Part shown: positions 1 through 64,000 of the stretch, in pieces
Layout of the letters: the number at the start of each line of letters is the position of its first letter
Position numbering within the stretch: the stretch's first letter is position 1
DNA from: Cafeteria roenbergensis
Lineage: Eukaryota; Sar; Bigyra; Bicosoecida; Cafeteriaceae
DNA length: 64,000 nucleotides
Reading direction: 5' to 3'
Assembly: GCA_008330645.1 (NCBI GenBank)
Contig: VLTN01000051.1
Span: 62,001-126,000 of the forward strand
The notes under the pieces: model-generated
The model's database searches: none
What the model saw: only the letters and a program-made list of their open reading frames with translations
What the model was told of the DNA's origin: nothing
Position numbers and translations under genes: made by a program

Positions 1-3000
1 TGCACCCGACGCCGACGCCAAGGCTGCGCTCGCCAGCCTCGCGAGGTCCGGCAGCCAGCGCTCCAGCGGCAGCTCGCGGCTCGCCACGTACGAGGCAGGG
101 CTCAGCCCTGCGCACCCGCCCTCCCCGGCGCCGGCCCAGTCGAGGCTGGCGCCTTGCACCCCGGTCTCGCTGCTTGGATTGCCCAGGCTGTCAATGTCAC
201 GGTGACTCGTGCCGTCGTTACCGAAGCAGTCGTCCTCGTCCTCGTCTCGGGCCTCGTCGCCCAGCAGCGCCATCGACTCCGCGTCCAGCGCCAGCACCGG
301 GAACCCGGACTCCGCGTCCCCGACCACCATCATACGACGCTTCGTCGGCGCGCGCTGCACCACCAGCGACAGCGACGGCGTCGCGTCCAGCTCCGACCCC
401 GCGCCCTCCTGCAGCGACACGCGCACCGGCGCCAGCCACCCGCCCGCCGTCTGCACCACCGACACGTGCGCTCCGCGAGAGAAGGCCTCGCCCTTCTCGT
501 GCGGCGACAGGTACGCCAGGATGGCGGCGTCGTACAGCGACCCCCAGCGGCTCCGGGAAGAGCGACGCCAGCGACTGGCCCACCAGGTCCGACCGCCCGC
601 GCCCGAAGAGCCGCGCCGTGGCCACGTTGGCGTCCGTGATCTCGCCGTAGCGGCGCAGCTCGCCCGTCATGGTGATGACGGCGTTCATCTCGTCCATCAC
701 GCTCAGCGGCTCCTCGACGGCGCCGACCACCACGGCGTCGAGCGGGCGCACGTTGGTCTTGGCGTGCTTGTCCTCGATGCGGTTGGCCTTATTCATCAGC
801 TCCGTGGCGCGGTCGGCGTCGTGGAGGACCTCCTCGCAGAAGCGGCTGTAGGCGCGGAGGGCCATGATGCTGTCGGGGTTGATCTGGAGCATGGTGCGGA
901 AGCGGCGCTCGGCGGCGGTGCGGGCCTTGAACAGCTCCTCGGCGAGCAAGCCGAGGCGGTTTGCGTCGGGGCTGGACTCGACGGCGTGGTTGTAGAGCTT
1001 GTTCTGCGCCGCAAAGGCCTTGGTGGTCTCCTCAATGGCGGTCGACCAAGCCTCGTCGAAGAGGATGCGGTCCACGGCGCTGAGCCCCGACCCGGACCGC
1101 TCCTGCAGCTGCCGCGTGCGCTGGTACGACAGGAACGACACGTCCCAGGCGCTGCCCACCTGCTTGCGGGCCATGGCCAGGATGGTGAGCTCCGAGGAGG
1201 CGGTGCTGCCGTAGGCGCGGTGGAAGATGGAGCCGCTGGAGTAGGTGACGGCGGACTTGGGCCAGGCCTTGAGCATCTCGTCGTAGGCCATGGAGGCCTG
1301 GCGGATGAGGCCCTCGGGCGTGACGCCGGGGAGCAGGTCGGCCGTGGTGACGGGCACGGCGGAGTCCGAGTCGGAGTCGTTGGCGCCGTTGTCGGCCAGC
1401 ACGTGGACCTTGATCGGCACTGCGGAGCCCAGCTGCTCAGGTGCGAGCAGCGAAGCCAAAGACGCCGCCCTGGTTGGAGCACGTCGCAGCATGGGGGCTT
1501 CCCCCCCCGCGGACGACAAGGCCACGCTTGGCCCAATGATCCCAGCACGCCTCGCTGGAGCTCCGGCCTGAGGCTGCCGTCTTCTCCGCGCATGCGGCGT
1601 CCGGGAGCCCCCCTTGGAGCCGGGATCGGTGCCCTTGCCGCTCGGTTCCCGCTTGCCCTGCTTGGCCGCGCCAAGGTGGCCAGCAGTAAGCAGCTGCTGC
1701 GCCAGGGACACCCGGTGTCTCGCCCACACATCTGCCTGCAGCGAGGACCGGAGCGAGACAAACTCAGACTGGCCAACGGAGCTGCGATACGTGCTGTTGG
1801 CAAAGGAGCCGAAGAGCGGGGCAAAGAGGATCCCCACGGCCATAAACGTCTCAATGCCGTTAGTGGGAACGACAAGCTGGCTTGCAACCGCCAGGACAAG
1901 CCAGCAGTTGAGGGCGGCAGCGCCCGCAGCCAGGTCGTTCGCCATTGGCTGCACGTGCGGCTGCACGAAGACGGTGCCGAACATCCAAATGAGCGCCGCA
2001 GCGCCTGCCAGGATCGTCTGGACCGTGGGCGGCAGGCTCATCGCCGTGAAGCACACGACCAGCACCAGCTTGGCCACCAGCATCGCGGCGTCCACGCGCC
2101 CCGTCACCTTGGCTCCCAGCGCCGTCGACTTGAGGTCCGTGTCGATGTACACCGTCGCGAAGAACGTCGCCACCGCCGTGAACACCGTCAGCACGGTCAC
2201 AACGAGCGCGATGACGATCCAGTGGCCGTCCGTCTGGCAGCCCACGCCCAGCGCCTCGACGCTACCGCAGGACCGGAACACCGCGAGCATCAGTGACGCG
2301 GCCGGCATGAACGCCACGGTCGTGAGCACGCTGGCGAGGCTCGCAAGGGCGCGGAGCACGATGGCCTGCTGGCGGCCCTCGGTGATGATCGTGCCCATGA
2401 CGTAGGCGAGCATGCCGAGGAAGATGACGACAATGGCGAGGGCGAGCCAGAAGAGGACGGCGCGCCCGGCGCCGGAGTTGGCGTCGGCGAGGGCGAAGAG
2501 CGTGTCCACATCGAGGATGGCGATACTCTGCAAGCCATGGGGCGTGTTGGCGGGGGGGCGCGTTTGCGAGAGGGGCATCGCTACCTGCCTGCAGCATGCG
2601 ACAGGGGCAATCGCGTTCCAGGTTGGCAGCCTGACCATGTCCTGCGCCAATGCCTGTGAAGCCGATCGGTCGCGCATGCGTCGAACCGACCAGCGCGCTG
2701 CTGGCGCCATCCTGAACGACGCGCTGGCTACCGGCTCGCGCGCGTGATCGAGCCTAGAAACACTAGGGACCGAAGCGGGGCGCGACCCTGTCACGGGGCG
2801 CGCTCCAGCACGCCTGACGGGGCTGTGATGCCGCGCGCAAGCCAGCCGTGCAGGGCGTGTCGCTCAGCTTTCCGACTGTGTCGACTGGGGGCTCGGCGTC
2901 CCTTGCAGCCCACGAGGCGTCCCAGCTCACCAGCGCCATGGCCACCGAGTTGAAGCTGGATGTCTGGGCCAGTGTCGCCGCGATCTGCGGCTCGGGGCGA

Positions 3001-3563
3001 CGACAGGGGGCGTCAAGGTGACGTCGGCAAGTGAAGAGATGAAGCGATTGGGCGTTGCAGCGTCGCCTGCTCGCGCCCGGCCGCCGCCAGGGCAACCCAC
3101 CATCATTGGAAAGACGGAGAGCTGGAGAAGGTCAGCGGCAGTCGTGACCTGCGAGGCACCTCAGCGCCGCAAAAGCGAGGAGCGGAGCGGGGTGGGGCGG
3201 GGTGGACGGCGCATCGACGGGCTCCATTGTGGGGGGGCCGCGGTGGTCTGCGAACGGCTTCTCTGCAACGTCCGGCCTCACCGCGAAGCCGGCAGTGCTG
3301 GCCTTGGACTCGCGCGACAGGAGGAAGAGCATCCCAAACCTGCGGCACAGACCGGCGCCAGGGCGGGGAAGCGGCGTTGGGCGGGGCGGGGCGATAGCGC
3401 CAGCGCTGCGTTTCCGCCGGAGCGGCGAGCGCTGGAGACAACGCGAGGCGGCAGCACATCCCCTGGGGGTCTCGGGCGGCACGCTTTCCCGCGCTCACCA
3501 TCCGCGCCGCGTGGCCAGCAGCGCCGCATCGATGCCCCCAGATGGGGCCGCCACGCTCGCCAT
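1..3563 (-). pseudogene. Tmc (TmcB/TmcC-like) membrane protein, copy 1, partial, with a frame break
   Basis: This is the 5' part of a Tmc-family gene that runs off the left window edge. I place five exons by GT-AG sites and by likeness to the three neighbouring copies: 3499-3563 (ATG at 3563; ends ALLATRRGW), 3282-3339 (FGMLFLLSRESKASTAGFA), 3101-3148 (VTTAADLLQLSVFPMM), 2931-2984, and a long exon starting at 2527 (SIAILDVDTLF). The long exon encodes a multi-helix membrane block (about 2520-1750), a TPR-like helical region (about 1290-770) and a PAS-like segment (about 720-560). At 541-545 there are five C where copies 2-4 have four. This shifts the frame just after FPEPLG; past it the family frame stays open to the window edge (ASRELPLERWLPDL near 60-100). 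Either this is a decaying copy or a homopolymer sequencing error. The biochemical role of the family is unknown. Confidence 0.75.
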
Positions 3564-4161
3564 CCCCTGGCAAGTGGCCGGCGGCCAGGAAACTCCAGGC
3601 GCCTCTGCCGCTGGAGGGGTGCGCTCCCCCTCCAACATCGCGCCATCATCCGAAGCCGGGAAGTCGCCTAGCAACCCCTGTGGCCGGCAGGAAGCCCTCC
3701 GCTTCATCGAACCGACGAGCTGCGAGGCACGCGTGGGGTCGGGGCGAGGGCGAGGGAGGCCACGCGGCGATGCCGGGCGCAAAAACACGGCAGCGCGCCC
3801 TGTCTCCAGCTCCGTGGCAGCGGCGCGCAGCCGAGTTGCCGCTTGCGTTCTGGTTCCTCTAGGCGACCCCGGCGCTTTGGCTGCACTTGCCTTTCGCGTG
3901 CTCGGTTGCGCTCCCCTCTAGGCTGCCCGGTGGGTCGCTCGCGCTGATTGGCAGCAGCTGGCGCCGTGGAGGCGCGCCATGTCCCCCAGAATGACTCAAA
4001 CGCAGCCTTGAGGCTGCCTCGAGCGGCAATCAATCTCCATTGGGCACGGCGGCTCCCGCAACCAAGACACGGCATTCACTCGTTCATCGGAACACGCAAG
4101 CTCCACGGAGGCATTGGAGGCACACTTTCGGTCGCGCGGCGCAAAAAAAGCGGCGCTGCGC
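3564..4161. other. Intergenic, Tmc copy 1 to copy 2
   Basis: About 600 bp between the start of copy 1 and the stop of copy 2. It should hold the copy 1 promoter and the copy 2 3' untranslated region. A run of seven A lies at 4144-4150, just past the copy 2 stop. I see no gene, TATA box or repeat that I can defend. Confidence 0.5.
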
Positions 4162-7100
4162 TCAAGTTGACGAATCGGACACCTGGACGGGCTCAGCCGC
4201 TGTCGCAAGCAGCGCGTCCTTGCTGTCGGTCTGCGAGTGCTCCGGCTCGTTGTGCGCGCTGGAAAGTGACTTTTGGGCGGTCGAATGGGGCAGCATGAAG
4301 CTGTCCAGAGCTGCAGTCGAGTCGGTGAGCTCCGGGCCGGCCTTGGCGAGGTAGCCCTGCGAGGGGTGCACCACGGCCGGCCCCGCCGAGCGGCGCTTGG
4401 AAAGGTGCCCCCCCGCGGCGGCGATGCGGTACTGGCGCCGGCTCTGGTCCATGGCCGACTTGGCAAGGCTCTTGAGGGCGCGGGCCGCCTGGGTGAGGCC
4501 GACGTAGGTGGCCATGCCGACCAGCACCTCCGTAACGGCGGGGGCGCCAAGGATGACCTCGTCGGGCAGGCTGAGCATGACGGAGTAGAGAGCGCGCCGG
4601 TTGTTCTCCAGCTTTCGCACGGAGGGCAGCGCCCACAGCCACACGATGACGATGAAGCCGCCGGCGAAGACGCCGAGGACCAGCTGCACGTCGGCCCAGG
4701 TGGTCTGGAATCGCCGCTCCGCCGCCGAGTCTGTGACGTTGACCAGGGCGCGGATGAGGTAGTCGCTCATGTCGGCCTTGCGGGCGTAGCGCTGCAGCGG
4801 CGGGATGATGCTGCTGAGCGCGCCCGTTCGGATCAGCACGGAAAGCCCGCGCGAGTCGGTTGCGTTGTTCTCGTCGAAGATGGCGCGAGCCTGCACGCCG
4901 TCGTCCAGCATGGCCGTCGTGAACGAGTGCAGGCCCCTCAGGCCGTACTCGTCGTGCAGGCTGCGGCACTGCTTCCAGATGTAGCTGTTGACGGGCAGCA
5001 CCGCGCAGCTGTCGTAGATCATAATCTCAAAGAGCAGCGTTGAGGTCACGTCGCTCGACTCGGCCAGCGCCGGGAGGCGGACGTCGTAGCTGGTCTCGTC
5101 GTCCCCGTTGATCATCGCGCCCAGCGACTGCAGAACGCGAGTGGAGTTCGTCCGGGCCTCCTCCATGGCCATGACGCGGCCGTTGTTGGTCACCAGCAGG
5201 GCAAGCTCCAGCTGGCCGCGCAGCGCCGACGCGCCCGCAGCGTACGAGTGAAGCCGCTCCGACCGGGCGGCGTCCACCGTCACGAGGTAGTAGGTGCCGT
5301 TGACCATGAACAGCACCACGGCGATCCACGCGCCGATGAGGGACAGCGGCGAGGTGATGCGGAGGGAGGCCTTCCACACGAAGCACGACGAGTCCGCCAC
5401 GCGACGGTCGCGCCGGCCGCCGTGGCGCGCGGCCGCGCAGCAGTTGATGCCGCAGCAGGTGCTGCGGGCGGGTCTGCCGCCGCGGCCGCCGTTCTTGCCG
5501 TCGAGGTGGAACCGGCGCACCTGCTGGTGGCTCGTACCCCCGCGTACAGTCCCGCTCGCCTCGGGGGAGCCGGTGTCGCCGCCGCTGGCCCGCGGGTGGC
5601 GCGACTGCCGCCCCCCTGCCAGGTTCATCCGCCTCTGGCTCCCGCCGCCGCGGCCGTTGCCCGCGCCGGTCAGGTCCATTCGCGGCGTCCGGTCCCCGTC
5701 CTCCATCTCCACGTCCATCATGCCGCCCTCGTCGTCCCCTGTGTCGGCGCCCACTGCGCGCGCAAACGCCAGCTGCGCCTCCTCGGCCTGCCGGGCCAGC
5801 TCCCGCAGCTGCTTGCGCGGCACCTGCGGCACGGAGGCCAGCAGCCGGAAGCGCTGCCGCCCGATTGCCGCCATGAGCCACGTGGTGCCGACCGTCGCCA
5901 GCGCAAACGTGAGCACCGCTGCCGTGATCAGAGCCGTCGACATGGTCGCGAGCCGCGACTCCATGCCCTGAGCGAGCTCAGTGGCGCTCGCTCGCTCCGA
6001 GCGGTGCAGCGCCAGCGCGGTGAGGTCGATGTTGGGGACGATGGTCAGGAAGCTGGGAGAGGACAGGATCGCCGCCGGGGTCGTCGCGGCAATCTGCCGC
6101 AAATGGAAAATGTTGAACTCTACCAAATCTGAGCTGGACATGAGTTCGTGCTTCTGGCAAGTGTACAGCAGGTTGGACGACGTGCACACGTCCCAGCTGC
6201 GCTCCTGCTCCAGCCGCGCCAGCTCGCCCTGCACCGTCTGCGACACCGCCAGCAGCTCCCGGTGCGCAGCCTCCATGCGGTCAATGTTCTGCGTCAGGTT
6301 CGCCGTCAGCGTGTTCCAGTTGTTCACGGCCGTGAACCCGATGCTCACGCTGATCAGCTGGTACCAGGCGTTCGACGCCGAGTCGCTGTGGTAGAGCCGC
6401 CGCTGCGCGAGGCTGTTGGCCAGGAGCAGCCGCTCCGCGCCAGCGTCGGTGGCCGGCACGGCAATGGCGATTGCTATCGCAAAGGCAATGACGGCAAAGA
6501 GGCTGGCCATCACGACGGCACGGATGCGGGTCACCTGGGGGTCACCCTTGGACAGAGCCGTTTCAACGACGAGCTTGGTCACCCGGGTGGCAGAGGCCAT
6601 GGCGCTGGTGACGGAGCCGCCGCCGTTCCCAGGCCCGTCCACGTCTGTTGCCCCGCCGTCCTGGGCGAGGAGCCGCCCACCTGGCTGCATGGTGAACCCG
6701 CCGTCGTCCCTGGACGCGATGCGGTAGAGGTCGCCCGCCTCGACCGAGGAGGAGCCCTGCGGGTCCGACAGGATGAGCGGCGCGGCCCCGTGGGCGTCGG
6801 GCTCGCCCGTGCCCTGCGACGCGAAGGTAGGCTGCAGGCCCGACGCGCCCACGGGCATCGACGACGTCGGCGTGCGCCCTCCCCCGTGCCCGCTGTGGAA
6901 CTGCCCGGACCCAAAGTCAGAGCTGCCGGACACGCGCATCGCGTGGGTCTTGAACGGGCTGGATCCCATGCTGGGCCGGGCAGCGGACGCGTCGCCCCTG
7001 GTCGAGGCCTTCCTGTCGACGGAGAGCGACCGGCGGCCCGTCGAGCCCATCGGCCCGGCAGCGCCGCCCTGGCTGCGGTTCACGCGGTGGCCCCTCCGGC

Positions 7101-10100
7101 CGGCGCCTCCCTGCGACTGCACGTGGACTGCCCGCCCGGCCGCATCGGTGGCAGCGCCCGCGGCGGCCATGGGCGACGCCCGGCCGCTCGGCGTGAAGCT
7201 CGTGGAGGTTCGGCGCCCCGCGACGCACACCGACGCGGCGCGTCCAGCCTTCACCCGGGCGGCGGTGCTCGTGGCCGGGCCCCGGGGGGGTTCCCACGTC
7301 ACGAGCCAGAACATCGGCGGCGGGTCGGACGACCGCATTCGCTTCCCGGCCAGCACCGTGGGGTGCAGGGCCTGGAGGCCGACGCGCAGCTTGATGGGCC
7401 GACGCACGACCGGGCCGCCGTGGGCCCCAGGGGCCGCCCCGCCGGCCGTCCCCTGGCGCCGCGGCTGGCGCTGGCGCTGGCTAGCAGCGGCGCTGCTGCT
7501 CCTCGGCTGGCCCGACTGCACGGAGGAGGAGACGGAGCCCGACGCCGTCTCCACAAAGAGTTGGGCAGCCGAGCCAGGCGACGCCGCCGACAGGTCGACT
7601 CCGCCCGACTCGGCGGACCCCGGACCAGTGACACCGGAGGCAGCCGTGCCGGGCTCGGCAACGCCGGTGGCGGTGGCGTCGAAGGACCCGGCTGAAAGAC
7701 CAGCGGTGCCGCCGAGCAGCGCGGTCCGCGGCCCGGACGAGCTGCCCTCGATGTTGCCGCGGACGGGCGCGGCTGGCTGGTCGGCAAAGGCGGCTCTTGC
7801 AGCGATGGGCACGGCGTCGGCGTCCTCGTCCTCGTTGTACATGCTGCCCCGGACGACCAGCTCCGCGGCGGCGCCAGACGCCGACGACATTGCGGAGAGC
7901 GCGAGCCGGCCGAGGTCGGGCAGCCACTGCACCAGCGGCAGCTCACGGCTTGCAACTGCGGCTGCGCCAGAGGCGTCGCGTCCGGGGGTAAGGCCCCCGC
8001 CGGAAGACGTCCACCGCATGCCCTTGCCGGCCATTGGCATCTCAGAGGCCATTGCGCCGTCGCTTCCGGCGGCACCGGTGCTGTCTACGTCGTCTCCGCC
8101 GCCAAAGATGCCGTCGTCGTCCTCCTCGTCCATGGCCTCGTCGCCCAGCAGCGCCATCGACTCCGCGTCCAGCGCCAGCACCGGGAACCCGGACTCCGCG
8201 TCCCCGACCACCATCATACGACGCTTCGTCGGCGCGCGCTGCACCACCAGCGACAGCGACGGTGTCGCGTCCAGCTCCGACCCCGCGCCCTCCTGCAGCG
8301 ACACGCGCACCGGCGCCAGCCACCCGCCCGCCGTCTGCACCACCGACACGTGCGCTCCGCGAGAGAAGGCCTCGCCCTTCTCGTGCGGCGACAGGTACGC
8401 CAGGATGGCGGCGTCGTACAGCGACCCCAGCGGCTCCGGGAAGAGCGACGCCAGCGACTGGCCCACCAGGTCCGACCGCCCGCGCCCGAAGAGCCGCGCC
8501 GTGGCCACGTTGGCGTCCGTGATCTCGCCGTAGCGGCGCAGCTCGCCCGTCATGGTGATGACGGCGTTCATCTCGTCCATCACGCTCAGCGGCTCCTCGG
8601 CGGCGCCGACCACCACGGCGTCGAGCGGGCGCACGTTGGTCTTGGCGTGCTTGTCCTCGATGCGGTTGGCCTTGTTCATCAGCTCCGTGGCGCGGTCGGC
8701 GTCGTGGAGGACCTCCTCGCAGAAGCGGCTGTAGGCGCGGAGGGCCATGATGCTGTCGGGGTTGATCTGGAGCATGGTGCGGAAGCGGCGCTCGGCGGCG
8801 GTGCGGGCCTTGAACAGCTCCTCGGCGAGCAGCCCCAGCTTCCGAGCGTCGGGGTTGGACTCGACGGCGTGGTTGTAGAGCTTGTTCTGCGCCGCGAAGG
8901 CATTGGTTGTCTCCTCGATGGCGGTCGACCAAGCCTCGTCGAAGAGGATGCGGTCCACGGCGCTGAGCCCCGACCCGGACCGCTCCTGCAGCTGCCGCGT
9001 GCGCTGGTACGACAGGAACGACACGTCCCAGGCGCTGCCCACCTGCTTGCGGGCCATGGCCAGGATGGTGAGCTCCGAGGAGGCGGTGCTGCCGTAGGCG
9101 CGGTGGAAGATGGAGCCGCTGGAGTAGGTGACGGCGGACTTGGGCCAGGCCTTGAGCATCTCGTCGTAGGCCATGGAGGCCTGGCGGATGAGGCCCTCGG
9201 GCGTGACGCCGGGGAGCAGGTCGGCCGTGGTGACGGGCACGGCGGAGTCCGAGTCGGAGTCGTTGGCGCCGTTGTCGGCCAGCACGTGCACGCGGAGCGG
9301 CGCCGCGGTTGCTGTTTCCGGGCCCAGCAGCGATGCCAGCGACGCAGAGCGCGAGGGCGGGCGAGCCAGCCCTGACGCCTGGCCCTGCACCCGCCCGCCC
9401 TGGCGCCCGCGCATGTGCGAGTCGTCGCCGGGCCTGCTGGCAAACGTGGCCCCGTGCTTGCGCGTGCCGCTCTTGACGAGGTATCCGCCGCTTTGGGCGG
9501 CCTGACCGTCGGTCGATCCCCCGCGGCGCCGCCGCGGCCTGCGGGACCCCTGAATCGTCGACACGCCGCTTGCCTGCAGCCGCTGGGCGACCGTCACGCG
9601 GGTGCGGGCCCACACGTCCGCCTGCAGCGAGGACCGGAGCGAGGCAAAGTCGCTCGCAGCAACCGCGGTGCTGTAGCCAGAGTTGCCGAAAAAGCCGAGC
9701 GCAGGGGCCAGGACGAGGCCCAGCACCATGAAGGCATCGATCCCCGACTCGGGGGCAACCAGCCGGACGCCGACCGCCACGACCAGCCACGTGTTGAGGG
9801 CAGCCGCTGCCGCCGCCACGTTGTTCGCGAGCGGGTGCACGTGCGGCTGCACGAAGACCGTGCCCAGCAGCCACGTGAGAGCCGCTGCGCCTGCCAGGAT
9901 CGTCTGGACCGTGGGCGGCAGGCTCATCGCCGTGAAGCACACGACTAGCACCAGCTTGGCCACCAGCATCGCGGCGTCCACGCGCCCCGTCACCTTGGCT
10001 CCCAGCGCCGTCGACTTGAGGTCCGTGTCGATGTACACCGTCGCGAAGAACGTCGCCACCGCCGTGAACACCGTCAGCACGGTCACCACGAGCGCGATGA

Positions 10101-11714
10101 CGATCCAGTGGCCGTCCGTCTGGCAGCCCACGCCCAGCGCCTCGACGCTCGCGCACGAGTGGAAGACGGACAGGAGCAAGGACGCGGCCGGCATGAACGC
10201 CACGGTCGTGAGCACGCTGGCGAGGCTCGCGAGGGCGCGGAGCACGATGGCCTGCTGGCGGCCCTCGGTGATAATCGTGCCCATGACGTAGGCGAGCATG
10301 CCGAGGAAGATGACGACGATGGCGAGGGCGAGCCAGAAGAGGACGGCGCGCCCGGCGCCGGAGTTGGCGTCGGCGAGGGCGAAGAGCGTGTCCACATCGA
10401 GGATGGCCACACTCTGCAAGGCACAGACGAGGCGGCAAGGGAAAGAACGTGCTCGCTCGGGGGGACAGGCGGAACTGGCGACGGGGGGGGGGGACGGGGC
10501 GCGTCGCAACGGAAGTGTACCCTTCCAGTCTCGGCGCTGCGGCACGCGACTTTTCGGCTGCGTTCAGTCCCGGCTGACCCCTTGCCCGACGAGCGGCACC
10601 GCGAGCAGGGCCCGCGAGCGCGCGGCAGGCCGGCAGTGGGGACGCAGGGACTGCTGCCGGCGAAGGCACGGCGTGGCAGCGCGGGGGCAGGCGCTGGGCG
10701 GGCTCGGCTTGGGCGCTTTTGGCGCCTTCCACGTCGGGAGCCGCCCTGCGATTCAGCCGGCGCTCTGCGTTGCGTGCCGGTTGCAGCCTCCCAGGCCGCC
10801 ACGGACTCCCCCTGCCATCCGCGCGTGCCACGCGACGAGGCGCGACGTCCCGGCACGCGGCCGCGGGCAGCGACGCCACAGCGGTGCGCCACACGGGGCG
10901 GGAAGCGGGGCGCGGCGAGAGCGAGAGCGGCGTGTGTCGCCACCGCTTGGTTGTTCGGCCGATCTGCCTTGCCGAGGCTCACCAGCACGGTCGCTGCCGC
11001 CTGAAACGTCGTTGCGTCCATCACCGCCACCGCGGTCTGCGGAGGGCAGCGCAGATTCGCCGCGCGCGGGGGTCGGGGGGGGAGGGGGGGGGCGGTTGAG
11101 CGGCTCGCGCAGGCTGACCGCGAGCCAAGAAAAACGAGCTGACACTGGGGGCTCGCGCCATTCGCTTGGGCGCTGTTGAAGCAGGCGCATGCTGCCAGCG
11201 GCCGGTCCGTGGCACTCACCATCAGCGGGAAAACGGAGAACTGGATCACGTCTGCCAGCGTGGTTACCTGCAGGGGCGGGGGGCGAGACGCAGGCCGCGG
11301 GAAAGGGCTCGAGACCTGGCCGCGAGACGCGTGGTTGAGGAAGCGAACGCGAGCCGGCGACCTGTTGCGCCCGCTCACCACGAAGCCAGCATTGCTGGAC
11401 TTGGACTCCCGGGAGAGCAAGAACAGTACGCCGAACCTGCGTCAGGCGGGAGGGTGGGGGGGGTCGAGGGAGCCGGACGAGCGAAGCGCTGAGCGAGCCG
11501 CGAGCGAGGCAGCGAAAAAGTCGAGGCGTGAAGCTGTCTGCGGCCGCCGAGCGATATGGTGCTGCTCGCGGCGCCGCTTCCCCGCTCGGGCCGATCCGGC
11601 GCGCGGCGACAGCGAGCGGGCGCCGGGGCCGGGCTGTGGCGGGACTCACCAGGCTCGCCGCGCGGCGAGGAGGGCGGCGTCGATGCCGCTGGGGGCGGCT
11701 GCCGAGCCGTGCAT
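4162..11714 (-). CDS. Tmc (TmcB/TmcC-like) PAS/TPR membrane protein, copy 2, intact
   Basis: Five exons: 11650-11714, 11379-11436, 11220-11267, 10983-11036 and 4162-10413, about 2,158 residues, ending in TGA. The first intron splits the Trp codon of ...ARRAW (phase 2); the others are phase 0. The long exon encodes, in order: about seven to eight hydrophobic helices (10413-9640); a TPR-like helical region with NPDSIMALRAYSRF (about 9180-8650); a PAS-like segment with YGEITDANVATARLFGRG (about 8585-8430); a long Ser/Gly/Ala linker; a short conserved block VKLRVGVQALH-like then FWLVTWEPP (7405-7275); and a C-terminal part with four membrane helices (near 6560-6450, 5950-5880, 5370-5280, 4700-4620) flanking two probable non-cytosolic sensor-like domains. 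The family is named for Dictyostelium tiny macrocysts genes; a sensory role is inferred from the PAS segment and paired loops. The start could also be an in-frame ATG slightly upstream (MRREAHSAAMHG). Confidence 0.85.
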
Positions 11715-11783
11715 GGCGGCCGAGTGAGCTTCGCGACGCATGTCGGTCTGGAAGGGCCTCGCTCGGTTCTTTGTTGGCCTGCA

Positions 11784-11789
11784 AATATA
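11784..11789 (-). promoter_or_regulatory. Possible TATA-like element of Tmc copy 2
   Basis: On the minus strand the short AT-rich word CTATATTTGC lies about 70-75 bp upstream of the copy 2 start codon, in an otherwise GC-rich 375-bp spacer (11715-12089). Position and composition suit a core promoter. The other copies do not share it clearly. Nothing else recognisable lies in this spacer. Confidence 0.25.
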
Positions 11790-12089
11790 GCAAGCGCCTC
11801 GCAAGCCGACTCTGCAGTCCGCTGCGTGGCGCAATCGAGCGCGCCGGGGCGCGTGTGCGGGAGCTGGGGCTAGCTCGGCGGCGCGGCTTGGGCGAGGGGG
11901 TCGCAGGAGCATCGCTGGGTTGTCTGGGGCCGCAGGCGCGCTGAAACGCCGGGCGCGCCGGGCAGTGCACGCAAGCCGACGAAGCAAAAAACTGCAAGGC
12001 GCGAGAGAGACTTGGCAAACGCCGGAAACCATGGCTTCGCGCGCGGACGCGCGGCCACGACAAGCACCGGCCAGGATGCGCGAGCGCCA

Positions 12090-15000
12090 TCACGAAGAAT
12101 AGCCGCCCGGGATGGGTGTTCCACCGCCGGCGCCGGCGCCGCCCCGCTGGCCAACCGAGTGGGACGTGATCTGGAACGCGCCGTCCGCGAGGGGCTCATC
12201 CTGGTCCGAGGCCACTTTTGAGGAGTTGGAAACGCGAGGCCCCGGGCCCGCGCGGCGCCTGTGCTGGATAGAAACTCCGGTCGAAATGCGGTTGCCGCGC
12301 CTGCCCTGGTCCATGGCCGACTTGGCAAGGCCCTTGAGGGCGCGGGCTGCTTGCGTGAGGCCGACGTGCGTCGCCATGTCCACCAGCACGTCCGTGACCG
12401 CGGGGGTGCTGAGAATGACGTCGTCGGGGAGGGTGAGCATCACGGAGTAGAGGGCGCGCCTGCTGTCCTCCAGCTGGCGCACAGAGGGCAGCGCCCACAG
12501 CCAGACGATGAGCACAAACCCGCCGGCGAAGATGCCGAGGACCAGCTGCACGTCGGACCAGGTGGAGCTGAAGCGCGACACTGCGGCCGCAGCCGTCACG
12601 TTGACGAGGTGGCGAATCAGGATCTCGGCCATTTCGCCCTTGGCGTCGTAGCGGGTCAGGGGGCCAAGCACGGGCGCGAGCTCCCCCGAGCGGTACATTT
12701 GCATCAGGCCGCGAGAGTCGGACTGGTTCGTCTCGTCGAAGATGATGGTGGATTGCGTTCCGTCGTCCAGCATGGCGGTCGTGAAGGACAGCAGCCCGCT
12801 GAGGCCGAAATGCTCGTGCAGCGCGCGGCACTGCGAGTAGTAGGAGCTTGGGTTGCGGAGCACGTGGCAGCTGTCGTGCACAAGGATCTGGAACAGCTCG
12901 CCCGCCGTCGGGTCCTTGGACTCGGCGAGCGAGGGCAGGCGCACGTTGTAGCTGGTCTCTGCGTCGCCGTTGAGCACGGCGCTGAGCGCGCGGAGGACAC
13001 GAGTGGAGTTGGTGCGGGCGTTCTCCATGGCGCGGGACCGGCGGATGTTCGTCTCCTGCAGCGTCAGCTCCAGCTGGCCGCGGAGGGCGGACGTGCCGGC
13101 CGCGAAGGAGTGGAGCCTCTCGGAGCGGGCCGCGTCGATGGTGATGCGGCTGTACATGGCGTTCACCATGACGAGCACCACGGCGATCCACGCGCCGATG
13201 AGGGACAGCGGCGAGGTGATGCGGAGGGAGGCCTTCCACACGAAGCACGACGAGTCCGCCACGCGACGGTCGCGCCTGCCCACGCGAGGCCCGCAGCACC
13301 TGGCGCACGCTCCCGCTGACTTGGGCTTGCCCTGCAGCCGCACCACGCGAGGCATCCCCGGCCCGGACGTCAGCCCGTTGCCACGGGCGTCAGCAAACGT
13401 GACGTCCGTCGTGCCGGCCTGTCCCGAGTCGTCTCCTCCGCCACCGCCGCCGCCCCCGCCGCGGAACTGGTCTCCGGCAACGGGCCGCGTCAAGTCGCGC
13501 TTGGGCCCGCCCTCGGCACCCATGCCCTCATCCATCACAGCGTCCATCATGCCGCCCTCATCGTCCCCGGTGTCGGCGCCCACTGCGCGCGCAAACGCGA
13601 GCTGCGCCTCCTCGGCCTGCCGGGCCAGCTCCCGCAGCTGCTTGCGCGGCACCTGCGGCACGGAGGCCAGCAGCCGGAAGCGCTGCCGCCCCAGCGCGGC
13701 CATGAGCCAGGTCGTGCCAAAGGTCGCGGTGAGGAACGTGGCGACCGCAGCGGAGATGAGGACGATGGACATGGTCGCGAGGCGGTCTTGCATGCCCTGG
13801 GAGAGCTCCAGGGCGCTCACGCGCTCCGCCGACCGCAGCGCCATCGCCGAAAGGTTGATGTTGGCCATGAGCACGAGGAAGGACGGGAGCGTCAGCAGCT
13901 TGTCGGGCGTGGTGTCGGCCATTTGCCGGAGGTGGTAGATGTTGAACTCAACCAGCTCCGCCGAGGACATGAGCTCGCGCTTGTCGCACTCGTGCTGCGT
14001 GGACGACGCCGTGCAGGCCAGCCAGGACCGCTCCTGCTGGTACACGCTGAGCTTGCCCTGCGTCCGCTGGGCCACGCTCAGCAGCTCCCTGTGCGCGGCC
14101 TCGAGCCGCTGCACGCTCGACGTCAGGTTTGAGGTCAGCTCGTCCCAGGAGTTGATCACGTCGAAGCCCAGCGCCACGCTGGTCATCTGGTACCGCACGT
14201 TGGACGCCGTGCCGCTCTGGTAGAGCCGTCGCTGCGCCAGGTTGTTCGCCTCGAGCAACAGCCGCGCGCCGGAGTCGGAGGCGGGCACCACCAGCGCGAT
14301 GCCCACCGCGAACATGATCACGGCGGCGAGGCTTCCCAGCGTCACGGCGCGGATGCGGGCCACGTTGGCGTCGCTGCGAGAGAGCGCCGTGTCGATGATC
14401 GACTTGGTCACGCGCCCCGCCGACGTCAGCGAGCTGTGCACCGACCCCTGTCCGTCGGCGCCGCCGGCCCTGCTGCCAGCGCGGCTGTTTCCCCCCGGCG
14501 CGCGACCCTCGGCCATGCTCACCCCCGTGGGCGCCGACAGCCCCAGCCTCGAGTCCATCTCCGTGAAGGTCCCCTGGCCGGCCTCGTCGAGCAGCAAGCG
14601 AGACGACAGGCCCCCGTCCCCGGACTCAATCACAGCCGACGAGAAGAACCCCTGGTCCCCAACCGACTTGGGCGTGGGCCGCATGTCCTGCGCCGTGACG
14701 GCGCGGCTGGCGGCAGTGCCCTCCGACGGGGCCTCCCCGCCCAGCAGGTCAGTGTCCGGCATGGGCGAGTCTTCCGCCTCGATCGCCACGCCGGCCGCCG
14801 ACTTGGCGTCGGCAAAGCCTGGCTCCGCCGACTGAGGCCGCGCCCGCTTGGAGCCACCGGCGGCGTCGTCCGAGTGCTGCAGCTGGAACCTGGTCACGTG
14901 AGAGGCGGTCTTGGACCCGACAACCAGCCCGCCGGAGCCGCCCATCTTGAGCGCCTGCCGTGGGCCCGCGGCGCTCCGAGCGCTCTTGCCGCCGCCGCTG

Positions 15001-18000
15001 AGCTCTCCGCGGCCCACGGACGTGGCCCTGGCAGGCGCCCCGTTCGAGATGGTCCGGGCCCGGCCTGGGCGCTGCATCGGGACGCCGGCGACGGACGACG
15101 GTGCCTCGCTGATGGCCGAGGAGATCCGCGGGCCGGAGCTGTGGTGCGCCAGCCGCTTGGCGGCGTGGTCGCTCGCCGCAGCGACTCGGCCGCCGCGCTT
15201 GGAGCTGCCGCGGGCCCTGCCGCCGCCGCCGCCGCCGCCGCCCGTGGTCACGTGGCCCTTGGGGGGCTCCCACGTCACGAGCCAGAAGGAAGGCAGGTCG
15301 CCGTCGCGCTTAGGCCTGCGGCCCTGGAGCACGTGGTCGTGCAGGGCCTGGACGCCGATTCGCAGCTTCACAGCCTTCTTCGGCCCGGCAGCCGACAGCG
15401 TCAGCGCGCCGAGGCCGCGCGGCTGCGGCGGCTGGTGCGGCGGCTGGGGGTGCTTGAGAGCAGACTGCGGGCGCGCGAGCGGGCGAGCGGGCGAGAAGGG
15501 CACTGGCAATGAATCGCACGGGGGCGGCGAGGGGCGCCGCGCTGCCCGGCAGCCGGCAAACCCTGCCGACGATAACACCCGCAGCGCGCGATGACGGGCG
15601 AGCCAACGGGGGCAACGGGCGCGCGGCGGGGCCGTGCGAGGCAGGGGTGGCGAGATCAGGGCGAGTGCAGGGCGAGCGAACGGGAATGGGAGGGGGGGGT
15701 CAAGGTGGCGAGCGTGGCCGGGTGCCGGGCGCGGACTCACGCGAATGGCCTGGTGAGGGGAGGCAGTCAGGTCCTCGGCCCCAGCAGCAGCAGCAGGTTT
15801 GGCAGGCGCCATTCCAGTCAAGAGCTCGTCGTCGACCGACGCCGCCTCGTCCTCGGAGTCGGGCACGACTGCTGCTGCTGCTGCCTGGGCCACAGCCACG
15901 TCCAGCGCGCGAGCGTCGGCGTCCTCGTCCTCGTTGTACATGCTGCCCCGAACCACCAGGTCAGCGGAGGCACCTGCCCCGGAGCCCATGGCGGCCGAGG
16001 CGAGCCGGCCGAGGTCGGGCAGCCACTGCACCAGCGGCAGCTCGCGGCTGGCGATCACGGACGCGGTTCCGCCGCCCCCGCCACTGGCCAGAACAGCCCC
16101 CGACGAAGTCCAGCGCAGCCCGCCCCCAGTTCCGCTGGGGCCACCGGCCGGCCCGCCGTCACTGTCGCCGTCGGCTGCATCCGACCCGACGTCGTATCCG
16201 TCGTCATCTCCGCCGTCCTCCTCGTCCATGGCCTCGTCGCCTAGCAGCGCCATCGACTCCACGTCCAGCGCCAGCACCGGGAACCCGGACTCCGCGTCCC
16301 CGACCACCATCATACGACGCTTCGTCGGCGCGCGCTGCACAACCAGCGACAGCGACGGTGTCGCGTCCAGCTCCGACCCCGCGCCCTCCTGCAGCGACAC
16401 GCGCACCGGCGCCAGCCACCCGCCCGCCGTCTGCACCACCGACACGTGCGCTCCGCGAGAGAAGGCCTCGCCCTTCTCGTGCGGCGACAGGTACGCCAGG
16501 ATGGCGGCGTCGTACAGCGACCCCAGCGGCTCCGGGAAGAGCGACGCCAGCGACTGGCCCACCAGGTCCGACCGCCCGCGCCCGAAGAGCCGCGCCGTGG
16601 CCACGTTGGCGTCCGTGATCTCGCCGTAGCGGCGCAGCTCGCCCGTCATGGTGATGACGGCGTTCATCTCGTCCATCACGCTCAGCGGCTCCTCGGCGGC
16701 GCCGACCACCACGGCGTCGAGCGGGCGCACGTTGGTCTTGGCGTGCTTGTCCTCGATGCGGTTGGCCTTGTTCATCAGCTCCGTGGCGCGGTCGGCGTCG
16801 TGGAGGACCTCCTCGCAGAAGCGGCTGTAGGCGCGGAGGGCCATGATGCTGTCGGGGTTGATCTGGAGCATGGTGCGGAAGCGGCGCTCGGCGGCGGTGC
16901 GGGCCTTGAACAGCTCCTCGGCGAGCACGCCGAGGCGGCTTGCGTCGGGGTTGGACTCGACGGCGTGGTTGTAGAGCTTGTTCTGCGCCGCAAAGGCCTT
17001 GGTGGTCTCCTCGACTGCGGTTTTCCAAGCTTCATCGAACAGCGTCCTGTCCACGGCGCTGAGCCCCGACCCGGACCGCTCCTGCAGCTGCCGCGTGCGC
17101 TGGTACGACAGGAACGACACGTCCCAGGCGCTGCCCACCTGCTTGCGGGCCATGGCCAGGATGGTGAGCTCCGAGGAGGCGGTGCTGCCGTAGGCGCGGT
17201 GGAAGATGGAGCCGCTGGAGTAGGTGACGGCGGACTTGGGCCAGGCCTTGAGCATCTCGTCGTAGGCCATGGCAGATTGGCGGATGAGCCGCTCTGAGGT
17301 GACGCTGGGGAGCAGATCCTCGGTGGTGACCGGGTCGTCCGAGTCCGAGTCGGAATCGTTGTTCCCGCTGTCTGCCAGCACGTGCACGCGGAGCGGCGGG
17401 CCGTACCCCGCCCCCTCGAATCCTGGCGGCACGCCGTTTGCCGGCGTCGCCATGGAGCCGCCCATGAGGGACGACAGCGAGGGAGGCCTGCCCAGCGAGC
17501 GCTTGGCCTGGGAATACCCGCGACTGCTTCCCATGCCGTCTGTGGGGCCCTGCGACATGATGCTGCCCTTCCTGCTCTTGAAGCTGCGCTTCGGCGTGGA
17601 GGCCGCCCCTCCCTCGCCGCCTCGCCCGCCTCGCCTGCCCCCTTCAGCCGCGCCGCCCCGCCTGCCAGACTGGCCGCCCCTTGAGTCACGGGTGCGGTGC
17701 ATGCCGTTCCCAGTGGATGCGGCAATCAGTCGCTGGGCCATGGACACGCGGTGCCTGGCCCAGATGTCGGCCTGCAGGGAGGAGCGCAGCGAGGAAAAGT
17801 CGCTGTTGGCCACGGACGAGCGGTAGGCCTCATTGCCAAAGTAGCCGAGCGCCGGGGCCAGGGCCAGGCCCAGCACCATGAAGGCATCGATGCTAGAGCG
17901 CGGAGCGATGAGGCGCACGCCGACCGCCAGGACCAGCCACGCGTTGAAGGCCGCCGCAGCCGCGGCAACATTGTTCGCCATGGGCTGCACGTGCGGCTGC

Positions 18001-19518
18001 ACGAAGACCGTGCCCAGCAGCCACGTGAGAGCTGCTGCCGCAGCCAGGATGGTCAGCACTGCGGGCGGGAGCGTCACGGCCGTGAAGAAGACGACCAGCA
18101 CCAGCTTGGCCACCAGCATCGCGGCGTCCACGCGCCCCGTCACCTTGGCTCCCAGAGCAGTTGCCTTGAGGTCCGTGTCGATGTACACCGTCGCGAAGAA
18201 CGTCGCCACCGCCGTGAACACCGTCAGCACGGTCACCACGAGCGCGATGACGATCCAGTGGCCGTCCGTCTGGCAGCCCACGCCCAGCGCCTCGACGCTG
18301 CCGCAGGACCGGAACACCGCGAGCATCAGCGACGCGGCCGGCATGAACGCCACGGTCGTGAGCACGCTGGCGAGGCTCGCAAGGGCGCGGAGCACGATGG
18401 CCTGCTGGCGGCCCTCGGTGATGATCGTGCCCATGACGTAGGAAACAAGGCCAAGGAAGATGAGAACGATGGCGAGGGCGAGCCAGAAGAGGACGGCGCG
18501 CCCGGCGCCGGAGTTGGCATCGGCGAGGGCGAAGAGCGTGTCCACATCGAGGATGGCGATGCTCTGCGTCGGGACCGAGAGGGCCAGTGACCACGGAAGA
18601 GGCACAACGGTAGGGTGGCGGGTGGAAGCGGTGGGTTGCCACAACCCTGACGCCGAGCCCTTCTTCGCGAGTCTCGTTGCCCAGGGGCGCGCTGAAGCCC
18701 GGGCAAGCGACTCGCTGCGGGCGCTTCTTGCACGCTGCGCCGGCCACATCTGAGCGTGCTTCTCTCACCAAAACGGTCGCCACGGCTTGGAAGATTGTCT
18801 CTCGGGTCACGGTGACGGCAATCTGCGAGCTCGCAACAACCGCCGCAACGGTTCGGGCAGCTCGAGCGCAGCTCGAGCGCAGCGCCAGCCACAGCGCTGT
18901 GTCCCGCGCGGCGGGCCCACCTGCCGGGGCTCCCCATCCCGACCAGCGAGCGCGGCGCAGGGCTCACCATCAACGGAAAGACCGCGAACTGAATCACATC
19001 CGCCAGGGTCGTGATCTGCGAAAAGCCGCACGCGATTCGCCGCCGAGCCATGCCAAGTGGGGAGCGTGTCGCGGCACGCGAGCGCAGGCATGCCCTTGCT
19101 CGAACAAGGGGCGAGAGACTTGCGTGCGTCCGCGAGTGGTCCTGCCAGTCGGTCGCTCGTGCGAGGTGCAGTCAGTCGGTTGCGACGGCGCGCCTCGAAG
19201 CAAGAGCTCACCGCGAAGCCGGCCGAGCTCGCCTTGGACTCCCTCGACAGCAAGAACAGCAAGCCGAACCTGCGGGAATGGCAAGGGCGGCGCGGGGCGC
19301 GCACGCGAGGGCACAGCGGGAGCGGGGGGGGGCGGGCGCGTTGGCGGCGTCGTGCGGCAACAGGAGTTGGGGACGAAGGCGGTCGATTTCCGCTTTGTGA
19401 CTGCGGTCGCTGGCTGGCGAAGGGCCGGCTCCCCGCACCAGCTCGAGCCTCACCATGCGCGGCGGGCCGAAAGCAGCGCGGCATCGATGCCGCTCGGCTG
19501 CGCTGCCGAGCTCAGCAT
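12090..19518 (-). CDS. Tmc (TmcB/TmcC-like) PAS/TPR membrane protein, copy 3, intact
   Basis: Same gene plan as copy 2: exons 19454-19518 (MLSSAAQPSGIDAALLSARR), 19212-19269 (FGLLFLLSRESKASSAGFA), 18968-19015 (ITTLADVIQFAVFPLM), 18769-18822, then a long exon starting at 18563 (SIAILDVDTLF) and ending with TGA at 12090-12092. A further intron at 15465-15740 is likely, which gives about 2,140 residues. Domain order: N-terminal helix block, TPR-like region, PAS-like segment, acidic/Gly linker, VKLRIGVQALH...FWLVTWEPPKG block, and four C-terminal membrane helices with two intervening loops. The TPR/PAS core is almost letter-for-letter that of copies 1, 2 and 4, while the linkers differ. Spacing to copy 2 is 375 bp, head-to-tail. 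No break is visible. Molecular activity is unknown. Confidence 0.85.
15465..15740 (-). other. Probable stop-free intron in Tmc copy 3 (276 nt, 3n)
   Basis: A strong donor (CGC|GTGAGT, read on the minus strand from 15740) and a pyrimidine-rich tract ending CCCGCAG|TCT (exon resumes at 15464) bound 276 nt, exactly 92 codons with no in-frame stop. Translated, it gives a low-complexity Pro/Arg/Ala stretch absent from copies 2 and 4. Both ends are phase 0, so retention would only add 92 residues in the linker. Confidence 0.65.
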
Positions 19519-20316
19519 GGCCGAGGTCGCCAGGCCTAGTGTGTCCGTGCTGCAGACGAACTGTGTCAGCGGCAAAGCCCAGCGGCCGATGTTAGCCTTT
19601 TTGCAAGGACAGCATGCGCGTCGTACAGGCCCCGCTCCGCAGGCGCTGCCGCTTGACGCTCCGCGGCAACCCGGACATGCGAGCGAGAATGACTGCCGCC
19701 GTGCGGCACCACTTGAGGCCGGGCCCAGGCGAGAAGAGGAGCGCGTGTTGCGACTGCGGGGCACCCGCCAAATTTGGCCGAGAGGCGACCGGGAGGCCAA
19801 TGCGCCGCTCGGGCGGCGCTGAGGCCTGGAGCGCTTGCGCCGGCGAGCCCATTCGACGCGCGCAGCTTCCACGCATGCGCTGTTCGGCGCGTTGCTCGCT
19901 GCGGCGGCAGCTGTGGGCGGGGCGCGGCGGGAGCGTTCGCAGCCGCAAGCGCAGTGTGCGTGCATGGGCGTGCAGGCCGCCAGCAGCCACAGAGGGCACG
20001 GAGCGACCAATGCAGGTTAGAATTGCGCAGAACGGGAGGAAGCTTGCGCTCGCGCCCTCCCCGCACGTTCACGCCCCCCCAAAAAAAAATACACGCACTG
20101 GCGCAGCCTCAAGACAAGTTCGAAAGCCAGCATCCATTGTTCGGGCCGCGGAGCAGCGGAACAACGGAACAAGCTGGCGCTGCCGGCGCTGATGCGTCCG
20201 TGCGCGTCATGGAGCGCCTGATTTCGTAAAGCAGCAGGATTCCTGCAAGGAAGCCCAGTGCGACCTGCGGCGTGGTGCCGTCCCGCAAAGCGGCAGGCCC
20301 GAGGTTCGGGGCCCGC
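19519..20316. other. Intergenic, Tmc copy 3 to copy 4
   Basis: About 800 bp without a supported gene. A C-run followed by nine A lies at about 20078-20093 (a T-run on the transcribed minus strand), some 230 bp past the end of copy 4. Open frames here lack family resemblance. It presumably holds the copy 3 promoter and the copy 4 3' region. Confidence 0.45.
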
Positions 20317-23300
20317 TCAGCTCATGCCGGGCTCCGTCGTGCCCACTCTGGAGGAAGGCGTGCCCCCGCTCTTGGGCTGCGACCCGGCACCCTTCCGACG
20401 CTGCGAGGTGATTGCGATCGCCCGAAACGGCCTCCTGCCAGGGTCGCTGGCCGACTTGGCGAGGCTCTTGAGGGCGCGGGCTGCTTACGTGAGGCCGACG
20501 AGCGTCGCCATCTCGATCAGCACGTCCGTGACCGCGGGGGTGCTGAGAATGACGTCGTCGGGGAGGGTGAGCATCACGGAGTAGAGGGCGCGCCTGCTGT
20601 CCTCCAGCTGGCGCACGGAGGGCAGCGCCCACAGCCAGACGATGAGCACAAACCCGCCGGCGAAGACTCCAAGCACGACCTGCACGTCGGACCAGGTGGA
20701 GCTGAAGCGCGACTTGGCAGCCTTGGCGGTGATGTTGACGAGATGACGCACGATGATCTCGTTCATCTCGCCCTTTGCGTAGTAGCGGGTCAGCGGGTCG
20801 ATGATTGGCGCCAGCTCTCCAGTGCGATACAACATCATAAGGTCGCGGTGGTCGGACTCGTTCTTCTCGTCGAAGATGCTCATCGCCTGCACGCCGTCGT
20901 CCAGCATGGCGGTAGTGAAGGACAGCAGCCCGCTGAGGCCAAACCGTTCGTGCAGGTGGTGGCATTCCTCGTGGAAGAAGGAGTCCTCGGGCAGAACGCG
21001 GCAGCTGTCGTGCACGAGAATCTCAAACAGCTCGCCCGCGGTCGGGTCCATCGACTCGGCGAGCGAGGGCAGGCGCACGTTGTAGTTGGTCTCCGTGTCA
21101 CCGTTGAGGACGCCGCTGAGGGACCGGAGGATGCGCGTGGAGTTCGTGCGGGCGTTCTCCATTGCCTGGGACCGCTTGGCCCCCGTCCGGATCATGCTCA
21201 GCTCCAGCTGGCCGCGGAGCGCGGACGTGCCGGCCGCGAAGGAGTGGAGCCTCTCGGAGCGGGCCGCGTCGATGGTGATGCGGTTGTACATGCTGCTCAC
21301 CATGACGAGCACCACTGCGATCCACGCGCCGATGAGGGACAAAGGCGAGGTGATCTTGAGCGATGCCTTGCCAACGAAGCAACTCGAGTCGGCCACGCGC
21401 CTGGCCCTGGACGAGGAGCCACGCTTGCCGCAGCAGCAACAGAAGAGGCGGCGGCAGAGCCCCCTCCTCGGCGCCTTACCGTCCGCGTGCCGGGCAGACC
21501 CGCGGACGCTGCTGGACTGCCCGCTGAGCTGAACAATCTTCACCTGGTCGGTGGCGCGCGCGCTGCCGATGCCAGACGCGGAGGCTCCGCCAATGCCGCT
21601 GGACTCGCCAATGCCGCCGCGAGCGCTCTGCTGGCGCCCTGTGGCGGAATGGCCTCCGCCGCCACCAACGCTTCGAGCTGTCGAGTGCGGTCCCGTGAGG
21701 TCGGCCCTGGGGCTTCGGTCGCCGTCCTCGTCGTTGTTGTCCACAAGGCCGTTGTCGTCCTCGCCGGTGTCGGCGCCCACCGCCCGGACAAACGACATCT
21801 GCGCGTTCTCGGCCTGCCGGGCCAGCTCCCGCAGCTGCTTGCGGGACACCTGCGGCACGGAGGCTAGCAGCCGGAAGCGCTGCCGCCCCAGCGCTCCCAT
21901 GAGCCAGGTCGTGCCAAAGGTCGCCATTGCAAAGGTCACCACGGCGCACGCGATGAGGATCGTCGTCATGGAGTCGAGTCGGGACTGCATGCCTTCGGCC
22001 AGGTCGGCCGAGCTCACGCGCTCGGCCTGCTTGAGAGCCAGGCCTGAGAGCTCAATATTCGCGATCATGACCAGCAAGGACGGGAGCTGGAGGAACTCTG
22101 CCGGGGTGGACACGGACATTTGCCGGAGGTGGTAGATGTTGAACTCAACCAGCTCCGACTAGGACATGAGCTCGCGCTTGTCGCAGGTGAACTCCTCGAT
22201 GGACGCGGTGCACACCCACCACGAGCGGTCCTGCTCGAAGAAGCTGAGCTTGCCCTGCACCAGCTGCGCGACGCCCAGCAGTTCGCGGTGAGAGGCTTCG
22301 AGCCGCTGCACGCTCGCGGAGAGGTTCTTCGCAAGCTCGTCCCTGGAGTTGATCACGTCGAAGCCGTTGGCCACGCTGGTCATCTGGTACCGCACGTTGG
22401 ACGCCGTGCCGCTCTGGTAGAGCCTGCGCTGCGCCAGGTTGTTCGCCTCCAGCAGCAGCTTCGCGCCAGCGTCGGAGCTGGGCAGCACAAGCGCGATGGA
22501 CACGGCGAACATGATCACGGCAAAGAGGCTGGCCATGACCACTGCACGAATGCGCGTCACGTTGATGTCCCCGCGCGACAGGGCCGTCTCGATGATGGTC
22601 TTGGTAACCCGGCCCGCGGACGTCATGGAGCTGTGAAGCGACCCCGCATCGCCCCCGCCGCCTGCCCTGCTGCCCGTGCGGCTGCCCGGGCCGCCGCCGA
22701 TGACGATGCCCCCGCTGAAGGCGGACTCGTTCCCGGCGCCCCGCAGCGAGTCTTCGCCCCCAGGCGTCTTGCTTGGGAAGTCCAGGAGCCCAGCATCGTC
22801 GGCTGTGTCAAGGCCAGCGTTTGAGGCGCTCCCGGCGGTTTGCGCGAGCGCCAAGGCGGTGGTGTCCCCGCCGATGCGGCGCACAGACGCCGGGCCGCCC
22901 ACCGTGCCGTCGAAGCCGTCGCCCATCTCGCCCTCGCCGATGGTGTCCTCGGGCAGTCCCTTTGCGTCGGGCATGTCCGGGGAGGCCAGCGTCGTTGGCG
23001 TGAAGTCGTCGCCCTCCACTCGCACGGTCACGTTGCGCCGGCTGTTTCCGCCGGCCTCGCTTCCGCCAGAGGTGGCCACGCGGCGCGACTGTGACGAAGA
23101 GCGAAGCGCCGACGTAGCCGCACCCGTTCCCGTGTTCGACCTGCCGGACCTGCCGCGCACCACCCCTCCGGCCCGGCCGGTTGACGCTGCCCGCCCAGAC
23201 CGACTGAGCGCGCCCCCGCGCCCCCTGCTGCCCATGTGAACGGGAACGCCCGCCACAGTGGACGCCATGTCGCTGGCCGCCGACGAGACGCCTCGCTGCG

Positions 23301-26300
23301 ACGCCGCCGACCGCTTGGGCCCCTTGGCTTGAGCGCGGCTCCGCGATCCCTTGGCAGGGCCTGTGTTGAAGCCCTTGGGGGGCTCCCACGTCACGAGCCA
23401 GTATCCGAGCGCTTCGCCGTCGCGCTTGGGCCGGCGGCCCTTGAGCACGTTCTCGTGAAGGGCCTGTACCCCGACGCGAAGCTTCACCGCCTTTTTGGTG
23501 ACTGTGCCAGGGCCGAACGACGTCGACCCTCGGCGCGCGGGCTTGAGCGCGTAGCCGCCCGAAGGCTGCTGGCTTGTGGCGGCCTGGGTGTCGATCGGCG
23601 GCACCGGCTTGGCAGTGGCCAAGGGCGAGCTGTCTGTCTTGTCGCCGGTGGGCATCGGGCTCAGCAGATCGTCCACGTCGCCACCCGGCTGCGTATGCTG
23701 AGACGAGTGTGACTCGTCCGTGTCCTTGGCAGGGCGGGGCGACGGGACCGCGAGGTGCTCAGCCGCCGGAACGACCACTTCTTCCTCGTCGTCGTTGTAC
23801 ATGCTGCCCCGCACAATCATCTCAGCTGTGGCGCCTGACGCAGAGCCCATGGCGGCCGAGGCGAGCCGGCCGAGGTTGGGCAGCCACTGCACCAGCGGCA
23901 GCTCGCGGCTTGCGATCACGGACGCGGTTCCGCCGCCCCCGACGCTGGCCAGAACACCCACAGCTCCGCCGGGCTGACGCCAGCGGAGGCTGCCGCCTTC
24001 CCCGATGATGCCCCCGCCCTCGCTGCCAGGGGCACCGGTGCTGTCTACGTCGTCATCGTAGTCGTCGTCGTCGTCGTCCATGGCCTCGTCGCCCAGCAGC
24101 GCCATCGACTCCACGTCCAGCGCCAGCACCGGGAACCCGGACTCCGCGTCCCCGACCACCAGCATACGACGCTTCGTCGGCGCGCGCTGCACAACCATCG
24201 ACAGCGACGGCGTCGCGTCCAGCTCCGACCCCGCGCCCTCCTGCAGCGACACGCGCACCGGCGCCAGCCACCCGCCCGCCGTCTGCACCACCGACACGTG
24301 CGCTCCGCGAGAGAAGGCCTCGCCCTTCTCGTGCGGCGACAGGTACGCCAGGATGGCGGCGTCGTACAGCGACCCCAGCGGCTCCGGGAAGAGCGACGCC
24401 AGCGACTGGCCCACCAGGTCCGACCGCCCGCGCCCGAAGAGCCGCGCCGTGGCCACGTTGGCGTCCGTGATCTCGCCGTAGCGGCGCAGCTCGCCCGTCA
24501 TGGTGATGACGGCGTTCATCTCGTCCATCACGCTCAGCGGCTCCTCGGCGGCGCCGACCACCACGGCGTCGAGCGGGCGCACGTTGGTCTTGGCGTGCTT
24601 GTCCTCGATGCGGTTGGCCTTGTTCATCAGCTCGGTGGCGCGGTCGGCGTCGTGGAGGACCTCCTCGCAGAAGCGGCTGTAGGCGCGGAGGGCCATGATG
24701 CTGTCGGGGTTGATCTGGAGCATGGTGCGGAAGCGGCGCTCGGCGGCGGTGCGGGCCTTGAACAGCTCCTCGGCGAGCAAGCCGAGGCGGTTTGCGTCGG
24801 GGCTGGACTCGACGGCGTGGTTGTAGAGCTTGTTCTGCGCCGCAAAGGCCTTGGTGGTCTCCTCAATGGCGGTCGACCAAGCCTCGTCGAAGAGGATGCG
24901 GTCCACGGCGCTGAGCCCCGACCCGGACCGCTCCTGCAGCTGCCGCGTGCGCTGGTACGACAGGAACGACACGTCCCAGGCGCTGCCCACCTGCTTGCGG
25001 GCCAGAGCCAGAATGGTGAGCTCCGAGGAGGCGGTGCTGCCGTAGGCGCGGTGGAAGATGGAGCCGCTGGAGTAGGTGACGGCGGACTTGGGCCAGGCCT
25101 TGAGCATCTCGTCGTAGGCCATGGCAGATTGGCGGATGAGCCGCTCTGAGGTGACGCTGGGGAGCAGATCCTCGGTGGTGACCGGGTCGTCCGAGTCCGA
25201 GTCGGAGCTGTTGTTCCCGTTGTCGGCCAGCACGTGCACGCGGAGCGGCGGGTCTGCCAGGGATGCGGCGTCGCCAGGATTGTAGTGCGATGCTGACGGC
25301 GAAATAAGGCTTCCGCCCAGCACAGACGAGAGCGACGGCGCGCGTCCCATGCTGCGCTTGGTGGAGCGCGCCCCGTCCCCCAGAGCACTCTGCCTGCGGC
25401 GGTCCCGGGCTGAACCCCGAGATCCCATCAGAGCGCCGTGCTCGCCCTGGGATGCGGCGCTTCGCATCCGGCGGCGCTGCTGGCCGCGGGTTTCGCGGAC
25501 GCCGTGCATGCCGCCCGGCCCACCCGCGGCATCGAAGCGCTGTGCGAGAGCGACGCGGTGCCTGGCCCAGATGTCGGCCTGCAGGGAGGAGCGCAGCGAG
25601 GAGAAGTCGCTGTTGGCCACGGACGAGCGGTAGGCCTCGTTGCCAAAGTAGCCGAGCGCCGGGGCCAGGGCGAGCCCGAGGAACATGAAGGCGTCGATGC
25701 TGGAGCGCGGGGCGAGCAGTCTGACTGCGACTGCCAGGACCAGCCACGTGTTGAGTGCCGCCGCAGCAGCTGACACGTTGTTGGCCGTGGGCTGCACGTA
25801 CGGCTGCACGGAGACCGTGCCGCAAAGCCAAGTCAGGGCAGCCGCTGCCGCCAGGACGGTCTGGATGACAGGAGGTAGCTTCACTGCCGTGAAGAAGACG
25901 ACCAGCACCAGCTTGGCCACCAGCATCGCGGCGTCCACGCGCCCCGTCACCTTGGCTCCCAGAGCAGTTGCCTTGAGGTCCGTGTCGATGTACACCGTCG
26001 CGAAGAACGTCGCCACCGCCGTGAACACCGTCAGCACGGTCACCACGAGCGCGATGACGATCCAGTGGCCGTCCGTCTGGCAGCCCACGCCCAGCGCCTC
26101 GACGCTCGCGCACGAGTGGAAGACGGACAAGAGCAAGGACGCGGCCGGCATGAACGCCACGGTCGTGAGCACGCTGGCGAGGCTCGCGAGGGCGCGGAGC
26201 ACGATGGCCTGCTGGCGGCCCTCGGTGATGATCGTGCCCATGACGTAGGCGAGCATGCCGAGGAAGATGACGACGATGGCGAGGGCGAGCCAGAAGAGGA

Positions 26301-27479
26301 CGGCGCGCCCGGCGCCGGAGTTGGCGTCGGCGAGGGCGAAGAGCGTGTCCACATCGAGGATGGCGATACTCTGCGTCGGGACCAGCGAGCAAGCGAAGGG
26401 CGCCAGCCAGCAGCGTCGCAGACAAGCCTGGGCACTCGCGCTGCAGCCGCGGGTTCGGCCAGCAAGCAGGAATGAGCGAGGCAATGGGCACTGCACTTGG
26501 CGCTGCACCAAGCTGGCAGGATCAAAGGCAAGTCTTGCAGCCGTGCAACGTGAAGTGCCTTGCGGTTTCGCGGGCCGCCAGGACGGCTTTGCGTCCGTGC
26601 TGAAGCCTGGTGGAGTGCCGTTCGGCTTCTCTCGCCTCGTCCAGCCTGGGGCGTCGCGCGAGGCCGCAAAGCACCGGGCACGCGGAGGAAGGGCCACAGG
26701 GCGCGAAGCGGGGGCACGGGCCCGTCCAGGCCGGGCGGGACGGAGGGCGGCGAGGCCCGAGCTGCGCGCATCGAGACGGACTGCGGTTCTGCGCCGGCCT
26801 CACCAGCACCGTCGCCACAGCCTGAAAGGTTGCGGCGTCGAGCAGCGAGGCTGCCACCTGCGGTCCCATGGCCAGAGCAAAGGCGCAAGCACGGGCAGGC
26901 GGGGTGGCGCGGGGGGAGGGGGGGCTGCAGGCGGCGGCTGGCCGCGCTGGCCTTGCCAGCCGTGCAGCGGGTTCGACGATGCGTTCTGCAGCATGTCTCA
27001 CAACCATCGGGAAGACTGAGAACTGGAGCAGGTCCGCCAGCGTGGTGATCTGCGGGCCTTCGTGCGGGGGAAGCGGGCTCCCGAAAGCCAGGCGGTAGTC
27101 TGACGGCTCAGGGCGTGCAGGGGCAGCGGAGCCCGGGGGGGCTGGCGAGCACGCTGGCGCTCGGGCAAAAATTGCGTCGAGGTTGGCTGCTGACACGGCT
27201 GGGCCTGGCAGCGCTCCCCGCCTCACCACGAACGAAGCGCTGGAGGCCTTGGCCTCCCTCGACAAGAGGAACAGCACGCCGAACCTGTGCAACGCGAGGG
27301 AGCGGGGGTCGAGAACGGGGGGGGCTCCGGGCAGGCCGTTGAGCAGCGCGGGAAGTCCGTCGGCCGGCAAGGAATCCGTCGCTTTTGCGCGCGCTGTGAC
27401 CTCACCAAGCTCGACGAGCGCCAAGGAAGGCTGCATCAATGCCCCCTCCACCTTGCTGGTCGGTGCCACCGTTGCGCAT
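20317..27479 (-). pseudogene. Tmc (TmcB/TmcC-like) membrane protein, copy 4, two in-frame stops
   Basis: Exons 27406-27479 (MRNGGTDQQGGGGIDAAFLG), 27227-27284 (FGVLFLLSREAKASSASFV), 27002-27049 (ITTLADLLQFSVFPMV), 26804-26857 and a long exon 26370-20317 mirror copies 2 and 3. The membrane block, TPR-like core, PAS-like segment, linker and VKLRVGVQALH block are all present. A TAG at 22159-22161 interrupts ELMS|ELVEFNIYHL, where copy 3 has a Ser codon (TCG). A TAA at 20485-20487 replaces the Gln of VGLTQAARALK. Apart from these two codons the frame is continuous for 6,054 nt to a TGA at 20317-20319, and the last 55 codons still read ARALKSLAKSA-like. This looks like a very recent pseudogene or one allele. 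A truncated protein ending at 22159, without three of the four C-terminal helices, is the alternative. Confidence 0.75.
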
Positions 27480-28829
27480 GTCGGGAAGCTTGGTGCGTCT
27501 TCCACGGGTCGCGAGCGATGCGCTCGAGGCCCGGGACTGGGCAGCACGAGTGCCGGCCGGCGAGCTTGTCGCAAGAGCTTTGGCAAAGTACATATTGGCA
27601 GGTTGTCGTACATATGAAAATCAAACAACCCGCGTCCCGCAAAGCCGCAGGCGCGCCCAGGCCTTGGCTCCTGCAGCGACGGGCGCCGGTGAGTGGTGTG
27701 CACGCGCGCGAGGCCTCGCTGGTCGAAGGCCTTGCAGGCAGGCCCTGGCGCTCTATTCGCCATTCAAGCAGTGCGGGGCGGTTGCGGCTTGAAAGGAGCT
27801 GCCGCAGTAGCGAGACGCAGGGAGCACGACGACGCGCCGAACGCAAGTGGCAGCAGACAAGAGCCTGGCCAGTGCGGTGGATGACGGCCAAGGGGCCGGG
27901 TGCTCGGGGCAGGGGTTGCGCGTTTTGCTCGCCGCAACGCAAACCATTCTCGCGCAAGCCGGCTTGATGTTTTTGGGCGGGCTGCTCGGTGCGCGCCGTG
28001 GCACCTGAACACGTCGCACTGTCGCTGCGCGCTGTCAGGAGCCGCCCGCTTTCCGCAGCACAGCGAAGGACTGCCAGGGACGCCGCCCCTCTGCTTTGCG
28101 GCCCGTGTGGGCGCGCTGCGGGGGCAGCAGAACGCAGACGCCGGCGCGGCTGCAGCGGCTGATGCCGACCCGACCGCGCAATCACGACGGCAGCAGAAGC
28201 GCGGCCGCCACGACACTTGCCCTTGGGGCATTGTTGGCTCATCCCTTTCTTGCTCGTTTCGGCCACCAAAGCGTGCCGTGCTTGCGCGCCCGTCCTTCAA
28301 TGCCCCACTCTCGGCTCCGGGGAGCGGTGGGGGCGGGCATGTCGACTGGGGTTCCAAACGGTGGCGCTGACCCACGCACGAGTGTGCCGCCCGCCCACGC
28401 CGCCGAGCCGCTCCCTCCCACTGTGATTCCCACGCCGAGCAGCTTTTCTCGCGGGGGGCTGCGCGGCCGGCCAACTGCTGCGAGGTCTGGCGCGCGCAGC
28501 CTCGCAGGCAGCTGCGAGTGGCTCGAGCCGCTCTGCCGGCTTTGGCGTGATCATTGCGAACACTGCGACTGCCGCGGGGTTGAAGCACCGGCGCAGGCAG
28601 CCTCATCAGGGCCTCGCCCGTCCGCTCCCGGCAAGACCGCCGGCTCCCGCGCGCGCAGTCGCCCGGCCCGCGCTGCAGCCGGCTGATCCTCGCCCCGCGG
28701 AGCCGGAAGGGTCGCTGCCGCGCGCTCGGGTGTACGACAGCCTCAACCTCTGCGCAGCCGTCGCCCCGCGAGGCGATCTCGGCCCACCTCCGCTCAGGCG
28801 CGCGCCCCTGGCGGGGCAGACGGTGACAA
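27480..28829. other. Divergent intergenic region between Tmc copy 4 and GPCR-INPP4
   Basis: 1.35 kb separates two divergently transcribed genes, so it should hold both promoters and both 5' untranslated regions. Open frames here are Arg/Ala-rich with no recognisable motif, and I treat them as chance. No tRNA-like B box is visible. Confidence 0.45.
27589..27615 (-). promoter_or_regulatory. AT-rich direct repeat upstream of Tmc copy 4
   Basis: TACATAT occurs twice (27589-27595 and 27609-27615), 20 bp apart, in the most AT-rich patch of this area, 110-136 bp upstream of the copy 4 start. Read on the gene's strand it is ATATGTA. This is a plausible core promoter or binding site; the evidence is composition and position only. 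Confidence 0.25.
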
Positions 28830-31800
28830 ATGGATCCCGATATCGGCGCGGAGCCCGCCGGCTGGACGGCTTTTGGGGTCTTCTCCACGCTGACCGTCGT
28901 CGCCGCGGCCCGGATGATCATTCACCTCCCGACCGGCCGCCAGAGCGTGTGCGGTGCCGCACTCGGCTTCCACGCTGTCCTCCTGTTGTGGACACTCGCG
29001 CTGACGGTGTCGTCGGCGCTCTTTGTGCTTCCGTGGAACACCTCGTTCGACAACCTGCTTTTGGACAACGCCGCAAACTGCTTCTCGCTCACGGTGAGAC
29101 CTGCCGCTGGATGGCAGCGCTCGCGCGCTCGCCCTGGAACCCGGCACGAAAGGGTCTGCGTGTGCGCGACTGGCTCTGATGCGGCCGATCCGGTGCGCTG
29201 TGCCGGTGCGCTGGCACGCGTCCCGTGACGCGTCCCGTGACGCGTCCCGTCCCCGAGGCAAGCACCCAATCCCCGCTCCAGGGCGGCGGCCATGACCGTG
29301 CCCCGGCCTCCCGTGACGAGCCCTTCGGCCTGTCCCCTCCACGTGCCGCCGCCGCCGCCCGCCTCCAGCCAGGCCCCCCCTGCTCCACGTGCCGCCGCCG
29401 CCCGCCTCCAGCCAGGCTCCCCCTGCTCCACGTGCCGCCGCCGCCCGCCCCCAGCCAGGCTCCCCCTGCTCCACGTGCCGCCGCCGCCCGCCTCCAGCCA
29501 GGCTCCCCCTGCTCCACGTGCCGCCGCCGCCCGCCTCCAGCCAGGCTCCCCCTGCTCCACGTGCCGCCGCCGCCCGCCTCCAGCCAGGCTCCCCTGCTCC
29601 ACGTGCCGCCGCCGCCTGCCTCCAGCCAGGCTCCCCCTGCTCCACGTGCCGCCGCCGCCCGCCTCCAGCCAGGCTCCCCCTGCTCCACGTGCCGCCGCCG
29701 CCCGCCTCCAGCCAGGCTCCCCCTGCTCCACGTGCCGCCGCCGCCCCGCCTCCAGCCAGGCTCCCCCTGCTCCACGTGCCGCCGCCGCCCGCCTCCAGCC
29801 AGGCTCCCCCTGCTCCACGTGCCGCCGCCGCCCGCCTCCAGCCAGGCTCCTCCTGCTCCACGTGCCGCCGCCGCCCGCCTCCAGCCAGGCTCCCCCTGCT
29901 CCACGTGCCGCCGCCGCCCGCCTCCAGCCAGGCTCCCCCTGCTCCACGTGCCGCCGCCGCCCGCCTCCAGCCAGGCTCCCCCTGCTCCACGTGCCGCCGC
30001 CGCCCGCCTCCAGCCAGGCTCCCCCTGCTCCACGTGCCGCCGCCGCCCGCCTCCAGCCAGGCTCCCCCTGCTCCACGTGCCGCCGCCGCCCGCCTCCAGC
30101 CAGGCTCCCCCTGCTCCACGTGCCGCCGCCGCCCGCCTCCAGCCAGGGCTCCCCCTGCTCCACGTGCCGCCGCCGCCCGCCTCCAGCCAGGCTCCTCCTG
30201 CTCCACGTGCCGCCGCCGCCCGCCTCCAGCCAGCCTCCCCCTGCTCCACGTGCCGCCGCCGCCCGCCTCCAGCCAGGCTCCCCCTGCTCCACGTGCCGCC
30301 GCCGCCCGCCTCCAGCCAGGCTCCCCCTGCTCCACGTGCCGCCGCCGCCCGCCTCCAGCCAGGCTCCCCCTGCTCCACGTGCCGCCGCCGCCCGCCTCCA
30401 GCCAGGCTCCCCCTGCTCCACGTGCCGCCGCCGCCCGCCTCCAGCCAGGCTCCCCCTGCTCCACGTGCCGCCGCCGCCTGCCTCCAGCCAGGCTCCCCCT
30501 GCTCCACGTGCCGCCGCCGCCCGCCTCCAGCCAGGCTCCCCCTGCTCCACGTGCCGCCGCCGCCCGCCTCCAGCCAGGCTCCCCCTGCTCCACGTGCCGC
30601 CGCCGCCCGCCTCCAGCCAGGCTCCCCCTGCTCCACGTGCCGCCGCCGCCCGCCTCCAGCCAGGCTCCTCCTGCTCCACGTGCCGCCGCCGCCCGCCTCC
30701 AGCCAGGCTCCCCCTGCTCCACGTGCCGCCGCCGCCCGCCTCCAGCCAGGCTCCCCCTGCTCCACGTGCCGCCGCCGCCCGCCTCCAGCCAGGCTCCCCC
30801 TGCTCCACGTGCCGCCGCCGCCCGCCTCCAGCCAGGCTCCCCCTGCTCCACGTGCCCCGCACTGCTCCACGCGCCGCCACCCGCACTGCTCCCCCCCCCC
30901 CGCCACCCGCAGCTCTACCTCTTCGTGGACGCGCACTGGCGGGGGCTGCTCCACCCCGCACAGAGCCGGCAGCGCCGCCAGCTCACATGCGTGTTCGTGG
31001 CCGCAAACCTGGCCCTATACAGCCTCTCTGCCGCTCTCGTCATCTGGGAGTACATTGACACCGGTGACTCCGCCGACGTCGACGATTACTACGCCATGTG
31101 GTGGGGCGCCGCCTCCAACCAGGGGGTCCTCCTCGTCATCGCTGTGCGCGTCCTCGCGGCAGCGAGGGACCTCCGGTTTCGCGTGCTCGGCCCACTGGCG
31201 ACCCCGGCCAAGGCGGCGGCCGGGCCAGCGGGCGGGGCATCTCAGGAGGAGGCCTCTCTCGCGAGGCTGGCTGCCGCCGACGGCGCTGGCCCCGCCGCAG
31301 CTGGTGGCGCCGCCCGCCGACAGCGGGGCGGGTTCCCGGTGCGCGGCAAGGGCGGTGGCAGCGGCGCCGCAAAGCGGTGCTGCGGTTTCGCGGCGGGGAG
31401 CGGCGGGGCGTGCGGCGCCTGTCACTCCAGCCGGCTCTGCTGCTGCTGCTGCTGCGGCGGCGGCGGCGGCGGCGGTAGCGCTGACAGCAGCAGCAACACC
31501 ATAGGCGGCGGTGGCAGAGCCGCTGCAAGGGGCTCTTCCAAGCCGGGGGCTGGGGCAGCTGATGGGCGAGGCCGTGGCCGCAATGCGGGCTCTGCCAAGT
31601 CACGGCCCTCCCGCCACTCTCGCGTCGGCGGGAATTCCGTGCGCCAACGTGACGGGGCGGTGATGGTCGGAGGACTCGGCGAAGACAGCGGGCGGCGCCA
31701 GGTCGCTCAGCCGTTGCTGCAGGAGCACCAAGGAGAGTCGCTCACACCCCTCCTCATGCCCACCGCTTCGTCGATCGACAGGTCCCCCCTTGGACGCGCC

Positions 31801-33882
31801 CTGGCTCGAGTGGCCTTCCCAAACCGCGCCACGTCGCTGTCCTCCGGCGACGAGCCCGATGACGTCATCCGCGGGCCGCGCTCGGACGAGGACGAGGACA
31901 TCGCCGCCAGCGCAACGCGCAGCCGCGTCACAGCCGATGACGTCATCCGCGGCGACGTTGTGTCGGTAGAGCTGGCAATGACCGGCAGAGCCGGCCTGGG
32001 GTCGCTGTCCTCCGAGGCGCGGTCCATAGTCCTGGGGTCGCTCGACGTGGTCTCCGCCGCCATCGCCGCCTCCGCCCTCGCCATCGCCGCCAAGGCCACC
32101 CTCTTCCTCGTCCTGCGCAGCGCCGCTCTGACCTTCCCCTTCTTCGTCGTCGCTCGGGCCGGGCTCGACGCCGTCGCGGCCCTGGCACTCCTCGCCCTCA
32201 TGTGGTCGCCACAGCGGCGCCTCTGCTCGGCAGAGCCACTTCGTAAAAACGGCTCTGCTCCGGCCTCGCCGTACATGTGGTCCTTCGTGGACTCCGCCTT
32301 GTCCTGCCTGTGGCTCTGCCGGGTGTGCCAGCGTGACGCAGAAGTGGACGCGCAGGTGGGCCACTGGGGGGGCTCTGCCGGCGCCATGGGCAGGGCGCTG
32401 GTGGCGAAACTCTCCGCCGAAATTGATGGAACGGTGACCTGGCGGAGATGGGCGCGTGACCTGGACCTGTGGGAGGAGCGATCGCGAAACGATGCCGAGG
32501 CGATGCTTTCGAGACTGGGGTCGAGCCTGGGCCCTGGCGGCTGGAGTCACTCAGCCAACGCACCGGCCGGCGGATCCGGCACATCAGTTGCGCGTCAGCG
32601 GCTGATGCGGGCTCGCGTCCCGTCCGGCAGAGCCGATCGGTTGAGCGCAGCAAGCGCCGACGATTCGTCGATCGCGGGTGCCGGTGTCAGCACTGGCGCC
32701 GCCAGCGCTTTGGGCGGCGGCGCTGCTGCCAGTGCAGGCGTTGCTGGTGCTGCCTCTGGCGTCGCCCGTCGCGGCAAGCGTCGCTCAGGATGGCTGGCGT
32801 TTGAGCGACGCGCAGAGTTGGATGAGAGAAACGCCCTGTTGCTCTCCAGCACGGTGACTGGCAGGGGACGTGCTGCTGACACGAACCTGACTGACTCCTG
32901 CATGGAGAATTGGCGGTTACGGAGAGCCAGCGCAAGCAAGGGACCCTGGGGCTCCGCGCCCAGAGTGGCACGTCCCTCGCGAGTCCGGGGATACGTTCCG
33001 CCGCTGCCACAGCCGCTTCTACCCGCGAGACGGCAGTCGCAGCATCCAGCTCTGCCGGCCAGCCTGCGGGTCACCGCTCAGCCCAACGGCGCCGCAGTCG
33101 CTGCGCTGGCAGTTGGCAGTGCCGGGCTGACGCCGTCGTCGTCGTCGTCGTCGTCGTCGTCGGCGCCGCCGCCGCTGCAGCGTCCACGGCCGCCACCGGT
33201 GCCGCCGGTGCCGCCGCCAAAGAGTGCCTCCAGCCACGGACCGCCGGTGCCGCCGCCGGTGCCGCCGCCGCCGGTGCCGCCGCCGTCGTCGTCGTCGTCG
33301 TCGACTTCGTCTGCGCCCTCGGACCCCCTGCAGGCAGGAGCCCTGTCTCCCAGGGACGTCACGGACGCGGATGTGGCGGTGGGGCCTGTAGCCGGTACAG
33401 CCTGCCCGCTGGCGCCTCTGCCGGAGAGCTTGAGCGGCTCGTCGATCGACGCGCCACGCCAGCCCACCGTTGCGATCCCATCACCTGCGGTTCAGCTGGC
33501 TGTCATCTCTGAGTCAAGCCGCCGTCGAGAGTGGCAGAGCCGAGCCGACAAGGCTCTGCTAGGGGGCGTCGTTCTCCGGCCAGCTGTCACCGTGGTGCAC
33601 GCTTGTGGGGTCACTCAGCGACGCTCGGACGAGTCGCTCGCGGTTTCGGGGCTCTGCCGATTGCAGGATGTTCGCACCGCAGCGGACCTTCGTGACCGGG
33701 CTGTGATTGAAGAGAGACGCCAGGCTGAGCAGCAGGCAGGGCCTGGCGGCCGTGTCTATGGCTTGCGCCGCGACGATGCAGTTGACAGCGACAGCGGCGT
33801 CAGACCCAGCGCGACGTCGCGGGCAGGCCTCGCCAGCGGCGGAGTCAGTGGGCAGCGCGGCGGGTCTGTTCAAGGCAGCGGC

Positions 33883-33954
<72 letters not shown>

Positions 33955-36900
33955 GCGGCGAGGCTGCCGCCGGCAGTCGCAACGTCTGATCCGCTCACTG
34001 CGTCGCGTCTCTGGGAGCTCTGCCACGCGGAAGAGCGACGCAGCCACTTCGCGAGCGACCCCGATACGGCGTCAGACGCGGGCCCTTCGCGCAGGGGGCC
34101 CGCGTTGCAGGTGCTGGTCCTTGGCACTCACGGCAAAACGTGGCGCCGACTCGTGACAGAGGCTGCAGACACGGCCCTGTCCGTTGGAAAGTCGCTCGCG
34201 TCACCCATTGGCACTGCCAGCGGACCCACAGCCGAGCTCTGCGACGCCGCCCCGTACGGAGGCACCGAGCCCTCGCAAGACACTGCCGCGGCTGCGGCGG
34301 ACGGCGCCCCAGACGGTGAGCGCTCTGCCGGCAGGCAAGCACCGCGGGGCTTCTCGCGGCTGGACGCGGAGGGGCTGCAGGCGTGGACGTCGGGCGAGGT
34401 GCCCCCGCACCGGCTGGGCTCTACCGGCTCTGCTGGCTCTGCCAGCTCTGCCGGGGGCGCCGGCGAGGTACTGGCTGGCAGTGTGTTGGCGGGGTCCCGT
34501 GGTGCGGGCGAGCGGCCCACTTTGCGCGCCGACGGCAAGCCCGCGACTGGCGCTGCTGCTGGTGTTGGTGCTAGTGCTGCTGGTGGTGCTGGTGGTGCTG
34601 GTGGTGCTGCTTCTGGTGGTGCTGGTGCTGGTGCCGGGGCTCTGGTTCGGCCGCTCGCAAAACGGGTGTCGGCGGGGAGTGGCGGGGCTGCCGCGGCCGA
34701 CACCGTGGCAGGCACCGGGGCAGGTACCGGGGCAGGCACCGGGGCTCCCGTCACGCCCACGTCTGCGAGAACAGCCCCGGGCACACCCCGGAGCACCGCG
34801 GTCACTCGCGGATGGGGCTCTGCCGCCGGCTCTGCCACCGGCTCTGCCGCAGGTGAGATGCCACATGACTCGTCCCCGGTCCGGCCCCGGAGGCTTGATG
34901 CCGAGCTGGCAGAGCCAAGCCCGCTGTCGCCAGCCGACAGGACCGTCGAGTGGCTGCTGCCGCTGACGTCATCCGAACAGGCTCTGCCACTCCCAATGTG
35001 GCTTCCAATGGTGCTGGGTTCCGGCAGAGCCAGTTTGTCGGTTCACTCGTCACTTCGTGTCAGGCTTGAGCACCACCATCGCTCGGCTGGGCGGTCGGCT
35101 CTGCCGATGCCCTCTTCGGTTTGGATGACGTCAGCACGGCCGGTGCCGCCAAGCGGGGGACCAGGCCGTGGTGCCATCACCGGCATGTCCAGCACCGCTC
35201 ACAGTCACGTCAGCGGAGGGGGCCGGTGGCACGACGCGGGCGAGCTCACCGCTTCGCGGGCGGCTCTGCCGGCCACCACGGGCTGGAGGACAGCGTCGCT
35301 GCGAGAGGGACAGATCGGCCCGGCGGCCGGGGTCTCTGCAACGGATACTCGTCGGCACCATGGAGCCGGTGCGGTTTCGCTTGAAATGGGGAGTCCGACG
35401 GCGTCTCCGAAGCTCAGAGCGCAGCGGGCGTCCCAGTCGGTCATGTACCAATCAGTTGCCAGTCTAGAAGACGTCAGCGCAGCAGCGCACAGGGCGCGTG
35501 CCCTCCTGCTGGGGTCCATGGCCAGCTCTGCCGCGCCGGCCACGCTGGCGCCAGGCCGGCGCCGTGCGGCCAAGCCGTGGGGCGTGTTTGAGTCCGCGAC
35601 GCATCTGCAGCTGGCAACGTCGCTCAGGGCGTTGCTCCGGGCGGAAACCGCCGCGGGGTCTCTGGCTGGTCAGACGTCCATCTCAACAGGCGTGCTCGTG
35701 CTGGACGAGACCGTGTCGAGGCGGCTGACGTATGCGCTCAAGGCCGTCGTCGGACGAGGCAGCGGTCCCTTCGCGGCCCCTGCAGCTGCAGGGGCGGGGT
35801 GGGCGTCGCCCAGCGAGGCACCGCCCAGCGAGGCAGCGCGGCATCGCCCAGCGAGGCAGCGAACGGTGCGCTCGCTGGCTGCGGACAGGTCAGCAGGCCA
35901 TCACGTGCGCGTCAGGGAGGCATCACCGGAGGCCAGCTGAGGGCCCTGTCTGACGCTGACGCCCGCATGATCGGCTGCGCCTGTGCGCTGGGCGTGATCG
36001 ACGTGGCTCTGCCCCTGGACGCCGCTGCGGCTCTGCTGCACCGGCAGATCTTTGGGCCGATCGCCCCGGGTGCTCCGCCGACGGGTGCCCTGCTGCAAGC
36101 AGCGGGCTCAGCAGAGGTGGCCCCGGGCACCGCCTTGGCCGCTGGGGCAGCGACCGCGCGCGCGGCCGGCGATGGCAGCGGCAGCGGCGGCGGCGGCGGC
36201 GCAGACGGCCCGACGCCCAGTCTGGGGGTTAGGGTTGCGGGGCCCCGCTCAAGGCAGGCGTCTGTGTCCTCGCTGGAGAGTCACGGTGCCATCACAATCC
36301 CATCACCTGGGCGTCCAGGGAGCAGGCGCGGAACTCCGCTGCAGCAGGGAGCCTCCAACGCCGCCTCCGGCATCGCAGCGGTTTCGCCTACGGTTTCGCT
36401 TGCGGTTTCGCCGGCCGAGGCCGCCGTGCTGCTGCTGCGCACCCGGTCCCGGCGGGCGTCGCGTGCGTCGTCGTCTGCCCGGTCAGCAGGGCCAGCGGCG
36501 GCCGAGCGATCGAGCGCTGCGCATCGGCAGAGCCGGTCCGGGAGCGAAGTGGTGTCGTCGGCTTCCAGCTCTGCGGCGGTGTCACCGTCGCATGCTATCG
36601 GATCGGGTGCGATCGACCAAGGATCGACGGACCAGGCACACCAGGGGCCAGCTCTGCAGGCAAGCGGCTCTGCCGCGTCGGACACCGACCTGGCCGGTGG
36701 CAGCAGCGGCACCAGCTGGGGCGGGTCAGTGAGCGGCGTCGAATCGCCGGCGGACGCGTGGCCGATGACGATCGCGTGATTCGCACCACGCCGTCGGCCT
36801 TTGCCTCCGGGCGAAACCGCGCCGCGTCGCTCAAGGCACTCCAAGGGCAACCACCAGTAGCAACAGCAGCAGCAGCAGCACCAGCTGGAGTAGCTGGAGT

Positions 36901-39438
36901 AGATGGCGCAGTTGCTGCTGCTGGAAGTGTGAAGGGGCAATCGGCAGAGCCAGTTCCTTCCGGGTCGTTCAGGGAAATGAATCCTTCCACACGGGCCGCG
37001 AGGGCTGCTGGCCGGCCGCCGATGTCGCCCCCACGGTCGAGCAGAGCCGCGTTCGCGACTTCTACTTTCGACGGTTTCACGTTGCGGACCTCTGACGGCG
37101 ATGCGACAGCAGGCGACGATGCGCGGGACTTGTCCGAGTCAGCAGTCGGTCAGATGGGCGTCACCAGCGGATCGTCGCCGCGTCACGGCAGGCTCAAGGG
37201 TCGTCGTTCGTGGCGGTATTCGGGGACGTCAGCTCTGGCGTCGCTCCAGCAGCACTTCCGGCAGAGCCAGAGAGACTCTTCGTCAATGCAGAGCTTAGAG
37301 CTCTCAAGCCGAGACGTGTCTCGCCGGGGGTCGACGGGAGCTTCGGATGACGCGGCGCAAGGACATCACGACGACATCCCGCCGCCGGTCACGGCGGCAT
37401 CACAGGCGCTGTGGCTCTGCCGGCTCCGCGGCGAGGCAGGGGCATCACTTGGTCAATCGTCGATGCCGGGCCGCCGGCTGGTGCTGGCGGGGTCTCTGGG
37501 CGGCCCCTCCGCGGCAGCAGCCGCCATGGCCGCGGCAGCGTGTGTGGCGGAGTGCGAAACCGCCGGCGACGAAACCGCCGGTGGCCCGGCAACGCCCTCC
37601 GATCCCAGGCTGCGATCGCACGTCTCGCCCGCGGGCGCAACGGCGGCGGCTGCGGTGGATGCAGCGACGGATGCGGCGACCACGACGTCGCCGGAGGGGT
37701 CCATTGAGCCATCGGCCGGACTGCCGTCACGTCGTGCCGCTGCGGCTGCATCGCCGCTCGCAAAGAGCTGGTCCATCGTGACGGCCGTCCGGTCAGCCGT
37801 TGCTGCCGCAGGGGCTGCTGCAGCGCAGGCGTCTGGCAGAGCCAGCGAAGCGAGGATCCTTCCGGCAGGACAATCATCGGATGTGGTACTCGTGTCTCTG
37901 GAGTGTTTGTCATTTGTGCTGCCGCTTGCCACAGGCAACTGGACCATCACGGACTCGTCCTCACTTCACTTCACCACAGCCCGGAAGAGCCGCGACGCAG
38001 AGCCGTTGCGACCCCGGCTGTCCTCGGCATCGCCGTCCACAGACGCAACGGCTCTCAGGCGGCTGTCCCTCCGAACCGGCTCTGCAGCGTCGGCCCCTCG
38101 GCCCGAGCCCAGACCCCTCTCTGCGGCGGCGGCGGCGGCGGCGGACTGCGCCCTAGGGGCTCTGCCGGCTCTGCCGGGGCTGGAGTCTCCCAAATCGGCA
38201 GAGCCACGACCGGCGGGGTATCTTTCGGGCGCTGGCGGCGGCTTGCACGCCGGGTCGGAAGACGCCGGCTCAGCGGGCGCTGGTGCCGAACGCACCGGCT
38301 CTCGTGACGGCGGCATGACGCCTCAGGGCGTCGGTGGGCCGCTCGCCGCCGCCGCTGCCCCTGCAGAGCCGGGCTGGGCGCAGCGCCGCGCGACGCAGCC
38401 GGCCGAGACCCCGCCGCCGCCGCTCGCAGCCCCCGTGGCCGCGCCTGTTGCGGACCCGCTGTCGCCGCCAAGCCCTCCGCGGCTGTCACACCACGCGGGG
38501 CCGCAACAGGCGCCGCACACCGCGCCATCGTCGCCTGGGCCCGTCGGGTCTACCCTCGCCGTCTTCGCGGGGGGGCCCCTGGTCCCCATGCCTGCCGTGA
38601 TGGTGGTTGCAGTTGTGTTCGCGGCAGAGGCCCTGCCGGGGGTGGACGCGGCAACGGCTCTCAGGACGGGCCAGTGGCGGTGGCGCGAGGTTGGCCGGAC
38701 GGGAGCGACGCTGGCAGAGCCAGTGGATACCGTCTCGACTCTGAGCGTATACAAGCCAAGCGACGGTGCGGGTGGCGGAGATGCCGCGTCCGACAGCGGC
38801 GCTGGCGCTGGTGGCGGTGCCGCTGGTGGCGCTCATGCCAGCACTGCTGCTGCGCTGGCTGCGTCTGCATCTAGCGGTGGTGCCGGCGCTGGACGAGGGT
38901 CTGGAGCTGACGATGGAAGCGCCGAGGCCTCCATCAGTCGTGACGGCGGCGCAAGAGTGGCAGCGCCGTGCGGGTGCCTGCACCGGGCAGCCTGGGGCGT
39001 GGTCATTCGCGTGCCCAAGTCTGTTGCCATCAGCGCAGCATCAGCCTCGGTCAGCGGACCGTCGTCTGACTGGGCGAATCTAGACCCGTCTCTGGGCAGC
39101 GACCCCGGCCAGCCGAGCGGCACTCCGCGCCACCAGGGCCCCGCAGGGGTCCCTCTGTGCGTCAGACTCCACGTCGTGTCCGTGCCATCCAGTCGCGGCG
39201 GTTTCTCGGGCGCCCGCCGTCACCGGGCCGCCGGCCAGCGCGTGTGGTGGGCGGACGATCAGAGCAGGCAGGGCTCTCGCGACGCTGTCAGGCGCGGCGC
39301 GTCAGCAGACGAGGCGACGTCGGATTCACGCTGGCGGCCGCGCAAGGGGACGTCGGCAAATTTGGGAAGGATTTCGTTGCTCTCACGGCGCGGGCGTCAC
39401 GGTCACGGTCACGGTCACGGTGACGGTGACGCCGACGA

Positions 39439-39480
<42 letters not shown>

Positions 39481-42400
39481 TGGCTGCGAAGATGCCGTTG
39501 GCGGCGATGACGACGACGGTGACGATCCGGACGACTACATGGGCGACGAAGGCGGGCAGCGCGGAGGCGACAGCGGCTCGCGCGGCAGCGGGGAGCGAGG
39601 CTTGCACCAATCAGCTGCAGGTCGCGCAAGTGCTGTCAGGCTCCGGTCATTGGGTGGTCGAAGCGTGGCTACCGGCCGCGGTGACGCGCAAAGTTCCGCG
39701 GTCAGCCACGAGTCAGGCGACCATCACTCGCAACTCAGTCACGCGGCGTCGCTGCACGCTGCCTCGGCCAAGGCAGCCTCAGGCGCGCTTTCGGCCCTGC
39801 CAATCACGACGGCGGTGCAGGCTATGGGATCCGCATCGCTGAAACCGCTCCGACCAGAGGCCGTGTCTGCAGTCAGCTCTGCTGGAACCTACGCGCCGGT
39901 CTTGCGATCGACCAAGACATTCGCGGCTCAACCCGGTCACGCTGATGGCGGCATGATGGCGAGCGGACGCGCCAGACAAGTCCTTCATGATGCGGAGTTC
40001 TCGGACAGCGACGAGGACGACGCTGACGAGGACGACCAGGACGACGACGGCCGTGGCAGCGAGCTGGGCGAAGCCCGCACCGCTGCGAGCCACGCGCGCA
40101 CTGGGTCGCAGAGCTCTGCCACTGGCAGAGCTGGGACGGAGAGCAGGCCTCCCACGCCCCGCTCTGCCGGCGGTTTCGCCTCGGTGGCATCCGTTCACCG
40201 CTCAGGCTCGAGGAGTCGCTCAAGCCTCCCGGCGGCATCAGGCGCGGGTCAGCCCTCAGTCGCCCACGCGCCACGAGCGGGGCCCCCGCGCAAGGCTTCG
40301 AAGGACGTCGACGCGGTCAAAGCCGGCTCTGCAATCGCTGGAGCATGCGTTGGCTGGGGCGGCGCTGCGCTGGGAACGAGCGACGCTGACGACGCGGCAG
40401 AGCCGCCAGCGGCAGCGGCCCTTCCGGGAAGCGGAATCTTCGGACGGCGTGGCAGAGCCGTGTCTGTGGGCATCACAAGCGTGTCACGCCTGCCGGGAAT
40501 GCGGCAAACCTCAGCTGACTCGCCGGACGCCTCCTGGCAAGCCCCTCCGGCTGCGGCGGGTGACCTGCTGACTGGCTCACGAGCGGGAGCTGACCCGCAC
40601 TTGATTGGACTCGACGGCTCCGCCAGACGAGCCACAACTGGCTCGCGGAGTCACTCAACGGCCCTTCCAAGCCGCATGGCCAAAGCCACGCTGCAAACCC
40701 CGTCAGCGGACCGTCACCGAGGCATCACCGCGGAGCCAAACGACGCAGCCCTGAGCCAGCCGCCGCGCCACCCACCCCGCTCCAAGCCCTCCGTGCGAAC
40801 CGCGCCCGCTGCGCCGCCCGCGGCAGCGGCGCCGTCTCCAAGGATGGCTGATGGCTTGGTTGCCCGGTCGGCCGCCGACGCGTCGCTGACGTCAGCGCTC
40901 GGCCACCCGCTGCCCCCGGTGAGAGCCGGTGAGGCGGCGGTTTCCGTTTTCCTTACCACTCTTGGCGGCAACTGCCGGTTCAAGTCGCGGCAGTCAACTT
41001 CAACGGCCGGACCCGCAGCTGATGGGACATCGCCGGAACATCACTTGCCGCTGCACGGAGTCGAAGCAACCGAGTCGTTCGTGACGCTTGAGCGACGGTC
41101 AAACGTTGTGCCGTCGCGACGCCGGGCGCGGTCCGTATCGGCCGGCAGAGCCACCCACGAAGGCCGCACGGCGACGGTCGCAGCAGACGGCATCTCAACG
41201 GCCGGAAGCGACAGCTGGTCGCGCGGGCGCCAGCACGTCGGCTACGAACCGCCAGTCGCTCTCACCCGCCCCGCGTCAAGAGGACTGCTGGCCAGCGTGG
41301 CCTCCCCCGACCGCGGACCCCGACCGACGGACGATGCCGCAACCACAGGAAGCATGCTGTCGCCCCGGGCCCTAACCGCCGCCTTGCCCTCCCCGCCCGC
41401 TGCCGCCGCCGCCGCCACAGCCGCTGCTGCCGCCGCCGCCTCTACCGCTGCTGCCGCCGCCACCACTGCCACCGCCGCTGCCCACCACCGCGGCGCTGGA
41501 AATGCAGAGGCACTTCTACGGGCAGTGGTGCCGGCAGAGCTGGTCGTGCAGGTCTCCGAGCCTGCGCGACTCGCTGGCAGGTGGCGGGTGGAAGGCCCCT
41601 CCTGGCGCCACGTCGGCTCTGCCGGCCAGTCACTTGGCAGTCACGGCGAAACTGGCGGGGAAGGGCATCCTTGGCCAGGCTCCCGGGCTCAAGGTTCCAC
41701 ATCACTGGACGGTCAAACACCGGTCACGGGCCAGTCTCTTGTTTCATCAAGGCCGCCGCAGTCGGGGCTGGCGGCGGCCAGGCCCGGCGACCGGCCGCTG
41801 ATGCGTCACACGGCGGCCTGCGTTCGCGTCCCGCTGCCGCTGCTGCTGCCGCCGCTGGCCCCGCCGCCGCAAGATCCGCTGCAGCGCGGAGGCGACGAGT
41901 CGTCGCCCTCAGACGGCCGGCAATCCGCCGCTGCCGCCGCAGAGCGCGCCCTGCGCTCAGGCGCGATTCCGGAGGACTGGTCGAGTCAGTGGTTGGTAAC
42001 CACCGAGTCGCTTTCGGAAAGCTCTGCCGGCACCGCGGCGCTGCAGTCGCTGCTGCCTCTCGTGGCAGAGGCGAGGCGGTTGCAGGCGTCGGCTTGCGGT
42101 TTCGCGCTGGCGTCGCTCCGCGCCGAGGCCCGCGCAAGCGACTCGGCGTCGCTCAGCATCGAGACGGCGTCGGGCCCGTACGAGGCCCTCCGTGCCCACA
42201 TCAAAAGAGCCGTTGAGCTTGGCGAAACCGCCTCGTGGCTGGCGGCGCGTCGCTCATCGTACCTTCGCGAGGCGGAGGAACTTATGGCCGCCCACGCGGA
42301 GATTTCCTCCAACGGGCGGTGTTTCCGGGCGTCGGCTGCCAAAAAGTCGCTCAGTCGGCGGTGGATCCCGCTCAACCTTCACGCTCACCGGTGCGCGGCT

Positions 42401-45400
42401 GCGATTGTTCCAGACGCGGCAGCGTCGCTGCAGCTGCAGCTGACTGCGCAGCACCACCAGCACCACCAGCACCACCAGCACCACCAGCAGCACCAGTACC
42501 ATCACCAGCAGTCGGCCGATGTGCCGTTGGCTGCAGCCAGCGTCAGCACCAGCGCCGAGCGCAGCGCGCCGCAGCCGGCCACCGCGACAGGCCTATCGAC
42601 GGCCGCCGCCTCCGCATCGCCTCTTCTGGCGCGGCCGCGCGACCCCAGCGCGGCGTCGCCTCCGCACGCGGTGACTGCTGCCCCGGGACCGGCGGGTGAC
42701 CTGCAGGTGATGCCCCCTGGCCTCTCTGCCGTGACCACCAGCTCAAGCGACGATGCGGCCACGGCCGCCTCCGCGGCGACGACGGGGTCCGCACCCGGAG
42801 CCGCGAGCGCAATCGGTGCCAATGCGGACACGAGTGCGAGTGCCAGTGCCAGTGCAGTTGCAGTTGCAGTTGCAGCTGATGGCTCGTCGCCGCACTACCG
42901 CGGGTCTCTCGTCGTGCTGAGCGCTGCCGCGCTGCGAGTGAGAGACGCGATGCGGAGCGACGTGCTGGTGTATTCTGGGTCCGGTGGCATGGGGCCCTGG
43001 GCAGGGCCCCGCGTCATCGTGACGGTTGGGGCCCCTGCGGCGCACTGTAAGGCCCGCGGTGGCGGTTTCGGCGGCGGTAAGGGCCTGCTGGAGCGGGCCG
43101 GGGCGGCGCTACGTTCCGCCGTGAAGGCTGACGCTGCGGATGCCGCTCTGGCTCTGCCAATGTACTCCGCACCAGCGACGGCATCTTTGATGGCGTCACC
43201 AGCAGCGGCGGCGGCGGCATCAGCGGCGGCGGGTGGATACTCGTCTCTCAGAGGGCGGCAACCCGGTGGCAGCGGGCTTGCGGGGGGGGCCGCGGGCACG
43301 GGGTCCCAGCGGGGCATGGGCGTCGGCAAGGGAAGTGGCAGCGGCAGCGGTAGCGGCAGCGAAACCGCTGGAAACGGCAGTGCAACGGACACAAGTGGTC
43401 CAGCGTACATCGGCTGCGCGTCACCAAGTCCCGCCCCAAAGATGGCCTGGGCCCGATCAGCTGCTGTCACTCCAGCGTCCAAATGGGGCCTGTGGGGGCC
43501 CTGGGGTGGGGCCCTCGACAGCGACGGTCCAAAGTCCATCGCAGCCGCATCAGCCCAAGAGCAGCGCCGCCGTCTGGCCGGCATTCACTCGATTGGCGGA
43601 GGCGGCGGCGCTCATGATGCTACCGCAACTCACAGCTCTGCCGGCAGAGCTTCGATCTCTCTTCGTCGCGGCGGTGCCGCCGCCGGGCTCGCCGCCACCG
43701 ACTGCGTCGGCGCTGGCGCTGGTGCTGGTGCTGGTGCCGGTTTCGTCGGCGACGACAGCGCGGTCGGGCAGCCTGGCGCCCTGCCCAGCCCCGCCATCGT
43801 GTCCGCAGTCGTGAGCGACGCGTCTGCGCGCATGGCGGCGGGATCGATGCCACTTCACCCCGGCTCTGCCGCTCGGCGCGACAAGATCGGCGGCTCTGCC
43901 GTGTCGGCGTCGTCCTCTTCCGCCTCGCGCAGGAGGCGGTCTGGCCACGGCACGAATGGCTCCGCCGACCAGCACCGCCTCGCCCGGCTGTCGCAGCTGC
44001 GCGGCGCCGCGGACGAAGTGGCCACGCTGCGGTTTCGGGCGGACGCGGCTGCAGTGCAGGCCGTGACTGCTGCGACGTCGGCAATCAGCTCTGCCGTGAG
44101 GGCCCCACTCCGCGCTCTGCGGCAGACCGGCAGAGCCATCGCCCGGGCCGCGCTGCGCCGTGCGTCCGGCAGCGACGTGAGCCAGCCCGCTGGCGCCAGC
44201 ACAGCCAACGGCGGGGACACGGCGAGCGCGGGGCTGGCGTGGGCTGAGGCCAACGCACAGATTCTGTCCTGGCTGCCGCAGCCGGGGTCACTGGGGGGGT
44301 CAGACGCCGAGGCAGGCATCCCGCTTGCGTGGACGTCGCTGCTGTCGGCGTACGGCGCAGAGGCAGGTATGCTGAGCGACGCGGCGGTTGCTGTGGCGGC
44401 GCTGCGGCGAGTTGCAGTCGTGCTTGTGGACGCGAAGTGGGTGCGACGAAGAGGCTCTGCATCGATCCCACCGGCAGAGCCGCCATGCTGCGAGCCGCGA
44501 AACAGCGCAGAGCTGGCGGACAGCGATAGCGCGTCGTCCAGCGACTCTGGCGGCGAGACCGCGACCAGCGATCGCGACGACACACCCCCCCCGGCAAGCC
44601 GCCGCGGTTTCGCCGCACCAAGCGCCTCCGCGGCGCCGGCCACGCCCTCCGCTGGCGCCAGCTCTGCCGGGACGCGTGCCGCCTCGCCGCGGCTGGCCCG
44701 TGGCACCGCCTCCGCCGCCGAATGGACTTCGGCGCTGCGGCGCCGCGCCCCCCTCCGCGTCATGTCCCGGTTCGCTGACGTCATCCGCGCCGAGCCGGCA
44801 GAGCCACGAAACCCCCGGTTCGGCTCTGCCGCGGGGGTGGTGTTGGTGCTTCCCGTGACAGGCCTGGCGGCTGCGGTTTCGGCGCGCCTCATCCACCCGT
44901 CCGTCGCTCGAGCAGCTGTCGCCGCGGCTCTGCCGGGAGTGTCGCGCGGGTCCGGCGCGGTTTCGCCGCTGCCTTGGCTGCCGCCCCACCTGCGTGTGGC
45001 CGTGCTGTCGGGGGCAGCTCTGCCGCTGCGTATCCGCCCGATGCTCGCAACGGCTGGGCTGAATGAAGTGGCGACGCTGGCGCGGCTGACCATGGCGGCG
45101 AAACTCCAGCGATCGATCAACGCGGCTGCGGTTTCGTCGGCAGCGCGTGTGACGCAAGCCCTCGGAATGGCGGCCAGAGCGGCGGCGGCTGCGGAGGCAG
45201 CGACGGCAGCGGACGCCGAGGCCGAGGCAGCCCACGCCGCCGAGGCAGCGGCAGCGTCAGCGGCTGCGGCTGCGGCTGCGGCAGGCGGGGCTTCTGGTGT
45301 CGCTGCCGGTGCTGCTGCTGCTGCTGCCGGTGCTGCTGCTGGTACGAGTTGGAGACATGCCGCACGTGGCGGCGGCGCTGGCGCGTCCGGACGTCGCTCC

Positions 45401-47032
45401 GTCACGTGGGCAGGCACGTGGCGCAGACCAGCTGAAACCGCCACAAGCCGGTGCGCCCGGACCACACTTCGTTTCTCTGCAGAACTGGGCAGGGCAAGGG
45501 CCCCCGACGCCTCCACACCGCTTGGTGCGGCCTTCCAAGCACATGCAGCAGCTGTGAGCGACGCGGTGTCGCTCATTGACTGGCTGCGCCCGCCTCCTCC
45601 GCGGGGTCTGACCCCCACCGGCTCTGCCGCGTCAGACCCCCCGTCAGCATACGCACGAGCGTGGGAAACGGCCAGCAACGCCTCCCAGGCCTCAGGCCAT
45701 GGCGCGCCTCGCGAAACCGCTCACGGCGGAGGACTGGCTCCAGCGGACGGGCATGTGACCGGGTCTGCAGGGACAGCGGTGGACGACGTCGTATTGGCTC
45801 TGCCGGGTCTCTCATCACTTCTCGTTCGTCGTTTCTCCGCCGCTTGCACTGCTCTGGCGTCGCTGTGCAGAGCCGTTGACGATGAGCAACGCGCTGTGTC
45901 CCTGCTACGCCCGGCAGAGCTCTCCGGGCGTCGGTCAGGACGCCGGCGGGAGGCCATGCAGCTGGCCCTGGAACGCTCTCGAGAGTGGTCGGCTGACTCC
46001 GTCGGCTTGGCTGGCGGCAGCTTCAGGCGCGGCGGCGGCGGCGGCGGCGGCGGCGGAGGCGGGGCGGGTGGCCAGTCCCCCTTGTGGATGTACGGCTCTG
46101 CAGGTGACTTGGGCGAGGACATCAACGACAGCGGCATCGGCGGAGACGGCGGTGCTGGAGCTCGAATCGGTGCCGATGGAATCGTGAGTGGTGGTGGTGG
46201 TGGCACTGGTGGTGGTGGCACTGGCACTGGTGGCACTGGTGGCGCTGGTGGCAGTGGCGGCGCCGACACCGCCGTCACCATCCTCGCAGCCGTCGAGGCC
46301 TGGGCGGCTGTGGCGGGCGCTGCCCGGCTGGTCAGCTGCAAGAGCGCCAAGGACCGCACGGCCATGGCCGTCACGCTGGAGGCCGGCAGAGCTGCCGCAG
46401 CGGCAGCCATGACCGGCCACGTGGAGGTGCTGGCCGCGGGCGGAGTGACCCGGCGCCGGGCTGCCGGTGTGGATGCTGGCGCGGCCGGCCGAGCGGGCGC
46501 GCCCGCGGTGGCGCCTGCTCCCAGCGACGCTGCGCTGCTGCTGGCGGCGGCGGAGGCCCTGCTAGGCGACGATGCGTCCCAGCCGGCTGCGCGCGGCGGC
46601 GACCCGGGCGCTGACCCCTCCGGTGGGCAGCGACAAGCGGCCGGCCCGGGGCTGGCCCGCGCGGTGACGGACCCCGGGTCGCATCGCGCCGGGTCGACGG
46701 CAGGCACGCAGTCGCAGCTGGGCCTCGCCGGCGCGACGTCCGTGTCAGCGAGGCATCTGCTCGGCGCTGCCGGGGCGGCCCGGCCGGACGCCAACGCAGC
46801 CGCTCTCCGGCGACGAATGCCCCCTCCGGCGGCCGCGCCAGCGCTCCGGGCAGCAGCGGCGGAGGGCACCGCTGAGGCCATTGCCGAGGCTTCGAGGCGG
46901 CACGGCTGCCGGCTTCCCAACTGCGGGAAGAACACGGGCAAGGCAGCCTACTGCTTCTCCAATGTGCAGCGGTCGTTCTTTCCGCCGCAGTACCGGTGCC
47001 CGCCCGGAACCGGAGGCGGCGGCATGTCGTAG
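28830..47032 (+). CDS. GPCR-INPP4 bigram: seven-helix receptor-like domain fused to inositol polyphosphate 4-phosphatase
   Basis: Exon 1 is 28830-29093 (ATG; two hydrophobic helices; ends ANCFSLT). A 1,819-nt intron (29094-30912, GTGAGA...CGCAG) joins in phase 0 to LYLFVDAHWRGLLHP, which completes helix 3. Helices 4-5 lie at about 30982-31175, a 290-residue low-complexity loop follows, and helices 6-7 lie at about 32050-32203 (ARAGLDAVAALALLALMW). A very long Ser/Ala/Gly-rich region precedes the INPP4 homology: FRASAAKKSLSRRWIPLNLH (about 42320-42380), VIVTVGAPAAH (about 43012), GLNEVATLARL (about 45055), the CX5R active site CKSAKDRT (46337-46360), and RCPPGT near the TAG at 47030-47032. INPP4 enzymes remove the 4-phosphate of PI(3,4)P2 with this Cys. 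Total about 5,400 residues. The frame changes near 35.80-35.94 kb and again near 36.73-36.78 kb; short introns or single-base errors are both possible. The receptor half resembles TOM1/THH1-like seven-helix proteins; its ligand is unknown. Confidence 0.8.
29337..30857. repeat. 43-bp minisatellite, about 35 units, inside intron 1 of GPCR-INPP4
   Basis: Tandem units begin CTCCACGTGCCGCCGCCGCC and continue with a CGCCTCCAGCCAGGCTCCCC-type half. Each is 43 bp, with only scattered single-base variants and a few 1-bp indels or one-triplet changes. The plus (sense) strand is pyrimidine-rich. Because 43 is not a multiple of 3 and the unit lacks stops, all six frames stay open, which produces spurious long reading frames. 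The array lies wholly between the donor (29094) and the acceptor (30912). Confidence 0.95.
33128..33312 (+). repeat. GTC-repeat tracts coding poly-Ser and Pro/Val-rich runs
   Basis: In the reading frame of GPCR-INPP4, (GTC)n runs at about 33129-33162 and 33286-33305 encode serine tracts. Between them are repeats of a CCGCCGGTGCCG type encoding PPVPPPVPPP. They form part of the disordered region and probably arose by slippage. Confidence 0.8.
33883..33952 (+). repeat. (GCA)n microsatellite coding a poly-Ala tract
   Basis: About 23 uninterrupted GCA triplets, followed by GCG codons, encode roughly 25 consecutive alanines in the disordered part of GPCR-INPP4. The near-purity implies recent slippage and likely length polymorphism. 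Confidence 0.9.
34550..34755 (+). repeat. GCTGGTGGT-type and GGCACCGGGGCA-type coding repeats
   Basis: Tandem GGTGCTGGT variants (about 34558-34637) encode a Gly/Ala tract, and about four GGCACCGGGGCA-like 12-mers (about 34708-34745) encode GTGAGTGAGTGA. Both are in frame in the GPCR-INPP4 linker. Confidence 0.7.
39405..39483 (+). repeat. GGTCAC hexamer run and (GAC)n coding poly-Asp
   Basis: Three to four GGTCAC-type hexamers encode alternating His/Gly, followed by about 16 GAC/GAT triplets that encode a poly-aspartate run. Both lie within the GPCR-INPP4 reading frame. A second acidic patch follows at about 39500-39535. Confidence 0.85.
42445..42513 (+). repeat. CACCAG repeats coding a His/Gln tract
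   Basis: Imperfect CACCACCAG repeats give a His/Gln-rich run just after the NLH-containing INPP4-like segment. It is a probable disordered insertion within the phosphatase-homologous region. Confidence 0.75.
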
Positions 47033-47583
47033 CGCGGCCACTGGACCGGCCGGCGGGTGGCCGGGTGCCGGCGCGTCGTCTCAACCCCGACGGGCCGTCC
47101 AGGCGGCGCGGCCTCGTCGGGTCGGGGCGCGATGGCGGCACGGCGAGCAGCAGGCTGGGAGCGGCACGCCCTCCGGTGGGATCGCGTGAACCAGCGCGTC
47201 CAGCTCCGAACAGCAATGCCGAGGTCGCTTCGTTTTGCGTGCGTGGCAGTGTGGGCTGCATGAGGGGCTGCACTGGTTTCAAGCGCATGGCACACTCAGA
47301 CCGGGCTCGCAGCGCGGACACTCGCTCGCACTGGTGGTGCGGTCGAAGCACACGCCGGGCGCGCGCGCTCCAGCAAGCGGGGGCGTTGACGAGCGATGAG
47401 CAGCAGGCCGCGATGGTCCCTTCGCGCCTGACTGAGCCGAGCGTAGCTGCGCAATCGAGAGCGCCGTTGCCAAGCCATCCAAGACGTACGGGACCACCGG
47501 GCGTCAATCACTGCCACGCAGAAGCAGGCCCGTGCATGGGCCGCATGGACCGCGCGAGATTCGACCGCCGTGCTGTGGGGCTG
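47033..47583. other. Convergent intergenic region, GPCR-INPP4 to ankyrin gene A
   Basis: The first 313 bp (to about 47345) are duplicated at 53724-54036, so the INPP4 3' flank belongs to the segmental duplication. The remaining 240 bp to the ankyrin stop codon are unique in the window. No gene is seen. Both neighbours transcribe towards this spacer. Confidence 0.6.
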
Positions 47584-50500
47584 TCAGAGCAGCTGGGCCA
47601 GGTCCTCGAGCTGCTTCACGCGGTGTTCGAGCGCTGCCATGGCGGCCACGGTGGCGGTGCGGTATGCTTCCGCGGCGGCGACGTGAGCGTCCAACTCGGC
47701 CTGCTTGGCGGCCAGCGCCCTGACACTGCGCTCTCGCGCGCCCTCCCGGCTCCGATGAAAGTGCCCCACAAGCCCAGCGATAATAGACGACACTGGCTTT
47801 GGCTCTGCCCATTCGAGGGCCGACTTGCCCGCCTGCGAGGATGGTTGGCTACATTGGCGATTGGAAGTGTGCTTGATACGAACCAGAGTGCGGAGCTGGC
47901 TGGACGACAGAATTTCCCGAGAGAATCGATGCAACTTACGTCGTCCTTGGCCCCCAAGTCGGCGCCGCGGTCCAGCAGCATCGCCATGGCGTCCACGTGG
48001 CCTTTCCTAGCAGCCACGATGAGGGCTGTCGCTCCATCCTGCGCAGCAAACGCAACGTATGCCCCACACCAACACGCCCACCGCCCATCACATCCATCAC
48101 GCCGCCATCGCACTGCTGCCAACAGGGACAACCCGCCGGCGCGCCGCCACCGGCATGACTGCTCCCGCCCTCGAAGCCCGGCGCCGCGAGCCACACACGC
48201 CCGGCAGCACAGCCCACCCCAACGACGCCCCAGTCGCCTCATGCGGGGCTGCAGCTGCGAAGAGCAACCCATCGGGCTCACAATGCCCTTGGCCTCAAGG
48301 TCGGCGCCGCGGTCCAGCAGCATCGCCATGGCATCCACGTGGCCGTTCCCAGCGGCCACCATGAGGGCTGTCATTCCATGCTGCGCAGCAAACGCAACCC
48401 ATGGCCACCACACCAACGCGTCCACCGCCCATCACATCCATCACGCCGCCATCGCGCTGCAGCCACCAGGGACAACCCGCCGGCGCGCCGCCACCGGCAT
48501 GACTGCTCCCGCCCTCGAAGCCCGGCGCCGCGAGCCACACACGCCCGGCAGCACAGCCCACCCCATCGACGCCCCAGTCGCCGCAGGCGAGGCTGCAGCT
48601 GCCAAGAGCAACCCATCGCGCTCACAATGCCCTTGGCCTCCAGGTCGGCGCCGCGGTCCAGCAGCATCGCCATGGCGTCCACGTGGCCGTTCCCAGCGGC
48701 CACCATGAGGGCTGTCACTCCATGCTGCGTGGCAAACGCAACGCATGGCCACCACACCAACACGCCCACCGCCCATCACATCCATCACGCCGCCATCGCA
48801 CTGCTGCCACCAGGGACAACCCGCCGGCGCGCCGCCACCGGCATGACTGCTCCCGCCCTCGAAGCCCGGCGCCGCGAGCCACACACGCCCGGCAGCACAG
48901 CCCACCCCATCGACGCCCCAGTCGCCGCATGCGAGGCTGCAGCTGCCAAGAGCAACCCATCGGGCTCACAATGCCCTTGGCGTCAAGGTCGGCGCCGCGG
49001 TCCAGCAGCATCGCCATGACGTCCACGTGGCCGTTCCCAGCGGCCACCATGAGGGCTGTCACTCCATGCTGCGTGGCAAACGCAACGCAAGGCCACCACA
49101 CCAACGTGTCCACCGCCCATCACATCCATCACGCCGCCATCGCGCTGCTGCCAACAGGGACAACCCGCCGGCGCGCCGCCACTGCCGGCATGACTAGTCC
49201 CGCCCATCGACGCCCCAGACGCTGAAGTTAGGGCCACAACTGCGAACCACGACCCAACTGACTGACACTCTCCTTGGCCTCAAGGTCGGCGCCGTGGTCC
49301 AGCAGCATCGCCATGGCGTCCACGTGGCCGTTCACAGCGGCCGCCATGAGGGCTGTCACTCCATGCTGCGTGGCAAACGCAACGCAAGGCCACCACACCA
49401 ACGCGTCCACCGCCCATCACATCCATCACGCCGCCATCGCGCTGCTGCCAACAGGGACAACCCGCCGGCGCGCCGCCACTGCCGGCATGACTAGTCCCGC
49501 CCTCGAAGCCCGGCGCCGCGAGCCACACACGCCCGGCAGCACAGCCCACCCCAACGACGCCCCAGTCGCCGCATGCGGGGCTGCAGCTGCGAAGAGCAAC
49601 CCATCGGGCTCACAATGCCCTTGGCGTCAAGGTCGGCGCCGCGGTCCAGCAGCATCGCCATGACGTCCACGTGGCCGTTCCCAGCGGCCACCATGAGGGC
49701 TGTCACTCCATGCTGCGTGGCAAACGCAACGCAAGGCCACCACACCAACGTGTCCACCGCCCATCACATCCATCACGCCGCCATCGCGCTGCTGCCAACA
49801 GGGACAACCCGCCGGCGCGCCGCCACTGCCGGCATGACTAGTCCCGCCCATCGACGCCCCAGACGCTGAAGTTAGGGCCACAACTGCGAACCACGACCCA
49901 ACTGACTGACACTCTCCTTGGCCTCAAGGTCGGCGCCGTGGTCCAGCAGCATCGCCATGGCGTCCACGTGGCCGTTCACAGCGGCCGCCATGAGGGCTGT
50001 CACTCCATGCTGCGTGGCAAACGCAACGCAAGGCCACCACACCAACGTGTCCACCGCCCATCACATCCATCACGCCGCCATCGCACTGCTGCCAACAGGG
50101 ACAACCCGCCGGCGCGCCGCCACCGGCATGACTGCTCCCGCCCTCGCAGTGCGACGCCGCGAGCCACACACGCCCGGCAGCACAGCCCACCCCGTCGACG
50201 CCCCAGACTCTGAAGTTAGGGCCACAACTGCGAACCGCGACCCAACGGACTGACACTCTCCTTTGCTTCAAGGTCGGTGCCGCGGTCCGGCAGCATCGCC
50301 AAGGCATCCACATTGCCACCCACTGCAGCCACGATGAGGGGTGTCAAATCGATCTGCGCATCGAAGCAGAGCATGGCCACCACAACAACACACCCATCGC
50401 CCACATAGGCTGCCATATCACCATTGCCTCGCAACTGCACGACACTCGCCCCTGACACGCCGCTACCGGCATGACTTCCCCCGCCCTCGAAGCCAGGCGT

Positions 50501-50946
50501 GGCAAGCTACGCACGCCTGGCAGCACAGCCCACCTCATCGACGACTCAGTCGCCGCATGCGGGGCTGCAGCTGCGAAGAGCAACGCATCGCGCTCACAGA
50601 TGCCTTGGCCTCCAGGTCGGCGCCGCGGTCCAGCAGCACTCGCAACGACCCGACGTGGCCTTTTTCTGCTGCCGTGATGAGCGGCGTGCGCCCAGACTGC
50701 GCGGCCGTACCATGCAGCGGCCGAGAGTTGCAGCAATGGAGCGTACACGAGCTCCTCGTCCGACCCTCCAAGACCCCCTCAGACTCCAGCTCCAGCCCCA
50801 CAAGCGCCCATGCTCACGTCCGATTTTGCCCAGTTCACCGGCGCGCCCGCCTCAAGCAGCCTCGTCACCTCGCCTGTCTTCCCGGCACTTGCGGCATCCC
50901 ACAGCGCCTTTCCCATATCGGTATCGCTCATCGCCGCGGCGGCCAT
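47584..50946 (-). CDS. Ankyrin-repeat protein A, one repeat per exon, C-terminal coiled coil
   Basis: Eleven exons, all phase 0: 50818-50946 (MAAAAMSDTDMGKALWDAAS, a divergent first repeat), nine exons of exactly 99 nt (50598-50696, 50255-50353, 49911-50009, 49614-49712, 49267-49365, 48970-49068, 48626-48724, 48282-48380, 47940-48038), each one 33-residue ankyrin repeat (for example HGVTALMVAAGNGHVDAMAM), then 47584-47832 (GKSALEWAEPKPVSSIIAGL and a heptad-like coiled coil ending EHRVKQLEDLAQLL, TGA). Donors are GTGAGC, GTCAGT or GTAAGT. Total about 422 residues. No membrane segment or enzyme domain; it is likely a cytosolic interaction scaffold. Introns are 100-250 nt and closely similar to each other, so exon-intron units were copied together. 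The start at 50946 could instead be the ATG at 50931. Confidence 0.85.
48960..50130 (-). repeat. 644-bp higher-order tandem duplication of two ankyrin exon units
   Basis: Exon spacing alternates 297, 347, 297 bp. The two-exon blocks at about 48.96-49.60 kb and 49.60-50.13 kb are nearly identical, intron sequence included (for example both carry TGAAGTTAGGGCCACAACTG before a GTCAGT donor). One unit in each block has a short intron and the other a longer one. Confidence 0.8.
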
Positions 50947-51098
50947 GGCCTGGGCTGCCCAGGCTGTCGGGAGTGTGCCGCCGCGGGAGCGCCGAGCATC
51001 GGAGAAAGCCCTGGGCTCTGCCGCAAGGAGGATTATGCTCGGCTCGCGCGGGAGTCCTCCGCTGCCTGTCGCCATCTGACCACCGAGCTGCCTCCGCT

Positions 51099-51740
51099 TA
51101 GCTCGTCTGCCGGGTGTGGTGGCCCGGTCGGGGAGGCCGGCGGGGAGTTTTGCGGGGCTACTGGCTGGGCGGTGCCGGGACGCCACCTCTCGCCTCGCTC
51201 CGGACGCGCTCGCCCAGCCGGCCCTCCAATGCGCCCGCGCGTGGCTGGGGGCTGCCCGTGCGCCAAGCACATTGGGCCAGAACGCGGACGAGCCGGCCGG
51301 GCGGCAGCCCCGCGCCCGCTGTTGCAGCCGGGCGGGCTTTGCCAGCGTTCAGCACACCGCCCCGCCACCCACCGCCAAGCACCGTGCGCGCACGCTTTGG
51401 GGTTGTCGATGTCTCGTGGGTGGCCAAGGACGCTCTTCGCCGAGCCGGCACTCGTCTGCGCAAACACAGCACCTCCGAGCAGGTTGGGCTCGATGCCAGA
51501 CCAGACGCCGTGGACCCCATACGCACCCGTGCCACCCCTCGTCGGCGTCGTCCCGGCAGCTTGCGAAGACTGCGCACACGCGCAGACAGTGTGCGCTGCG
51601 CCCGACCACGCCTGCGGCCGAGCCGCCACTGCCTGCCGCGACAACGAGCCATCGGCCCTCGGCCTGTGGCCGCTGTCGCCGCCCCCCCAACCACCAAACC
51701 TCCAGCCACCACGGCGCCTGGCCTCGCCGCTGTCTGCTAA
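51099..51740 (+). CDS. Possible protein X, unrecognised
   Basis: An open frame on the plus strand, divergent from ankyrin gene A, includes FGVVDVSWVAKDALRRAGTR (about 51395-51455) and KHSTSEQVGLDA. I recognise no family. Support for coding comes from the second copy at 63.5-64.0 kb, which keeps this frame and differs mainly by substitutions plus an in-frame 39-nt partial repeat (13 residues). No ATG is obvious at the 5' end, so an upstream exon may be missing or the region may be untranslated. The stop is at 51738-51740. The overlapping minus-strand frame is an alternative but shows no motif. Confidence 0.3.
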
Positions 51741-52332
51741 TGTGCCCCGCTGCCATCGGCTGCCTCGCTCAGCGCCAGCCCGCCCAGCCGGAACGGTCGG
51801 CGCGCACGGCTCTTGGTCACCGCCACTGTTCGTTCACCCCGCGCGCCTTCGTCCTCCTCCCCGATGCACGGGCGCTGCGCCGGCTGGTATCCGCCCAGGG
51901 CCCGCTTGCGTGGGGTTGCGCACGCCCGGCCCACGGTCTGCTCTGCGGCCCCAGGGCAACAGCGGCGAACTGCCCAGGCCACGAGCAGGGGCGCGCTCGG
52001 GCAGTGGAAGCGCGTCTTCGCCCTCTGTCCGTCGGTGGTATGTCGTGTGCACCGGACCCGCTTCGCAGGCAGACTCTCCCGCCCGTCGCTGCGATGTGCC
52101 GGTGCCCCCACGCTGGCATGGCGGCTTGTCGCATACATTGTGATCTGAGTGTGAAAGCGGCCCCGCGCATCGCCGACCACACACACGCACCCGCACGCCA
52201 GCAGCCCTCCGTGTCGTGGGCTCGGCGCCGCGGCACGACCCAGAAGCAGGCAGCCCCGAAGAGTGCACGCTCGCCTGCCGCCGAGGCGTGTCTGAGAAGG
52301 GGGCGGGGGCCGGGCTGGAACCGACCGGTCCC
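51741..52332. other. Intergenic between X and the SRbeta fragment
   Basis: About 590 bp with no supported gene. Open frames are Pro/Arg/Ala-rich on both strands. A relatively AT-rich patch with TACATTGTGATCTGAGTGTG sits at about 52133-52153. Confidence 0.4.
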
Positions 52333-52928
52333 TCAGGCCGCTGCGGCGCCCACCAGCCAGCGTCGGAGCGAGTGCTGCCCAGCGCGGGGCCCCACCTCGT
52401 CGGAGCACGACACGACGTCGAACTGGACGTCGACCGGAGCGTCACGGTCCAGCGAGAACGCCTCGCCCGTGAGGCGCCCCAGAGCGAGCCGGTCCGACCC
52501 TGCGGCTCCGCCGCCAGCCTCCGTGGCAGCGGCCTCCTCCTCCGCGGAGGCGGCCCCGAGCGCGCTCTGGGAACGACGCAGGTTGTCGAGCTCTGCCTCG
52601 ACGGCCCTTCGCAGCTCTGCCGGCCCCATGCTGCCCCTGACTTCGGCCCGCGTGCCCACGACCATCACCGGCTTGGCGGTCTCGACGAAGGACGACGAAG
52701 TGAGGAGCTCTGCCAGGGCCGCCGCGCCCTCGCGCACGCTGGGCTTGCTGGTGGCGTCGACGAGGACGAGGACGGCGCGGACGGCGGGGCTGCGAAGCAG
52801 CGCCGGCACGGCGTCCCGGCCGGCTGCGCGGGGGTGGCCCGGGACGTCGACCACTCGGAGGTCGGCAGAGCCGGTCTCCTCGCCGTCGGAGCCGAGCGCT
52901 GCGATGCTCGCCGACGCTGCCGCTAGTG
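52333..52928 (-). pseudogene. Signal recognition particle receptor beta subunit-like GTPase, C-terminal fragment
   Basis: Read from 52928 down to TGA at 52333-52335, this encodes a small-GTPase-like fragment. It begins in linker sequence before the G3 region (LRVVDVPGHP, about 52860), continues with an AVLVLVDAT strand and PVMVVGTR at the place of the NKxD motif (G4, altered), then ELRRAVEAELDNLRRSQSAL, and ends VDVQFDVVSCSDEVGPR...RRWLVG. The VDVPGH, the E.EL..LR helix before SA.GA, and the F-ECSA-like end followed by WL match SRP receptor beta (SRPRB), which anchors the SRP receptor at the ER. The P-loop (G1) and N-terminal membrane anchor are missing: the sequence switches at 52929 to a copy of INPP4 lying in the opposite sense. 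The remaining frame is unbroken, so truncation by rearrangement is the simplest reading. Confidence 0.65.
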
Positions 52929-53723
52929 CTGGTGGCGCTGGTGGCAGTGGCGGCGCCGACACCGCCGTCACCATCCTCGCAGCCGTTGAGGCCTGGGCGG
53001 CTGTGGCGGGCGCTGCCCGGCTGGTCAGCTGCAAGAGCGCCAAGGACCGCACGGCCATGGCCGTCACGCTGGAGGCCGGCAGAGCTGCCGCAGCGGCAGC
53101 CATGACCGGCCACGTGGAGGTGCTGGCCGCGGGCGGAGTGAACCGGCGCCGGGCTGCCGGTGTGGATGCTGGCGCGGCCGGCCGAGCGGGCGCGCCCGCG
53201 GTGGCGCCTGCTCCCAGTGACGCTGCGCTGCTGCTGGCGGCGGCGGAGGCTCTGCTTGGCGACTGTGTCCCAGCCGGCTGCGCGCGGCGGCGACGCGGGC
53301 GCCGACTCCTCCGGTGGGCAGCGACGAGCGGCCGGCCCGGGGCTGGCCCGCGCGGTGACGGACCCCGGGTCGCATCGCGCCGGGTCGACGGCAGGCACGC
53401 AGTCGCAGCTGGGCCTCGCCGGCGCGACGTCCGTGTCGGCGAGGCATCTGCTCGGCGCTGCCGGGGCGGCCAGGCCGGACGCCAACGCAGCCGCTCTCCG
53501 GCGACGAATGCCCCCTCCGGCAGCCGCGCCAGCGCTCCGGGCAGCAGCAGCGGAGGGCACCGCTGAGGCCATTGCCGAGGCTTCGAGGCGGCACGGCTGC
53601 CGGCTTCCCAACTGCGGGAAGAACACGGGCAAGGCAGCCTACTGCTTCTCCAATGTGCAGCGGTCGTTCTTTCCGCCCCAGTACCGGTGCCCGCCCGGAA
53701 CCGGAGGCGGCGGCATGTCGTAG
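52929..53723 (+). pseudogene. Duplicated 3' end of the GPCR-INPP4 gene
   Basis: From CTGGTGGCGCTGGTGGCAGT onward this repeats the INPP4 catalytic end at 46236-47032, including CKSAKDRT and the RCPPGT end with TAG at 53721-53723. A 2-nt deletion relative to the parent (GCGACTGTGTCCC against GCGACGATGCGTCCC, about 53262-53272) shifts the frame between the active site and the C-terminus, and there is no receptor part or promoter. It is therefore a non-functional fragment. I see roughly 25 differences over 1.1 kb. Confidence 0.85.
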
Positions 53724-54036
53724 CGCGGCCATTGGACCGGCCGGCGGATGGCCGGGTGCCGGCGCGTCGTCTCAAGCCCGACGGGCCGTCCAGGCGGCGC
53801 GGCCTCGTCAGGCCGGGGCGCGATGGCGGCACGGCGAGCAGCAGGCCGGGAGCGGCACGCCCTCCGGTGGGATCGCGTGAACCAGCGCGTCCAGCTCCGA
53901 AAAGCAATGCCGAGGTCGCTTCGTTTTGCGTGCGTGGCAGTGTGGGCTGCATGAGGGGCTGCACTGGTTTCAAGCGCATGGCACACTCAGACCGGGCTCG
54001 CAGCGCGGACACTCGCTCGCACTGGTGGTGCGGTCG
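52929..54036. repeat. Segmental duplication of 46236-47345
   Basis: About 1.1 kb is shared with the INPP4 3' end and its flank, about 97-98% identical by eye. The left edge falls in a CTGGTGGC-rich stretch present at both breakpoints. The right edge ends after CGGTGGTGCGGTCG-type sequence, 26 bp before the ankyrin array. The last 313 bp (53724-54036) are non-coding flank. Confidence 0.85.
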
Positions 54037-57000
54037 GTGCATGCGCCAGGTGCGCGACGCAACGGACACCGTCCTTGGTTTCCAGGTCGGCGCCACGGTC
54101 CAGCAGCACCGCCATGGCATCCGTATGGCCGTTCCTAGCAGCCTTGATGAGGGCTGTCGCTCCACTCTGCGGCACACAGAGCAACGCATGGTCACCACAC
54201 CATCACACCCATCGCCCGCCACGCCGATTTCGTCCCGCAACCACCCGACACACGCCCCCGATATGCCGCCGACAGCGCGGCTGCCCCCACCCGCCAAGCC
54301 AGGAGCGGCGAGCCACGCACGCCCGACAGCACAGCCGACCCCATCGACACCTCAGTCGCTTCAGGCGGGGCTGCAGCTGCGGGGAGCCACCCATGGAACT
54401 GACCATGGTCTTGGCCTCCAGGTCGGCACCGCGGTCCAGCAGCGCCGCCATGGCATCCGCATGGCCGTTCCTAGCAGCCTTGATGAGGGCTGTCGCTCCA
54501 CTCTGCGGCACACAGAGCAACGCATGGTCACCACACCATCACACCCATCGCCCGCCACGCCGACTTCGTCCTGCGACCACCCGACACACGCCCCCGATAC
54601 GCCGCCGACAGCGCGGCTGCCCCCACCCTCCAAGCCAGGAGCGGCGAGCCACGCACGCCCGACAGCACAGCCGACCCCATCGACGCCTCAGTCGCTTCAG
54701 GCGGGGCTGCAGCTGCGGGGAGCCACCCATGGAACTGACCATGGTCTTGGCCTCCAGGTCGGCACCGCGGTCCAACAGCACCGCAATGGCCTCCACATGG
54801 CCGTTCCTAGCAGCCGCGATGAGGGCTGTCGCTCCATTCTGCGGCACACAGAGCAACGTATGGTCACCACACCATCACACCCATCGCCCGCCACGCCGAC
54901 TTCGTCCCGCAACCACCCGACACACGCCCCCGACACGCCGCCGACAGCGCGGCTGCCCCCACCCTCCAAGCCAGGAGCGGCGAGCCATGCACGCCCGACA
55001 GCACAGCCGACCCCATCGACGCCTCAGTCGCTTCAGGCGGGGCTGCAGCTGCGGGGAGCCACCCATGGAACTGACCGTGGTCTTGGCCTCCAGGTCGGCA
55101 CCGCGGTCCAACAGCACCGCAATGGCCTCCACATGGCCGTTGAATGCAGCCTTGATGAGGGCTGTCGCTCCATTCTGCGGCACACAGAGCAACGCATGGT
55201 CACCACACCATCACACCCATCGCCCGCCACGCCGACTTCGTCTCGCGACCACCCGACACACGCCCCCGACACGCCGCCGACAGCGCGGCTGCCCCCACCC
55301 TCCAAGCCAGGAGCGGCGAGCCATGCACGCCCGACAGCACAGCCGACCCCATCGACGCCTCAGTCGCTTCAGGCGGGGCTGCAGCTGCGGGGAGCCACCC
55401 ATGGAACTGACCGTGGTCTTGGCCTCCAGGTCGGCACCGCGGTCCAACAGCACCGCAATGGCCTCCACATGGCCGTTGAATGCAGCCTTGATGAGGGCTG
55501 TCGCTCCATTCTGCGGCACACAGAGCAACGCATGGTCACCACACCATCACACCCATCGCCCGCCACGCCGACTTCGTCTCGCGACCACCCGACACACGCC
55601 CCCGACACGCCGCCGACAGCGCGGCTGCCCCCACCCTCCAAGCCAGGAGCGGCGAGCCATGCACGCCCGACAGCACAGCCGACCCCATCGACGCCTCAGT
55701 CGCTTCAGGCGGGGCTGCAGCTGCGGGGAGCCACCCATGGAACTGACCATGTCCTTGGCCTCCAGGTCGGCGCCACGGTCCAGCAGCACCGCAATGGCAT
55801 CCACATGGCCGTTCCTAGCAGCCGCGATGAGGGCTGTCGCTCCATTCTGCGGCACACAGAGCAACGTATGGTCACCACACCATCACACCCATCGCCCGCC
55901 ACGCCGACTTCGTCCCGCAACCACCCGACACACGCCCCCGACACGCCGCCGACAGCGCGGCTGCCCCCACCCTCCAAGCCAGGAGCGGCGAGCCATGCAC
56001 GCCCGACAGCACAGCCGACCCCATCGACGCCTCAGTCGCTTCAGGCGGGGCTGCAGCTGCGGGGAGCCACCCATGGAACTGACCGTGGTCTTGGCCTCCA
56101 GGTCGGCACCGCGGTCCAACAGCACCGCAATGGCCTCCACATGGCCGTTGAATGCAGCCTTGATGAGGGCTGTCGCTCCATTCTGCGGCACACAGAGCAA
56201 CGCATGGTCACCACACCATCACACCCATCGCCCGCCACGCCGACTTCGTCTCGCGACCACCCGACACACGCCCCCGACACGCCGCCGACAGCGCGGCTGC
56301 CCCCACCCTCCAAGCCAGGAGCGGCGAGCCATGCACGCCCGACAGCACAGCCGACCCCATTGACGCCTCAGTCACCGCAGGCGAGACTGCAGCTGCGGAG
56401 AGCGACCCATGGAGCTGACCTTGGCCTTGGCCTCCAGGTCGGCACCGCGGTCCAGCAGCACCGCAATGGCATCCACATGGCCGTTGAATGCAGCCTTGGT
56501 GAGGGCTGTCGCTCCACTCTGCGGCACACAGAGCAACGCATGGTCACCACACCATCACACCCATCGCCCGCCACGCCGACTTCGTCCCGCAACCACCCGA
56601 CACACGCCCCCGATACGCCGCCGACAGCGCGGCTGCCCCCACCCTCCAAGCCAGGAGCGGCGAGTCACGCACGCCCGACAGCACAGCCGACCCCATCGAC
56701 GCCTCAGTCACCGCAGGCGGGGCTGCAGCTGCGGAGAGCCACCCACGGAACTGACCGTGGTCTTGGCCTCCAGGTCGGCACCGCGGTCCAGCAGCGCCGC
56801 CATGGCATCCACATGGCCGCTCCTAGCAGCCGCGACAAAGGCTGTCGCTCCACTCTGCGGCACACAGAGCAACGCATGGTCACCACACCATCACACCCAT
56901 CGCCCGCCACGCCGACTTCGTCCCGCAACCACCCGACACACGCCCCCGATATGCCGCCACCAGCGCGGCTGCCCCCACCCTCCAAGCCAGGAGCGGCGAG

Positions 57001-60000
57001 CCACGCACGCCCGACAGCACAGCCGACCCCATCGACGCCTCAGTCGCTTCAGGCGGAGCTGCAGCTGCGGGGAGCCACCCATGGAACTGACCATGGTCTT
57101 GGCCTCCAGGTCGGCACCGCGGTCCAGCAGCACCGCAATGGCATCCACATGGCCGCTCCTAGCAGCCGCGATGAGGGCTGTCGCTCCACTCTGCGGCACA
57201 CAGAGCAACGCATGGTCACCACACCATCACACCCATCGCCCGCCACGCCGACTTCGTCCCGCGACCACCCGACACACGCCCCCGATACGCCGCCGACAGC
57301 GCGGCTGCCCCCACCCTCCAAGCCAGGAGCGGCGAGCCACGCACGCCCGACAGCACAGCCGACCCCATCGACGCCTCAGTCGCTTCAGGCGGGGCTGCAG
57401 CTGCGGGGAGCCACCCATGGAACTGACCTTGTCCTTGGCCTCCGCGTCGGCACCGCGGTCCAGCAGCATCGCAATGGCATCCATATGGCCGTTGTATGCA
57501 GCCATGACGAGAGCTGTCACTCCATTCTGTGGCGTATCGCAGCGCACAGGAAGCACCCCAACACACCAGTGACCCAGCACGCTCACCATGTCGACTTCGT
57601 CCCGCAACCACCCGACACACGCCCCCGATACGCCGCCGACAGCGCGGCTGCCCCCACCCTCCAAGCCAGGAGCGGCGAGCCACGCACGCCCGACAGCACA
57701 GCCGACCCCATCGACACCTCAGTCGCTTCAGGCGGGGCTGCAGCTGCGGGGAGCCACCCACGGAACTGACCTTGTCCTTGGCCTCCAGGTCGGCGCCACG
57801 GTCCAGCAGCACCGCAATGGCATCCACATGGCCGTTGAATGCAGCCTTGGTGAGGGCTGTCGCTCCACTCTGCGGCACAGAGCAACGCATGGTCACCACA
57901 CCATCACACCCATCGCCCGCCACGCCGACTTCGTCCCGCAACCACCCGACACACGCCCCCGATACGCCGCCGACAGCGCGGCTGCCCCCACCCTCCAAGC
58001 CAGGAGCGGCGAGCCATGCACGCCCGACAGCACAGCCGACCCCATCGACGCCTCAGTCGCTTCAGGCGGGGCTGCAGCTGCGGGGAGCCACCCATGGAAC
58101 TGACCTTGTCCTTGGCCTCCAGGTCGGCACCGCGGTCCAGCAGCACCACCATGGCATCCGTATGGCTGTTCCTAGCAGCCTTGATGAGGGCTGTCGCTCC
58201 ACTCTGCGGCACACAGAGCAACGCATGGTCACCACACCATCACACCCATCGCCCGCCACGCCGACTTCGTCTCGCGACCACCCGACACACGCCCCCGACA
58301 CGCCGCCGACAGCGCGGCTGCCCCCACCCTCCAAGCCAGGAGCGGCGAGCCACGCACGCCCGACAGCACAGCCGACCCCATTGACGCCCCAGTCGCTTCA
58401 GGCGGGGCTGCAGCTGCGGGGAGCCACCCATGGAACTGACCGTGGTCTTGGCCTCCAGGTCGGCGCCGCGGTCCAGCAGCACCGCAATGGCATCCACACG
58501 GCCGTTCCTAGCAGCCACGACGAAGGCTGTCGCTCCACTCTGCGGCACACAGAGCAACGCATGGTCACCACACCATCACACCCATCGCCCGCCACGCCGA
58601 CTTCGTCCCGCGACCACCCGACACACGCCCCCGACACGCCGCCGACAGCGCGGCTGCCCCCACCCTCCAAGCCAGGAGCGGCGAGCCATGCACGCCCGAC
58701 AGCACAGCCGACCCCATCGACGCCTCAGTCGCTTCAGGCGGGGCTGCAGCTGCGGGGAGCCACCCATGGAACTGACCTTGTCCTTGGCCTCCAGGTCGGC
58801 ACCGCGGTCCAGCAGCACCGCAATGGCCTCCACATGGCCGTTGAATGCAGCCTTGATGAGGGCTGTCGCTCCATTCTGCGGCACACAGAGCAACGCATGG
58901 TCACCACACCATCACACCCATCGCCCGCCACGCCGACTTCGTCCCGCGACCACCCGACACACGCCCCCGACACGCCGCCGACAGCGCGGCTGCCCCCACC
59001 CTCCAAGCCAGGAGCGGCGAGCCATGCACGCCCGACAGCACAGCCGACCCCATCGACACCTCAGTCGCTTCAGGCGGGGCTGCAGCTGCGGGGAGCCACC
59101 CATGGAACTGACCTTGTCCTTGGCCTCCAGGTCGGCACCGCGGTCCAGCAGCACCGCAAAGGCATCCACGTGGCCGTTCCAAGCAGCCGCCAGCAGAGCT
59201 GTCGCTCCACTCTGCGGCACAGAGCAACGCATGGTCACCACCCCATCACACACGCCCCCGACACGCCGCCGACAGCGCGGCTGCCCCCAGCCTCCAAGCC
59301 AGGAGCGGCGAGCCATGCACGCCCGGCAGCACAGCCGACCCCATCGACGCCTCAGTCGCTTCAGGCGGGGCTGCAGCTGCGGGGAGCCACCCATGGAACT
59401 GACTATGTCCTTGGCCTCCAGGTCGGCACCGCGGTCCAGCAGCATCGCAATGGCATCCACATGGCCGTTCCAAGCAGCCGCCAGCAGAGCTGTCGCTCCA
59501 CTCTGCGGCACAGAGCAACGCATGGTCACCACCCCATCACACACGCCCCCGACACGCCGCCGACAGCGCGGCTGCCCCCACCTTCCAAGCCAGGAACGGC
59601 GAGCCATGCACGCCCGACAGCACAGCCGACCCCATTGACGCCCCAGTCGCTTCAGGCGGGGCTGTAGCTGCGGAGAGCCACCCAGTTCGGTAACCGGTTG
59701 GGTTCATATTTGTCCGCAGACGTAGATTCTACCCCGACAAAACAGACGAGCCATCTGGCATCGTCACGACACTCTCTTGGGCTACGCGGCTCCCCCACAG
59801 CGTGCTGGGGGCTGCCCTCGGCGTGACTCAGAGGGTCCCGAGCTCTGGTCTACCCGCCTGCGTCGGCGGCCAAGACAAGCAGCTCGCCGGCAAGGCGCGC
59901 GCAGCGTGCGCTTCGCTTTGCCCGCCGTGCCGTGCGAACGCTCGCACAGCACTCCAGGGCCCGTTGCGGTCGGCTTTGAGGTTGTGTGAGAGCAAAGCCG

Positions 60001-63000
60001 CATTCGTGACCCGCCCCGAGCTATGGACGAGGCTCCCCTTGACATTTCCCTGGACGAGGCGGTCGCGAAACTGCCACTAGCGCAGAACTCGCGGCGGCCG
60101 CCTCGGCCGCGGCGCCGCGCCCGGCCCTCTTCACGGCGGACGAATGCCTGGGCGAGGGCAGTGCCGACGCCATACTTAGCACATGGCCCGAGCTGGGCCG
60201 TCATTTTCAGCGGGCGGGCAGGCTTACGCGTGTCGGCTGGCTAGTCAAGATCCTTCACGTCATGGATCAGCTGCACCTTCCCAAAGCGGCACGGGGCGAA
60301 ACCCCGCGCACCGCACGCGCCCCTGCGCCCCCACGCACACGGGAGCGTGGGCTGGCGGGGGCGGGGGTCGCAGCGGCGCCGTCCGCGGCGGCAACGCGGG
60401 CCTCAGCGGCCGAAACAGGGTCGCGAGCGCGCGCAGCTCCCGAGCGGTCGTTGTCGGCAGAGCTCTATGGCGACGTCGTCACGATGCAGGTTCGCGCCGT
60501 CACGGTTTCCCTCACCCACTCGACAGGGCAGGGTCCCATCGCAGCGGACCTGACGGCGGGCTTCGCTGCGCTCGCGCAGCCGCCTGTGGGGCAGTCATTC
60601 GACAACGCGGCCGACTGTTGCGACGTGCTGGCCACAGTGGCCTGCAAAGCCGTGTCGCGAGCACAGTCCGACGAGGTTGCGAAACGCGTGCGGCTCGTAC
60701 TCCATGCGGCCATCGGGCATGCGCTCCTCACAGAGGGCGGGACCATCGATGAGGTACCCGCCGACGTGGACCTCGCCCGCACGACAGCGACCGTCGCGGA
60801 ACTTGCCCGGAGCAGACTGCTGGGACACGACGCGACGCGGCAGGACCTGCCGGCCTCGCCTGCTCACTCGGTGAGACCGCCTGAGCCTGCGCGCGAGGCA
60901 CTGGCCGCGCACTCACCGTTTGCGCTCACCCCACAGAGAGGCCTGGGCAGCGAAATGGACCCCTGGCCGGCCGCGCGGGCCGAAGGAGGCATCTGGCGAG
61001 AAATCGCGTCACCGGCGCGACCACCCCGAACAACAGGTGAGCTGAAATCTTGCTTGGCAGATGCAGGGACCCTTGCTTACCTGACGGGACTCCTCCACGT
61101 GCCCTCGCCGAAGATGGCGGCGCTCGTTGCAGTCGCGACTGGCGTTGGCATAACGAGCGTCCCTGAGAGCGTGGTCACGACGCTTCTCGAGACCTCGCCC
61201 CTTGCTGATTCCACATGCGTCCTTCGCGCGGCGGTCGAGGCGGCCGCGAGGGCCGAAACTCCGCCCTCCCCTTCCCCGGTGGGCGGCTTCCGGACGGCGG
61301 TCGAGGACCAGCTCCACGCTGTGGCAGCTGCCTGGGTAGCAGCGGGCGCGCCACCCCCGATCAAGCGGGTACAGGACTTGTTCGTCGCGGCGCTGGCAAC
61401 GCTGGCGGCGCAGCGGACAAAGACTAAGCACCTGGAGGCAGGCTGGGAGGTGGCTTGCGAGGTTTCAGTGCCCCTGTGGGTGCAGACTCCGAGCAAGGCA
61501 CTGCCACTCCTAGCCTGCTGGCGCCGGACACCTAACAGGTGCCCATTTGGCCACTGCTGGATGCGTGATCACCATTCCCTACGATCACACGCACCAGGGC
61601 GAATCGGAGGCGTTGCCGGACATGGAACTGACCATCGTCTTGGCCTCAAGGATGGCACCGCGGCCCAGCAGCACCGCCATGGCATCCACATGGCCGTTGA
61701 ATGCAGCCATGATGAGGGCTGTCGCTCCATTCTGCGGCACACAGAGCAACGCATGGTCACCACACCACCACACCCATCGCCCGCCACGCCGACTTCGTCC
61801 CGCAACCACCCGACACACGCCCCCGACACGCCGCCGACAGCGCGGCTGCCCCCACCCTCCAAGCCAGGAGCGGCGAGCCACGCACGCCCGACAGCACAGC
61901 CGACCCCATTGACGCCTCAGTCGCTTCAGGCGGGGCTGCAGCTGCGGGGAGCCACACATGGAACTGACCGTGGTCTTGGCCTCCAGGTCGGCACCGCGGT
62001 CCAGCAGCGCCGCAATGGCCTCCACATGGCCGCTCCTAGCAGCCTTGATGAGAGCTGTCGCTCCACTCTGCGGCACACAGAGCAACGCATGGTCACCACA
62101 CCACCACACCCATCGCCCGCCACGCCGACTTCGTCCCGCGACCACCCGACACACGCCCCCGATACGCCGCCGACAGCGCGGCTGCCCCCACCCTCCAAGC
62201 CAGGAGCGGCGAGTCACGCACGCCCGACAGCACAGCCGACCCCATCGACGCCTCAGTCACCGCAGGCGGGGCTGCAGCTGCGGGGAGCCACCCATGGAAC
62301 TGACCTTGTCCTTGGCCTCCAGGTCGGCACCGCGGTCCAACAGCACCGCAATGGCCTCCACATGGCCGTTGAATGCAGCCTTGATGAGGGCTGTCGCTCC
62401 ACTCTGCGGCACACAGAGCAACGCATGGTCACCACACCACCACACCCATCGCCCGCCACGCCGACTTCGTCCCGCGACCACCCGACACACGCCCCCGATA
62501 CGCCGCCGACAGCGCGGCTGCCCCCACCCTCCAAGCCAGGAGCGGCGAGTCACGCACGCCCGACAGCACAGCCGACCCCATCGACGCCTCAGTCACCGCA
62601 GGCGGGGCTGCAGCTGCGGGGAGCCACCCATGGAACTGACCTTGTCCTTGGCCTCCAGGTCGGCACCGCGGTCCAGCAGCACCGCAAAGGCATCCACATG
62701 GCCGTTCCAAGCAGCCGCGACGAAGGCTGTCGCTCCACTCTGCGGCACACAGAGCAACGCATGGTCACCACTACAGCACACCCATCGCCCATCACGCCAC
62801 TATCGCACCGCAACCACCCGACACACGTCCCCGGCACGCCCCTGCCAGCATGACTGCTCGCGCCCTCGAAGCCAGCCGTAGCAAGCTACGCACGCCCGGC
62901 AGCACAGCCCACCCCATCGACGCCTCAGTCGCCGCAGGTGAGGCTGCAGCTGCCAAGCGGGATCCATCGGGCTTACCGTGGTCTTGGCCTCCAGGTCGGC

Positions 63001-63322
63001 GCCGCGTTCCAGCAGCTCTCGCATCGGCTCAACTTGCCCATTTTTTGCTGCCGTGATGAGCGGCGTGCGCCCATACTGCGCGGCCATACCATGCAGCGGC
63101 CAAGATATGCAACAAGCAACTGCTCATGGGCTCCTCCTCCGGCCCTCCAAGACCCCCTATGACCCCAGCTCCAGCCCCGAAAGCGCCCGTGCTCACCCGA
63201 TCTGCCCAGTTCGCCGGGGCGCCCGCCTCAAGCAGCCTCGTCACCTCGCCCGTGTTCCCGGCATCCGCGGCATCCCACAGCGCCTTCCCCATGTCGTCAT
63301 CGCTCATCGCCGCGGCGGCCAT
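53987..63322 (-). CDS. Ankyrin-repeat gene B, expanded by exon-unit amplification; 3' end lost
   Basis: Exon 1 is 63197-63322 (MAAAAMSDDDMGKALWDAAD), exon 2 is 62977-63075 (YGRTPLITAAKNGQVEPMRE). Then 99-nt ankyrin exons start (minus strand) at 62739, 62403, 62067, 61731, 59502, 59211, 58875, 58539, 58203, 57869, 57526, 57190, 56854, 56518, 56182, 55846, 55510, 55174, 54838, 54502 and 54166, each one 33-residue repeat (SGATALIKAARNGHADAMAA type), all phase 0, mostly with GTCAGT donors and GCCGCAG acceptors. Together about 768 residues. The coiled-coil exon of gene A has no counterpart. The last unit's donor is altered (GTCCGT), and read-through would end at a stop at 53987. A 1.94-kb insertion sits in the intron between the exons at 61731 and 59502. 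Exons show no stops, so a protein is possible; whether it is made is unknown. Confidence 0.7.
54062..59684 (-). repeat. Tandem array of 336-bp ankyrin exon-plus-intron units, main block (17 units)
   Basis: Seventeen units, each a 99-nt exon plus a 237-nt intron. Exceptions are spacings of 343, 334 and 291 bp. Several units (for example 55033-55368, 55369-55704 and the one at 56041) are essentially identical, introns included. Because 336 is 3x112, antisense frames also stay open and give long meaningless reading frames on the plus strand. Confidence 0.95.
59685..60022. other. Left, non-coding part of the insertion
   Basis: 338 bp before the reading frame. It is less GC-rich at its left end (TTCATATTTGTCCGCAGACG, about 59703). 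A short perfect hairpin, GTGCGA-ACGC-TCGCAC, lies at about 59933-59948. No other feature is recognised. Confidence 0.4.
60023..61622 (+). CDS. Unrecognised protein in the 1.94-kb insertion
   Basis: A plus-strand frame, open from 60037 through the right edge of the insertion, encodes non-repetitive sequence unlike the antisense shadows elsewhere: WPELGRHFQRAGRLTRVGWL (about 60184-60243), FTADECLGEG, AAWVAAGAPPPIKRVQDLFV (about 61327-61386), LAAQRTKTKHLEAGWEVACE. It is mainly helical with no clear membrane span. An ATG at 60023 opens a neighbouring frame (MDEAPLDISLDEAVAKLPL); I do not connect the two. No stop is met inside the insertion, so the 3' end is unknown. The frame contains short stretches flanked by GT and AG (for example 61036-61059), but they read through in frame. 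I do not recognise the family; a gag-like or novel mobile-element protein is one guess. Confidence 0.4.
61623..62740 (-). repeat. Ankyrin 336-bp unit array, second block (4 units)
   Basis: Four more units of the same array, with exon starts at 61731, 62067, 62403 and 62739, an exact 336-bp period, and the same intron sequence as the main block. They are separated from it only by the insertion. Confidence 0.9.
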
Positions 63323-63494
63323 GGCCTCGACTGCCCAGGTCGTCGGGAGTGTGCCGCTGCGGGAGCGCCGAACATTGGAGCAAGGCCTGGGCTCTGCCGC
63401 CGCGGAATGTCGCGCAAGCCTGTGGAGTGATGCTCTTTCTCGCGCGGGAGTCCTCCGCGGCCTGTCGCCATCTGACCACCGAGCTGCCTCCGCT
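63323..63494. promoter_or_regulatory. Short divergent promoter region, ankyrin gene B and X'
   Basis: About 170 bp between the ankyrin B start and the X' frame, corresponding to 50947-51098 at locus A. Conservation between the two loci across this gap, and the head-to-head layout, suggest a shared promoter. No motif is identified. Confidence 0.3.
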
Positions 63495-64000
63495 TAGCTC
63501 GTCTGCCGGGTGTGGTGGCCCGGTCGGGGAGGCCGGCGGGGTGCTGTGTGGGGCTGCTGGCTGGGCGATGCCGGGACGCCACCTCTTGCCTCGCTCCGGA
63601 CGCGCTCGCCCAGCCGGCCCTCCAATGCGCCCGCCCGTGGCTGGGGGCAGCGCGAGCGCCAACTACATCGGGCCAGAACGCGGACGAGCCGGCCGGGCGG
63701 CAGCCCCGCGCCCGCTGTTGCAACCGGGCGGGCTTTGCCGGCGTTCAGCACACCGCCCCGCCACCCACCGCCAAGCACCGTGCGCACACGCTTTGGGGTT
63801 GTCGATGTCTCGTGGGTGGCCAAGGACGCTCTTCGCCGAGCCGGAACTCGTCTGCGCAAACACAGCACCTCCGAGCAGGTTGGGCTCGATGCCAGCCCAG
63901 ACGGCGGCGATCATCCCATTCGCGCCCGTGCCAGCCCAGACGCCGTGGACCCCATACGCACCCGTGCCACCCCTCGTCGGCGTCGTCCCGGCAGCTTGCG
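63495..64000 (+). CDS. Possible protein X', second copy, cut by window edge
   Basis: Matches 51099-51560 closely (offset 12,396). It keeps FGVVDVSWVAKDALRRAGTR and adds 39 nt in frame (about 63900-63938), giving a partial repeat of the PDxxDPIRxRA motif. Function unknown. It continues beyond 64000. Confidence 0.3.

Follow-up and report, generated by a model that had tools for sequence, protein, structure and literature searches.

A probable GPCR-INPP bigram gene in the bicosoecid flagellate Cafeteria

Described receptor fusions and the Cafeteria locus

Fusions of a seven-helix receptor to an inositol polyphosphate phosphatase (GPCR-INPPs) are given by van den Hoogen et al. (2018), in the cited passages of their paper, only for the oomycetes and for the eustigmatophyte alga Nannochloropsis gaditana (PMC5784254). 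The statement of an earlier note on this DNA that such fusions are known as GPCR-bigrams in oomycetes is thus in print, the alga being a further host. In the same passages it is speculated that the kinase and phosphatase receptor fusions act as a couple or a cycle and, among non-oomycete stramenopiles, only Aureococcus is named for the GPCR-PIPKs (PMC5784254). The models discussed in the cited part of van den Hoogen and Govers are direct action, action via G proteins or mere placement of the enzyme, none of which is chosen there (PMC6033456). According to a passage of PMC9694693, INPP4 homologues are present in oomycetes and a robust INPP5 is absent. INPP4 would therefore be the likely phosphatase type in the oomycete fusions too. 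The active site of INPP4B is printed as CKSAKDRT (residues 842-849) and its main substrate as PI(3,4)P2 in the relevant passages of PMC3248162. Among the papers listed in the literature searches, no report of a GPCR-INPP or INPP4 receptor fusion in a bicosoecid was found.

The window, i.e. the whole stretch of 64,000 nucleotides analysed here, corresponds to positions 62001-126000 of contig C51 in a genome of 167 contigs and 36,303,456 bases. Its host is Cafeteria, a free-living marine flagellate which is a bicosoecid and not an oomycete. Of eight primers printed in PMC6972860 for C. roenbergensis genes, two were compared with this genome and each has a single exact match. The cited part of PMC6972860 describes Cafeteria as a bacterivore in culture and as infected by a giant virus and a virophage; PMC8547959 and PMC10945749 use the name C. 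burkhardae. The forward strand of the window carries a gene which is probably a GPCR-INPP bigram, composed of a seven-helix receptor, a linker of more than 3,000 residues and a predicted C-terminal lipid 4-phosphatase of the INPP4 type with a Cx5R motif. At the level of sequence, the fusion in Cafeteria is well supported, and we infer catalysis and its control by the receptor.

As in the GPCR-INPPs of oomycetes and of Nannochloropsis gaditana, in the cited descriptions, an N-terminal seven-helix receptor and a C-terminal phosphatase would be united in one protein (PMC5784254; PMC6033456) and, as for the oomycete proteins, the host is a stramenopile with GPCR-PIPKs in the same genome. Unlike the published GPCR-INPPs, the present one belongs to a bicosoecid (Bigyra). 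When compared with the published ones by description only, the two Cafeteria fusions are distinguished by their lengths (about 5,467 and 3,017 residues) and their very long linkers, and the window copy also by a third inner loop (ICL3) of 286 residues. The CKSAKDRT active site and its C-terminal position are shared with INPP4A and INPP4B, as they appear in the cited passages of PMC3248162, whereas the receptor in front and the long insertions between conserved blocks separate the window gene from them; from 36803 on, no C2 domain was matched in it. The GPCR-PIPKs of the RpkA type resemble it by the junction of seven helices to a phosphoinositide enzyme, but the window gene has a phosphatase in place of the kinase and no LRx9GI motif in 30913-35832. 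The Cafeteria fusion is most likely a further GPCR-INPP of known design, in a stramenopile branch new for it.

The receptor part

The gene is predicted to start at the ATG in position 28830, the first one past an in-frame stop. Exon 1 (28830-29093, forward strand) encodes in 88 codons a short N-terminus, two hydrophobic helices (TM1, about 28869-28928; TM2, about 28956-29030) and the first half of a presumed third. A phase-0 donor is found at 29094 (CTCACG/GTGAGA) and an acceptor (CCGCAG) just before 30913, where the frame resumes with LYLFVDAHW. The splicing of intron 1 (29094-30912, forward strand; 1,819 nt, GTGAGA...CCGCAG), as deduced from the genomic letters, unites both halves of the presumed TM3 (NCFSLT/LYLFVDAHW). 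The donor and the acceptor are kept in both haplotypes, with an intron of 1,819 nt in the window versus 1,260 nt in C152, the contig of the second haplotype. A 43-bp minisatellite of 35 copies, highlighted by Tandem Repeats Finder at 29348-30860, is wholly contained in this intron, the length of which varies between the haplotypes. A stretch 73% similar to the minisatellite is present at C11:260754-261117.

The receptor part of exon 2 (30913-32205, forward strand) was delimited by hydropathy, loop charges and the stop-free frame. It would encode the rest of TM3, TM4 (about 30982-31056), TM5 (about 31099-31164), ICL3 (about 31165-32022), TM6 (about 32023-32115) and TM7 (about 32140-32205). In the spliced product, segments exceed a hydropathy of 1.5 at residues 13-33, 39-69, 112-134, 153-172, 459-483, 475-496 and 492-519; we read them as helices 1, 2, 4, 5, 6 and 7, helix 6 being represented by two segments that overlap. 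Helix 3 was assigned by position alone, its best 19-residue hydropathy mean being 0.77, below the threshold. In composition shuffles, seven segments or more were obtained in 1 of 500 at the threshold of 1.5, and at 1.6 six segments were reached in 8 of 500; at lower thresholds the receptor is not distinct from the shuffles (118 of 500 at 1.3 and 212 of 500 at 1.0). With our own helix limits, the charges of the outer parts are 0+/3- for the N-terminus, 0+/2- for ECL1, 0+/5- for ECL2 and 1+/0- for ECL3, and those of the inner parts are 1+/0- for ICL1, 4+/0- for ICL2, 38+/26- for ICL3 and 4+/1- for the C-tail. These values fit a predicted topology with the N-terminus outside and the C-terminus inside. 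The N-terminus consists of 13 residues, i.e. the ectodomain is almost absent.

Seven helices in total are likely in the window copy, six of them being clear and the third weak. The earlier note had claimed seven helices ending with ARAGLDAVAALALLALMW, a sequence which is indeed placed at 32152-32205; six clear helices and the loop charges agree with this claim and helix 3 is its weak point. The loop of 290 residues which it had announced between helices 5 and 6 corresponds, with the helix limits chosen here, to the 286 residues of ICL3.

A profile comparison with TOM1-THH1, also suggested in that note, gave a result under the curated cut-off. The sole Pfam match of the spliced window receptor is PF06454 (THH1/TOM1), with an E value of 0.1 and 12.4 bits versus a cut-off of 25, and in the genome-wide PF06454 search at E <= 10 no match was reported at the window gene and one was reported on C28. 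Kinship of the window receptor with THH1/TOM1 is at most hinted at by such a sub-threshold match. The reported C28 match, the only one in the genome at E <= 10, lies on the minus strand of C28:44001-54000, in a frame of 628 codons, and has 21.7 bits, below the cut-off. Five pairs of single receptor sequences among the window, C50, C28 and C19 were aligned by hhalign and no match above 0.4% probability was obtained; for the receptor helices of the window and C50 the score was 13.6, and at least 10 of 50 shuffles gave 15.7 or higher. An AlphaFold model of the window receptor exon, built from the single sequence, was too poor for use (mean pLDDT 41.3).

The phosphatase part and its paralogues

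The C-terminal part of the window gene (42323-47029, forward strand, followed by the stop codon TAG at 47030-47032) is, as judged from its sequence, an inositol polyphosphate phosphatase domain of the INPP4 type. Two further INPP4-type loci with clear matches are present in the genome, on the minus strand of C50 at about 83.2-92.5 kb and on C7 at 660.9-674.1 kb, and a weak INPP4 match outside the P-loop was detected on C12 (E 0.018, 30%). Six ungapped blocks, which start at 42323, 43004, 44333, 45029, 46292 and 46877 in the window, follow one another in the same order in the window, C50 and C7, separated by insertions of tens to hundreds of residues. Five of the six blocks, among them that of the P-loop, exceed all of 500 shuffles, and the block at 43004 was reached by 46 of 500. 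A hidden Markov model of the C50 and C7 tails recognizes the window exon with an E value of 7.7e-18 in a one-sequence search, the best of 20 shuffles giving 0.031 and the reversed window sequence 1. By blastp, the window tail matches C50 with an E value of 8e-9 and C7 with 2e-7. The catalytic P-loop CKSAKDRT (Cx5R; 46337-46360, forward strand) is identical to the printed INPP4B site; it is intact in the window and in C50 and reads CKSGKDRT in C7. These results bear out the earlier claim of an INPP4-like phosphatase with CKSAKDRT in the same direction as the helices, and the INPP4 match sought for the C-terminal part was found against INPP4-type tails.

Pfam and NCBIfam gave no match for the window phosphatase part. 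No C2 domain was matched by Pfam in the part searched, from 36803 on (a diverged C2 could escape this search). The window tail alone recovered from the PDB mainly glycine-rich chance matches (best E 0.017), or one match at E 4.2. A MAFFT alignment of the three tails was set aside, the window P-loop being misplaced by a long insertion, and an AlphaFold model of the C50 tail, for which C7 supplied the second of two alignment rows, was too poor for use (mean pLDDT 43.7). When viral contigs were scanned with the C50 tail, no relative was confirmed among 600 candidate stretches.

At the C50 locus, an ATG exon with helices 1-3 is followed by a canonical 228-nt intron (GTGAGC...CAG) and by an uninterrupted frame of 2,935 codons, from stop to stop, which contains helices 4-7 and the CKSAKDRT phosphatase, for a total of about 3,017 residues. 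C50 is a receptor-phosphatase fusion, and from helix 4 onward its frame is not in question. Within residues 5-251, nine overlapping segments exceed 1.5 and were read as seven helices. The second outer loop is basic (2+/0-), contrary to the charge rule, and the remaining loops fit or are neutral; PF06454 is absent among the Pfam matches of this receptor. C7 has a 4,403-codon frame with CKSGKDRT and one hydrophobic stretch, no segment exceeds the hydropathy threshold in the 4.8 kb examined upstream, and the locus looks like a plain INPP4. Since this frame is so long without a run of helices, great length is typical of the Cafeteria INPP4 family, with or without a receptor. The earlier note called the fusion unusual for its size; in view of this frame and of the 3,017 residues or so of the C50 fusion, giant size is no special trait of the fusion.

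The C50 and C7 tails match one another with an E value of 4.5e-15. Against the PDB, the C50 tail alone identified P-Rex2 (E 4.5e-7), and the profile of both tails matched the C-terminal region of P-Rex2 (1e-13) and of three P-Rex1 chains (about 5e-7), with nothing further at E <= 1 (PDB 9zq7, 6pcv, 8tua and 7syf). This region of P-Rex is the one called INPP4-like. P-Rex1 and P-Rex2 are Rac exchange factors with another front part and are not known to have receptor helices.

These relatives from the PDB, known as exchange factors and not as phosphatases, raise the question whether the fusion, although real, could be a tethered membrane scaffold or a lipid-binding protein, in which the helices only serve as an anchor or the phosphatase is inactive. 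The long stretches inserted between the INPP4 blocks and the weak third helix of the window copy are compatible with such a protein. On the other hand, the P-loop is preserved as CKSAKDRT in the window and C50 and as CKSGKDRT in C7, and the inner loops are mostly basic and the outer ones mostly acidic, as in a receptor; we consider the scaffold distinctly improbable and retain a receptor joined to a predicted phosphatase.

Two features were observed downstream of the gene. A truncated and frameshifted duplicate of its 3' end and downstream flank occupies 52929-54056 (forward strand), with 97.3% identity over 1,130 columns to window 46236-47365 and a 2-nt frameshift. At 47945-49511 lie tandem arrays whose units measure 344 and 297 bp; by eye, their reverse strand resembles ankyrin repeats.

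Linker, frame breaks and the second haplotype

The linker (32206-42322, forward strand) extends over about 3,380 residues and is open in the inferred frame. By eye it is of low complexity and rich in Ser, Ala, Gly and Pro; the earlier note had called it enormous and disordered. No Pfam match at E <= 10 was found in the part of the linker searched from 36803 on. The inferred frame contains no stop in 1640 + 306 + 3424 codons (5,370 codons), versus 75 and 79 stops in the other two forward frames. For the longest piece alone, the reverse frames contain 41-68 stops each, and in simulated sequence of similar dinucleotide composition the longest open run averaged 437 codons and never exceeded 906 (100 runs).

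In the window letters, the frame shifts near 35834 and near 36755. The first frame hits a TGA at 35938 and the letters alone encode a receptor of 1,763 residues without phosphatase. A 47-nt intron at 35.89 kb was considered for the first break and rejected, because a stop would follow at once after its splicing and the break is better accounted for by the haplotype alignment. In this alignment, C152 (13,608 bases) is the second haplotype of window 25226-39361, with 98.1% identity across 8,634 columns of 30812-39361. The first break falls in a short tandem repeat (35811-35862, forward strand), 22 nt longer in C152 than in the window, and at the second (36750-36765, forward strand) C152 has 2 bases fewer. 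An open frame of 1,884 codons (C152 positions 5871-11522) spans both breaks. C152 is rough as well: it differs from the window by one base in exon 1 and at many positions past 37.2 kb, and it stops at window 39361, so that neither contig holds the whole gene in one frame. If the breaks are read as in C152, the joined length is, by arithmetic only, about 5,467 residues, in agreement with the 5,400 or so previously estimated. The single continuous receptor-phosphatase gene of the earlier note is supported by the C50 paralogue and by C152, the latter completed past 37.2 kb from the window, but not by the window haplotype as assembled.

The change of frame between 35.83 and 36.76 kb could also be the trace of two adjacent genes, one for the receptor and one for INPP4, joined in no allele. 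This is very hard to reconcile with C152, where 1,884 codons run through the region in one open frame and the seeming gene end near 35.94 kb does not occur, and with C50, where receptor and phosphatase share a single frame from helix 4 onward; we regard it as highly improbable.

More weight, although still on the unlikely side, is to be given to the possibility that the length changes are real and the window allele broken, the gene then encoding the receptor alone, with 1,763 residues and no phosphatase, while the phosphatase frame would be dead or separately expressed. Changes of repeat length are common natural mutations, and the window repeat is 22 nt shorter than that of C152, with 2 extra bases at the second break and the TGA at 35938. 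The bias in third-position GC is weak as well: 0.58-0.86 in the window gene (450-nt steps) versus 0.74-0.91 in C50 and C7 (600-nt steps). Over window 30913-47029 it lies below that of both paralogues in spite of more than 5,000 stop-free codons, and this lower value could mean weak expression or decay of the window copy. Of the 15 substitutions that separate the haplotypes before 37.5 kb, 9 alter the residue, for a random expectation of about 72%, as do 36 of 53 beyond 37.5 kb, in a noisy stretch; there is no sign of strong constraint. Against a broken allele, the 3,424 codons after the breaks are stop-free, whereas decay would soon fill them with stops. The assembly is PacBio-based and polished, according to the cited part of PMC6972860, and C152 shows many one-base differences, so either contig may err. 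There is real doubt whether the copy of the window haplotype is intact, and the fusion in one gene remains our preferred reading.

Proposed role and other phosphoinositide genes

In the fused protein, the ligand would be small and bound within the helix bundle, since there is almost no ectodomain. The receptor would tether the phosphatase to the plasma membrane or to that of the phagosome, and control it directly or through G proteins or do no more than position it; a linker of more than 3,000 residues would favour tethering over a stiff conformational relay. By removal of the 4-phosphate, the phosphatase would convert PI(3,4)P2 into PI(3)P, so that PI3-kinase signals end. We infer, as the earlier note did, a direct coupling of a surface signal to PI(3,4)P2 removal, and the receptor-phosphatase may counter the receptor-PIP kinases of the same genome.

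Bigyra would be the third stramenopile lineage with a GPCR-INPP, which hints at an old origin and not at an oomycete invention; this receptor-enzyme fusion probably arose earlier and is more widespread than the published reports suggest. The cycle of receptor-kinase and receptor-phosphatase, a speculation in the cited passage of PMC5784254, becomes testable in Cafeteria, which is harmless. We tentatively propose, as a possibility that we hold somewhat doubtful, that GPCR-INPP4 and GPCR-PIPK were both present in the last common stramenopile ancestor and still act in this free-living bacterivore as opposed receptors, which erase and write phosphoinositides respectively, for prey sensing and phagocytosis.

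PIPK matches were found genome-wide at five loci (C2, C19, C1, C73 and C4), for each of which one 10-kb stretch was examined, two overlapping ones at C4; no PIPK match falls in the region of the window gene in this search, nor in its Pfam-scanned parts. A run of helices lies upstream of the PIPK in C19 and C73, in two different frames for the latter, and is probable in C1 (two segments above threshold); the C2 stretch contains no helix segment and C4 one. GPCR-PIPK genes are thus observed at C19:51001-61000 and C73:35001-45000, and probably at C1:587001-597000. C19 holds LRREVLHYTTLGI, the LRx9GI motif of GPCR-PIPKs, and C73 holds IRREIVTFASIGI (IRx9GI). The LRx9GI motif was not found in C1, nor in window 30913-35832 or in C50. 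For G-alpha, 12 matches were obtained; the 7 that exceed the cut-off fall into 5 loci, and in-frame stops occur in two of these. The PI3Ka helical domain, which is common to PI3 and PI4 kinases, was matched at 4 loci, once in each and always above the cut-off. With these PIPK, G-alpha and PI3Ka loci, the wider pathway is plausibly present in Cafeteria.
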